This document shows, piece after piece, positions 1 to 64,000 of a DNA stretch of 64,000 nt. A model generated the notes under the pieces. That model saw nothing but the letters and a program-made list of their open reading frames with translations, was not told the DNA's origin and made no database searches. Each line of letters begins with the position of its first letter. Positions within the stretch are counted from its first letter, which is position 1. The stretch covers positions 280,420 through 344,419 of the forward strand of contig JACVTC010000166.1 of the NCBI GenBank assembly GCA_016946835.1, written 5' to 3'. The position numbers and the translations under genes were made by a program. The stretch is from Neocallimastix lanati (nom. inval.) (taxonomy: Eukaryota > Neocallimastigomycota > Neocallimastigomycetes > Neocallimastigales > Neocallimastigaceae).

Positions 1-1427
1 ATGTTTGTTTTTATTGTTCCGTCATAAATATTATTCCATATTTCTTTATTTTCTACTAAATATCTTTCATGAGTAAAGCATATTATATTTTCATCTCTGA
101 TAAATAATTCATAAATGCTGGATAAAATTAAAGTATCAGAGTCAATATATAAAACTTTATCATAATTTGTTAATCCAAAGATTTCAAATTTTATTAAAGG
201 AGGTATAAAATTTTTCTTTATAAAGTTCATATTCACTTTATTGTATTTTGAAGTATCTATTTTTAAAAAATTTATATTAGGAAATTTTGATAATATTTCC
301 TTTTTAGATTTATCTGATAAAATACTGTATTTGTCATCATACATTATTAGAATATCCCCATTAAACCAATTATTATTCTTATAAAATGAATATAACATTG
401 TTTCAAATCCTATTATATATTTATCATTTAATACCGTACATAGACAATATTTATAATTTACCAATTTAAATCTCTCATCTAATTTCATTTTAAAATCAGG
501 AAATTCATTAATTAAATTATTTAAAATTAAATTATATTTTTTATTATTTTCCTTATATAGGGCTGTGATTTGTGAGTCTTTAATAATATCTTTTGAATAA
601 TCATAAATTATGGATGATTGTCGTATTATTTTATTCTCAATAATATTAAAACACCATTGCCAAGATTCATCTGATGAAGGGGATAATTTCATAAATAAAT
701 CTTCATCAAAAAATCTTTTATCTTTAAATGTATTTTTTGGATATAAAGTTCCTCCAAATCCATTCATAGGTTTTCCTGTATTAATAATCATATTTTTAAC
801 AGCATTTAATTTTCCTGCTTTTGTTTTTATATATAAATATTTATATGATTCCCATTTTAATTCAGATGTTACATATTGCTTTGATGCACCAAAAATTATG
901 TCATTAGGATATTTTTTATGATCCTCTAAAAACATTTGTATCCACCATTGTTTTCTAACAATATCGTCATCGCAAATTAATATTGGATTATTAGGGTATT
1001 TCTTTAATGTTGGTATCAACTTTTTATGGCTAATTATATTTCTTCTATACCATAGTATTTCAATTAAATCTGGGTATTTATTTATAAAATTTACTAAATC
1101 AACAGGCAAATCATTTTCTTTATTAGGAAATTCAGGAATTGCTAATACTAAAACAATATGATACATTGAAAATGGTATAGATTGATTTACCAATGATTCA
1201 AGCACGAGTTTTACATATTGAATTCTAGTAGGAAACGATGTTAAAGAAACAATAAGTTTTTCTTGATTTTTATATATATTTAACCTGTCATTTTTTATAT
1301 GATTATCAATTAATTCATTTTTTGTTATCATACATACATTTTGTTTATTATAATTTTCTTCTAAAGATAAAATATTTGTAAATATGAGTATGTAAATTAT
1401 TAAAAATAATTTATATATATTATTCAT
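1..1427 (-). CDS. Two-domain glycosyltransferase (bacterial-type GT domain plus GT8-like domain), 3' end outside window
   Basis: The minus-strand frame is open from ATG at 1427-1425 to the window edge (475 codons, no stop), so the gene is cut by the window. The first 20 or so residues (MNNIYKLFLIIYILIFTNIL) form a signal peptide or membrane anchor. Residues about 55-250 begin with LIVSLTSFPTRI and contain an acidic DDD near residue 153. This combination is typical of a bacterial polysaccharide-locus glycosyltransferase family, and the pattern is recalled, not searched. Residues about 310-475 look like GT8 (glycogenin/LgtC type), with YDDKYSIL and a YIDSDTLIL DxD metal/nucleotide-sugar motif near residue 426. 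Probable role: transfer of sugars from nucleotide sugars in the secretory pathway; donor and acceptor unknown. A decayed copy of part of the GT8 half lies at 5822-5945. The two-domain reading is fairly secure; the specificity is not. Confidence 0.75.
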   Translation of the reverse strand, partial: MNNIYKLFLIIYILIFTNILSLEENYNKQNVCMITKNELIDNHIKNDRLNIYKNQEKLIVSLTSFPTRIQYVKLVLESLVNQSIPFSMYHIVLVLAIPEFPNKENDLPVDLVNFINKYPDLIEILWYRRNIISHKKLIPTLKKYPNNPILICDDDIVRKQWWIQMFLEDHKKYPNDIIFGASKQYVTSELKWESYKYLYIKTKAGKLNAVKNMIINTGKPMNGFGGTLYPKNTFKDKRFFDEDLFMKLSPSSDESWQWCFNIIENKIIRQSSIIYDYSKDIIKDSQITALYKENNKKYNLILNNLINEFPDFKMKLDERFKLVNYKYCLCTVLNDKYIIGFETMLYSFYKNNNWFNGDILIMYDDKYSILSDKSKKEILSKFPNINFLKIDTSKYNKVNMNFIKKNFIPPLIKFEIFGLTNYDKVLYIDSDTLILSSIYELFIRDENIICFTHERYLVENKEIWNNIYDGTIKTN

Positions 1428-2911
1428 TTGAAAATGAATTATTAAGATGTATAAATGATATTCAAGTTCAGTTATCAGTAAACAAATTTAAATTAAGTTA
1501 AAGGATCACTTGTAATTTATATTTTTTGGATTAGATAAAGTTTAATAAAATTAAATATTAAAATTTTAAAAGATTTAAATTGGATTTCAAAAGCATTATA
1601 ATGATCCAATTAATCAAGGAATTGAATTTTTCTACTAGAAATTGAATAGTTTTCTTTATTATCTGAATTTAAATTATATTATGTACTTATTGAATTATTA
1701 ATTATTCATATAAGTTTAAGTTCCTTTGTTTATTTTCTTGAATTTTGAGATATGTAATTCCCTTGTTGAATTAAATTTTAAAATTAAAATTAAAAACGGC
1801 ATTTTAAATAATTATAAAAAAAAAATCATTTAGAATTAAAAACAAAACTCAATTTAAATTTAAAATGATTATTTAAATTAAATATTTTTAATTGTTAATT
1901 TTCTTCTAAATTTAAATCATTATAAAATTTTTAAATCATTAAAATATAAAATTATTTTTAGAATACGAAATGAATATAAATTAAAATAATATTTCCGTCA
2001 ATATTTTTTTTTAAATCATATATTTAAAGTAATATTATATAAAGAAATAACAAACTATGCTTAATTCTTAATTATAAATAACTTCTATTTGTATGTTCAT
2101 AAAATATTATATTTTATATATATCAAAAATTATTAAACATTATAAAATATTACAATTTATTATTTTAATTCAAAAATATAGACATTACAATATAATGTTT
2201 TATTGATATAATATTTTTAAATATTATTATAAATTCTTAATTTGATTTAATAATTTTTAGAGTTTGATTTTAATGTAAATTTTTAATAAATATTGATTAA
2301 GTAATGAAGAATCTAGTAAATAAATAAAATTTTCTTTCTTTAATTAAATTTTAATAGGAGTAAATAAAATTGGAATATATTTATTTTGTTGAATTTGTTA
2401 TAATTATTATAGAATAAAGAAATATTAAAGTCCCTTTCTTCACATTTTCTTAATAAGTTAATTTTTATAAAATTTATTTATTAATTTATCTCTAATACAA
2501 ATTAATTATAAATTTATAAAATGTTAGTAATGTAAAAATGAACAAAATTCCCTTTCATATTATCTTTTAGATATTATTTTATAAATTTAAATAAAGCACT
2601 ATATAATTTAGGTTTTTTCTTAAAATTAGTACGGGTTTGATTTATAATTAACACTTAATTGTTATATGCATTAATTTATATTATTAATTTATATAAACCA
2701 ATAATTAATTTTTAAATAAATTAAATAAAGTTAACTAAGAAATAATATATGAAATAAATTTAATTTAAAATTATTTCTTTGAAAAAATATATCTTTATAA
2801 TAAAATAATCTTAATAAACATTTTATAATATTACTCATAACATAAAGTACTTTGTTTTATTGTTTTTCTTAAATTTAATGTTTTTCTTAGTTTTATAAGA
2901 TTTATTGCTAA
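1428..2911. other. A+T-rich intergenic stretch, probably ending in a decayed 5' LTR
   Basis: No open frame of note and no recognisable RNA gene. A retrotransposon primer-binding site starts at 2912, so the last 200-300 bases should be the decayed 5' LTR of that element, but I cannot place its start. Confidence 0.4.
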
Positions 2912-2959
2912 GATTAAAAGTCTCAACTCTTCAGTTTAGCTATCTTTAAAGCTAAGTTG
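2912..2959 (+). promoter_or_regulatory. tRNA-Lys-derived primer-binding site (relic element 1)
   Basis: Begins GATTAAAAGTCTCAACTC. The reverse complement reads through TAGCTAAACTGAAGAG into GAGACTTTTAATC, which matches the D arm and anticodon arm of tRNA-Lys (here with an UUU-type loop). Leader sequence homologous to other copies follows, and a gag remnant starts at 3924. Confidence 0.7.
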
Positions 2960-3923
2960 AAATAAATAAAACATAATATCATTTTTATCATTCATATTCG
3001 AAATAATAATAATATATTATTATTATTATTATAATATTCATTAGAGAAGCAAAATATAATAGCCATTATCAAAAAGTAAATATTACAAAACAATGGTGAG
3101 GATAATGAGAATATAAGATTTTAAATTGTTCATAATTATTATTAATTTTTCATAAAAAATAAAATATATACATATATAAATAAAAAATTAAAAAAAAAAA
3201 AATAAATATCTAAATTATAAATAATAGTCAATTAGCAAAGTAGTAAATAATTGAAAATAAAAATAAGAATAATTGTCAACAAGCTAAGTTGAAAATTATT
3301 GAAAATAAAATAATTGTCTTTTAACTCATTAATATTAAGTATAATCAATGAATTACAATTTGTTTATTCAAATTAAAACAAATTAATAATAACAATATAT
3401 AACGAAATATTGATGACACATATAAAATAAAAACTAACAACTAATCTAAAATAAAAACAAAATAAAAATACACTATAAAAATTAATATTAATATTAATGT
3501 AATATTTACTAATAGAAGATTAATAATAGTAATTATACTAATTGAATATAAATTATGACTAAATCAAATTAATATATAATAGAAGTAATCAAATACATTC
3601 ATTGGTATAAACAAAGAAATCTTAATATACACAATAATCTATATATACACAAAATTAAATTTGATACTATTAATAGTAACCAATATATTAAATTTCTTAT
3701 ACTGTTTAATTTGATACACGAATCAAAAGATATATACAATATAAACGTAATTTATTTTTAATGTAAATATATATAAAATAATATATAACTAATAAAAAAA
3801 AAATATATATATAAATAAAAAGTCCTTATACACAAAGTCTGTTCTGACATTAAACAATTTAAAACAATATAAAAATTAAATATAGACTTATTACGAATTA
3901 CTTCAATATTTAATAAAAAATAA
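2960..3923 (+). mobile_element. Leader (5' UTR) of relic copia element 1
   Basis: Non-coding sequence between the primer-binding site and the gag ATG. It aligns in inverted orientation with about 7645 back to 6700, for example the block at 3060-3125 against the complement of about 7440-7560. Part of 3600-3780 also matches the complement of about 15550-15710. It contains weak hairpin units of the type CAAC-AAGCTAA-GTTG near 3278-3295. The homology was read by eye. Confidence 0.65.
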
Positions 3924-4830
3924 AATGCCAACAAGAAGAGCTAATCAATTAATTAACGTTGAAGCCATAAATAATCCAAGGAAGATTGTGAATTTCAATT
4001 AATCTGAGAATTTCAACTTAGTAATTGAATTAACAACTGAAAATTATCCTTGATAGAAAGGAAATATACTTTATTTATTGACTATAAATGATTTAGTCCT
4101 TTAGGCCATTAAAGAAAAAATAAAGAAATTAAGAAAAAAAGATATCAAGGAGGATATATCAGATTACAAGGAAGACTAATTTGACAACACATTAGTATAT
4201 GCTAAAAATACTAATGAAAATGACATTAACAAAGATATTACCGCAAAATGGATGATACTAACACGTTGGGAGAAAAGACTAAAGAAATAGTAAAAGGAAA
4301 TGGAAAAACTGCTTATCAAGTTTTGAAACCCTTAGACAAGTTATTTACTAAATCAAAAGAAACTAAAAAGTTAGAACTAAAGAAAAAGCTAAATGAGTTG
4401 AAATTCGAAGAAGAACAGAATATAAATATATTTATGGCAGATTTACAAAACACTATTGAAGAACTAGAAAAAATAGATAAAGATCTAAACACCAGTATAA
4501 AAGTCGGTATTTTGAATAGAGTACTACCAGGAAACCTTCGCTTTATTAATGTTTTTCAATACAATAATGATTGGAAAAAATGTTCCAACTATAAAAATAA
4601 ATCAAATAATATAGAGTTAATAGATAATAAAAATGAATCAGCAAAGCCTATTAATAAAAAATTAATCTGTTGGACCATAGATTTACTAGGAGCTTCAATC
4701 AACATCACCAAGAGACTCGATAAATTCACAAGCATTAAATATTGCAATGAAAAGATATTTTTTGCAAATAATCAATCGATTATCATCAATAAGGTTGGCA
4801 CCTCCATAGAATACATTAATGAATACGAAT
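3924..4830 (+). pseudogene. Ty1/copia gag-protease remnant
   Basis: Starts at ATG 3924 and follows the gag of the intact element at 35571: a SENFN..IELTTENYP block, a LRKKDIKEDISDY block, then after frame changes the open piece from 4248 with LKKKLNELKF, FMADLQNTIEEL and KVGILNRVLPGNLRFINVFQ. Several in-frame stops occur between 4000 and 4190. An internal deletion removes the CCHC zinc knuckle and joins gag (about residue CSNYKNKS) to the start of the protease, where the active-site region reads DLLGAS instead of DSGAS. The copy ends near 4830 without integrase or reverse transcriptase. Clearly dead. Confidence 0.8.
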
Positions 4831-5077
4831 TCACAATTGAAGATGGTTATTATAAAGTATATGAAAAGAATTATTTTTATTTTTATTTGTAAACTTAAGA
4901 AATTATTTTTATATATTTTAAATTCTAACGTTTCCCCTTACTTTCAAATTGGATTGGAGTTATTTTTTTTATTATTACTATTATTTATTAATCTTTCTTT
5001 ACTTAAATTATTATTATGTCTTTTTATCTTATTTTATTATTATTATTATTTTTTATTTATATGAATCACTTTCTGGG

Positions 5078-5504
5078 AAATAATTTATTGTTTGATGATA
5101 GAAAATATTCATAGTATCATACATAGATTGAAGGTAATTTGGTATATCAGCCTTACCCTTTTTCTAATAATTCGATATTTTTAATAACTTCTTCACATAA
5201 TAATTCATATTTATCCTTCTTTATTTTATAAGATTGTTCATGTTCCTTTAATATTGAGGTAGCACGTCTACATTCTAGAATGCCATTAATTTTGGTACTT
5301 AATCTTTATTTTGTTTGAGCAATCATTTGAGTAGTAATATCCATTTCAGTATGAACATTATTATAATTGTAAACAGAATCTTCGGCATCATGAATAGCTT
5401 TATCTAAAAAAGTTTTTAGCCATTCATGGAAGTTTTCCATAGCTGATAAGTATAAATAATCAATATCTTTAGAACTTGAACTTAAAGAATAACTAACAAG
5501 ATTT
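5078..5504 (-). pseudogene. Broken coiled-coil protein fragment, possibly BAR/sorting-nexin-like
   Basis: Read from 5504 downwards, the strand encodes a helical, charged segment: SAMENFHEWLKTFLDKAI, then VHTEMDITTQMIAQTK, an in-frame TAA, ILECRRATSILKEHEQSY, and EEVIKNIELLEKG. A frameshift near 5158 is followed by YLQSMYDTMNIFYHQ. The amphipathic helices and order of blocks recall the BAR-type C-terminal domain of sorting nexins, but this is an impression from composition. No ATG, no complete domain, one stop and one frameshift: a host-gene fragment stranded among retroelement debris. Confidence 0.45.
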
Positions 5505-5508
5505 ATCC

Positions 5509-5540
<32 letters not shown>

Positions 5541-5821
5541 ATATATATATAAATAAATAATAGCAAACTAAGCGTTAACTTGTTCTTTAAAAGCTTGTTT
5601 AAGTAGGCTGAAAATAAATAAAAAAATTTACAAAACTATAACAATATATAATTTATAATATTGGTTTATTGTTGATTATTACATTTATACTAATATAATT
5701 TTTTTTTTAAAAAAATATATATATTGATTATATTAAGAGTATTGTATATAGCTGTATTTAAATGATGTGTGTTTTTTATTTTTTTTTATTTTTTTTTTTT
5801 TAATAATTATATATAATAAAA
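5505..5821. other. Homopolymer-rich spacer
   Basis: Holds long A/T runs (for example the T run at about 5510-5533 and short A runs that follow) and nothing coding. The runs look like collapsed poly(A)/poly(T) tracts between repeat fragments. Confidence 0.4.
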
Positions 5822-5945
5822 TTTAATTCATTTGATAGAATGCTGTATTTGTCATCATGTATTACTAGAATATTTCCATTAAATTAATTATTATTTTTAT
5901 GAAATAAATATAACACTGTTTCAAAATCTACAATGCATTTTCATT
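5822..5945 (-). pseudogene. Decayed copy of the GT8 part of the glycosyltransferase at 1-1427
   Basis: About 120 bases align at roughly 80% identity, by eye, with 317-440 in the same orientation. That is the region encoding FETMLYSFYKNNNWFNGDILIMYDDKYSIL in the complete gene (split here as FETMLYSFYKNN and GDILIMYDDKYS). The copy carries in-frame changes and no flanking gene structure, so it is a partial duplicate that has decayed. Confidence 0.65.
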
Positions 5946-6059
5946 TATTTATTAATTTTTAAGATGTTTAGAATAAATATTATTTACTGTAATACATTTT
6001 TAATTATTTTTACTCTTTCTTTTTTTTTAACGAATAATTTATGAATATTTGGAGAATAA

Positions 6060-6699
6060 TAAATAGTTCAAATAATATATTTTAAATTATTTTATATAGA
6101 TTATCTAAATGTAATCTTCCCTATTATTGTTATTGATATATATAAATGGGTTATATATGAATAAATATGTCATTAAAATAATTATATATATATTTTAAAT
6201 ATCATGTTTCGAGATTTAACAAATTTTAGATTAATAAATGATAGATTTAGATTTTTATAAATATTATATTTTATTAATAATATAATTTTTTTAAAAAATT
6301 TTAAATTGTTATTAAAATTGATGGATTGAATTAAATATTATTGATTAAAGTTTAGCAAAAATAATGAAATTTAAATTATTGATTGAATTTAATCTAATTT
6401 TAATTTAATAAATCATTAATATTATTTTTACTAGATTGATATAATTGGACATTTTAAAATTATTATAAATTAAATTTTTAAATATATTAAATAAAATATT
6501 ATAATATATTAAAATTTTATTGATTATAAAAGTTTTTTTTTTTAAATTAATTTCTCGGATACTTTAATTTTAATTTATTTCTTGAACATTATTTGTTAAA
6601 ATTTTAGTGTAAAACTTTAATTATTAATATTTCTATTAATATATTTTCTGTGGATTGTTTCTAGTTTCAACGTTTATTATTTGTTAATTTTTTTCTTGA
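6060..6699. other. A+T-rich non-coding stretch
   Basis: Nothing coding or structured is recognisable. It separates the GT8 fragment from the inverted retroelement leader. Confidence 0.3.
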
Positions 6700-7645
6700 T
6701 GGTATTTTATTGTATATTAAAAATTAAGTTAATTCATAATATATGTATATTATAACTTTTATATTATTTTGAATAACTTTTATATTATCTGTATAATGTC
6801 AAAACGGATTTTATGTATGAGGATATATTATTTAATATTTAATAATTTTTTTATTTTATTAATTATATATTTATTTATATTAAAAATATATTATGTTTAT
6901 ATTATATATTAATGTTAATATTAATTTTTATGAAACATTTTTCTTTGTCTCTTTTTCAATTAGTTGTTAATTTTTTATTTTATGTGTTTCATTAATATTT
7001 AGTTAAAAATAATTATTATTAATTAACTTGAATAAACAGATTATTCGTAATTGATAATTCTTAGTCTTAATAACTTAAAATGACTATTATTTTAAATTTA
7101 ATTATTTAAAACTTCACTAGTTAGACTATTATTTTTATTTTTATTTTCTATTATTTTCAATTTAGTTAATCTAGTTGACAATCATTTTATAGTTAATTAT
7201 TTACAACTTAGATAAACTAATCAATAATTATTTTTATTTTTATTGTTAATCAACCTAGCTAGTTGACAATTATTTTTATTTTATTTTCAATTATTCACAA
7301 CTTAGCTAGTTGACATTTATTTTTTATTTTCAATAATTCTCAACTTAGATAGACTAGTTGACTATTATTTTATTTTAATATTTTCTTTTTTATCTAATTA
7401 TATGTATATATGTATTTATATCATTTTTTATTTTTAGAAAATTAATAATAACTATGACCTATTACAATAAGCATTTTATTTTAAATTTTATATCCTTAAC
7501 ATTCTCACAATTGTTCTGTAATATTTTCTTATCGATATTGGTTATTACGTTTTGTTTCTATAATAAATTTTATAAAAATAATAAAAAAATATATTTTTAT
7601 TAGTTTGATTATTAATGATAAAATGATTTTATATTTTATATATTT
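6700..7645 (-). mobile_element. Leader of a relic copia element, inverted relative to 2960-3923
   Basis: Reverse-complement homology to the leader of relic element 1 along most of its length, in the same order, with the primer-binding site at the outer end (7646-7693). Between 7080 and 7365 there are four to five tandem hairpin units built on CAACTTAGCTAGTTG followed by GACAATTATT or GACTATTATT, spaced about 60-65 bases. No gag of this copy is left. Confidence 0.65.
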
Positions 7646-7693
7646 CAACTTAGCTTTATTGATAGCTCAACTGAAGAGTTCAGACTCTTAATC
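7646..7693 (-). promoter_or_regulatory. tRNA-Lys-derived primer-binding site
   Basis: The plus strand reads TAGCTCAACTGAAGAG then TTCAGACTCTTAATC, directly followed by TGTGAAAATT, the probable outer end of a minus-strand 5' LTR. The match to tRNA-Lys runs from position 8 (TAGCTCA) through the D loop to the anticodon loop CTCTTAA. There is no 3' half and no B box, so it is not a tRNA gene. Confidence 0.75.
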
Positions 7694-7849
7694 TGTGAAA
7701 ATTATAAATCCAGCATGTAACATTTTTTGTCTTCATGTTATTAGTATTATTTTCAAAGTTAATATAATGAATTTCATTCTAAAAATTTTTGTTATAATTG
7801 TTTAAAAAAATGTCTGCATATGTTGTATTATAGTTTTCCTATTTTTCAG

Positions 7850-8942
7850 TGCGATTTAAGTAATTTTTGGTTTTATTATTTTTATTGAATTTTTAATTGT
7901 TTTTTGTGAAATCAAATTTTTTATATTTAAATTTGTTCTTTTTGCTTTGATTTTTATTATTTTAATTTACTTTATGATGTTTGTCAACACTAAATGCAAG
8001 ATTATTATTTTGACTTGTATTATTATTTGTTTTTTTTGAATTTGATAATTCTATTTCAGGGATAAATTTTTTATATAGTTGACACATTTACTCCAGTTAT
8101 TGAATTGAAAAGCATTTACCCATTGAAGGTTCAAAGTAAGATATTTATTTAATATTCCGATTTTAGATGTAGTACTTATGTCACCATCAACTAGATCATT
8201 AATAAGTTTTTGTAGATTTGTGAGGAAAATGTTAATATCTTCATCAATATTATATTTCATTCCTTTGATTTCCTTTTCAAGTTCCAATTTTCTTTTTCCT
8301 GTACTTTTTGTAAATGACCCTTTCAATATGTTCCTTATGTTGAAAGCAATTTTTAGTTCCCTTCAACTAATATTGAGGTTTTTTCAGCTAGACTATTTAT
8401 TATAATCCATTTAGAAGTATTGCTATTTTCTATATCTCCAGTTGTGGTTCTTTTTTCATACACAAAAGAGTCATCAAATGGGTCTAGTACGTAATCATCT
8501 AAATTTTCTTTGAATATTTTTCTTTCTTAATTTCTTTATATTTTTTTTTAAAAGTAAGAAACTCTTTATTATATAAAATATTAGAATAGTACTAATAATA
8601 ATTCACATTTTTATGGTATTTATAGTTAACATAATGTATGACTTAAAATTATTATTGGTCACATATTTTATATGAATATATTAATAAATATAACAATACT
8701 CCTTAAATTAGTATAATTATAAAACTTCATATTTATATTTCTAACAGTTTTAATACATATTTTGTTAATTTATTAACTGATAGTAGATACAAAATTTTTC
8801 TTGAAAAACCTTTGTAATTTTCCGTATTTAATTCAATGATCCTGTTGAAACTTTCTGAATAATTAAATGTAATTAAGTTTCTTCTTGAATCAGTACTTTG
8901 ATTGATGATGACAGGATCATTATTTGTTTGTCTTCTTGTCAT
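7850..8942 (-). pseudogene. Ty1/copia gag remnant split by a solo LTR
   Basis: Starts at ATG 8942 (MTRRQTNNDP), followed by LITFNYSESFNRIIELNTENY and LSVNKLTKYVLK, which match the gag N terminus of the intact elements. The frame is then broken at 8746 by an inserted LTR. Beyond it, 8326-8051 keeps KGSFTKSTGKRKLELEKEIK, INIFLTNLQKLINDL and SKIGILNKYLTLNLQWVNAFQ, and a Lys/Asn-rich tail with stops continues to about 7850. No zinc knuckle or pol is recognisable. Confidence 0.8.
8546..8746 (-). repeat. Solo LTR (family C) inside gag remnant
   Basis: About 201 bp, starting TGTTAGAAATATAAATA on the minus strand. It is homologous to the copies at 15105-15310, 16322-16519 and 17111-17313, including the shared piece GGTCACATATTTTA. 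It interrupts the gag frame after KYVLK. Flanks TTTTT and GTTTT are compatible with a 5-bp duplication with one difference. Confidence 0.65.
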
Positions 8943-9574
8943 TTTTGGTTGATTAAATTTGCTTTAATAAAAATTAAAATTTGTTGATAGTGCTTATTTT
9001 AGATTATAAATTTTTATGAATTTTGAATTTTATTGATAAGATCAAAGTTGTATTTATATTTAATATTTGTGAATTTATTAATATATTTTACTAATTTAAT
9101 ACATTAAGTTAAAAGTACCGTTGGATATATTTTAGTCAAATTGAAATTAATTAATATTGGATTTTATTTTTAGAAAGTGAAATTTATTTATTGAAATAAT
9201 TTAATAAATTGTAATATTTATATTGTTTTCAACTTGATTAAAATATAAGTTGACTATTTATATTTATATTAATATTGTTCTAAACTTGATTAAAAAATCT
9301 GTAGACTATTTATATTTATATTAATATTATTTTCAACTTGATTCATTAACACAAATTATTTAGTATAATATTTAATGTTGAATTTTAAAATAATCTTAAT
9401 TTTTTTTTTGATTATATTTGATTTAGTTTGGTCGTATAAGAAATATTATATGATATTAAAATTGAATGTTAAATTAGTAAATTATTATTTATATTAAAAT
9501 AGTATTAAATATATAATTTTATAATTTAAACTTAGCTCTTTTAATGCACAATCAGAGAGTTGAGACTGGTATTC
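8943..9574 (-). mobile_element. Leader and primer-binding site of the relic with gag at 7850-8942
   Basis: Between 9220 and 9350 there are tandem units of CAACTTGATTAAAA..AGTTGACTATTTATATT, the hairpin type seen in the other leaders. At 9529-9574 a worn tRNA-Lys-type primer-binding site (AACTTAGC, GCACAATCAGAGAG, GAGACT) ends the leader, so a decayed 5' LTR should begin near 9575. Confidence 0.55.
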
Positions 9575-11210
9575 TTTTAAACACAATAATATGTTATTTT
9601 ATAATATTATTTGTTATATTTTTATTATATATGTTTCTTCATATTTTTCAGATACAAAATTACTCTTTTATATTTTTATTTTATTATATTATTATTAAAT
9701 ACATAAATACTATTGGTCATCAATTAATACAAGTTATATTTTCTTAAATAATATTCTCTTTTAATTTGTTTCTTTCTGACATGAATCTTTATCTTTTAAA
9801 ATAAGAATTTTTTTTATTATATAAAAATATATTAAAATGATAATGAAACAGAAAGTAGAAATTTAATTCTTTTTTTTTTTTTTTTGTTTATAAAATATTT
9901 TTTATTAAACAAAGTTATTTTTTTTGAAATATATATAACATTATATGTTCAAAAACTTTAATTTATATTAATATAAAATAACTTATTTTTTATTAACCAA
10001 TTATATAATAATAAATTAGAAAAATGAATGAATAATATATTTATTCGAAACTTAAAATTATCTTTTTAATAATTACTTCTAATAAGAATTAAAAAATATA
10101 TTTATTAAAAAAAATAAATATAAAATAAATAAAAAGAAGTTATATATTTAAAAATTTTATAATTTAAATAAATTACATAAGAAGGTAGTAAAAATTAATT
10201 TTATTTTATTAAATTTAATTTGTAAAAAATTTTATATTAAAAATATATTCAATGTTGATAACAGTTGATATTTTATGGTTTATAATTATGTAAACTTTAT
10301 TAATACATTTTATAATAAAGAGTTACTCGACTTAATTATTCCAAATCATATGATTATATATTAGTACATTGTAGTTTATTCATTGTTTAAATACATTTAA
10401 CACATATTTCATATATATTTAATATATTCAATTATTCCCCCTAAAACCTAATTAGGTTTTAGGAGGATAATGAATAATTTAATTACTGGTTAATATGTGT
10501 ATATAAAATTATCCTATTCTATAATATTACATATTTAATATTATTAAGCTATAAATTGATTCTTTTCTAATCTAACATTAATTTTTCATAAATAAAATAA
10601 TTTTCTTTATATTAAATTTTTAAAAATAATAAATATTAATTAAATAATTTCTTAAATATATTTGTAATCTAATGATTTCCCCAAAATCTATATATTTAAT
10701 TTTATTACATCATTATTATCAGATGTGTCTATAATATATGTCTTATATATATTTCGTTAATATAAGGAGAACTTTTCTCTTAAAGGATAATACCATGAAA
10801 TCTTAATTTGTGAATACTGAATACTTCTTATATATTGGGATTTTTATCACTTTAAATTATAATCTCCTTTATAGACTAGCACTAATCTGTATACTTTTTT
10901 GCTATGTAATTTTAGCAATAACTATTAAAATCAATTATAAATTATAATATTGTGTATAAAAATTGAATTATATTTTATTTATTAAAATATAAATTTATAA
11001 TATTAATTATAGATGTTTGATGATTTTGTTCTAACATACAATTAAAATATTTTTCTCTTCATAACTATTATTACAATTTTAAGTAAATGTGAACAAATAA
11101 AAAACATAATTTGTATTAATTAATTTAACATTACTCATTAGTAACTTTTATAATATTAATTAAAAGAAATATAAACTAAATATTATCTAATTTATTAATT
11201 TAATATTGAT
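9575..11210. other. A+T-rich intergenic stretch with a perfect 24-bp palindrome
   Basis: No gene is supported. The first 200 or so bases may be a decayed LTR. At 10440-10463 the sequence CCTAAAACCTAATTAGGTTTTAGG is a perfect palindrome, flanked on both sides by short runs of C or G that resemble polypurine tracts facing outward. Confidence 0.45.
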
Positions 11211-12278
11211 TTAATTATTTAAAGAGCTGAGTAAATAATTAATATCTTCAGCTAAAATTTTATTTCCATGGTCAGTTAGATGACTATCAAACCATAAATA
11301 ATCTGATAAATTATTTTCTTTATTTAATTTCCACATATTGGTACAATTTTTTAATTCATACATATTACAATTAGAAATGATATCTTTAAATTTATCAGCA
11401 GTATTATAAATAATAAAGTTAATGTCAGAATGCTTTTTAAAAAAATACTTTGATTTTTCAATTATATTATTGTTAAAATTTAAGACATCATTTTTTAAAT
11501 AATTATTTAAGATATAGCGTTTTGGAGATATAGTAAATATCAATATATTTCTTGCTCCAATATTGTATAATTTATAAATTATATTAAAAATGATATCAAT
11601 AATATTGTTTATATTATCAATAACTGATTTGTTATTTTTAGTACAAAAAATAGAATGTTCATTTTTACATTTATGATTTATATGATAAATATCGTTTGTT
11701 CCTATATAAATTACAAACAAAGTATTATAACTATTCCATTCATTAAGAGATTTCTTTTCAAAAGTTGTTTTTTCATAGAATAATTTATATTGTTTTAAAA
11801 AATCAATTGTATTATTCCTATGAAAAGCAATATTCGAATCAACAACCGCTCCACTTGATGCAAAATTCAATAATTTCAATTTATTATTAAAATCTAATAG
11901 ATGTAAAGGCCAATTTTTACCTCTTGAATGACTATTTCCAGAATAAGACATATCTATAAAATTTGTATTAACTGATGAATGAGAATCTCCAAAAACGATC
12001 AAATTTTCAATTTTATTGTAGTCAAATTTTGAAGAATTGGATAACATTATTACTGAATTTTTTTTCTCCGATATTTCATTGTTATTAAGCATTCCTAAAG
12101 AATGACATTTTTTGGAAAATCTTATTGAATTTATACTTTTATTTTGGCATCTTTTTTTGAAACGTTGTAATAATTTTAGATTATTCGATTCTTTTAAGAT
12201 AAAAGCATAGTCTAATTTAATAAATAAGAGAGCAAAAAATAGTGTAATAATAACTAAAGATTTATTATTCACATTCAT
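11211..12278 (-). CDS. Secreted SGNH/GDSL-family hydrolase (esterase/lipase-like)
   Basis: 355 residues, complete. MNVNNKSLVIITLFFALLF forms the signal peptide, so the protein is probably secreted. All SGNH blocks are present: FGDSHS near residue 96 (nucleophile Ser), SGAVVDSN near residue 142 (oxyanion Gly), IGTNDI near residue 195 (Asn) and DSHLTDHG near residue 331 (catalytic Asp and His). The SRGKNWPLHLL segment resembles the SNGPVWPEYL region of fungal CE16-type acetylesterases and GDSL lipases, so deacetylation of plant polysaccharides or another ester hydrolysis is likely; the substrate is not shown. Residues about 36-62 (KLLQRFKKRCQNK, SKKCHSL) match the start of the methyltransferase at 28890, a shared N-terminal module. 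No introns. An extracellular lipase is the alternative. Confidence 0.85.
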   Translation of the reverse strand: MNVNNKSLVIITLFFALLFIKLDYAFILKESNNLKLLQRFKKRCQNKSINSIRFSKKCHSLGMLNNNEISEKKNSVIMLSNSSKFDYNKIENLIVFGDSHSSVNTNFIDMSYSGNSHSRGKNWPLHLLDFNNKLKLLNFASSGAVVDSNIAFHRNNTIDFLKQYKLFYEKTTFEKKSLNEWNSYNTLFVIYIGTNDIYHINHKCKNEHSIFCTKNNKSVIDNINNIIDIIFNIIYKLYNIGARNILIFTISPKRYILNNYLKNDVLNFNNNIIEKSKYFFKKHSDINFIIYNTADKFKDIISNCNMYELKNCTNMWKLNKENNLSDYLWFDSHLTDHGNKILAEDINYLLSSLNN

Positions 12279-13623
12279 TTTTAATTGTTTATTTTATAAT
12301 TTCAATATGAAATTATTTGTTTCCAAAATAAAATATATAAATTTTTTTATTAAATAAATTTAAATAAAATATTGTGAAGTTTATAAATGCATTAAAATTT
12401 CATTATTAATTTAGCTAAATTCAAATTATTATAATTTTAAAATTTCAATTATTAAAATACTTTTATTCGTTTATGACTTTAGATATCATTTTTGAATTAA
12501 TTTCTACTATATTTAATAATATTCTTACTTTAAATTTTTAAAATTTAAATTTTCAAAATTCAAAAATTTTACTTTAATTTAAATTTATTTTAATAAAATT
12601 TAAATAAATTATTATCATTTGGAATAATAATATAATTTATATTTTTTTTATCCAAAGATAATAATTTCATAATTCATTTAACATTAAATATTTTCATTAT
12701 ATCTAATCCTCAGATGATTTTAATATTTGTTCAATAAAGTATGAAAATATTTCACTTCATGATATAAATTTTAAGTTCGAATTTCAAGATTTCAAAACTT
12801 TAAATTTAGATCTCAAAAAAAAAAAATTTTAGTTTAATTATATGCTGCTAGAAGATAAATTAATCAACAATATAAATAATAATAATATTATTAATTATTC
12901 ATAATTATTTAAAATTAAATAGATATTTATTTTTTTAAAAAAATACACCTTATAATAAAATATATATATAATAAAATATATATTATTATTTAAAATTTTT
13001 TAATTTTAAACATTTTGTTAAATACACACTTTATAATAAATTACTCATTGTTAATAACAATATAATTTGTTATACAAAATTTTTTTTGAGTAAATATTGA
13101 ATTAATCATGACAATCTTAATTTACATAATTAAATAAAAAATAAAAAAATGAAAATTATTCATCTCTTGACATGTTTTTTAGAAATAAGAATCTCTTTAT
13201 TTAAAAATTATTTGAATGGTATATGAATAAAAATAATACTAAAATTGTTCGAATTTCATATAGGATAATTTCTTTAAACTTCTTTATCTGCATCTTCATT
13301 ATTATTAATTTCGTCATTATTTTCATCATCTAATTTTAAAATATTTAAAATTTTAGAAGAAATTTATTTTTCTACTTTAAACTTTTTATTTTTTTTATAT
13401 AAAGTAATTAATATATATTTTTATTTAATTTTGTAATATCCTAACATATTTACATATATTTTTTTTATATAATTTCTATATTATGTTGTTTTGTCATATA
13501 TATATATTATGACTACATTTTTCATTTTTAGAATTTTTTTTTTTTTTTTTAAAATAAAATATTTATTTACTAATTTTATTTGATTAGATAATTAAAAGTC
13601 CAGGATTTTCAAGATGAATATGA
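12279..13623. other. A+T-rich intergenic stretch
   Basis: Upstream region of the SGNH hydrolase. It holds only A+T-rich low-complexity sequence and short runs. No coding or RNA gene could be supported. Confidence 0.4.
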
Positions 13624-13938
13624 TTATATATAATCATCAAAATGGTAATTATTAGTATATCCTCCTGTCATACTGTCATGTAAAGTTAACTTATTTTCTC
13701 CGACATTGAAATTATTGGGTCCAAATTTGAATACTAATTTATGGTAGAATCATCGAAAACCATCGCGGCGAACACTGGTATCAATCTTTAATGAAGTAAT
13801 ACAACCATTTTTCTTAGAAATAACAACTGTAGCATAGTTATTCTTTAAAATGAATTAATTATTGTTTTGTGTCAAACTAACAGCACAAACAATAGAAGCC
13901 AAGAAGGTTGCTAATATACTAATAAATAAGATTTTCAT
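13624..13938 (-). pseudogene. Remnant of a small secreted protein, weakly rhamnogalacturonan-lyase-like
   Basis: ATG at 13938 opens a good signal peptide (MKILFISILATFLASIVCA) followed by about 85 residues interrupted by two in-frame stops: TAA after LTQNNN and TGA after RRDGFR. The rest reads ISKKNGCITSLKID, FKFGPNNFNVGENKLTLHD and NNYHFDDYI. The ISKKNG.ITS piece and the GENKLTLHD..HFDDYI ending recall the first and last domains of PL4 rhamnogalacturonate lyases, which would need a large internal deletion. That assignment is tentative. The two stops in an otherwise coherent frame make it a pseudogene. Confidence 0.5.
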
Positions 13939-14503
13939 TTTTTTATTAATTAGGAACGTCGTACAACAATAGAATTATAGTTATATATAATCATTTAAAA
14001 ACGAATAAGATCGAACCATTTAAATCTTTCTTTACATTCATTCGTTTCTCCTTTTACAAAGGGAATATACCAAATAACTTTCATTTAAATACACTCTATG
14101 GTGGATTCTCTAATTTTAAGTTATATAATATAACATTTATACAAGTATATAACAAGTTTAATAATAAAATTATTATTTACAACTGTCTCTTTCTCCTCTT
14201 TTTTGTTTAATATTTTTCATGGACTGATTTTTAAATTTTTTTTTATTCTATGATTACTAGAATCAAAAAAAATATCAATTATAGTTTACAATACAATAGA
14301 TATACCATTTTTCTATTTAACATTTATATTTTGAAAACAAAATATATAAAATATTTTTAAATACTTCAAGATGATGAATTTTTCATAAAAATAATAAATT
14401 ATAAAATAAATTTATTTTTGTTGTAAATTGAATTTAATCAAATTTTCGTTTTCATTGCAATAATAACAACTTCAATGGAAAAACTTCATTTTAAAATAAG
14501 TAC

Positions 14504-14638
14504 TTATTATTGGCCACTTTAATTTCATTTGTAATAACAACTGTCGAGGACTATGACATTCTAAAAGTTTCATAATTTTTTATCTCTAAAATAGAATCTT
14601 TAAAATTGACCATTCTTATTGGAATTTGTAAAGACTAG
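14504..14638 (+). pseudogene. Possible secreted-protein 5' fragment
   Basis: Reads LLLATLISFVITTVEDYD, then ILKVS, a TAA, and a further open stretch ISKIESLKLTILIGICKD to TAG. The start looks like the core and cleavage region of a signal peptide, but there is no ATG in frame. Too short to assign. Confidence 0.25.
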
Positions 14639-14639
14639 T

Positions 14640-15310
14640 TATTAATTTTTTTAGTATTAATTTTAATTATATTTTACTTTTATATTAGTATTATTTTTAA
14701 TTTCAATTTATTTAAATATCATCAGTTGACTATTAATTTTTTATCTTGATGATATTAATTTTATTTTATTGTTATTTTTATTTATTTTTATTTTAATTTA
14801 TTTATAACATCGGCTGACTATAATATCTTTTCAGCTCGATATGTATATTATTCTAAATTCTTCTATAATATAAATTATACTTATCTTTTCAAGCTTATAT
14901 AAAACATAATTAATAATATTTATATATTAATTTATATAGATTTGATTGTAGTAAAGAAAATGTGTTATTAAAATAATTAATTTTATAATAATGTAAAATA
15001 TTTTAAAATTAGATAGTTACATATATTTTAATATTTAATTTTATTACATTGGTTACTTAACTTTCATGTCTTTGCGCAATCTGGTAAGACTGAGACTCTT
15101 AATCTTTTAGAAATAAGAATCTCCTTTATTTTATGATAATATTAGAATCATTTTTTAAATAATAATGTACATTTTTATGTTATTTATGGTTAATATAATA
15201 TGTAACTTATTATTAATATTGGTCACATATTTTACATGAATATATCAAAATATATATTATTTCACCTTAAATTAATATAATTATAAAATTTTATATTTAT
15301 ATTTTTAACA
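14640..15310 (-). mobile_element. Truncated LTR element: LTR (15105-15310), primer-binding site, hairpin leader
   Basis: Read on the minus strand: an LTR of about 206 bp (TGTTAAAAATATAAATATA.. to TTCTAAAA), then a primer-binding site complementary to 15059-15104 (plus strand GACTGAGACTCTTAATC), then a leader with two hairpin units. One uses ATCATCAGTTGAC..TCTTGATGATATT (about 14716-14763), as in the intact element at 34820-35056. The other uses GGCTGAC..TTTCAGCTC (about 14803-14845). No gag or pol follows, so only the 5' end survives. Confidence 0.65.
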
Positions 15311-16519
15311 ATATATTTTTTTTTTAATTGGTGAATTCAATATTATTTATTAAAGCTTAATAATATATTGTAATAGAAATTATTATGAATTAAGGTTTGA
15401 AATTGTGATGAAATTATTGGGGGTCATAATTATTTATTTTACAAATTTATATAATTTATGTAATTTTTTGTGATAATTTTGAATTATTTGATATATAATT
15501 TAATTAAATTTTTTTATTATTATATTTTTTTTTTATTTATTTTAAGTAAATTTTGTTTCTATTGTATATGTCCTTTAATTTGTGTATCAAATTAAACAAT
15601 ATAGGACATTTAAATTTATTGGGTACTACTAATAGTAAAAAATTTTATTTTATGAATATTTATTACTTTGTATATTAAGATTACTTAGTTTATACCTATA
15701 AATATAGTTGAGGGCTTCTGTTATATATTAATTTAATTATGATTTATTTTTCATAAAAATAAAATTTATAGTGTTTTTATTTAATTCAATATAAATTAAA
15801 ATATGAATATTGATATTTTATTAAATATTTTATTATTATTGGTGCTCTTAATTATTTTGAAATTTATTGATATATTATTATAGCGAAGATATATTGATTG
15901 CTCTTGTTTATTTGAATTGTTTAGAAATATAAATTAGTCATCTTTATTAATTATTTATATTAAATTTTAATATAGGTTCAATATTATTTTTAAAAGGAGA
16001 AACGTAATATAAGTATATAAATTTTGTTTATATTAATTTAATTTAAATGTTGATTTTAGAAACAATATAATAATACATAAATTGTTAGGATAATTTAATT
16101 TAATAAAATATGTTTTAATTTTATTTTCAGGTTAACATTTTATTAACTGACAATTATTATATTTTTAGTTTAATAATATTTTTTTGTTATCTGCCTATTA
16201 AATTTTTAAGAAAATGTTAGATCAATTTATTTATAAGATGGATATATTTATATATATATAAATTATATAAATTATAACTTAACTTTTGGTTGAGCTCAGT
16301 TATAGTCTGAGACTCTTAATCTTTTAGGAAAAAATATCTTTATTATGGTAAAAAATTAGAATAATATCAATTTATAAAATTATACATTTTTGTGGTATTT
16401 ATAGTTTACATAATATACTGCTAATTACCTATCATAAATCTTACACAGATATATTAAAATATATAACATTACTCCTTAAATTAATCTAATTATAAATCTT
16501 TATATTTATATTTCTAACA
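15311..16519 (-). mobile_element. Truncated LTR element: LTR (16322-16519), primer-binding site (16276-16321), leader
   Basis: The LTR begins TGTTAGAAATATAAATATA on the minus strand and is about 198 bp. Next to it, the plus-strand sequence GAGCTCAGTTATAGTCTGAG then ACTCTTAATC is the tRNA-Lys-type primer-binding site. The leader to about 15550 aligns with the leader of relic element 1 (the piece TTTAATTTGATACAC is shared with 3700-3720). It ends where the next LTR copy begins, so the inner part of this element is lost. Confidence 0.6.
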
Positions 16520-17110
16520 CACCCTTTTATGAATTAGGTTTTAGAGATAGTCATGGTAATTATTCTACAAGAAGTGATAGTATTGAATCCATAAATATTA
16601 TTAAAGAAAGTTCAATTGAAATTCCTTATAATTCATTATATAATTGTGAAGGCTATAATAGTGATAATTATAACTCTTAATCATATGAAAACATTATTAT
16701 TATCATTAATAAAGATAACAATATGAATTTAAAAATACTCCAAATACTTCAAAAATATGGATAATATAATAGATAAGGAAAATAATAACAAAATTCTATA
16801 ATTAGAAGATAAAAATGATGATGAAATTAATAGTAATAATGAAACAAATGAAACATATTATGCAGAAGAGACAGAAGAGACTATGATGTAAATAATATAA
16901 TAATGAGAGTATTAAAGCATAATATTAATATAAAAAGAAAAAATATAAATATAATATAATATCATTCGTACTCTTCTAAAATATTATAACTTTACTTTAT
17001 AATTTTTTTGTATTATCATATTAAAACAAAAGTATTATTTTATTTTATAATAAAAACACTATAAATCTATTCAACTCTAACTTTCATCCAAAATTAGATT
17101 TGAGGAGGAA
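16520..17110 (+). pseudogene. 3' remnant of an LTR element, with polypurine tract
   Basis: The start reads PYELGFRDSHGNYSTRSDS, resembling the region just after integrase (LGY.DHPSTYKILD in the intact copies), but it soon runs into stops. The end carries the polypurine tract TTTGAGGAGGAA immediately before an LTR at 17111, exactly as in the intact element at 40446-40456. Most of pol has been deleted. Confidence 0.5.
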
Positions 17111-17313
17111 TGTTAGAAATATAAATATAAATTTATATTATTATATTTATTTCAGGAGAAATAATATATATTTTAATATATTCATGTAAAATATGTGACC
17201 AATAATAATAATAAGCCTCATATTATGTTAACTATAAATACCATAAAAATGTGCATTATTATAAGTACTATTCTAATATTTTTATATAATAAAAAAGATT
17301 ATTATTTCTAAAA
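17111..17313 (+). repeat. 3' LTR (family C)
   Basis: 203 bp from TGTTAGAAATATAAATATA to TTCTAAAA, preceded by a polypurine tract. Homologous in inverted orientation to 15105-15310 and 16322-16519. Confidence 0.7.
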
Positions 17314-17863
17314 AATTCAAATCAACTTAAAATTTATAAAATTTTTTAAATTTTTTAATATTAAATTAAAAGTATAATTTATTATAAAAATTTAATAATT
17401 AAATATTAATAATAGAAGTAAAAAAAGAGATTAAATATTTTCTTTCATTTAAAAAAAGGCTATATTATATATTTTTTTATTTAAAAAAAATTTAAATATA
17501 TTAATATTAATTAAATTAAAAATAATAATAATAATTAATAAAAAAAATTGTAATATTAATTTTTTTTTTTTGAAACTGAAATGAATTATTTATAGTTTAT
17601 ATATAAATCATGATTAAATAAATTTTATTAACGATAAAACATTTTAATGTTTTAGTTTTTATTTAATTCAATAAAAACAATTTTTAAATTATAATTGTTA
17701 TTAGTTAAAATAGTATTATCTAATATATAAAATAAAAAAAAATAATTTATTGATATATAAATATAACAGTTTTCTTTTAAATAAAAAATATTTTTTATTT
17801 AAAATAAAATTTATTTTTGATTAATTAATTTAAATAAATAATAATAATAAAATAAAAAATAAA
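17314..17863. other. Upstream region of the lectin-glycosyltransferase gene
   Basis: A+T-rich, no coding. It should contain the promoter of the gene at 17864, but no specific element can be named. Confidence 0.35.
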
Positions 17864-19618
17864 ATGTATAACAAATTGGTTCTTTATAATTTTAAAAACA
17901 AGTTTTTTATTTTATTATCACTGGTAATTTTACTTAATTTAATCAACGGAAAGCAAATTAAAATAAATTTAAAAAATTTATTGAGTACTGAAAAATCAAG
18001 AAAGAATGAACTGCCAAATGGTTTTATGTTAGTTGATGAAAATATTCCTAATGGTCCAATTACGGTTGATAGAGAAAATGATGACGGAACAAAACGAAAT
18101 ATTTATAAAAATATTAGATTAGAGAATGATTCTTTTTATTACAATCAAACCAATTTTGATAGACTTAATAATACTACTACAAAAAGAAAAAAATATTTCT
18201 GTGAATTAAAAAGTCATTATAGACCTGAAGCTTTAAAAGGTTATGATATTTCTTGTCCAAAACATTATACTATAAAAATTGATAAATCATTTTATGGTCG
18301 CTATAAAAAAGATAGAAAAATCTGTAGATTTATAAATAAAAATAAATTGCCGAATAAACAAATAAAAATAAAGAAAGATTGTGGTTACGAACCTACAAAA
18401 TATCTTAAAGAATTATGTGAAGATAAGGAATATTGTATCATTATTCCTGTTAATCATTTCTTTAAAAATTATTGTGGCGATATTTTTAAATATCTTTATA
18501 TTGAATATCATTGTCAAAAAAATTCAGTATGTTTTTATTTAAAAAAGACTTTTTTTTTAATTAATACTAAAAAATGATGTAAAATTGTTTTTTTATTTAT
18601 ACTAAATTATATTAATATTTATTTTTCATATTTATAACAGCAATTGAAAAAAGAAAAAATATCAATTATTTCTTTTTATAATGAAATCAATGTAAATTCG
18701 ATTCAAGAACATTCTGTAAGTGAATTTTATCAATATGCAAATATTCACGGATATGAATTTAATTTAGAAAATATAAATTATGTTCCAGGTAGAGAGATAT
18801 ACTTTATGAAATTTTATTCCGTTATTGAAAAAATAATTGAAGGATTGAAGTATAAAAAATATGATTGGATATTGTAAGTATTAACTTATAAATTTTAAAT
18901 GAATTAAATGATTATTTTTATTACATTAGTATTACTCAGTAATCTATTTATTCATTTATAAAATTTTAATTATATTTTGTATTATAATTATTAAAAATAT
19001 TACTTCAATTTTAAAATTTTATGTCTTCTTTATTAATATAATTTATTCATATTAACTTTATATATGTTAATATATATATAAAATAAAAGATGGGTGGATA
19101 GCGATGTAGTAATCATTAATCCAAACATAAAATTAGAATCTTTTCTACCTAATGATAGAATGAAAAAAGTTCATTTAATAGCAGCTTATGATTATTTAGG
19201 AAATCCAAAGTATTGTTGTGGACTTAATACCGGTATTTTATTTATCAGAGTTCATGAATGGTCATTAAATATTTTAATGAGAGCAATTACTTACCCATAT
19301 TACAATATAAATTCAGAATTACTATTACCTGAACAAATAGCATTAAACAATATATTAATTGAATCCAATGAAACCGATCATTATATTATTACTCCGCAAC
19401 AATGGTTTAATAATAAACATATTCAGAAAGGTGAATTTTTATTTCATATTATGGGAGGTACAAATGAAGAAAAAATAAAAAGTTTACATAAATTCTTTGC
19501 TAATAATAAAAATGGAATTGATTGGGATTTAAAAACCAATGAAGAAACACGTAATGAAGTTTTAGATTTTTATAATTTACCAAGAGAAAAACAAATATCT
19601 ATTAAAATACAGCCTTAA
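17864..19618 (+). CDS. SUEL-type lectin domain fused to GT34 (GMA12/MNN10-like) glycosyltransferase, three exons
   Basis: Exons 17864-18526, 18641-18873 and 19090-19618 give 474 residues. Both introns (114 and 216 bp) have GT..AG ends and keep the frame (phases 0 and 2). The N terminus carries a hydrophobic anchor (FFILLSLVILLNLI). Residues about 112-220 look like a galactose/rhamnose-binding SUEL lectin: eight Cys, the IKIDKSFYGRYKK core and the ending CGDIFKYLYIEYHCQ. Residues about 225-474 match GT34: ISIISFYNEINVNS, YDWILWVDSDVVIINP with the DxD metal site formed across the second splice junction, CCGLNTGILFIRVHEWS, EQIALN, and H near QQWFNN. Known GT34 enzymes are Golgi retaining galactosyl- or mannosyltransferases. 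The lectin may hold the acceptor glycan (inference). Alternative: another alpha-sugar specificity. Confidence 0.85.
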
Positions 19619-22205
19619 AATTTTATATTACTAAAAATTTAGATGTTTTATAAAACGTTTTATCTTATTTTCTAATTGTAATATAACATTTTAAAATTAA
19701 AAATTTTATTTATATATTTTTAATTTTAATTTTATTAAATTTATTTTATTTATTTGATATTTCAAAAAAATAAATTTATAAAATAGAAGTTATATATATC
19801 TATATATTACTTTATTCTTTTTATTCTTATTAAAATATAATAATTTTTTTAAACTTTTATTTAAAATAATAGATTAATTTTAATAATAATATTAAATTAT
19901 AATTATTTTATCTAAAAATATTGTAAAAAAATATAAAAAGCATTAGTAATTTTATTACTAAATAACATTTAATAATTTTATCTAACACAATTGAAGTTTT
20001 TTATTATATAAAAAAAAGAATATTTATAAGAAAGAATTAATATATTTATATGTGTTAATTAAGCTTAATTTAAAAATAAAATAAATAGATACTTTTATCA
20101 GTAAATTAAATATTTAGATTTTATGACTTAATGATTATTTTAATGTATATTTTATTATTAAAATTTTATTATTTAAATTAAAGTTAATTTTTTTAAAATA
20201 AAGCAATCAGTTACATTATATAATTCAGAATTATTTATTAGATAAAATGAATTTAATATTATTTTGATACTTAATTTTTTCTTTTTTGACAAATATCAAT
20301 TAAAAAAACAATTTGATTTAACTACTCTCTTCTTACAATTTTTTTTTTACCTTATTTAAATAATTTATAATAATTTTAATTTAATTACTCTGAAAAGTTC
20401 AATAGACAAATTGAATTAAAAACTGATAATATCAAAGATAGAAAAGAAAACGCTCACTATTAACAAATTAGCGAAATATGTCATATCTCCAATAAAGATA
20501 GTAGAAAAGAAATATATAAGAAATAACATATACCATATACCTGTTTGGCAAAATTCTGGTACATGAAAATGTACTGATATTTTAACTTTTTAATAATTTC
20601 TATTATATATTTTATCTTAATAAAAATTTAAAAATTAACTCTAATAAATATATCTAAACCAATTATATATAATATATTTTTGTATAAAATAAATTTTGGT
20701 GTCTGTTAACTTTAATAAATATTATTTTAATAAAGAGATTATGATAAAATAAAATATTTTATATTTTTTTAAAAATAAATAACACACATACATTAATTTG
20801 GTTTTTAACGTATCTTTAAATCATTCATTTAATTTATAAATTTACTACTTTTATATAATATATTCATAATTACTAGTTTTATATTTAGTTTTATTACATA
20901 TTTATCATATTATATATTTTATTTAAAATTAAAAGTAATTTTGTATTAAATAATATATTAAATTTTAATTGTACTATTTATTTATGATTTTATTAATTAT
21001 AACCATATAAACCTTTTAAAGAAAATTTTTTTTAATTAAAAAATAAAAAATATCCATATGAAATGAAATAATTTTATTATATTTTTAATATATATATAGT
21101 TAGAAATCTAAATAATTGTTATTTCTTTTTTTTTTTAGATAAATATTAATAAATTAGTAAATTATGAAATCAAAAATTAGAAATATGAAATACATATTAA
21201 AAAAAAAAAAAATAAATAAATATCAAAACGAAATAAAAAATAAACCTTCTATGCATATTTATTAATTTAAAAATATATTATTTATTTTTATTTTAATTTT
21301 TTTTGATATTAATATTTAAAAAAGTAACTGCAAAGATATGAATAATAACATATATAAGTGAAGATAGAAAAAATTTCTTTACAATCGATGTCATATTATT
21401 TTGAGTACCCTTTTACAACTAATTTTAATTTTTTTTTAATTATTTAGATATTATTTTCTGAAATTTGAAAACTTTCCAAAGTTATTATCTGTAATAAAAT
21501 TAAAATTTTCTGTATAATAAAAGAAATTATTTTTAAAATCAAATCATTTTCATTTTCTGTTATGCTATTAATTCGACTTTAAGAATTATATCTTGAGTCA
21601 TTTCTACATAGTTTTTAATTGTTCAAAATAAAAAATATTATAATTTAATAACTTAAATAAGATATTTATCTTTTTTTATTTTTAAAATTATTTTATATAT
21701 TTTTTTTTTTCGCATACTTTATATATTAATTTAATTTTATTTATTTAATTAATTTAGATAGGAATTAGTATTAGTTCTTTTTATTTTTTGTAAAAATATA
21801 TGTTTATTTATTCTACCAAAACTAATTCATACACTATAATTAGTGCTGTTTATTTTAAGAATTCGGATTGCTTTGTTATTGATTTAATTTAGTAGGGAAA
21901 AAATAAATTTAATTATGCTGTGACTAGTATTTTTTATTAGATATTAATATTTAAAAGCTGAATGGGATTTCATTGTAATTATTTTAAATATTACTAATCT
22001 TTATTAATATCATGGTTTTAATGAATTTTATTAGAAGTCATCAATTGAATTATATTAAAATAAGAGCTTTATTATATATTGATATATTTCATATATCATA
22101 TTTTTAAGAATAATTTGATTATATTTAATAATTATTATTTTATTATTAAAATTAAAATTATCTTTTTATATTAAAGTTACTATATATTATTATGATATTT
22201 ATAAT
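19619..22205. other. Long A+T-rich intergenic stretch
   Basis: No supported gene. The stretch 20390-20570 is somewhat less biased and, in broken frames, reads like worn protein sequence (ISEICHISNKDSRKEIYK), but with stops and no family I recognise. Confidence 0.35.
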
Positions 22206-22463
22206 TGTCAAAATATTATGTTAAGAAACACTCAAATAAGTTATAATAAACACAATAATAAATATATATGGATTTGTAGTTTTTAGAAAAATATTTTATT
22301 TTATAACAGTATAAATTATTTTTATTCTCTTTTGTATAAGATATTACTTTTTATAAAATAATAATTCCATGATTTTTATACTTTTTATTTTAAATATTAA
22401 TACAAGTAATTGGTCATTATTTATATTAAAGATAGATTAATTAAATTAATCATTATTTTGACA
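22206..22463 (-). repeat. 3' LTR of the 22206-28532 element
   Basis: 258 bp, differing from its partner by a base change and a small indel around 22290-22310. The polypurine tract lies immediately inside it. Confidence 0.9.
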
Positions 22464-22536
22464 TTCCCCCAAAAATCTAGCTTCAAAAAAAAAACTTTTT
22501 AAAAGATAAAAAAAATGAAGATAGATTTTAATATAA

Positions 22537-25500
22537 TTAATTAATTATTTTCGTTAATAAGGTATTTCTAAATTTGTCCATTAAAGAGTTATTTAAGTAT
22601 TTTGTAAAACCATCAGCAAGGTTGTCCTTTGATTTTATGTATTTTAATTTTATAATTTTCTTATTTACTAAATCCCTAATATGATGATACCTAATATCAA
22701 TGTGTTTTGATTTCGGATTTATTGATTGATTTTCACTATTATATATTGTTGCTTTATTGTCTACGAAAATTGTTATTTCTTTGATATTTATGTTTAATTC
22801 GTTTAGTAAATTTTTGTACCATAATGAATGTTTTGCGCATTCACTTAAGCTATAATATTCAGCTTCTGTAGTTGAGGTGGAGACACAGTGCTGTAATTTG
22901 GAATACCAACTTGTTGGAGTGTCCCCCATTAACATGAGAAATCCAGAAGTTGATTTTCTTGTATTCGGATCGCCAGCAAAATCGGCATCTACAAATATTT
23001 TTAAATTCATTCCCTTTTCTATTTTGATTCCATAATTTTTTGTATATTTGAGATATCTAAAAATTTTTAAAACATTCATCCAATCTTCTAAGTTGGGATC
23101 TGTTGATTTTCTTGAAGCTCTACTAACAGCAAAAAGAATATCAGGACGGGTACAGATAGCTAAATATAGTAAACTTCCTATTGCACTTCGGTATTTTGTT
23201 TCATTGAATTTCTTTGTTCTTAGATTTGGATTTACTAATGGCATAAGATTTTTTACTGGTGTTAAGTTGTTAATATCGAATTTATTTAAAATGTCATTTA
23301 TATATCTACCTTGATGTAAAATGTAACCATTTAAAGTTTTGGTAAATTTTATTCCAATTACAAATTCAACATCCCCAATATCCTTTATATTGAACTTCCT
23401 TTGAATAGATTGTTTTACTTTATTTATTTCTTGATTTGTTCCTGCAATGAGAATGTCATCAACGTATACTGAGAGAATACAAACTATTTCCTTCCCATTG
23501 TTTAATTTAATATAAACACATGGCTCACTTTTTATTCTATTGAAACCTATTTTTATCAATTCTTCATTGAGTTTATCATTCCATTCTTTACCAGCTTGTT
23601 TTAAGCCGTAAAGAGCTTTGTGAAGTTCCCAAAAAGATTTTCCGTAAGATGGATGACCCTCTGGTGCTTTCATGTATATATGCTCATTTAATGGTGCATT
23701 TAAATAAGCTGAATTGATGTCTATTTGAACAATATTGAAATTTTTCTGAACCGCGATAACTGTAATGATTCGAACTGTATCCTGTTTTAGTGTTGGTGCA
23801 AATGTTTCTTTGTAGTCGATACCGTACTGTTGAGTGTATCCTTTTGCAACTAATCTTGCCTTTCTTTTAATAACATTTCCGTTTGCATCTCCTTTATACT
23901 TAAATACCCATCGTGATGATATTACGTTGGATCCTGATGGTACTGTTTTAACAATTTTATAAACATCAAGATTTTTCATGATTTCTAATTCTTTCTTGAT
24001 TGCGTTTAGCCATTCTATTTTATCTTTAAATTTGAATATATCCTTGAAGTTATATGGTTCAATTAATGTATTTTCATTAATTTTCATGTCTGATTCATCT
24101 GTGTTGTTTATTTTTTTTCTTTTATTTGAATTAATTGTAAAATTGTTTAAATTCCTTTTTGAATTTTTAGGATGTTGATAGTTTTGATTTTTCTCTTTAT
24201 TTGTGTTATATTTATTATTAATGTTGTTAATTTCTTGTTGGTTTTCTGTTGATATTGTGTTGTTATCATTTTCAGTCGTATTTTTAATTTCATTATTAAT
24301 ATTGATTGAATTATTATTGAAATTGTGATCATTTGAATTTAACAATTCCTGATTGAAAGTATTGTTACTATTATTGATTGAATTATTGTCAACAGTATTG
24401 TTGTTATTTTCATTATTATTATTTTGATTACTGTTATTAATGATAATTTTTTTATTATTATTTTGATAATTGGGATAATATTTACGACTAATTCTATTTG
24501 TTTTAGAAGATTTATTTTTGGATTGATTTTTAATATTTTTATTCTGGTTAATATTTCTATTCTGGTTAAAATTTGTTGTAGCATTTCTTTCATTGATAAT
24601 ATCTGTTATTTTATTATTATAATCATCAATTTCATTACGGTATCTAAGTCGGTTTAGACAGTTGCTCTCCCTGAATTTGTTATTGGAATGAATACGATTT
24701 AAAAAGGAATTTCCTGGTTCATTTTCCATAAATTCTACAGTGCGAGATTGGATGATTTTATTATTGATAACATCAAGAATTTTGTAAGTGGAAGGATGAT
24801 CGCCATATCCAAGAAAAATACCAGGATGTGAATTATTGTCAAATTTTGATCTTAGTTCCTTTGGCACAAAGAAATAGACTCTACATCCGAATACTCTAAA
24901 AGTATTGTAATCTACAGGCTTATTATAAAATACTTCAAATGGAATTTTGTTTTGAATGCCTTGATGGGGAAGTCGATTATGAATATAATTTGCAGTATCA
25001 ACAGCAAACTCCCAAAAATCATGACTGAGTTTAGCGTCGTTAAGAAGTGATTTTGAAGAAGCAATGAGTATACCATTAAATCTTTCAGCCCTTCCATTTT
25101 GAGAAGGGTTATAAGGAACTGAAAACTGATGATGAATTCCATTTTCTTCACAGAAAATTTGAAATTTACTATTTTGAAATTCCTTCCCATTATCAGATCG
25201 AATTGCTTTGATATTTATATTTAATGAATTATAAATTTTATTATACCAAATGATAAATTTGTTAAATACATCATTTTTATTTTCAGTGAAGATGACCAAT
25301 CCATATCTAGAGTAGTCATCTAAAATTGTAAGGAAATACTTATTGTTATTTATTGAAGGATTAACAGGTCCTACAAGATCTAGATGTATTAATTCTAAAA
25401 TTTGTTTAGTCTTATTGGTAGATGGTTTAAATGACTTATTTTTTAATTTGGAATTAACACATACTGGGCATTTTAATTTTAGATTGATATTACTTAATTT

Positions 25501-25977
25501 ATTTTTTATTTTAGAAATATCATAATGACCTAGGCGTCTATGCCAAAGGTCTATTACTTGTTGGTTATTTGATACTGTATAATTGATTTCGTTATGTTTT
25601 GTTGAATTTAAATTTGTTTGGTGTTTGGAAGTGAAAATTTGATATGTATTTTTATCATTAGATAAAGATTTATAAATTCTATTTCCATTATTATCATAAA
25701 TTAATGCTTGTGGGGAGTTGTCATAATTATTGAATATTACTTTATAATTTTGAGAAATTAATTGATTGATTGAAATTAAGTTTCTCTTAATATATCGTGA
25801 ATAATAAACATTTTTTAAAATGAATTTGTTGTTGTTAATGAATCCTACAAAATCGCCACAAAATTCAGATAATACTTCTTTACCATTCGCTAGTAAAATT
25901 TTTGTTTTACATTTTTTAATGTTAGTAAGAAATTTTATGTCATTAATAGTACTGATTGATGCACCTGAATCTAAAAT
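22537..25977 (-). CDS. pol: copia pol polyprotein (protease, integrase, RT, RNase H)
   Basis: One open frame of 1146 codons from just after the UGA at 25980-25978 to the stop at 22537. In order: protease active site ILDSGAS at the very start; integrase zinc finger LWHRRLGH..CPVC; integrase core with HLDLVGP, RSDNGKEF and GRAERFN (D,D,E); Asn-rich linker (24190-24600); RT with SRWVFKYK, TFAPTL, LYGLKQAGKEW and YVDDILIAG; RNase H with DADFAG, STTEAEYYSLSE and DNKATIYNSENQS. The catalytic residues are all present. In the sister element at 35571 gag and pol are one frame with TGG at the UGA site, so this frame has lost its own start by mutation and would need readthrough. Confidence 0.9.
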   Translation of the reverse strand: MLDSGASISTINDIKFLTNIKKCKTKILLANGKEVLSEFCGDFVGFINNNKFILKNVYYSRYIKRNLISINQLISQNYKVIFNNYDNSPQALIYDNNGNRIYKSLSNDKNTYQIFTSKHQTNLNSTKHNEINYTVSNNQQVIDLWHRRLGHYDISKIKNKLSNINLKLKCPVCVNSKLKNKSFKPSTNKTKQILELIHLDLVGPVNPSINNNKYFLTILDDYSRYGLVIFTENKNDVFNKFIIWYNKIYNSLNINIKAIRSDNGKEFQNSKFQIFCEENGIHHQFSVPYNPSQNGRAERFNGILIASSKSLLNDAKLSHDFWEFAVDTANYIHNRLPHQGIQNKIPFEVFYNKPVDYNTFRVFGCRVYFFVPKELRSKFDNNSHPGIFLGYGDHPSTYKILDVINNKIIQSRTVEFMENEPGNSFLNRIHSNNKFRESNCLNRLRYRNEIDDYNNKITDIINERNATTNFNQNRNINQNKNIKNQSKNKSSKTNRISRKYYPNYQNNNKKIIINNSNQNNNNENNNNTVDNNSINNSNNTFNQELLNSNDHNFNNNSININNEIKNTTENDNNTISTENQQEINNINNKYNTNKEKNQNYQHPKNSKRNLNNFTINSNKRKKINNTDESDMKINENTLIEPYNFKDIFKFKDKIEWLNAIKKELEIMKNLDVYKIVKTVPSGSNVISSRWVFKYKGDANGNVIKRKARLVAKGYTQQYGIDYKETFAPTLKQDTVRIITVIAVQKNFNIVQIDINSAYLNAPLNEHIYMKAPEGHPSYGKSFWELHKALYGLKQAGKEWNDKLNEELIKIGFNRIKSEPCVYIKLNNGKEIVCILSVYVDDILIAGTNQEINKVKQSIQRKFNIKDIGDVEFVIGIKFTKTLNGYILHQGRYINDILNKFDINNLTPVKNLMPLVNPNLRTKKFNETKYRSAIGSLLYLAICTRPDILFAVSRASRKSTDPNLEDWMNVLKIFRYLKYTKNYGIKIEKGMNLKIFVDADFAGDPNTRKSTSGFLMLMGDTPTSWYSKLQHCVSTSTTEAEYYSLSECAKHSLWYKNLLNELNINIKEITIFVDNKATIYNSENQSINPKSKHIDIRYHHIRDLVNKKIIKLKYIKSKDNLADGFTKYLNNSLMDKFRNTLLTKIIN

Positions 25978-27134
25978 TCAAACTATGAAGTTATTATTAT
26001 ATATATTACTATTTTCGTGATTTTTATTATTTATTCTTTCTAAACAATTAATTTCGATTGCATTGTCAGAGTTATAATCTTTAGAAAAATCTTCTAAGTA
26101 GTCGTCTTTATAGTTGTTGTAATTGCTTATTGAATATAAATGCTTGTTATTAATTATACTTTTATTATATTTTTTGTTCAATTTTCTTCGAATTTTCATT
26201 GATTTATTTTCATTATTTTGATTCAAGAGCTTATTTCTTTTATACTTATAACATTCCTTTTTGTAGTGGCCGTATTTTCCACATAAGAAACATTTTCCAT
26301 TTTTTCTTCTTCTTATTTTTAAATGCTTATTATTTTGTTTATTTTTGTTTTCAGTTTGTGAATTAAAAATATTTTTTGCGTTTTCTTCTTGAAGTTTTCT
26401 TTCCTTGATGTTCGAGAAAAGAATATCTGGTATTATTCTTTTTACGTAATTGCAACATTTTATCCATTCATTATTGTACTGGAAAACATTTATCCACCTT
26501 AGATTTTCAGGTAAGGCTCTATTCAGAATCCCTACCTTTACACTATCACTCATGTCTGTATCGATGATTTCCAATTCATCGATCATATTTTGAAGTGTTG
26601 CAAGGGAGATATGTATGTCATCATCTGTGGTAAATTTCAATCTGTTTAATTTATTTCGTAATAGCATTTTTTGATGCTCTTCTCCTAAAGTAAAGGAATC
26701 TTGAAGGAAGTTCCACATTTCGAAGGCGGTCTTACTATGGCTTTTTATTATTTCTTCGTTTTCTTTCCCAGGCTATTATTAATTATCCATTTGACCATGA
26801 TGTCATTCTTGATATCTGTTTGGGTTGTCCCAATATCGTAAATAAGAGAATTATTAAATTTATCTTTAATGTACTTATCTAAATCTTCTTTAATATCCTT
26901 CTTTCTCAATTTTTTTACTTTTGGTAAACTAATGTATTCATCTAGATTATTGATGATTAAGAGGTCCAATACGTTAGTTTTCCAATCTTGGAAGTTTTCA
27001 ACCGTTAATTCGGTAACATGATTGAAATTCTCGGAGTAATTGAAAGAGATTCCTTTAGCGAAGAAATTACTTTCTGATTCGGGAATTTCGATGATTTGGT
27101 TTCTGGAGTTACTTCTTGAATTGTTTCTGCTCAT
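25978..27134 (-). pseudogene. gag: copia gag with one-base frameshift and terminal UGA
   Basis: ATG at 27134 (MSRNNSRSNS) opens 128 codons carrying GISFNYSENFNHVTELTVEN and VKKLRKKDIKEDL. After GKKTKK the frame ends at 26748, and the homologous sequence resumes in another frame (SKTAFEMWNFLQ). This implies a single-base change within the A-rich run near 26750-26756. The second part, to 25978, has LRWINVFQYNNEW and a CCHC knuckle CFLCGKYGHYKKEC (residues about 141-154 of that part). It ends at UGA directly before the protease motif ILDSGAS. Gag would package the element RNA in virus-like particles. Confidence 0.85.
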
Positions 27135-28228
27135 TTTCTATTTTTTATTTTTACCTTCTTATTTTAATTAAAAGTATTTATGTTTTATTATTTTCTTAAT
27201 TTATTTTTTATTGCTTTTCTTTAATTTGTCTTTTATATATTTTTTATTTCTTTAGTTAGATTTTATTTTATTAAATTAAATAATGTAAATTGTAATTAAT
27301 TTTGATTGGTTCTATTTTTAGTGACAATTTATTATTAATCTATTTATATAGATTTTTTAATGATTAATATTTAAAAAATTTAATTTAAAGATATTAATAT
27401 ACATTTTTTTTTTAATATTGATGGAGGAATTAGTATAATTTTATTATTATTGAAACCTATCATTTTGATTCTTTTATTAAATAATGTGAATGTGATTATG
27501 TTACTATTCCTTTTTTAATTAAGAATAAATTATTTTTATTAATGTTTATTATAAAGTATTGTATATATTTATATTACGAACAATAGTATAAAGAGATTAA
27601 TTTATTTATATTAAGTGTATTTAAAAATTTTCGTTATTGTTGTGAAAATGATTATATCATTAATTGTTCATATTTAATATATTATTATAATTTCATTTTA
27701 ATTAAAATCTTTATTTTAATTATTTATTATATAATTGAATTTTTTATTATATTTTTCCCAGCTTATATAGCATAGCTGACATGTCATGTTCTTTTATTCT
27801 CAGCTTATATAGCATAGCTGACATGTTATGTTCTTTTATCCTCAGCTTATATAGCATAGCTGACATGTTATGTTCTTTTATCCTCAGCTTATATAGTATA
27901 GCTGACATGTTATGTTCTTTTTTATTCTCAGCTTATATAATATAGCTGATTTTTTGTTTCATTCTCAGCTTATATTCAATAGCTGATCTTTTATTTCATC
28001 CTCAGCTTATGTCTAATAGCTGACCTTTTGTTTATTTTCAAATTCAATTATATTGATATTGGACTTCTTTGTACAATTATTTTAAATATTAAAGATTCCA
28101 CTTTTATTTTAGTTTTATAATTTATAAATATTTATATATATATATAAATAATTAAAAATTAATATTTAATAATAAATATATAAATTTCAAATTTATTTAA
28201 TGTTAAATTTTTATTTTAAAAAAAAAAA
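27135..28228 (-). mobile_element. Leader of the 22206-28532 element with tandem hairpin array
   Basis: About 1.1 kb between primer-binding site and gag. At 27759-28039 there are seven tandem units of 37-44 bp, each with CAGCTTATATAGCATAGCTGA or a variant, an inverted TCAGCT/AGCTGA pair, separated by T-rich spacers. Four units are nearly identical, three more diverged. Confidence 0.85.
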
Positions 28229-28276
28229 TACTTAGCTTTTATATGGATTAATCGGTTGAGATTGAGACTCTTAATC
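28229..28276 (-). promoter_or_regulatory. tRNA-Lys-derived primer-binding site
   Basis: The plus strand reads TAATCGGTTGAGATTGAG then ACTCTTAATC, abutting the 5' LTR at 28277. It matches the D loop (TCGGT.GAG) and the anticodon arm of tRNA-Lys (CUU). Confidence 0.8.
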
Positions 28277-28532
28277 TGTCAAAATATTATGTTAAGAAAC
28301 ACTCAAATAAGTTATAATAAACACAATAATAAATATATATGGATTAGTAGTTTTTAGAAAAATATTTTTTTATAACAGTATAAATTATTTTTATTCTCTT
28401 TTGTATAAGATATTACTTTTTATAAAATAATAATTCCATGATTTTTATACTTTTTATTTTAAATATTAATACAAGTAATTGGTCATTATTTATATTAAAG
28501 ATAGATTAATTAAATTAATCATTATTTTGACA
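28277..28532 (-). repeat. 5' LTR of the 22206-28532 element
   Basis: 256 bp, TG..CA ends, flanked outside by ATAAT. Confidence 0.9.
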
Positions 28533-28889
28533 ATAATATATTAAAAAATATTATTTATAGTTAACTTTAATCTTAAAATAAAAATATAAATATTTGAATT
28601 ATTTTTCTTAAATTTTTAAATTTGTTAAAGTAAAATATGATTCAATCAGATAATAGTAATGAAAATAAAATTATATAATAGTTTATTTGAAAATAATTAA
28701 AAACTTTATAAAAAAGAAATATATTTGATTTAAGGCATTCATACTAATTTAAATTAATATTTAAATAATAAAATCTAAATAAAATATAATAATAAAACAA
28801 TATATAAGTGATAAATTTTTGTATTAAAAAAAAATAAATTTTTTATTTATAAACATTTTACCATTTTTATTATTAGAATATTACTAATT

Positions 28890-29897
28890 ATGAATAATAA
28901 ATTATTAATTATTTCTCTATTAATAATTTTTATTTTATTCTTTAGTAAAGCTAATGCCATTTCTAAAGGTATTAAACCTAATTAAAAATATAGTTTTTTC
29001 AACAAATTATTAGGTAAATATTAAATAAATTTTTAAATAAACACTTTGATAGATAATTATAAATTATTATCTCGTTGTAAGAAGAAATGTTTTAACAAAA
29101 CTCGAAAATCAAGTAAATTATGCCAAAAAAAGTGTTATTCTTTAGAAATTTTCTCCTTCTTAAAAAAAGTTGAATCTAAATTGTTGACTTATGATGCTAA
29201 AATAAGAAATCAAAATTTAAACTTTATTAGATTAGGAAAAGACAATGATGGTGGATATGTCGTTCCAAGAGAAGTTTTGGAGGTCACTGATGTTTTGATG
29301 GGATATGGAATTAGTGATGACATTTCATTTGAAAGTGAATTTTCTAAACGTTATAATAAAACTTCCTATGGATTTGATTGCGGCATACAAAATATAGAAA
29401 CAGGTGATCCTAATTGTCATTTTATTAGTGATTGTGTTGGTACAGGTGATTATTTATTTGAATATCAAACTTTATCAGGTAAAATATCAAGTTTTTCAGA
29501 TCAATTACGTCGGCTTAATTTAATCAATAAAAAGATTCTAATAAAAATGGACATCGAAGGAGCAGAATATGAAGTAATTGATGATATATTGAAATACTCA
29601 AAAGATATAACTGGAATAGTGATAGAAATTCACCATATTTACGATAATAAATTTAAAGAAAAATTATTAAAATTTTTATATTCAATGGACAAAAATTATA
29701 TTTTGGTTCATTTACATGGAAATAATTATTGCTGTGGAAAAATATATCATCTCCCTGATGCAATTGAATTAACCTATATTAATAAAAATTTAGTTGATTT
29801 TTATCAAATTTCATCAAATCAGAAGCATCCTTTACCAATAGATCAGCCATGTAATATAAATAATCCTGAATGTAAGTTTGAGATTAGACTTGAATAA
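28890..29897 (+). CDS. Secreted FkbM-like methyltransferase, two exons
   Basis: Exons 28890-28968 and 29053-29897 give 307 residues. The 84-bp intron has GT..AG ends and the joined codon is GAT. A start at 28890 gives a signal peptide (MNNKLLIISLLIIFILFF, ..ANA). Residues about 30-57 hold a twin CX3C motif (RCKKKC, LCQKKC) shared in part with the SGNH hydrolase at 11211. The rest looks like an FkbM-type SAM-dependent methyltransferase: RLGKDNDGGYVVP near residue 85, MGYGISDDISFE as the SAM-binding loop, and the family signature KMDIEGAEYEVIDDI near residue 187. Later Cys and His residues may form disulfides. O-methylation of a secreted glycan is a possible role; this is inference. Without the intron the gene would lack a signal peptide. 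It lies beside the 22206-28532 element. Confidence 0.8.
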
Positions 29898-30025
29898 TTA
29901 TTATTTGTAATATTAAAAAAATAATTTAATTTTATTAATAAAATGAATAATTTAACAATTATTAAGCTAAAAATAAATTCATAAATAGAATTATGAAATA
30001 TAAAAAATATGTTTTATAATAATTT

Positions 30026-30177
30026 TTAATAATTATTATTTCCTTCTAAGTAAAGACATGGCTTGTTGATGATTCTTCTTAATTTAATTTTATTAATATA
30101 TTTACCTAATTCATCATACCACTCTGGTTAAATTTTTATTTTCATCTTTTTGTATATATAGTAATTGTCATTATTTT
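30026..30177 (-). pseudogene. 3' part of a host coding remnant interrupted by two LTR elements
   Basis: The minus strand reads SIKNNDNYYIYKKMKIKI, a TAA, PEWYDELGKYINKIKLRRI and CLYLEGNNNY to a TAA at 30028-30026. The same frame continues without shift across the two insertions, into 34386-34354 and then 40665 upwards (KKECTLYIKDIIL, one TAA, IMISNNIKINSSKKIF), if the elements and one copy of each target duplication are taken out. Protein not identified. It already carries stops, so it may have been dead before the insertions. Confidence 0.45.
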
Positions 30178-30385
30178 TGTTAAAAGTAAAAAGATTTCTT
30201 TTATTATGTTCTTATTATCACACAAAAGTAGTTATCAATAAATTTACTAGCAATATTTAACTATTTATAGCTTGTATTAATTGTGGCTCGATAGTAATAT
30301 CATTGGTCACTCATTTACACAAAATACATTACTAAACCCTTTAAATCTATGTTACACATAAACATTAATAATTATACTTCTGACA
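30178..30385 (-). repeat. 3' LTR of the non-coding element
   Basis: 208 bp, TG..CA. The polypurine tract lies just inside (30386-30395). Confidence 0.9.
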
Positions 30386-33235
30386 CTCCCCCTCAAGTCT
30401 AACTTAGGAATAAAGTTAGAATTGAATAAATAATAGTTATTTGAGTATCTTTAATAGGATAACATTTTAGAATGTTAAACCGATAATGATTTAATATTAA
30501 AAATTATATGAGTTACTTAAATGTAATATTAGTAATATTAGTGTTCGTATGATTTCCTTTAAATGGAGTTTCCAATGGCTATTCAATGTATATATAAATG
30601 AAGAAATTTTTCTTTTATTAGGATTCACTTACTTTTCCTTGGAGCGGATTGAAAAATTGTATCTTTGTCTATTGAAATTCTGCTTTAATGTATTGGGCAT
30701 GTTACTTATAGCGTAGAACAAAAATTTTAATACGAATAGAATTATGAAGGCACAATAAACTTTCTAAAAGGGATTTATTTCGTTTTTATTGTAATTTTGA
30801 GTTCTAAATTTTGCTTTAACAATTTGTTTTAACCTAACAGTTTCATTTTCAGGTTCAACTATTTATTTTTATCACTAATAAAATTATCATGTTCAACGTG
30901 TATCTGTTTTTAATAATTTTATTGATTATATTTATTTTGAATTTGTTAAGAATTTAAGGATCGTGTTTCATAAAAATGTAATAGGTTATATAAGTATAAT
31001 TTAGTGAATGACGTGTGTTGTAAATTTAGTGTATTTATGGTTTTAATTACGAAATCCTGATTATTTTTATTTTTTTTTTTTATTTCTGGGGGTTATTGTA
31101 AATTGACTAAGTTCAATATAATGAATGTTCACATTAATATTTTTATGTTTATGAAATAATTATATAGTATACTCCCCCTGATTTCGTAATTTAAACAAAG
31201 ATGAATAATAGCGTAAGTAATAGTTGAAGTTTGTTTAACGAAATATGAAACAAATGTTGGAATGCTTTAAAAGTGATGTTATATTTATATAGATGTAGGT
31301 AAACCGAAAAATTGGTATAGTAAATATGACGTCTGTAAACGATAATCCGAGTTTAAATGGATAAAAAGACGATAATCTAAGATAAACTTGAATTATAAGC
31401 TCTCTATTTCGAAATGTAGCTACAACTTCAACCATATTATTATTTATTGTATACACGAGTTTCATCATTTTCCTTCTAATTCACCTTGTTCATCTTATTT
31501 ATTGTATCTATTGTACTATACTTGAAGGTATGAATATTGCAATATTAAATCATGAAAATGATATTATTCGAATAGGTACGTAATGTTTGACATTAAAAGT
31601 GAATTAGTTATAAATAAAAAAAAATTGAAGTTCAAGTTAAATGTGTATCGATGATGGTAATTAAATTGTGTGATGGGATGTTAGTGAATATATTAGTGAA
31701 TATGGGGAGTTGATTGATCAAAGATTTAAAATATATTATCAAGTAAAAAATATGTAGTGGTGTTGTCATATTAAAGTAAAAGGAAAATAATATAATTTAA
31801 TTTGAAGATACTGCACTTATATAATGAAGGTTTATGTAAAATGTGAATATGATCAGTTATAATATTGGAATGATATAATAATTTCAATTAATGGTTAAAT
31901 TGTATGTCGGTTATTGTTGTATTTGTTTATGGAAGTAAATAATGGTTATATTATTCGAATTAAAAAACTTTAATGTGATTATAACTGAATTTATTAAAAA
32001 TTATTAGTTAAAATATTGAACACAGATCTTAATTGGAAAGGTTATTTATATAGTATTAATAAGAAATATAATTCATAATTGACGTTGTTTGACAAAGATA
32101 CTGATTAATGGTAGTTATTTGAAGATCCTGAGAACATAATACACTTAGTTAAATATGATGGGGATTGTTACCACCAATTAAGTATATATAAGTTTATAGT
32201 TATACGTAATACTCAATTGTAATTATTTTTTTTTTTTTTGCTGATGTAATGGATGATTTTAGCAAAATAATTTTGAATTTTATCTCTAATATCGGATTTG
32301 TATTTTAAATTGTTAATCTTCTCCAATTTATTGTTTTAACATTTCACTGATTATTGGTTATTTTTTATTTTTTATTTTAATATTTTAAATCAGATTGATT
32401 ATATCAATTTGAAATTATTCTATTTATTGTATTGGAGCCATTAATTATCTTTTCGATATAGAAATTTACATGAATGCCTATTTTATAAAGATATATTCTT
32501 ATGATATTAGTGATTGAATAAATATTCATGTTTTAGAATGATGGAGTAGAGATTTGTTACAATAGTTGAAAGTTAAATTTCCATAATAGCAAATATCTAT
32601 ATTAATTCTGACTCAGAAGTTTCGTTTTCATCAAATTACATAATGATATAATTTCTATTGTAAATGTTGAACCATGTTACGGTATCATGATGTTTCGAAA
32701 TATTCGATAATTCAGAAAGCTGAACATATTTTAGTATAAATATAATTTGTTAATTATGAGTTACACAACTCATGGGGATACACATGGTTTTGATGAGTAT
32801 TAATTATGGATTCTTTTTTTCATTTGATTATTAAATTTGATTATTCTAATTGTGTTGTTTTGTGAATGGTCTATTAATTGTTTGTTACAGATGTTTTGCG
32901 GAATTTTGTTTCATCTTATCATTGAGATTATTCTATTTGTTAGTGCATTTTGAATTTATAATAATGTAAAGTTTGTTTCAAGGATGAATATGTAATTTTA
33001 TTATTTGGGGTATTTTATTAATTGATATATTAATTACTTATTTCATTTCAATAAGGTATTTTGATAAATCAGAATATTAATGAAAAATGGCTATAACGAT
33101 GTCCTAAATTTGTAACCCTTAATTCTGGTGATATTCCGCATTGCAATTTTTAAATAAATGCTAATAATATTCATTATGGTAATTTTAATTTTATTTTATT
33201 TTATTATTCTTTTTTTATTTTTACATATTTTATCA

Positions 33236-33745
33236 TATGGCTGACCAATATTCAGCTCATTTTATTTTTATTAGGCTGACCAATATTCAGATCATTTTAT
33301 TTTTATTAGGCTGACTATACTCAGCTCATTTTATATTTTTATATATTTTAGATTAATAAACAACATTAAATTAGATGTTCCATCACTAACCAAAATATAG
33401 TATCTTGCTGACAATTTCAGCTAATATTAATTCAGTATTTTTCTAGCTGACTTTTTTCAGCTTAGATTAGTTCAATATTTATCTAGCTGACATTTTCAGC
33501 TTAGATTATTAATATTTAGTCAATATTTTGATTTATGGTTTTTATTTACACTAGATTTATTATATAAATAATTTTGTGTTGCTGACTATTTATATTATTA
33601 TTCAGCTAACATTTCATTTCGCCGGTAACTATATTCTTTCAACTGGTTTATTTATTATATTATATATTACAAATTTGTTTTTTTTATTATTTATTAATAT
33701 ATATATTTTTTTGGCTGCTGACTATATTATTTTCAGCTGGTTTTT
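33236..33745 (-). repeat. Hairpin array in the leader of the non-coding element
   Basis: About nine units in three groups: 33243-33330 (GGCTGACCAATATTCAGCTC, 41-bp spacing), 33413-33515 (AGCTGAC..TCAGCTTAG, about 50-bp spacing) and 33580-33745 (GCTGACTAT..ATTTTCAGCTGG). Each pairs GCTGA with TCAGC around a short A+T-rich loop. Confidence 0.75.
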
Positions 33746-34093
33746 TTTTTTATCATATTATAACTTAAGTAATTCAATGTTTTTTTTTTTTTATTTATTT
33801 TTGTTATTTTATTATTTACATCATATGAATATATATACGAAAATGAATAAAATCACTACTTATCTTTATAAGACTTATATTTCATGTATTATTGGGAATA
33901 ACGTCGTATATATTTTTTATTAGGATATTTTATAATTATTTAGATTAGTTTGTTTTTAATTATGATTTACGATTGTTTTTTTTTGTTTATAATTATAATA
34001 AAAAAATAAAGATGAGTTAGATGTTTAAATGTTTGATGTATAGTTTAATTAAATATTATTATTAAATATTCATTTAATAGATTATTTATACAT

Positions 34094-34140
34094 AACTTAA
34101 TATTATTTAACTCAATCTTAAGAGATTGAGACTCTTAATC
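34094..34140 (-). promoter_or_regulatory. tRNA-Lys-derived primer-binding site
   Basis: The plus strand reads TAACTCAATCTTAAGAG then ATTGAGACTCTTAATC, abutting the LTR at 34141. It matches tRNA-Lys from about position 8 to 40. Confidence 0.8.
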
Positions 34141-34348
34141 TGTTAAAAGTAAAAAGATTTTTTTTATTATGTTCTTATTATTATATAAAAGTAGTTATCA
34201 ATAAATTTACTAGCAATATTTAACTATTTATAGCTTGTATTAATTGTGGTTCGATAGTAATATCATTGGTCACTCATTTACACAAAATACATTACTAAAC
34301 CCTTTAAATCTATGTTACACATAAACCTTAATAATTATACTTCTGACA
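34141..34348 (-). repeat. 5' LTR of the non-coding element
   Basis: 208 bp, flanked outside by ATTTT. Confidence 0.9.
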
Positions 34349-34386
34349 ATTTTTAATTGAAAATATCTTTTTGGAACTATTAATCT

Positions 34387-34590
34387 TGTTAAAATATATT
34401 TACTATATTTCATTTTATATTAACCAATCAATTAGTTTAATAAATAATATTCATGTATAAAAGCTTTCTAAATGAATATGTTTTTCTTTAGTTCTATTTT
34501 TATAAAAAAATATATTAATAAATAATAAATATCTATAATATAAATAAATTAAACTATTATTTAATTATATAAACATTAATGTGTCTAAAA
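34387..34590 (+). repeat. 5' LTR of the 34387-40659 element
   Basis: 204 bp from TGTTAAAATATATTTAC to TGTCTAAAA; presumed to hold the promoter. Confidence 0.9.
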
Positions 34591-34641
34591 GATTAAGAGT
34601 CTCAATCTACTAATTGAGTTTGAATTAAAATAAAGTTAAGT
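34591..34641 (+). promoter_or_regulatory. tRNA-Lys-derived primer-binding site
   Basis: Starts GATTAAGAGTCTCAATC directly after the LTR. The complement continues through ACTCAATTAGTAG, matching the D arm, so complementarity to tRNA-Lys (CUU) covers about 30 bases rather than the usual 8-18. Confidence 0.8.
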
Positions 34642-34819
34642 TATAATATAAATTAAATTTTTCTATTTTTACCTTTCAATAAAACCAAAGAACTAATAAA
34701 TTATTATTTTTATTATTTATTGTATTTTATTTATTACCGAATCAAATCCATAAGAAATAAAGATTTTTTTTTAATCAACAATAAATAAAATTATAGTTAA
34801 ATTGTTAAATAATAAAATT

Positions 34820-35056
34820 AATATCATCAAGATGAAAAATTTATTGTCAACTGATGATATTAATATTAAAAGAAAATAAAAATGATATCATCAAGATGAA
34901 AAATTTATTGTCAACTGATGATATTAATATTAAAAATAAAATAAACACAATATCATCAAGATGAGAAATAAATAGTCAACTGATGATACTAATATTAAAT
35001 TAAATTAAATCTAATATCATCAAGATGAGAAATATATAGTCAACTGATGGTATTTA
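34820..35056 (+). repeat. Four tandem hairpin units in the leader
   Basis: Units of about 65 bp at 34820, 34885, 34951 and 35014. Each holds ATATCATCAAGATGA, an A/T loop, and GTCAACTGATGATATT, so AATATCATCA pairs with TGATGATATT. Differences between units lie mainly in loops and spacers, while the stems are kept. Confidence 0.85.
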
Positions 35057-35570
35057 GATAAATTTGAAACTAAAATATTATTAATATAAAAAATATAATT
35101 AAATTAAAGTAATAATAAAAAAAAACTAATTATATGTATTAAATAAAATTTTGAATAAATCACATTATATAATATATCAAATATATTAAAATGAAATTAT
35201 AAAACTAATCAATGAATAAAAAATAAAAAATCTAATCAAATAATAATCAACTTTTATTTAATCAAAATTAATAATAAATTAAATAATATAAATGCCTTAT
35301 TTATTAAAGTTTGGTATTACAATACTAAATGAGATAAAAATAGTAACAAATTAATGAAATCAAATTTAAGTAAAAATTAAAATGAGAATTTTTAATATAA
35401 CAAATTAATACTAATAAATTAATAAAAATTAACAGAATTAAATATTATAATATTTTTTTAAAAAAAAAAAAAAAAAACTACTAAAATATTTTTATTAATT
35501 GAGATATTAAAAAATAGTTATAATTAATTTAAAATAATAATAAAAATTTAAGACTTCAAAAGTACTCGAA

Positions 35571-38500
35571 ATGGCTGGAAGAAGAAGAAACCAAGAACAA
35601 GTTATCAACCTCACCGGAGAAGATATTACACATAACGGAATAACCTTTAATTATTCCGAAAATTTCAACCAAATTACTGAACTAAATACAGAAAACTACC
35701 CTGTTTGGAAAAGAAAAATTCTGTATTTGCTAACAATAAATAAATTAACCAAATATGTCCTTCATCCAATTGTAAAGAAGTTAAGAAAGAGAGATATAAG
35801 AGAAGAATTAACAGATTACCCGGAGGATCAATTTGATAGTTCGTTAGTTTATGAAAAGAACACTAAAAACATTGATATAACTAACGACATCACGGCCAAA
35901 TGGATTATCATAAATGGGCTTGGAGAACAAACACAAAAACTAATAAATGGAAATGAAAAGACCGCTTTTCAAATTTGGAACATCTTCCAAGAATCGTTTA
36001 CCAAAAGCAAGGAAAGAAGAAAAATCGAAATCCAAAACAAAATTGAAACAATGAAGTTTGACACAAAGACCGATATAAATATATTCATTGCCAATTTGCA
36101 AAACTTAATAGACGAACTTGAGAAAATTGACAATGACCTTAGTATAAATACAAAAATCGGCATTCTAAATAGATGCTTACCTGAAGATCTAAGGTGGATA
36201 AACGTCTTTCAACATAAGAGTTGGGAATCATGCTGCTCCTATGTTAAGGAAATCATCCCTAATATCGTTTTATCTAATTTAAAAGAAAAAAATTCCATTC
36301 AGGAAAACAACAATAATAATATTCTCTTCAATGCTGAAACAAGAAATAGTAAGAATTATCGAAACAATAATAGAACTAAAGGTAAAAGAAAAAGTTTTAA
36401 AAGGAGTAGTGGAAGATGTAACTATTGTGGAAGAAGAGGACATTACTTCTATGAATGTAAATTCAGAAAAAATAATTTATATAAAAATCAAAACAAAAAT
36501 AAATTTAATAAAAAAACTAAAAACAAAAGAAAATTTCAAAACGATATTAATTATGTGAACACTAATGATGCCTCTTCAAGTAATTATGACACAATATACG
36601 CAGATGCCTTTACTAAAGATTATAATACAGAAAATAATATTGAATTAAATTACTGTAACGTTGAAAAAGAATTTTTAAATGAAGATAATGACAAAAACTT
36701 TCTTTCATGTTGGATTTTGGACTCCGGTGCTTCAATCAATATCACAAGCAATCTTAATCTTCTAATAGACATAAAAAAATGTAATGAAGAAATTAATCTA
36801 GCTAATGGACAAATAATTACAGCTGTCCATAAAGGAAAATTTAAGGGGTATGTAAACAACAATGAAGTAATACTTAATGAGGTATACTACTCTCCAGCCA
36901 TCAATAAAAATTTAATATCCATATGCAAATTACTAAAAGAAAATTATAAAATTGTTTTTAATAATTCAAATAATAAATCATATGCAATCATTTACGATAG
37001 CAATGATAAAAGAATAGTTAACATCACTGCAACCAAGACTAATACATTTAAAATTTGGTTTTCCAATAATAAAATAAATCTCAATAATAATAACAATCAA
37101 CATAATAATTTAGAAATAAATTTCACTACACCAAATGCAGCAAAGAGATTAAATTTATGGCATAGAAGATTATGTCATTTTGATATTAGTCATATTAAAA
37201 ACAAATTATTAAAACTTAATACACCAGTTAGTCAATGCCCAATTTGTATGAATTCAAAACTTAAAAATAAACCATATAAGCAAGCAACAAATAAGTCGAA
37301 ACATATATTTGAATTACTTCACATGGACTTGGTTGGTCCTCTTCCTGAATCACTTTATGGTAACAAATATCTTTTTACAATCCTCGATGACTATTCACGC
37401 TATGGATGGACTTTGTTTTTAAAATCTAAAAGTGACACCTTTAACTCATTTTACAATTGGTTTTTATGGATTAAAAATAAGTATAATACTAGAATTATAT
37501 ATATTCGAACGGATAATGGTACAGAATTTTGCAATAATAATTTTAATTTATTCTTTAAATCTTATGGTATCAAACATCAGCTAACTGTACCATATAACCC
37601 ACAACAAAATGGAAGTGTGGAACGATTCAATGGCACCCTAATTAATTCCGCCAAAGCTATGCTGAATGACTCTAAACTTAGTCACCAATTTTGGGAAGAT
37701 GCTACCTCTACTGCTAATTATATACATAATCGCATTCCACACAAAGGAATAAATATGAAAATACCTTATGAAATAATTAACAAAACAAAGGTCAACTATT
37801 CAAATATTAAAGTATTTGGATGCAAAGTTTATTTCTTTATTCCTAAAGTCTTTAGATCTAAATTCGATAACAATACTAAACCAGGGATTTTTCTAGGATA
37901 CTCTGAAAATCCATCAGCTTACAAAATTTTAGATATTACTACTAATAAAATAATCCTATCTAGATCTGTTGCTTTTTTCGAATCCAATCCTGGAAACAGT
38001 TATCTTAAAGAATGCTCAACTGAATTTTCCAATTTTATTCCGGATCACGAAATCAGGGGAGATAATACATATAATACATACTATAATAAAAATACATACG
38101 ATACCAATACATATAACATTAATCATAATATTCAACAAAGATTAAATAAAATTGATTATCCAAGTTCTAAAGAATTTTTTAATTCAAAAAACATCCTAAG
38201 TAATTCACCAATATTAAATAATAGCAATATACAAAATATATACGAAGATATAATCAATAAAAATAATCCTAAGAATAAAAGAAAATATAACAAAAAACAA
38301 AGAAATAATAATTACATTAACAATAATAGTAACAATAACAATGAAAATATCAATAATAATAACCATAACAATAATTTCATTAATAATAATACAAATAATA
38401 ATAATAATATAAACAATAATAATATTAATAATAATGACATAACCAATAATAATTTTATCAATAATAATAATATAAATAATAATTATAATAATAATAATAC

Positions 38501-40391
38501 AAATAATAGTAATAATAATAATACAAATAATAGTAATAATAAAATTAGAATTAATAATAATAATATTGAAAATAATAATAATAGCCAAAATAGAGAAGAT
38601 ACTAATAATAAAATAAATGATAATACAGCCAATAAAACAATCAATAACAATAATAATATTGAAAGCAGCAGAGTAAATGACAACACAATTATCAATAAAA
38701 ATTATATTCAACGTAATGGAAACGAAATTATAAATACTTTTTTGACTAATAACAATTCATTTAAATTAAATAATATCGAGACCAATAATAAAAAAAGAAC
38801 TATGAATATTATAAATGAAAGTAATAACAAAAGAAGAAAGACAACAAATACCTTAAGAGAACCAGAAAATTATAAGGACATTCAAAATTTAATTGATAGA
38901 AAAGAGTGGATTAATGCAGTAAATGAAGAATTAAGTAATATGAAAAACTTAAATGTATTTAATACAATTAAATATATACCCAAAAATGCCAATGTAATTT
39001 CCTCACGATGGATTTTCAAATATAAAAGAAATGCGAATGGCGAGATAACAAAAAGAAAGGCAAGATTGGTAGCACGAGGTTTTACCCAAGAATTTGGAAT
39101 AGACTTTCATGATACTTTTGCACCAACGTTAAAACACGACTCTATCAGAATTTTAACTTAAATTGCTGCCCAAAATAATTTTAATATAGAACAAATCGAT
39201 ATAAACGCTGCTTACCTTAATGCCAAGTTAAGTGAAAATATTTATATGAAACCTCCAGAAGGTCATCCAGATTTTAATAGAAAATACTGGAAATTAAACA
39301 AGGCTATATATGGTCTGAAACAAAGCGGAAGAGAATGGAATAAAGAAATTAATAAATTCTTAACTAAAATAGGACTTAGAAGAATGGTAAGTGAACCATG
39401 TATATATGTAAAAAATGGTAAAAATAAAAACATTTTATGTATAGTCGGTATTTATGTTGACGATATTTTAAACGCTGGAAAAGAGAATGAAATTAAAATT
39501 ATAAAAGAATATTTCAAAAGAAAATATAAAATAAAAGAAATTGGAGACGTGGATTTCGTTATCGGAATAAAATTTGTTAAACACAAAAACGGATATTTTA
39601 TGCATCAAAGAAGATACATTATAGAGGTTTTAGAAAAATTCAATATGAATAATGAAAAACCATTAAGGAATACAAAACCAATTACGGACGACAAACTTAG
39701 AAATATAAAGTTTAATCAAACTACCTACCGAAGTGCAATAGGAAATTTACTCTACATTGCTATATGCACCAGACCTGATATTCTATTTTCGGTAAGTAAA
39801 GCAGCACGAAAATCAAATAATCCGAATATGGAAGACTGGAACAATGTCGTACGAATACTAAGATATCTTAAAGGAACAACGAGTTACGGGATAAACTATA
39901 CAAGGAAACTAGGAATAGAAGCCTTTGTTGATGCCGACTTTGCAGGAGACACTGAAACCAGAAGATCAACAACAGGTTTTTTAGTAACCATGGGCAACGC
40001 ACCAACTAGCTGGTGTTCCAAGCTACAACACTGTGTGTCAACATCTACTGCAGAATCGGAGTATTATAGTCTGAGTGAATATGGCAAGCACTGCATTTGG
40101 TATTTAAACTTAATGAAAGAATTATATTATAATATTAAATGTATTAAAATAAAAATAGATAACAAAGCTGTCATATTCAATAGCAAAAATCAATCCATTA
40201 ATCCGAAGACAAAACATATTGATATAAGAATTCATTATATTAGAGAAATAATAAATAAAAATTTTATAAAATTAGAATATATTCAATCTCAAAATAATTT
40301 GGCCGATGGATTCACTAAATATCTGAATAACACTCTTATGGAAAAATTCAGAAATTCTTTGTTATATAAAATTGAGGATTTAAAATTTTAA
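35571..40391 (+). CDS. gag-pol: copia gag-pol polyprotein with one in-frame TAA
   Basis: 1606 codons plus stop in one frame, with a single TAA at 39159-39161 where the sister element encodes Val in RT. In order: gag with GITFNYSENFNQITELNTEN (about 25) and a CCHC knuckle CNYCGRRGHYFYEC (about 283); protease WILDSGAS (about 381); integrase HRRLCHFD..CPIC (about 530) and core HMDLVGPL, RTDNGTEF, GSVERFNG (D about 585, D 648, E 684); an Asn-rich linker (about 900-1060); RT with SRWIFKYKR, FAPTL, IYGLKQSG and YVDDIL (about 1298); RNase H with DADFAGD, STAESEYYSLSE and DNKAVIFNS. Start chosen as the first ATG before the conserved gag block. The stop would truncate RT; the other catalytic residues are intact. 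Confidence 0.92.
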
Positions 40392-40455
40392 TTCTAAAAA
40401 TATAGTTAAAATTAAACAAATGTAACATTGAAACGAAGTTACATTTGAGGAGGAG

Positions 40456-40659
40456 TGTTAAAATATATTTACTATATTTCATTTTATATTAACCAATCAA
40501 TTAGTTTAATAAATAATATTCATGTATAAAAGCTTTCTAAATGAATATGTTTTTCTTTAGTTCTATTTTTATAAAAAAATATATTAATAAATAATAAATA
40601 TCTATAATATAAATAAATTAAACTATTATTTAATTATATAAACATTAATGTGTCTAAAA
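40456..40659 (+). repeat. 3' LTR of the 34387-40659 element
   Basis: 204 bp, no difference seen from 34387-34590; preceded by the polypurine tract. Confidence 0.9.
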
Positions 40660-41533
40660 AATCTTAATATTATTAGAAATCATTATTTATAGAATTATAT
40701 CCTTAATATATAATGTACATTCTTTCTTATTATTCATGTATTGGGTAATATAAATATATCTTAAATTTTCCAATAATTTTTATTTATTTAATATTTAAAT
40801 CAAACTTTTTTTTTTCCAATAATTTATTTAATTAATTATTAATGCACCACTATAGACAATAGTAAATATCTTTATTTGGGAAAGATAATTGTAAATAATT
40901 TTCTTTTATTTTTTTTTTATTTTTTAATTTATTTACTTATTTTTATTTATTTCGTTTATTAAAAGTTATAATAAATATTAAATTTAATGGTAATTGTTTA
41001 TTTCAAGAAAAAAAATTTTTTAAAGTTAAAAAAAGTATATTAAAACTAAATAATAAATAATAAATATTTAAATAATAAGTAATAAATAATAAAATAATAA
41101 ATAATAAATATTTAAATACTAAGAAAATAATTAATTCAATAGTAATCATAATTAAATAATGTATTATATAATATAAATAATTAAATATATGATAAATGAT
41201 GGTACATATAATACTTCCATATTTTATCTAAATAATACTAAATAAAAAGTATTTAAAAGTAAAATAATTAAATCCATTCAATAAAAGCATATTTATTCTA
41301 TTATCTTTTGCTTTATTAATTCTTTATTTTAAGACTAATTCCTAAAAATAATTAGTAAACATATAATAACTTCCTAATTTTACAGGCTAATTAATAACCT
41401 TTAATTATTCTTTTTATTATCTAATTTTACTGGACAATTAGTAAAATTTTATTAAATAAATAATTTATATTCCTATTTATATTAGTTATCTAAATTAAAG
41501 TAATCTTTATAAATAATAATTTTTACTATAATA
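40660..41533. other. A+T-rich stretch; first part continues the interrupted host remnant
   Basis: 40660-40664 is the target duplication. 40665-40745 carries, on the minus strand, the upstream part of the coding remnant described at 30026-30177. The rest is A+T-rich, with no gene. Confidence 0.4.
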
Positions 41534-41822
41534 TGTTAATAAACACACAATTAAGAGACACACAATATTAAGATAATATTAAAATTATGTTTAAGTAAAG
41601 ATGTTTTATATTCCTTTATTATATATTAATATTTATTATTTTAAATATATATAACTAAGTATGTGTGAGCGTATATATATTAAGGTTTTTATTGTTATTT
41701 AAAAAGTTAAAAAAATTTAGAATTATAACTTAAGCACGTTTTATAGTATTTCGAGTATTAATGTATTTGTAAAATATTTGATAATCATAGATTAAATTTT
41801 ATATTAAAATATATTTTTAACA
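41534..41822 (-). repeat. LTR (family E), left copy
   Basis: 289 bp, TG..CA ends. A polypurine-like GATTTTAGGGTGAA precedes it on the minus strand. Confidence 0.8.
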
Positions 41823-41979
41823 TTCACCCTAAAATCTAGCTTCAAAAAAAACTTGATGTAAAAAAAAATGAAGATAGATTTTGAAAAATTATACTACTTT
41901 TAATTTGATTAGGAGAGCTTTCTTAAAAAAAACTTATTATATATAAGAAAAAAAAAATGATGACGCATTTTAAATTATA

Positions 41980-42707
41980 TTATTCAATTTTAGTAAAAAG
42001 GGAAATTCTAAATTTATCCATTAAAGTATTGTTTAAGTATTTCGTGAAACCGTCTGCTAAATTTTCTTTAGTGTTTATGTAACTCAATTTAATTAATCTT
42101 TTATTGACAAGGTCTCTAATATGATGATACCGAATATCAATGTGTTTCGACTTGGGATTAATTGACTGATTCTCACTATTATATATTTTTGCTTTATTGT
42201 CGACAAAAATTTTTACATTATTAATTTTTATTCCAAGTTCATTTAATAAATTCTTATACCATAATGAATGCTTTGCGCATTCGCTCAAACTATAATACTC
42301 AGCTTCGGCCGTTGAGGTAGAAACGCAATGTTGCAATTTCGAGAACCAACTGGTTGGCGTTCTTCCCATCATCATCAGGAATCCTGAAGTAGATTTTCTT
42401 GTGATTGAGTCTCCAGCGAAATCTGCGTCGACATAAACCTTAAGGTTAATACCTTTTTCAATTTTTATACCATAGTTTTTTGTGTACAATAAGTATCTGA
42501 ATATTATAAGAACATTATTCCAATCCTCTAAGTTAGGGTTATTGGATTTTCTTGCTGCTCTGCTCACAGCAAATAGGATATCAGGTCAGGTACAGATAGC
42601 AAGATATAATAGGTTCCCAATGGCACTTCAGTATTTCGTTTCATTAAATTTTATGCATTTCAATTTATTATTTTCTACTTGTATTAAATTTTTTGATTGT
42701 GTAAGTT
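41980..42707 (-). pseudogene. copia RT/RNase H C-terminal fragment
   Basis: On the minus strand from about 42700: KFNETKY, stop, SAIGNLLYLAICT, stop, PDILFAVSRAARKSNN, then DADFAGD, STAEAEYYSLSE, DNKAKIYNSENQS and GFTKYLNNTLMDKF to the stop at 41980. Two TGA stops sit where the sister elements have Arg. The 195-codon open part (42567-41980) is essentially the RNase H domain. Only the last 24 codons are repeated in the other arm (42708-42775). Confidence 0.85.
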
Positions 42708-42933
42708 TCACGAAATACTTAAACAATACTTTAATGGATAAATTTAGAATTTCCCTTCTTACTAAAATTGAATAATATAATTTAAAATGCGTCATCATTT
42801 TTTTTTTTTTATATATAATAAGTTTTTTTTAAGAAAGCTCTCCTAATCAAATTAAAGGTAGTATAATTTTTCAAAATCTATCTTCATTTTTTTTTTACAT
42901 CAAGTTTTTTTTGAAGCTAGATTTTAGGGTGAA

Positions 42934-43222
42934 TGTTAAAAATATATTTTAATATAAAATTTAATCTATGATTATCAAATATTTTACAAATACATTAATA
43001 CTCGAAATACTATAAAACGTGCTTAAGTTATAATTCTAAATTTTTTTAACTTTTTAAATAACAATAAAAACCTTAATATATGTACGCTCATACATACTTA
43101 GTTATATATATTTAAAATAATAAATATTAATATATAATAAAGGAATATAAAACATCTTTACTTAAACATAATTTTAATATTATCTTAATATTGTGTGTCT
43201 CTTAATTGTGTGTTTATTAACA
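42934..43222 (+). repeat. LTR (family E), right copy
   Basis: 289 bp, inverted copy of 41534-41822 with a few transitions. Confidence 0.8.
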
Positions 43223-46020
43223 GTAATAAATAATAAGTAATTAAAAAAGACATAAATAATATTTAATATTATTATTATTAAATATTAATAAATATTAATT
43301 AACAATTAATAAAAAAGACATAATAAATAATAATTAATTAAAAAAGACATAAATAATATTTTATTTTATTATTATTAAATATTAATAAATAATAATTAAT
43401 AATTAATAAAAAAGACGTAATAAATAATATATAGTAAAAAAACATAATAAATAATAAATAAAAAGTAATTAAAAAAGACATAAATAGTATTTAATATTAT
43501 TGTTAAATAATAAATAAATAATAAATAATATTTGAATAATAAATATTATAGCTAGATATTTATGTGATATTAAGGAGTTTTGTAATATATTTTTAATATA
43601 TATATTATCAAGTATATGACCTATGACCAATAATATATATTTGTGTAATCTTAATAAAACAACTATAAATGTTTTAAAAGATATTTTCATTAACAGTAAC
43701 TCCTTATCAATACAAGTAACAAGATTATTATTTCTAAAAAATAATAAATAATAAATAATAATAAATTAATAATAGATAAATGAATGAGTATTATTATATT
43801 TTGTTCTATTTTATTATTAGACTTGATAGTTATCTCGTATAACTTTATAAATATAAAAAATATTATTTAATTAAATAGAAAAAAAAATAATTAATAAGTA
43901 ATAATAGATAAATAATAAATAATAAAAGTTAAATAATGAGGATATAAAATTATTTTTTTTTTAGTAATACTGAATAATATCCATAAATATTAAATAATAA
44001 AAATTAAATGTTAAAAAGTTATAGATGAATATAAACTATTAGAATTATTTTAATAAAAAGTAAATAAATTATAAATAGTAAATAAATATTAAATAGTGAA
44101 TTTTGATAAATGTTATTTCATAAAAAAAAATTATTATCTATTTTAATAATGATTAAAATGAAAACTGAAAGTGAAGTAAGAAAGCAAAAATTTAAAAAGT
44201 TTACATTTTTTAATGAATTTTCATTTATTATTTCATGATGTAAGATCTGACAAAGGCTCTAACCCAAAGTCTTATGAAAACATTAAAAAATTCTATTTCA
44301 TAAAACGGAACGTTGATTTTTCTTTTTTTGTAATTTAATTTAAATTCACCAAATTTTTAATCTTTTTAAATTTAAGAAAAAAAAAATGAAATTGGACGGA
44401 GTTTCTACTTATTATTCCTAATCTTTTCATACCAGTTAGGAGTAGGGGAATAGGAACTGAAATGGAAAAATTTTTCCGAAGTATAAATGTTCACAGTATG
44501 ATGCTATCGCACCTAACACATAAGGAAAAAAGAAGGAGATTTTTATTTTTTTTTGGGTTTTTTTTATTTATGTTTTTAATTATATACAAAATAAAAACTT
44601 TATTTTTATTTTATGTATAATTAAATATTAAATATTATTAAGTTAATTATTATTATTATATTTTTTGATATAAACAAAATATTCAAAAACGAATTAAACC
44701 TAAAAAAATAAAGTAAAGAAAAAAAAGTTATAAACTTATATAATTATATTTATTTCAAAAAAAAAATAAATAAAAAAAAATTACAATCTATTAATAAACT
44801 TGAAAGCATTTCCAACCTATAAACGTTAAGCATTAATAAAATGTTGGGTTGGAAATATTTCTGGTATGATAAATAATTTTAAAAAAAAAATAGATCATTA
44901 AAAATTTAATTATAAGTACTTCTATGAAAAAATAGAAGAAAAAAAATTTCTTTTTTATTATTTATTAATTTTTATTTCTGGTATGAAACATAAAATAAAA
45001 AAAAATAATAATAAAAAAAAAAAAGATATATTTATTATTATATAATTTATATTAAATGTATTTTATATAATATTACTTTTTGATAAATTGAAGTTTAATA
45101 AAAAAATATTAAAATTTAGTAAAATTAAAAATAGAAATGAATGATGGTGGATGAATAATAAAATTATGAATAAATAGTAGTTCTATATATAAATGAAAAA
45201 ACAACACTAATTAATAAAAAATAGTAATATAAAAGCATAAACAAATATAGTTTAAATAAATTTAATAAATAATATAAATGAACAAAAATATAATTTTAAT
45301 AAAATTATTAGATATATAATAATTGAACAAATAAATAGAAATTTAATAAATAATATAAATGAACAATAATATAATTTTAATAAAATTATTAAAATTATTA
45401 GATATATAATAAATGAACAAATAAATAGAAATTTAATAAATATGTTAAAAAATTAAATGAATAAATCAATAAAAGTTTGATAAATTAAAATTATAATTTA
45501 AAAAAAATTCTTATAGATATATAAATAATAATAAAAATAATAAATAAAATTTATAATTAATTTAGATGAATAAATATATTCAATAAAATCAATAAATAAT
45601 ATAAATGAATAAATAATTATAATGCTGATAAATTTTAAAATTTTCAATTTGAAATAGTTATAAATATATAAAAGAATGAATAAATAGAATTTGAATAAAT
45701 AAATTAAATTAAATAAAAAAAATCAATGGAATATAAATACAATTTGAGTATAATTTAAATGTACAAATAAATTAGAAATAAATTTATTAATTAATATAAA
45801 TGGATATAAATGGATAAATAAATAATTATTTAAAGAAATATAATAAATAAAAATAAATAAATAAAAATTATTTAAATAAAAGATTAGATATAAAAAAAAA
45901 TTGAAATATTTATATTAAATAATTATAAAATATTATTATTAATCATTATATTTATTTTGTACTATATATATATAAATAGTTTATATTTCATACTATTATT
46001 ATATCAATTGCAAGATGTTT
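43223..46020. other. Low-complexity A+T-rich region with a possible solo LTR and a small inverted-repeat unit
   Basis: 43223-43535 is made of repeating TAATAAATAA and AAAAAAGACATAAATA-type strings. About 43540-43738 resembles family C LTRs (GACCAATAATA near the middle, ATTATTATTTCTAAAA at the end). 44425-44988 is bounded by TTTCATACCAG and its complement and holds a 10-bp hairpin ATTTCCAACC (44807-44816) with GGTTGGAAAT (44846-44855). The rest to 46020 is AT-rich repeats of AAATGAATAAATA type. No gene seen. Confidence 0.4.
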
Positions 46021-46076
46021 TAGCTGGTAAATAATTGACTTTTTTCAAAACAAATATATTATAAAACTTTATTAAT

Positions 46077-49000
46077 ATGAGTTTTTTTCAACTAATCTAT
46101 TTAAAAAAATTATATAAATATATAATTCAAATCTTCATTAAAAATGTACTATATAATATGTATAAAATTAATATAGAATTAGAACAATGTAGTAATGGTA
46201 TAGATCTAACTAATTGCACGTCTGAAACAGATGAGTCAAGTGATACTATTTATACTCTTACAAATTGTATTTCTGGTGATTTTATATATAGAATAACTGA
46301 TGAGAACACATGCCATTCAAAATTAACTTCGGGTGTTCATGTATTTGTCCCAGGCAAATTTGATATAAATGAGGAAGAAGTAATTAAAAATATAGAAATA
46401 GATCTAACAAGTGATAATACAATTAATCATGAAGAAGTTTTAAGTGGTAGTATATATATTTGCTCAACTTTGGGATGTACTAAAACTACTGGTTATATTA
46501 AGATTAAAGCAGTTTATATATTAACAACTGAAGAACCAACTGATTGGAAAAATGAATATAAAAATAAGTATTTTACGGCCGTTGTTGGTGAAAAAAAATT
46601 TAAACAAAATGAAACATTTAAGGCTAATACTTGGACGAAAGGGTTTATTTATAGAAAAGAGGAAGATGTATATTACTCTTTAAATAAAGACGGCAGTATT
46701 TCCAAAATTGATAAAGATACTAATGAGTTATGTCATAAGAACTCAATAGGTAAACTTGATTCAAATGGGAGTGTATGTTTAGGAATGAATCCTTCTGGAT
46801 CATCAGTAATTCTTGCATTTGCATCTGGAAATGATGAAGAATATATTCTAACTAATCCATCATCTGATTCGATATTTTCTATTTCATCAGAAAATGATGG
46901 TATTATATTGAAACAAACCCCTAACGTAATATATCATGATATTTCCCAAAGTGGTAAATTAAATTTTATTATTATTATTTTTTTTAAACTAATAATATTA
47001 AAAAACTTTTTAATAGATTTTTTGTTAATTATAAAATATTTTTCATTACCAATATAAAAATTTATTTATTAGTTTTTTTAATTTAATCATTATTTATATT
47101 ATACTATATTTTTTTTATATTCTCTCTTAACTAACAAATTATTTTTTTATTTAAAAATATATATATATATATAGTTGAAAATACAGTAATAATAGATACA
47201 GACACTAAAAAAAAAGCTACTCCATTAACTGATATTAATTTAAATAATTCTGAACTAAGTAAATATTATATTTATAAATGTGAAGGTGGCTACTGTAAAA
47301 AAGTAACTGGACATAATGTTGTTAATGTCATTACTATGGAAAGAATTGATCTTGCCCTTACCACAACAAACTCTATTGATTCAATAATAAAATATTTAGC
47401 AATACTGAATTGTGATAGTAATTCCTGTAAAAGAACTTTTGGTTATTTCAAGACAAGTGATAATAATTATTATTCTGTTCCATATATAGGATTTGAAAAC
47501 AATGATGAATATCAATTAATAAATAATTGTGGTACAAATATCGGTGGACTCATGACTGGAGAAAAATTTTGTCAAGGACTTAATGAAATTGATCAAGCAA
47601 TGACAGATGGACAATCATATATCATATCAGCGAATTCTCAAACTATATTTTCTGATGAAATAGAAGGAAAAAGTTTAGTGATTTCAGCAACGTCCAATAC
47701 TCTTATCTATAATGGTCTCAGTGCAAATGAGGGAATACAACTATTTGGAAGTGGTGTATTGATTTCAACTACGGAAACAATTAATACTAAAGACGAAGAA
47801 AAATTAGTACTTTATTACTGTAATACAAATGGTATTTGTCATTCCTTAAAAGGCTATATAAAAGATAGTCAAAATAATTATTATAAAGTTGAAGGTAATG
47901 AATCAGAAAAAATTGATGTTGATGATAGTGATTATGCATATAAGGAATGTACCAAAGAAACTGCGGGTAATTTAATTTCAGACAAGAAGTTATGTCTAGG
48001 AAATGAGAGTGTTGATTTTATAAATGAAGATACTAAAATAGAATATTATATTTATAATAAAGGTGGTCAATATTTATTTGTTAGAGGAGTAAAGAATATG
48101 TTTACAATAGAAGAATTTAATGGTTCAGGTAAGCCAGAATAAATAAGTAAATAATATATGTAAAAAATGAAAAATCATAATTTTTAAAATAGAGCAATTA
48201 ATAAATTCTATTAAAATATGAAAATAAAAATTAGAAAGGAAACGTATTTGTAGTAAAAAAATAATTAAAATAAATGAAAGAAAGAATTTTGAATATATAA
48301 ATAATATTATATTATATATTTTTACAAAAAAATAAAAAGAAAAGTAAAATATAAAAAAAAATTGAAATTAGTTATATATATAAATATAAAGTTATATATA
48401 ATATAGTGAGTAAAAAAGTCAGAACGAAAGTGAATTTAATAAATTATTAAAATTAGATATAAAAATTAGAAAAAGAAAGAAAAGAGTTGAATAAAAAAAT
48501 TATAATATTATATAGAATTAAAATAAGGAAAAAAGTGAAAAAAAGAAAAAATTGATTAAAAAAAATTAAATAATTTTTATTATATTAAAAATAGTAAATT
48601 TGAATATACAAATATATATAATATACTTATAATAATATTATTTTTATTTTTAGAATTTTTTTTAGTAAAAATTAATAATATTAATTATTCTTTTGTACTT
48701 CTTAAATATTATATCTAATTTCAATAGTTCATCTTGAAAAATTTAATGCTATCAATACAGAAGATGTAACAAGAATAGCTATAGAAAATGAAAATGCTAA
48801 TGATTTAGCAAGCATCATTACAAATTTAACACTTTTCAATTGTGATACCGAAAAAGGAATTTGTAGACAAACCTATGGTTATATTAAATCAACGGATTCC
48901 AAGTATTTTTCATTTGATGTAGATGAATCAAATGCTAATACAGAAGTTGTTTTCACTTCATCAAAATGTAGTGACTCTTCTGATATAGGAACATTGCAAT

Positions 49001-52000
49001 CCAATGGATATTTATGTCTTATTAATGATTCCAGTGATCCTAAAACAGATAGTATGACTAATGGTAATAAATATGTTATAAGTGTCAGTGCCAATAACAT
49101 TTTTTCAGCTTCTGCTGGAAATATTGTTATTAGTGCAACCAATTATGACTTCTACTATGATAATCTCTATGATGTAAGCGATGGCAAAAATGTAGTACTC
49201 ACTGATGCGGATACAAAAATTACAGAAATTACAGAAATTACTGATGTAACCAAATTGAAAGCTTATCTTTGTAATACTTTTGGTATATGTTCTCAAGTTG
49301 ATGGTTTTATGGAAAAAAATAACAAATACTATGAGATAGGTAATACTGGTACAAATGAAATTGATTCAGAAGATTTGAAAGAATCCTGTTCAACTAATAT
49401 TAATAGTTTACTTAAAAGTGGAAAGCTTTGTATTACTGAATCTAATAATGATGCCATTAACTTTATAAATAATGACACTATTAGTTATTATATGACTTAT
49501 GATGGAACAAATTATAAATTAGTCATAGCTAAAAAGAATTTATTTATAGTAGCCCCCACTAGTAGTAATATATTTTAATATTTTATTTTTTATTTAATTA
49601 GAGTTTATTAATTATTTTTATTACAATTTTTTTTCTTTGAATTAATATACATTTTATTCATAATAATTATAGTTGATAATTTATATATTATTTTTTCTTA
49701 ATTATTATTAATTACTTGATAATAAATTAAACCAAATCCTAGATATATTATAAATATTTTTATATTTTATCTAATCTTTTCTTTTTGTTAATTATAATAT
49801 ATTTTAATAATAATATATAAGGCTCCGGTGGATCACTCAATTTAATTAATTTAAATGAAGCTGAAATAACGGATTTAACATCTGATACAATAATATCAGA
49901 TGATATTTCTTATTTAGCCCTTTTTAATTGTGATACCAACAATAAAATATGTAAAAGAACATATGGTTATGTTAAAGATAATTCTAATAAATACTATGAA
50001 ATTCATTCTAGTGGTGTTAATGGTAAAGTTGAAAGTGTAACTTCATGTATAGAAACTGATGTTGGAAAGTTAGACATATCATCAGGAAATCTTTGTCTTA
50101 AAGACTCTAATTCAATTGGAACATTAACAGATTCAGAATCATATGTTATGTCCAATGGTAGTGGATCTGTATTTTCCCAAGAGCAAGATATAAATATCTA
50201 TATTTCTTCCACAGCTAATGCTTTTTATCATGATAAATTTGTAGATGGTAGGTTTATATATTATTTAATGTCCTTTTTTTTTTAAAAAAAAAAAAAAAAA
50301 AACTTTTACTCTATATATTTCTTACTTTTTCATTTTTGAAAGTAATTTAATAATAAAATTATAGTATTAAATTAAAAAAGAATTATGAAAAACAAATTAA
50401 AAAAAAGTATTTTAAAAAAAAAGAGTTAGATAAAAAATAAAATTAGAGCTAAAATCAATGTTATAAAAAGATTTTATAAAATAAAAGAAGGAAATTAAGA
50501 GATTTAATTATAAAAATATTTATAATTAAAGAAATAGTATATGGAATTATTTGAAATATAATAATAAAAAAAAATAATAATTAATAATAAAAAAAAAAAT
50601 AAAGCTAAAGAAAAAAAAAGAACTAATAATGATAATAATAAAAAATAAACTTAAAAAAAAAAAAAGAATCAGTAATGATAATAATAAAAAATAAACTTAA
50701 AAAAAAAAGAACTAGTAATGATAATAATAAAAAATAAACTCAAAAAAAAAAAAAAAGAACTAGTAATGATAATAAAAAATAGACTTAAAAAAAAAAGAAT
50801 TAGTAATGATAATAATAAAAAATAAACTTAAAAAAAAAAGAACTAGTAATGATAATAATAAAAAATAAACTTAAAAAAAAAAAAAAAAAGAATTAGTAAT
50901 GATAATAATAAAAAATAAACTTAAAAAAAAAAGAACTAGTAATGATAATAATAAAAAATAAACTTAAAAAAAAAAAGAACTAGTAATGATAATAAAAAAT
51001 AGACTTAAAAAAAAAAGAATTAGTAATGATAATAATAAAAAATAAACTTAAAAAAAAAAGAACTAGTAATGATAATAAAAAATAGACTTAAAAAAAAAGA
51101 ACTAGTAATGATAATAATTAATTATTTATGATTAATTATGATTATTAACATTTATAACCACCAAAATATATATATATATATATATATTGATGAAATATGA
51201 AGCCCAGATTTAATATAATAAAAAATAAACTTAAAAAAAAAAAAAAAGAACTAGTAATGATAATAAAAAATAGAATTAAAAAAAAAAAAAAAAAAAAAAT
51301 TAAAAAAAATTAATATGAAAAAAAAATCATATAAAATAATTAAGTAAATAGAAACAAATAATAGATAAAAATAGTTAGAAAACAATTTTAAAAAAAAGAG
51401 TAGAACTAAAGAAAAAAGAAGTAGTATAATAAATAAATTAAAAAAAATTTAAAGGAATTAAAAGATAGAATTAAGGAAAAAAGAACTAAACAAAATAATT
51501 AAAAATAAAGAAATAATGGACATAAAAAATTTAAAAATTTAAAAAATTATTAAAAAAAATTATGTCCATAATAAAAATGAGAAAAATGATTAATTCCATT
51601 TTTATTTTTGAAAAATTTTTAATTAGTTATTTTTAATTAATATTAGATATAATAAATAAGAAATTAGTTCCTTTTTTTTTTCCTCGTCAATTTCTTTATT
51701 GTTTAATCTATTATTTTTTAATAGTAATTTGTTTGAATTTTTGTTTAAATAAATAATAAAAAAAGTTTTAAAAGAAATTATAATAATATTTTTATTCTAA
51801 TTTTTTATAATATATATTTTTTCCGAGTAGTTTCAACAGATGGTGGTGTAAAATTATTCCAATCTAATAAATTAATTAGCCCCAATTCCATTAGTAGTAA
51901 TGAAGTGTTATCCTTGTATATCTGTAATACAGAAGGTATATGTTTTTCAGCTGATGGTTATGCAAAAAAAGATAATGATTATTATAATATTGGAATTAAT

Positions 52001-55000
52001 GGCTATGATAAAATGGAAGACAGTCATTTTGTTGATGAATGTTCACAATCGAGTATTGGTAAATTAAATTCGAATCAAAAATTTTGTACTGGAGGTACAG
52101 ATAGTGAAAATTACCCAGATGAAGTAAAAAATTACATTATTTATGAAGTTAACACTAAACCTATATTAGTGAAAACTGCATCAGGACTGATCGCAAAAGT
52201 AGAAATAACAGGTAAATAAGATGTAATATTGATAAAATATTTATTTATTTCAAAATTTATAAATACGAGAAAAAATTAATTTTTTACAATTATTTTTCTT
52301 TTTAAGAACTCGTTTTTTTTATCTTTACCTATATTTTTTAATTTTATTTAAATTTATTTTTACTATATTTTATTTTAGTTATTTCAAATATTTTAAATAT
52401 TTTAGATATTTTATTTTCAGTAAACTGTTATTTTATATTTTATTTTTTAGTTTTCTAAAAAATTTCTTTAAAATTATTCAATATCTATTATTGTATTTAC
52501 AATTACAATCATATTTATTTATTTAATTATATATAATTAATTTATTTTTAAACGTTATTTAGAGCACCCTTATGATGGTCTCAATATTTATTTGATCGAA
52601 AGTACGATATCGAAATTTAAATCTTTTGATAAAGAAATTAAAACAGAAACTCTGACAAATCTCTTTTTTTTCAATTGTAACCTCAGTGGGACCGTTAAAA
52701 AATGTCAACAAACCTATGGTTATTTGAGAGGAGCAAATACCATTTATGAAATAAATTCCGATGGAACTAAATCAGCTATTACATCAGAAAACTGTACTTC
52801 TGGAACAATTGGAAGCATTGCTTCTGAAACAGTCAATAATGCTACATCAAATAAATTTTGTCTAAATACTGAATCTAAGAATGTTGATTTCACAAATGAA
52901 GGTATATATGTTATTGATACCGTTGCTAATAATGTATTTACTGATAGTACTAACAATTCGATTGTAACCAATTCCACATCCAATGTTATCTTCTATGATA
53001 ATTTCTATAGAGGTAATGAAATTTTACTCACCGCTTCCAATATTGTTATTGAAGTTGGAGATATAACTACAGAAAATGATACAAAATTAAAAGTTTATAG
53101 CTGTGAAATTTCAGGTATTTGTAGTCTAGAAGGAGGTTTTGTTACCAATGGAAGTGGAAACTACTATTCCATAAGTAAAGATAGTCAATCCAATAAAATT
53201 GACCAATTAGAAAATTCTTGCAATGGCAATATTGGTGAATTAATCACAGAAGGAAAACTATGTATTAATGATAATGACAATGAAGCTGTCGCATTCTTAA
53301 CTAATACTAATGAAAAAAAAAATTATATTGTTAAAGGAAAAGAAGGGGAAATAAGTAGTTTAAAATTTATTACTTCAATACAAAATATGTTTTTGATAAG
53401 TAGTATTGAAGGTAATTATTTATAGAAATTTTTAATTTTGACGAATATAAAAGAATTAATAATACTTTTTTTACTTAATATTTGAAATTATTGTTAAATT
53501 TTATTTTTATTCAATTTTTTTTATATGCAATTTTTTTTATAAATAATATAATATTTAAAAATCCAAGGTCTTACGAAAGGAGTAAATTTAGTGAATAATA
53601 GAATTTCAAAGAAAGTGGAACCAACTGATGACAATTTAGATATACCAAATCTTGGACTATACTATTGTATTGAAATTAATAATAGTTCAGATTTATCTTG
53701 TAAAAAAACTACTGGTTATATTAAAATTATTGATAATGGTAATCAAAATTTTTATTCTATTGGCTGGAATGGTAATAATGATTTTGTTACTCCAAACAAT
53801 TTGTGTTCACCTGGTTTAGTTGGACAATTAGGACCTTCAGATAAGCTTTGTCTTGGTAGTTTTGAAGGGGAATTAAGCCAAACAGATCAATCAATAACTT
53901 ATATAATAAAACCTCCCATCTCTGGTTCTGTATTTTCAAACTTATCAGATGAAAATATTTTAATTTACGCTGATACTAATTCTTTTGTTTTTGAAAATAT
54001 TGTTAATAGTAAGTCCCATTTATTTTTATATTGTTTTTTTCATTTTATAATATTTTTATTTTTATTTCAATTTCTTATAGTTTTAGTATCTTTTTATTCA
54101 AAACAATTTAAAAAAAATTAAAATATGAAATAGTTAAAAAAATTAAATAAATAAGATTTAAATATTTTTAAAAATAATAATACCTAAAGAAAAAATATAA
54201 TTATGTTTTTGTTTGATAATACTTTTTATATTAATAATTTTTATATATATATATTTTTAATAGTTTCAGACAATCATGGTGTGAAATTATTTGATTCCAA
54301 TAAATTAATCGACACTAATGATACTCCTTCTTCTGAAAGTGTCTTATCTCTTTATATCTGTAAATCTGAAGGTGTTTGTACTCTGGCGGAAGGTTATACA
54401 AATATTAATAGCAAATATTATAAAATTCAAGCTTCAGAGTCATCAGAAATGATTGAGAGTGATTATATAGATAGTTGTTCATTAAGTAATGCTGGTAAAT
54501 TAGAAAAAACTGAAAGAAAATTTTGTATTGGTGATATTGATAGCATACCATTCCCAACAAGTTATAAAAATTATATTATTAACGAAGATGGAACATATAA
54601 ATTTGTCAAAACTATAGAAAATATAATTGCTAAAATATCATTGAAAGGTAAATAATATTTATTTTTACATATATGATATTATAGTACTAATTATAAATAT
54701 TAAATATACAAATAAAAAAGTATTACTTTAAGCTTAGAAAAAAGAAAAAAAGAAAATAATTATTATTGTTATTTTTTTAAATTATCAAATTTTATTATAA
54801 TCAAATAATAATAATAATATAAAAAATAATGAAAAATATAATTACTTAGAATTTTGATTTATTTAAATTTTTATTTTTAATTTTATTTTCTAAACTTTTT
54901 TAAAATTAATGAACACTGTTAACATTTTAATAATTAACAATTGATATTATAATATATTATAATTTAATAGATAACGATGGCAATAGTATAATAGATGAAA

Positions 55001-58000
55001 GTCATCTAGAGGATTTAAATTTGATTGATTGTGAAAAAGCAAAAATTATTAACATATCTGATGATAATTTAAAAGCTTCTCTATTAACTCCCAATATTAG
55101 TAATTTGGCCCTTTTTAGATGTGAAAATAATGATAAGATATGTAAACAGACTTATGGTTATTTGGTTTCCAGTGATGTTGATGATGAAAAAATATATTAT
55201 TCTTTTGCTGTTGATGCTACAAATGGAATTACCTTAGACAGTTTTGCTTCAGAACCAACCTGTAGTGATACGGATTTTGCAAAAATACAAAAAAATGGGG
55301 GAGAACTTTGTCTTAATAGTAATATTAAACTTTCAATAAATGATAGTAATATTTATTCTATATCAACAGAAAAAGAAAGTATATTTTCCAAAGCAAGTAC
55401 TACTAAACAAAGTGTAATTGTTAGATCAAATGGTAGAGCCTTTTATTTGGATAATTATTACAAGGAAAAAGGAGTGAATCTTTTTGTTTCCAACACTAAA
55501 AGTGAAGCAACCTTGGTGACTGATGAAAACATTAATAATACTTCACTTTGTACGTGTACCAGAGAAGGTATTTGTACTGACATTGAAGGTTATATCAAAC
55601 ATGATAATACATATTATAAAATTGCAGATACTGATCAATCAGCACAAAATGAAAAGGTATCGGATGATAATTTTGGAAAAACATGCTCCTCCAGTGATGA
55701 TGGTGTAAAATTACTTTCTTATGGAAAACTTTGTCTCGGCATGGAAAGTATAGATTTCTTTTCGGAGGATAAAAAAGGATATTACATCGGTTTTTCAGGT
55801 GGTGACGCTAAATTTATACGAGCTATCAAAAATATATTTACAATAGAAGCCTTGACTGGTAATTAAATGAAAAATATATTTTTAAGCTTATACTTATTAT
55901 TAGAATTTTTACATATTAAAAAAAATGTTTTTAATAACTTCATTTAATGAAAAAAAATTATGAATAAAAATAATTTTTTATTATGATTAAAAATTCATAT
56001 TTTTATATATATAACAAATAATTAATCAGAATTAATTTATTAAAAAATAAAATATATTATTATAATTTATTTATTGTTTTAAATTAATAAATAATAGATA
56101 ACGCTCTTTCGGATGGTGCAAATTTAGTAAATGTGGAGACTACATCTATTGTGACTACACCTGCAATTGCTGATATTACCCCAGTATTAAAGAACTTGTT
56201 GTATTTTAATTGCTATATGACTAATTCAGTTTGTAAACAAACTGTGGGGTATTTAAAAGCTAATGATGCTACTACTTCTAGTGGTTATTACGCTATCTAT
56301 AATTCCAGTGATTTTAATGATGAAGTTGTGTCGTTTTGTACATCGAATAATATAGAAGAAAACGGGAAGTTGACTAATGATGGAAAACTCTGTTCAGGAA
56401 AGGTTTCGATTGAATTGAATACATCAGCTTCAAATTATATTATATCTAAACCAAATGATTCTACTCCATTTAAAAGTAATAGTGGTGAAATTATTATAGT
56501 GAGTGCCACAAATACTAATATTATTCTAAATAATCTTTATGGCGATGCAGGACCAAATCTCATTGACAAAGAAAAAATGATGGTATATAAATTACCATCA
56601 AGTATTGATGCTGATATAGTTGAAAAATTATTGCTTTTCAATTGTGGAAGAAATGGTATATGCCTTTCTAATACTGGCTACATTACCGATGGTAATAACT
56701 ATTTTGAAATAAAAAATAAAATTGAAGATACCTCTTCTACTCTTAATAAAAATAAGGAATGCACATTCAGTGAGAATATTGGGGAAATTAATAAAGGACA
56801 TGAACTTGTCATCAACACTAATGAAAGTATACCATTTCTTTCAGATAATGAAAAAGCTGACTATATTATTAAAGAAGGAACATTATTAGTTCGTGCAATT
56901 CCTGGTATTTTTTCTATTGGTAGTATTATCAATCCTTTAAATGAAAATGGATTGTATGGGGTTATACGTGATAGTGGGACCGCTTTCAAATTACCAACAC
57001 TTTCAGATGAAATTGAAGAAGGATTAAGTAGTCTGGGATTGTATGATTGTGATGAAAACAAGATTTGTAAACAAACCTATGGTTATTTAAAATCAACCAA
57101 TAATGACCCTGGTTATTATTCTTTAAGTATTGATGGTACAATTACAAGAATTGTACCAGATAGTATTTGTAATGAATTTGGTCTTATCAAAGATTGGAAA
57201 CTTTGCTTAAAAAGTAATGATTCAATTGAAGTAACTAATGGTAATATATATATAATTGATGCCACTAAGGGTAGTGTATTCAGTGAAAGTACACCAAATT
57301 CATATGTCATGTTGAAAGCAAAGTCAAATTCATTGACATTAAAAATTATGGATAATAGTTACCATGTTAGTAAAAATGATGGAAATGTTATCACAGCAGC
57401 CAGTGGAAGTGATCTTGAAAAATATAACGGAAGTGTTGGTATTTATGGATGTGAAAGAAAGTCAAGTACTTGTACATTGATATCTGGATATGCTATATAT
57501 AACTCAAAATATTATATTTTTAAAGAAAATACATTAGGAGCCACTGAGTATACGACTATAAGTGAGATTGATTCTACAAAGCCTAACTACTGCCAAAACA
57601 ATATAGGACTTATTGTCACAGAATCAAGCAAATATTATCTTTGTTTAGGAGATGAAATTAGTGTTGAACTTTCTCAGGGTAATGATGGAAATTATATTGC
57701 TTTTGAGGCTGTGGCAACTGGAAGTCCATTAGAAGCTAAAAAAATGATTAAATATTCAAATGAAAGTTCTGTTAGTTATATTGTTAATGACGAATATTTT
57801 GAAGGAAAGGATAGAAATTATGTAATTAAAGTTCCAAATTCTAATCTTAGTCCTCAAGAAAATTACTATCTCTACCTTTCAGATAATGGTAGCTACTCTC
57901 TTAATGATGAAAGAAGTATTGGAGCATATAAACAATTGAATGAAGGAAATATCTATGAAGATATTTCTTCAGAACTTTCATGTGAAGATAGCGTTTATCT

Positions 58001-61000
58001 CTTCTTTTGTGAATCAGGAGAATGTATTGAAACTATTGGTTATATGAATATTGATAGCATAATGTATACAAATGATAATACATCTGGAAAATGGGAAGAA
58101 AGAGAAAAAACAAATAACTGTTCACCATTAGAATATAATTATGTTAGTTATGATGGCTCACAACTGAAGGTATGCATGAGAAATGATAATGGCAACGCAT
58201 ATTCGGTAGTTGAACAAAGTAAGGATTATATGATAGCTATAGGATCAACGAATAGTTATCAAAAATTTATTGGTAATTCCGGATCATCAATCATTGGAAA
58301 GCCAGATGAAAAGGATGGTTATTATCTTATAAAAGATAATATTATAATTACTAATACAAGCGAAGAAAGTAATATTATTGTCATGTGTCAAAATACAGAA
58401 TGTACTATCATAAAAGCTGAAGATGGTTATTATCCAGATGCTAATGGAAACGCTTTTATCCATTGTACAAGCGAAGGCGAAAATATTACCTGTAAATTGG
58501 AAATAGTAAATAAATCATCTACATTTATTGATGCAGGAGATACAAGTCATTTAATTTATTGTGAAGTGGATACTGATAATAAAGTTTATTGTTCTTCATT
58601 TGAAAGTAATGCAGGTGAAGAAAAACAGGAACATTATGTAAGCGGTGATGAAAAACTTATTACCTGTACTTTCAATGGAGAAAAACCGGAATGTGTCATT
58701 GAAGGTGGTACCTTTAATGGATACTTTATTGATTCTGCACCACAACAAAGTACAGATAAAAAAATTATTAGATGTGCTAATTCTATTTGTGAAGAAATAA
58801 AAATAAGTGACTTAAATCTAACTGGACCTGGAAGTTTTAATAATGATGTTGATGGTATTTCAATAGAAATCAATGAAAGTACTTTTATCAAAGTAGAAAT
58901 TGGATGCGAAACAAGCTATCAATCCATTGACGTTGAAGCTAATGTATTCCCAGGAGTTCATGAAGAAAGAATAATTTCGGTTAAAATTGATAAAGACGGT
59001 AGTATTATTTATCTTGAAGATACTTCATTGGAAACTTGCGAAAGCAGTTGCATAAATGAAGTTTATTGTTGGGATTCTCAAAATAATAAAATTCAAACCG
59101 AAGTTAATCAAGTTTGTGAAAATATCAATGGAAAAAATCATGTAGAACTTACTGAAGCTGGAAAAGCCATTCTATTTTATGATAATAATGGAAAAAATAT
59201 TGAAGAGCCTACTATGGATACACCAAATATTATGGCTTATCAGTGCACTTTTGTGGAAGGTGAGAATTTACCCCAAGAAAAATGTATCCTTGTTAAGGGA
59301 TATCTTATTTCTAAAGATAATAAAATTCTTCAATGTAATGGATGGAAGCGTGAAGGATGTACCATTGTAGAAAATTCAGGTCCTTGTGTTGATGGAGATG
59401 AAGGAAGATTAGGAGAAGGAGATAATGGTAAAGAAGTTTGTTTCGGTAAAAATTTAGGAGTTCCTCTTCCAACAAAAGAAGATGAAGTAAGATATGCAGC
59501 ATTTCGAGTTAATAATGTTAAAAATAATTATGTTAATGAAATTTTCGGTAAGAATAAAGGAGAAATTGTTTTCCTTGCTTTAACTAAAAATTCAGTATTA
59601 GTAGCAGAAGACTCTGAAGCAATTAATGAAGGTATATATTTGAATTGGAGTGCTGAAAGCTTAGATGATGGTTTAATTGATTGTACTGTAAAAGGTAGTA
59701 TTGAAGAATGTAATATAAAAGCTGGGTTAGGGTATTATCTTGATGCTAGTTCTTTAATTAAAAAAGAGGAAAAACAAAGAAAAAGAAGTAATGAAAACGA
59801 TTCCTATAATTGGTTAATTAAATGTGAAAAGGGAACTAAATGTCAATTAATCTCACCAAATAAAGGTTATTATATAAATGCTGATGTTTCAAATGAGCTT
59901 CTTAAAGCATTAATTAGATGTCCTGATGAAACCTATTGTATTGCTTATGATGGAAATTCAAACGATATATATATAAATAATGATGATAGTAAACTTATTC
60001 AATGTAACTCAGATAAATGCTTAAGTGTTACTGAAAATACAAATATGTTAGGTAATACTAATATTCCTACTTATTTTAAAAATGCTGACGAAGCAGCTGA
60101 TGATTCATCTGTTTTGATAAAATGTTCTGGTACTTGTATAACAATATCGGCCGAAAGTAATAGTGTTTTTCTTAATGGTAACCTAAAGGTAGATATCACA
60201 AATGATAATGGAGAAAGTGGAAAACCTTTAATTATTTGTAATAATAAAAGTTACAGCGGAACAGATGCTTCCTCAATAGAATGTAAAACTTCAGAAGCAG
60301 AAGGAGCTGAGAGTTATTATATTAACGCTGGAGATTATATAACTAATAATAATAAAAAATTACCTCTTATTAAATGTGAATCAAATAGTGAATGTGAAAG
60401 TAAAGAAGCAATCATTGCTAAAGAAGCTTCTGAAGTCTTTTATATAAATAGTAATTATGGTGAAGAAAAAGATAATGAAAATTATTTGATTAAATGTACA
60501 TCCGATACAGAATGCGAATATTATAATAATGACAAAACCGATGACAATACTGAGCATTATGTTCATGGTGAAGCTGAAGGAATTAAAAATGCTATAATTG
60601 AATGTAATATGGAAGAAATAACGGTTAATGAGGAAGAAGAAAAGAAATATAAAGCTTCTTGTAGATTAATTGAAGATCCATTATCAAAAAATGTATATAT
60701 AAGTACTTATAATCAAAAACAAATCATTGTTTGCTCTACCACTGAATGTACTGCTCAAGATAATGGTTCAACTCCAAAGAAAACTGAATATTATATTAAC
60801 ACCGATCCAGAAAATAAAATAAATTCGCTTATTAAGTGTTCATATAATGATAATTGCATAACAGTTGAAGAATATGATGAATTTGAAAACGAAAATCAAG
60901 TTTTTTTAAATTCAAACTTTGGTAAAGCTGATGATGAAAATCAACTTATTAAATGTGAAGATGGTAGTTGTGAATTAGCTAAGAGTGGAGCTACACCAGA

Positions 61001-63965
61001 TAAACCAGAATATTATTTTAATTCAGGAGATTCAGATACTTCTGGTGATTATCGAGGTGATGTCATTGAATGTATTACAAATGAAGATAACAAAGTAACT
61101 TGTGACTCAATAACTTCGAGTGAAGGTAGTGTTTACATTAATGCCAATTATGATAATGATAAAAATGAAAATCAACTTATCATCTGTGAAAATAAAGTAT
61201 GTAAAGAAAAATTAATTGAATATACCGACGAAAAAACTGAATATACTTTTGTTAATGCTGGAAAAGAAAATGAAGGTGGCATAATCAAATGTTATAAAAC
61301 AATTAATAAAGGAAAATGTACAGTTAGTGAACTAGGTAAAGAAGAAACTTTTATTGATGATAATACTGGTCAGTTGATTGTTTGCGATGAGAATGGTTGT
61401 AAACCAAAATCTACAGGTGCTTCAACAGATAGTAATGAATATTATTTGAGTGGAGAGGAAATAATTAAGTGTGAAATTATTGATGGCGAAAAAATTTGTA
61501 AAAAAGTAGTACCTATTCCTACTATTGATGATGGGGTATTTATCGATTCATCTAATCCAAATCAAATCATTTATTGTGATGGTAATAAATGTTATTCTAA
61601 GCCATCCACTGCTGATGATGATAAACCTCAATACTTTATTAATGGTGATCCTGACAGTGATTTGATAGAATGTAGAAAGAATGGAGAAAAAATAACCTGC
61701 AAAGCCATTAATGGTAATGATGGTGATGTCTTTTTAAATGGAAGTTATCCAGAACCCGATCAAAATAATCAAATTATTAAATGTAATTCTGAAACATGTA
61801 TAGCCACTACCATATCCGGAGGTTCTGTGGATTCTGATGAAAATCCTCAATATTTCGTAAATACTGGAAATAAAAACAGTAATAAGATGAAAGATGCCTT
61901 AATTGTATGTGTGAAGTCAATTTGTGAATTAAAGGATGGTAGTATAAATGATGTGTATGTTAATAGTGATGAGGAAACAAAGAATGACAAGCCTTTAATT
62001 AAATGTGAAAAACTTGGATGCAGTATAAGTAGTAGTGGTGCCACCAAAGGTAATAATGAAATTTACATAAATGCTGGAAAGGATGAAGGAACTTCATCTG
62101 ATAATACCTCATCAAAAAAAGGTATTATTGAATGCTCTATTGATTCAAGTAATAAAAAGGTGACATGCATTGTAATGAAATCAGATGATGTTCAAGAAGG
62201 TCTCTATCTCAATTCAAATTACTCTGAGAACGGTGATACCAATCAAATGATTAAATGTACTAAAAAAGATGGATGTATAGGAATGACAATAACAGAGGGA
62301 ATAGATACAGAATATTATGTAAATGGAGAAAGTACTGGTCTAGAGAATGCCATTATAGCCTGCATGAATACAAAATGTGAGAAGCAAACACCAACAGGTG
62401 TTCCATCCTATTATGTAGGAAAAGATGAAAATGGCAATCAAGGGTTAATTGAATGTGTAGAGACCACAATTTCCAATCGAAGAAGATCCACAAGAAATAC
62501 TATTCAAAAATGTACTTGGAGGCCGGCTTTTACTTCTGAAGGTTATTATTTAAATAATGGGTATAATAAATTATCCTATCCACTGATTCAATGTGATTCC
62601 TCGGAAGGATGTAATACAGTAGAAGCCGAAATTGGATATTATATTAATGCTGGTAATTCACAGAAACCTGTAATTGTTTGCGAAAGAGAAAATAACGAAT
62701 GTTACGAAAGAACGTCTCCTATCTGTCCAGAACTAGCAATGGCTATTCCAGGAAATTATTGTTACGAAAATGGACAATTGAAATTCTATAAATCTAAAGA
62801 TTCTGATGTTGTCCATGCCTCCAAAAATAAAAGATATTTTCGTATCTGCTACCATTCCAAAGAACGGATTCCCAGGAATTCGAAGTTCAACATTTGCTTT
62901 ATTTAAAGTCTCATATTACTCCATAAATCGCTATTATAAAGTGGCTCCATTATTGTTGATAGGAACGGTAATGTGGTCGATTCCATGGATGGGGATCAAT
63001 CGGATTACACAATTTATACGTGTGATGAAATTACGAAAGTGTGTACAGAAAGTAAAGGTTGTTACCCCAACACCTATCTCTATGATGCCATCAATAAAAA
63101 GGCCATTCGTTGTAATGAGGAAGGAAAAAATGGAATACACTGATGAGGATGGGTATGTGATTGATAGTTCAGGTGGATCGAAGAAATCTATTATTATTTA
63201 TTGTAATAAGGATGGTGAAAACTGCTATATTATTAATCCTAACCAAATTAATGGTAATGGTCACGGTGGCCTTGATAACAATAGTAGCAATAAAATACCA
63301 AAAACGGTGTATTATACAAATGGTAATAACTTAATAAAATGTACCAATGGTATTTGTGTAAAAGTAAGTGTTAAGCCAGGGAATTATTTACGGTTACGTG
63401 AGAAAATGGAATACTTGGTATTATTCATTGTAACGCCAATAATGAATGTATCTTCATTTATCCTGATAGTGGTGTCAAATATTTAAATTCTGGTTCTGAT
63501 CGAAACCTTTATCCCCTTATTGAAATGTACCCTCAATGAGGGATGTTATGTAACAGAAGGTAATCCCGGATATTATCTCACTTCCTCCAGTAAGACTTAA
63601 TATTTTGTAAAAGTTTCATAACTTGTTACGAAATAAATCCCATCGAACACTATTATTTCAATGCTGACTGTACGGAAGAAAATAACACCATCATAAAATG
63701 TGTGGAAGCTGGTAATGTGATTTCCTGTTTCCTTGAAGATGCCCTCAGTGGTTATTATTTGACGAGTGAACCAGATATATTAGTTCATTGTCGTAATGGT
63801 TATAGATGTAAGAAATTCGTGTTCATAATGGTATCTCCGAGGAGCCCTAAAAGGAGAAGTTTCTATTAAAAAACGTTTCTGAATTTGAAAAGATCTTCAA
63901 TTCGAGATCAGAATTCTTTGAATAAGAAACTTTCTAAAAGAACGAATGAATTCACTAGAGGTTAA
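46077..63965 (+). CDS. Giant secreted scaffoldin-like repeat protein (ScaA type), at least ten exons
   Basis: Exons: to 46953, 47175-48128, 48728-49564, 49822-50247, 51831-52211, 52563-53411, 53568-54008, 54264-54647, 54971-55858 and 56098-63965, about 4600 residues. All introns are GT..AG and phase 1. The first-exon start is uncertain: ATG 46077 is in frame, but an AG at 46175-46176 and a GT at 46027 fit a separate signal-peptide exon. Exons 2-9 and the start of exon 10 encode about 280-residue modules (LFNCD..CKQTYGY, GKLCL, YVI, FYDN.Y, Y.C...GIC, NYII.., N.F.I). From about 58.3 kb shorter modules of 35-50 residues follow, of the pattern YYINAG..LIKC...C. The C terminus has GFPGIRSSTFALFKVS and a Lys/Arg-rich tail. 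It resembles scaffoldins of anaerobic-fungal cellulosomes, which bind dockerin-bearing enzymes. Eight or so one-base indels break the end. Confidence 0.8.
50248..51830 (+). repeat. Intron 4 of the scaffoldin-like gene with a minisatellite
   Basis: This 1583-bp intron is several times longer than its neighbours (156-599 bp). From about 50585 to 51290 it holds about fourteen tandem units of 35-47 bp with the core AACTAGTAATGATAATAAT, then AAAAAATAAACTT and an A run of variable length. A (TA)n block at 51170-51188 and a short foreign piece interrupt the array. A 12-T/19-A inverted run lies at 50270-50303. Confidence 0.8.
62806..63965 (+). other. 3' end of the scaffoldin-like gene, broken by about eight single-base indels
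   Basis: The frame changes near 62835, 62938, 63128, 63405, 63510, 63595, 63810, 63842 and 63882, mostly in runs of A, T or G. Between the breaks each frame gives coherent family sequence: ATIPKNGFPGIRSSTFALF, VVDSMDGDQSDYTIYTCDE, DGYVIDSSGGSKK, CNANNECIFIYPDSGVKYLN, CTLNEGCYVTEG, DCTEENNTIIKCVEAG and SIRDQNSLNKKLSKR. Conserved protein on both sides of every break suggests consensus errors near a contig end, or very recent decay. Confidence 0.7.
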
Positions 63966-64000
63966 TGATAATCAGAAAATATAATTGACACTTTTAAAAA

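Follow-up and report, generated by a model that had tools for sequence, protein, structure and literature searches.

A predicted half-tRNA-Lys(CUU) primer-binding site with a sharp 14-nt limit in Ty1/copia elements of Neocallimastix lanati

LTR elements and candidate sites in the window

We analysed a window of 64,000 nucleotides (20.6% GC) from the 199-Mb assembly of the fungus Neocallimastix lanati. The window holds three elements, here called A, B and C, each bounded by an LTR pair and a 5-bp target duplication (TSD), and the stretch 34094..34641 comprises the divergent 5' ends of elements B and C (Table 1). In each of the three elements the G of GATTAAGAGTCTCA, the predicted primer-binding site (PBS), is the first base after the 5' LTR. 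Elements A and C show the Ty1/copia order of domains, with the integrase core before RVT_2, and the gag-pol of element C contains copia gag, integrase core and RVT_2. TG..CA LTR ends together with a 5-bp TSD are complete in elements A and B; element C has the TSD but an LTR end of AAAA. Element B has LTRs that are 97% identical and a PBS in place, but on its own strand every open stretch falls short of 120 aa, and we regard it as non-autonomous or decayed.

Table 1. Features of the 64-kb window bearing on the predicted PBS
Feature	Position	Strand	Remarks
Element A	22206-28532	-	LTR pair, TSD ATTAT
Element A PBS	28263..28276	-	exact, 14/14
Element A 5' LTR (TGTCAAAA..TTTTGACA)	28277..28532	-	TSD ATTAT
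Element A 3' LTR	22206..22463	-	
Element A gag and pol	22537..26772	-	copia gag 25978-26772; integrase core before RVT_2 22537-25977
Element B	30178-34348	-	LTR pair, TSD AAAAT
Element B PBS	34127..34140	-	exact, 14/14
Element B 5' LTR (TGTCAG..TTAACA)	34141..34348	-	TSD AAAAT
Element B 3' LTR	30178..30385	-	
Element B hairpin CTCAATCT/AGATTGAG	34111..34130	-	overlaps 3' end of PBS
Element C	34387-40659	+	LTR pair, TSD AATCT
Element C PBS	34591..34604	+	exact complement of tRNA-Lys(CUU) nt 27-40
Element C 5' LTR (start TGTT, end AAAA)	34387..34590	+	TSD AATCT
Element C 3' LTR	40456..40659	+	
Element C hairpin CTCAAT/ATTGAG	34601..34618	+	overlaps 3' end of PBS
Element C stretch aligned to complement of tRNA-Lys D arm	34606..34618	+	
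Element C gag-pol	35544..40391	+	two open stretches, 35544-39161 and 39162-40391; in-frame stop between
Site 15104 PBS	15091..15104	-	exact; upstream aligns to related LTR ending at the same point
Site 16321 PBS	16308..16321	-	exact; upstream related to LTR of 15104 element
Decayed PBS	2912..2925	+	1 mismatch; no LTR pair found
Decayed PBS	7680..7693	-	1 mismatch; no LTR pair found
Decayed PBS	9561..9574	-	3 mismatches; no LTR pair found

An earlier note on this DNA had placed eight such sites directly behind an LTR. All eight exist: five match GATTAAGAGTCTCA exactly, two have one mismatch (2912 and 7646) and one has three (9529). A junction free of any spacer was established at three of them (28276, 34140 and 34591) by LTR pair and TSD and is supported at two more (15104 and 16321) by aligned related LTRs; at 2912, 7693 and 9574 no LTR pair was found. 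With up to two mismatches allowed, the 13-mer of GATTAAGAGTCTCA has 7 matches in the window, compared with 1.13 ± 1.16 in shuffled sequence, and none of 100 shuffles reached 7. The site at 2912 (GATTAAAAGTCTCA) would suit a UUU anticodon but disagrees with the host tRNA-Lys(UUU) in the stem, and we therefore read the site as a product of decay. A tRNA scan of the 64-kb window found no tRNA.

The window's copia pol has its closest named relatives in Orpsp1_1, a eukprot set (61 and 65% identity), which we take to be Orpinomyces, a gut fungus. No relatives were confirmed in IMG/VR, where the 14-mer occurs in at least 120 stretches and chance matches are expected at 14 letters. The window also contains a ∼64-base tandem repeat in the element C leader (34747-35132), a near-perfect palindrome at 41534-43222 (arms of 335 and 191 nt, 98-99%) that spans a fragment resembling the 3' end of copia pol, and an open stretch of 2271 aa with short cysteine-bearing repeats at 56091-62906, with several alike from 46065 onward.

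The candidate primer and the elements that carry its site

GATTAAGAGTCTCA, which adjoins the LTR, is exactly complementary to nt 27-40 of the genome's own tRNA-Lys(CUU), the gene for which was identified by ARAGORN on fetched loci. The genome has 73 matches to the D arm plus anticodon of this tRNA, in which nt 26 is G. The proposal that the sites complement the anticodon arm of a tRNA-Lys is thereby borne out over 14 nt without a mismatch, and the site has the make-up of a half-tRNA PBS, lying at the LTR edge and complementary to an internal tRNA stretch that ends in the anticodon arm. The 13-mer of GATTAAGAGTCTCA has 1934 exact matches in the genome (998 + 936) and its reversed control has none. 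For the corresponding complement of tRNA-Lys(UUU) we counted 42 matches; every one is on a tRNA-array contig that also bears tRNA-Lys(CUU) genes, and we rejected tRNA-Lys(UUU) as the primer. The tRNA-Lys(CUU) genes themselves lie in arrays with other tRNA genes (contigs C188, C251, C266 and others); the array on C188 alternates in orientation with a period of ∼11 kb, and at ∼330271-333608 of C555 genes of the tRNA-Arg(UCU) type, their identity taken from neighbouring loci, recur every ∼540 bases.

We examined the association of the site with element type using matches to copia reverse transcriptase (RVT_2) and gypsy-type integrase (PF17921), drawn from the best 150 of 2891 and 3170 candidates, respectively. 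On contigs C1-C11, for which the site lists are complete, a site lies upstream of 7 of 8 copia reverse transcriptases and of 0 of 5 gypsy-type integrases (Fisher p 0.0047). These sites share the strand of the reverse transcriptase and precede it by 2.7-6.0 kb (opposite strand, 0 of 8); the remaining copia match has no exact site within 8 kb. On contigs C12-C34, where the site lists are incomplete, the figures are 4 of 9 for copia and 0 of 14 for the gypsy type; for one of the five copia misses, on C29, an exact 14-mer lies 3.86 kb upstream, which brings the copia count to 5 of 9 or more. Of 6 loci scanned, 3 (L004, L005 and L008) match copia gag models on the downstream side of the PBS; no family was assigned to 4 of 8 stretches. 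The tRNA-Lys(CUU) site is a Ty1/copia feature, and the earlier statement that all LTR families prime in this way was too broad, given the gypsy-type integrases without a site upstream.

A 5' half of tRNA-Lys as primer, as the earlier note had it, is well supported at the level of sequence by the exact match to nt 27-40, the position at the LTR edge, the tie to copia elements and the lack of expansion of the other tRNA-Lys, and it is the best reading of the sites. Ty1/copia elements would start minus-strand DNA from a 5' piece of the host's tRNA-Lys(CUU), whose nt 27-40 would pair with the 14 nt adjoining the LTR. The primer would be released by a cut after nt 40; a primer ending at C40 implies a cut within the anticodon stem. 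In Ty5, internal tRNA cleavage has been attributed to RNase P (PMC5371799).

The choice of a tRNA-Lys primer, unfamiliar to the earlier note, has been published: FunCo1, a Copia group of Pezizomycotina (ascomycetes), has an internal tRNA-Lys PBS, ATTAAGAGTCT, which is the core of the 14-mer found here (PMC5445492). FunCo1 is likewise a fungal Copia, and the resemblance is one of PBS sequence. It differs in being reported almost only from Pezizomycotina, and the available text of that paper is silent on half-tRNAs, on a boundary at nt 26, on a hairpin at the PBS and on D-arm pairing. Our results extend internal tRNA-Lys priming to another fungal genome, with its 1934 13-mer matches. Drosophila copia and yeast Ty5 are similar in that Ty1/copia elements are primed from the internal end of a cleaved tRNA (PMC5371799), but they use half of the initiator tRNA-Met, whereas a 12-mer for the presumed initiator-Met arm has only 54 matches here, many clustered on few contigs and possibly tRNA genes. 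The half-tRNA PBS is reported only from Ty1/copia lineages (PMC6317226); Osser, Bryco and Gymco-II (half tRNA-Met) and Bianca (half tRNA-Ile) share this type of PBS and differ in tRNA and host (PMC6317226). The accessible portions of PMC4247016 and PMC6875170 contain nothing on such a PBS, the corresponding portion of PMC7773854 gives the copia primer as tRNA-Met only, and among the gut-fungus papers listed no title or opening of an abstract concerned primer use.

The boundary of the site at tRNA nt 27

In the whole genome the 13-mer count falls only to 1902 for the 14-mer, and to 146 for the 14-mer followed by the tRNA-matching C; the base after the 14-mer is otherwise T (668), G (410) or A (678, by subtraction). 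After subtraction of the 73 tRNA-Lys(CUU) genes, each assumed to match, ∼1829 of 1861 sites (98.3%) match at nt 27 and 73 of 1829 (4.0%) at nt 26, and the uninterrupted complementarity is 14 nt. The earlier note had suggested that the whole 40-nt half is copied back at each cycle. Since nt 26 is matched so much more rarely than nt 27, this was not borne out; across the genome, nt 27 is the last position of identity to the tRNA.

The same edge is seen among unlike elements. Our sample began with 58 sites and, once identical sites were merged, comprised 54, of which 46 lie outside the window; the 51 with an exact 13-mer formed 33 clusters by flanking similarity, of which one site each was scored. 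Position +14 is A in 31 of the 33 clusters and +15 is C in 2, and on the LTR side the tRNA-matching G at -2 occurs in none. Sampling by exact 13-mer fixes positions 1-13, and the edges are tested by +14, +15, -1 and -2 only. The frequency of C at +15 lies below that of downstream C (15.2%, in the sample), a deficit beyond the prediction of a stop at G26 alone; G at +15 stands at 22%, and copies of the same family are not independent.

Under the proposed mechanism, reverse transcriptase would copy the primer during plus-strand synthesis from nt 40 back to nt 27 and stop at G26, presumably owing to N2,N2-dimethylation of this base in the fungus, and each cycle would rewrite exactly 14 nt. Trm1-family (PF02005) matches are found on two contigs of the genome. 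Yeast tRNA-Lys(CTT) carries m22G26, as seen from trm1-deletion data (PMC9943672), reverse transcriptase misincorporates at G26 of S. pombe tRNAs (PMC4697793), and the plus-strand stop of HIV-1 is set by m1A58 (PMC13191261). Given the edge between nt 27 and nt 26, the long-standing question of what brings plus-strand strong-stop synthesis to an end on half-tRNA primers can be put to a direct test on a single modified base and a single enzyme, Trm1. The primer choice being already published, the new part is the sharpness with which the site ends, together with the folding of its neighbourhood.

Hairpins at the site and pairing with the D arm

Hairpins at the PBS are over-represented. The best stems of 34 representatives (the 33 clusters plus site 7646) sum to 479, compared with 389.4 ± 13.2 when the part downstream is shuffled (0 of 300 shuffles). 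Taken singly, 6 of the 34 have p < 0.05 and 3 have p < 0.01, and for this reason the claim concerns the set as a whole. Two shapes recur: GAGTC/GACTC, with a 3' arm that duplicates a portion of the anticodon arm of the tRNA, and CTCANN/NNTGAG, in which both arms vary among families (CTCAAT/ATTGAG, CTCAACT/AGTTGAG, CTCAG/CTGAG). In the fungal GalEa elements the Conserved Hairpin Site similarly begins directly behind the 5' LTR (PMC5445492); GalEa differs in having no tRNA-matching PBS (PMC5445492), whereas the hairpins described here overlap one.

A part-copy of the anticodon arm that folds back on the PBS from downstream in many families, with GACTC in 8 of 26 representatives outside the D-arm group against 0.08 expected, brings to mind self-priming as in Tf1 or plant TAR, in which the transcript supplies its own primer by cleavage of a 5' segment paired with the PBS. 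The fold-back arm is, however, downstream of the PBS and variable, while the PBS constantly matches tRNA nt 27-40, and the LTRs of elements A, B and C contain no complement of the PBS above that of shuffles. For these three elements we rejected Tf1-like self-priming on the latter ground, and overall we consider it very improbable.

The earlier note had further described complementarity continuing to about nt 8, some 30 bases in all. In 36 representatives taken together, the resemblance to the complement of nt 1-26 is well above shuffled sequence (424 vs 340.8 ± 11.9; 0 of 500), but tRNA-Ile (425) and tRNA-Lys(UUU) (413) score much like tRNA-Lys(CUU), so that over the whole set the similarity is unspecific. 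We divided the representatives by the presence (10) or absence (26) of an independent, AGYTAAGT-like motif in the tail (+26 to +65). With the hairpin kept and the rest shuffled, the 10 score 164 vs 120.7 ± 6.4 (0 of 1000; 4 of 10 singly at p < 0.05), and their mean score is best for tRNA-Lys(CUU) (16.4, vs 14.6 for tRNA-Lys(UUU) and tRNA-Ile and 9.2-11.7 for others). The other 26 are near background (260 vs 240.6 ± 9.2; 22 of 1000), and a few of them (L002, L091, L104 and L113) account for the excess. The extended complementarity is thus upheld for one group of related families, where it is partial and gapped, and lies near background in most others. By sequence, a second box complementary to the same tRNA is present in this one group. 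Ty1 and Ty3 also have a second tRNA-complementary stretch apart from the main PBS (PMC5371799), but their main PBS binds the tRNA 3' end rather than the anticodon arm, and here the second box is limited to one family group.

Copying of the entire 40-nt half at each cycle, with the ∼30-nt complementarity functional in all families, would account for the excess of the 10 tail-motif representatives over hairpin-keeping shuffles and for their preference for tRNA-Lys(CUU). It accords poorly with the near-background scores of the other 26, with a tRNA-Lys(CUU) total that does not exceed that of tRNA-Ile over all 36, and with the rarity of a match at nt 26; the D-arm matches are also gapped and so are not fresh copies. 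We regard it as extremely unlikely. The long complementarity of the D-arm group is real but interrupted, and not renewed.

In co-folds with the half-tRNA, done with unmodified RNA and no shuffled control, 8 of 11 D-arm-group sites formed 13 or more pairs with nt 1-26, and each of these sites skipped nt 26; the remaining sites, W16276, W2912 and L092, gave 0, 0 and 4 pairs. Outside the group, L002, L091, L102, L104 and L113 reach at least 14 pairs to nt 1-26, again with no shuffled control. These results bear on another account of the edge, in which priming by the half-tRNA holds but the D stem (10-13/22-25) stays closed after cleavage, leaving only nt 26-40 free, and no modified base acts as a stop. 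A predicted fold of the 1-40 fragment retains the D stem with 26-40 open in the centroid, and the account predicts an almost identical edge at nt 26. However, the eight D-arm-group sites that pair into the D arm in these uncontrolled co-folds of unmodified RNA still skip nt 26, and +15 is seldom the matching C, even with nt 26 free of pairing in the D-stem fold. A closed D stem is possible but somewhat doubtful; we place the methyl stop slightly ahead, since nt 26 is left out even where pairing resumes in the D arm.

With the methyl stop, one group of families would regain pairing past G26 through a second box, opposite the D arm, that is not renewed. We consider it very likely that the site is the PBS of Ty1/copia elements primed by a tRNA-Lys(CUU) half cut after nt 40, with the plus-strand stop at methylated G26 and a second, D-arm box in one group. 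A more general idea is plausible though tentative: m2,2G26 may be a built-in stop that sets the length of a half-tRNA PBS, as m1A58 does in retroviruses, and in one group of families the D-arm box may regain pairing, being freed from the PBS-overlapping hairpin only when the tRNA half anneals.

We also noted paired copies of the PBS on the same strand, 74 bases apart at L002 (1426 and 1500, minus) and 77 bases apart on C2 (1906249/1906326). At L002, LTR-end sequence lies between the two copies, as aberrant strand transfer might leave.
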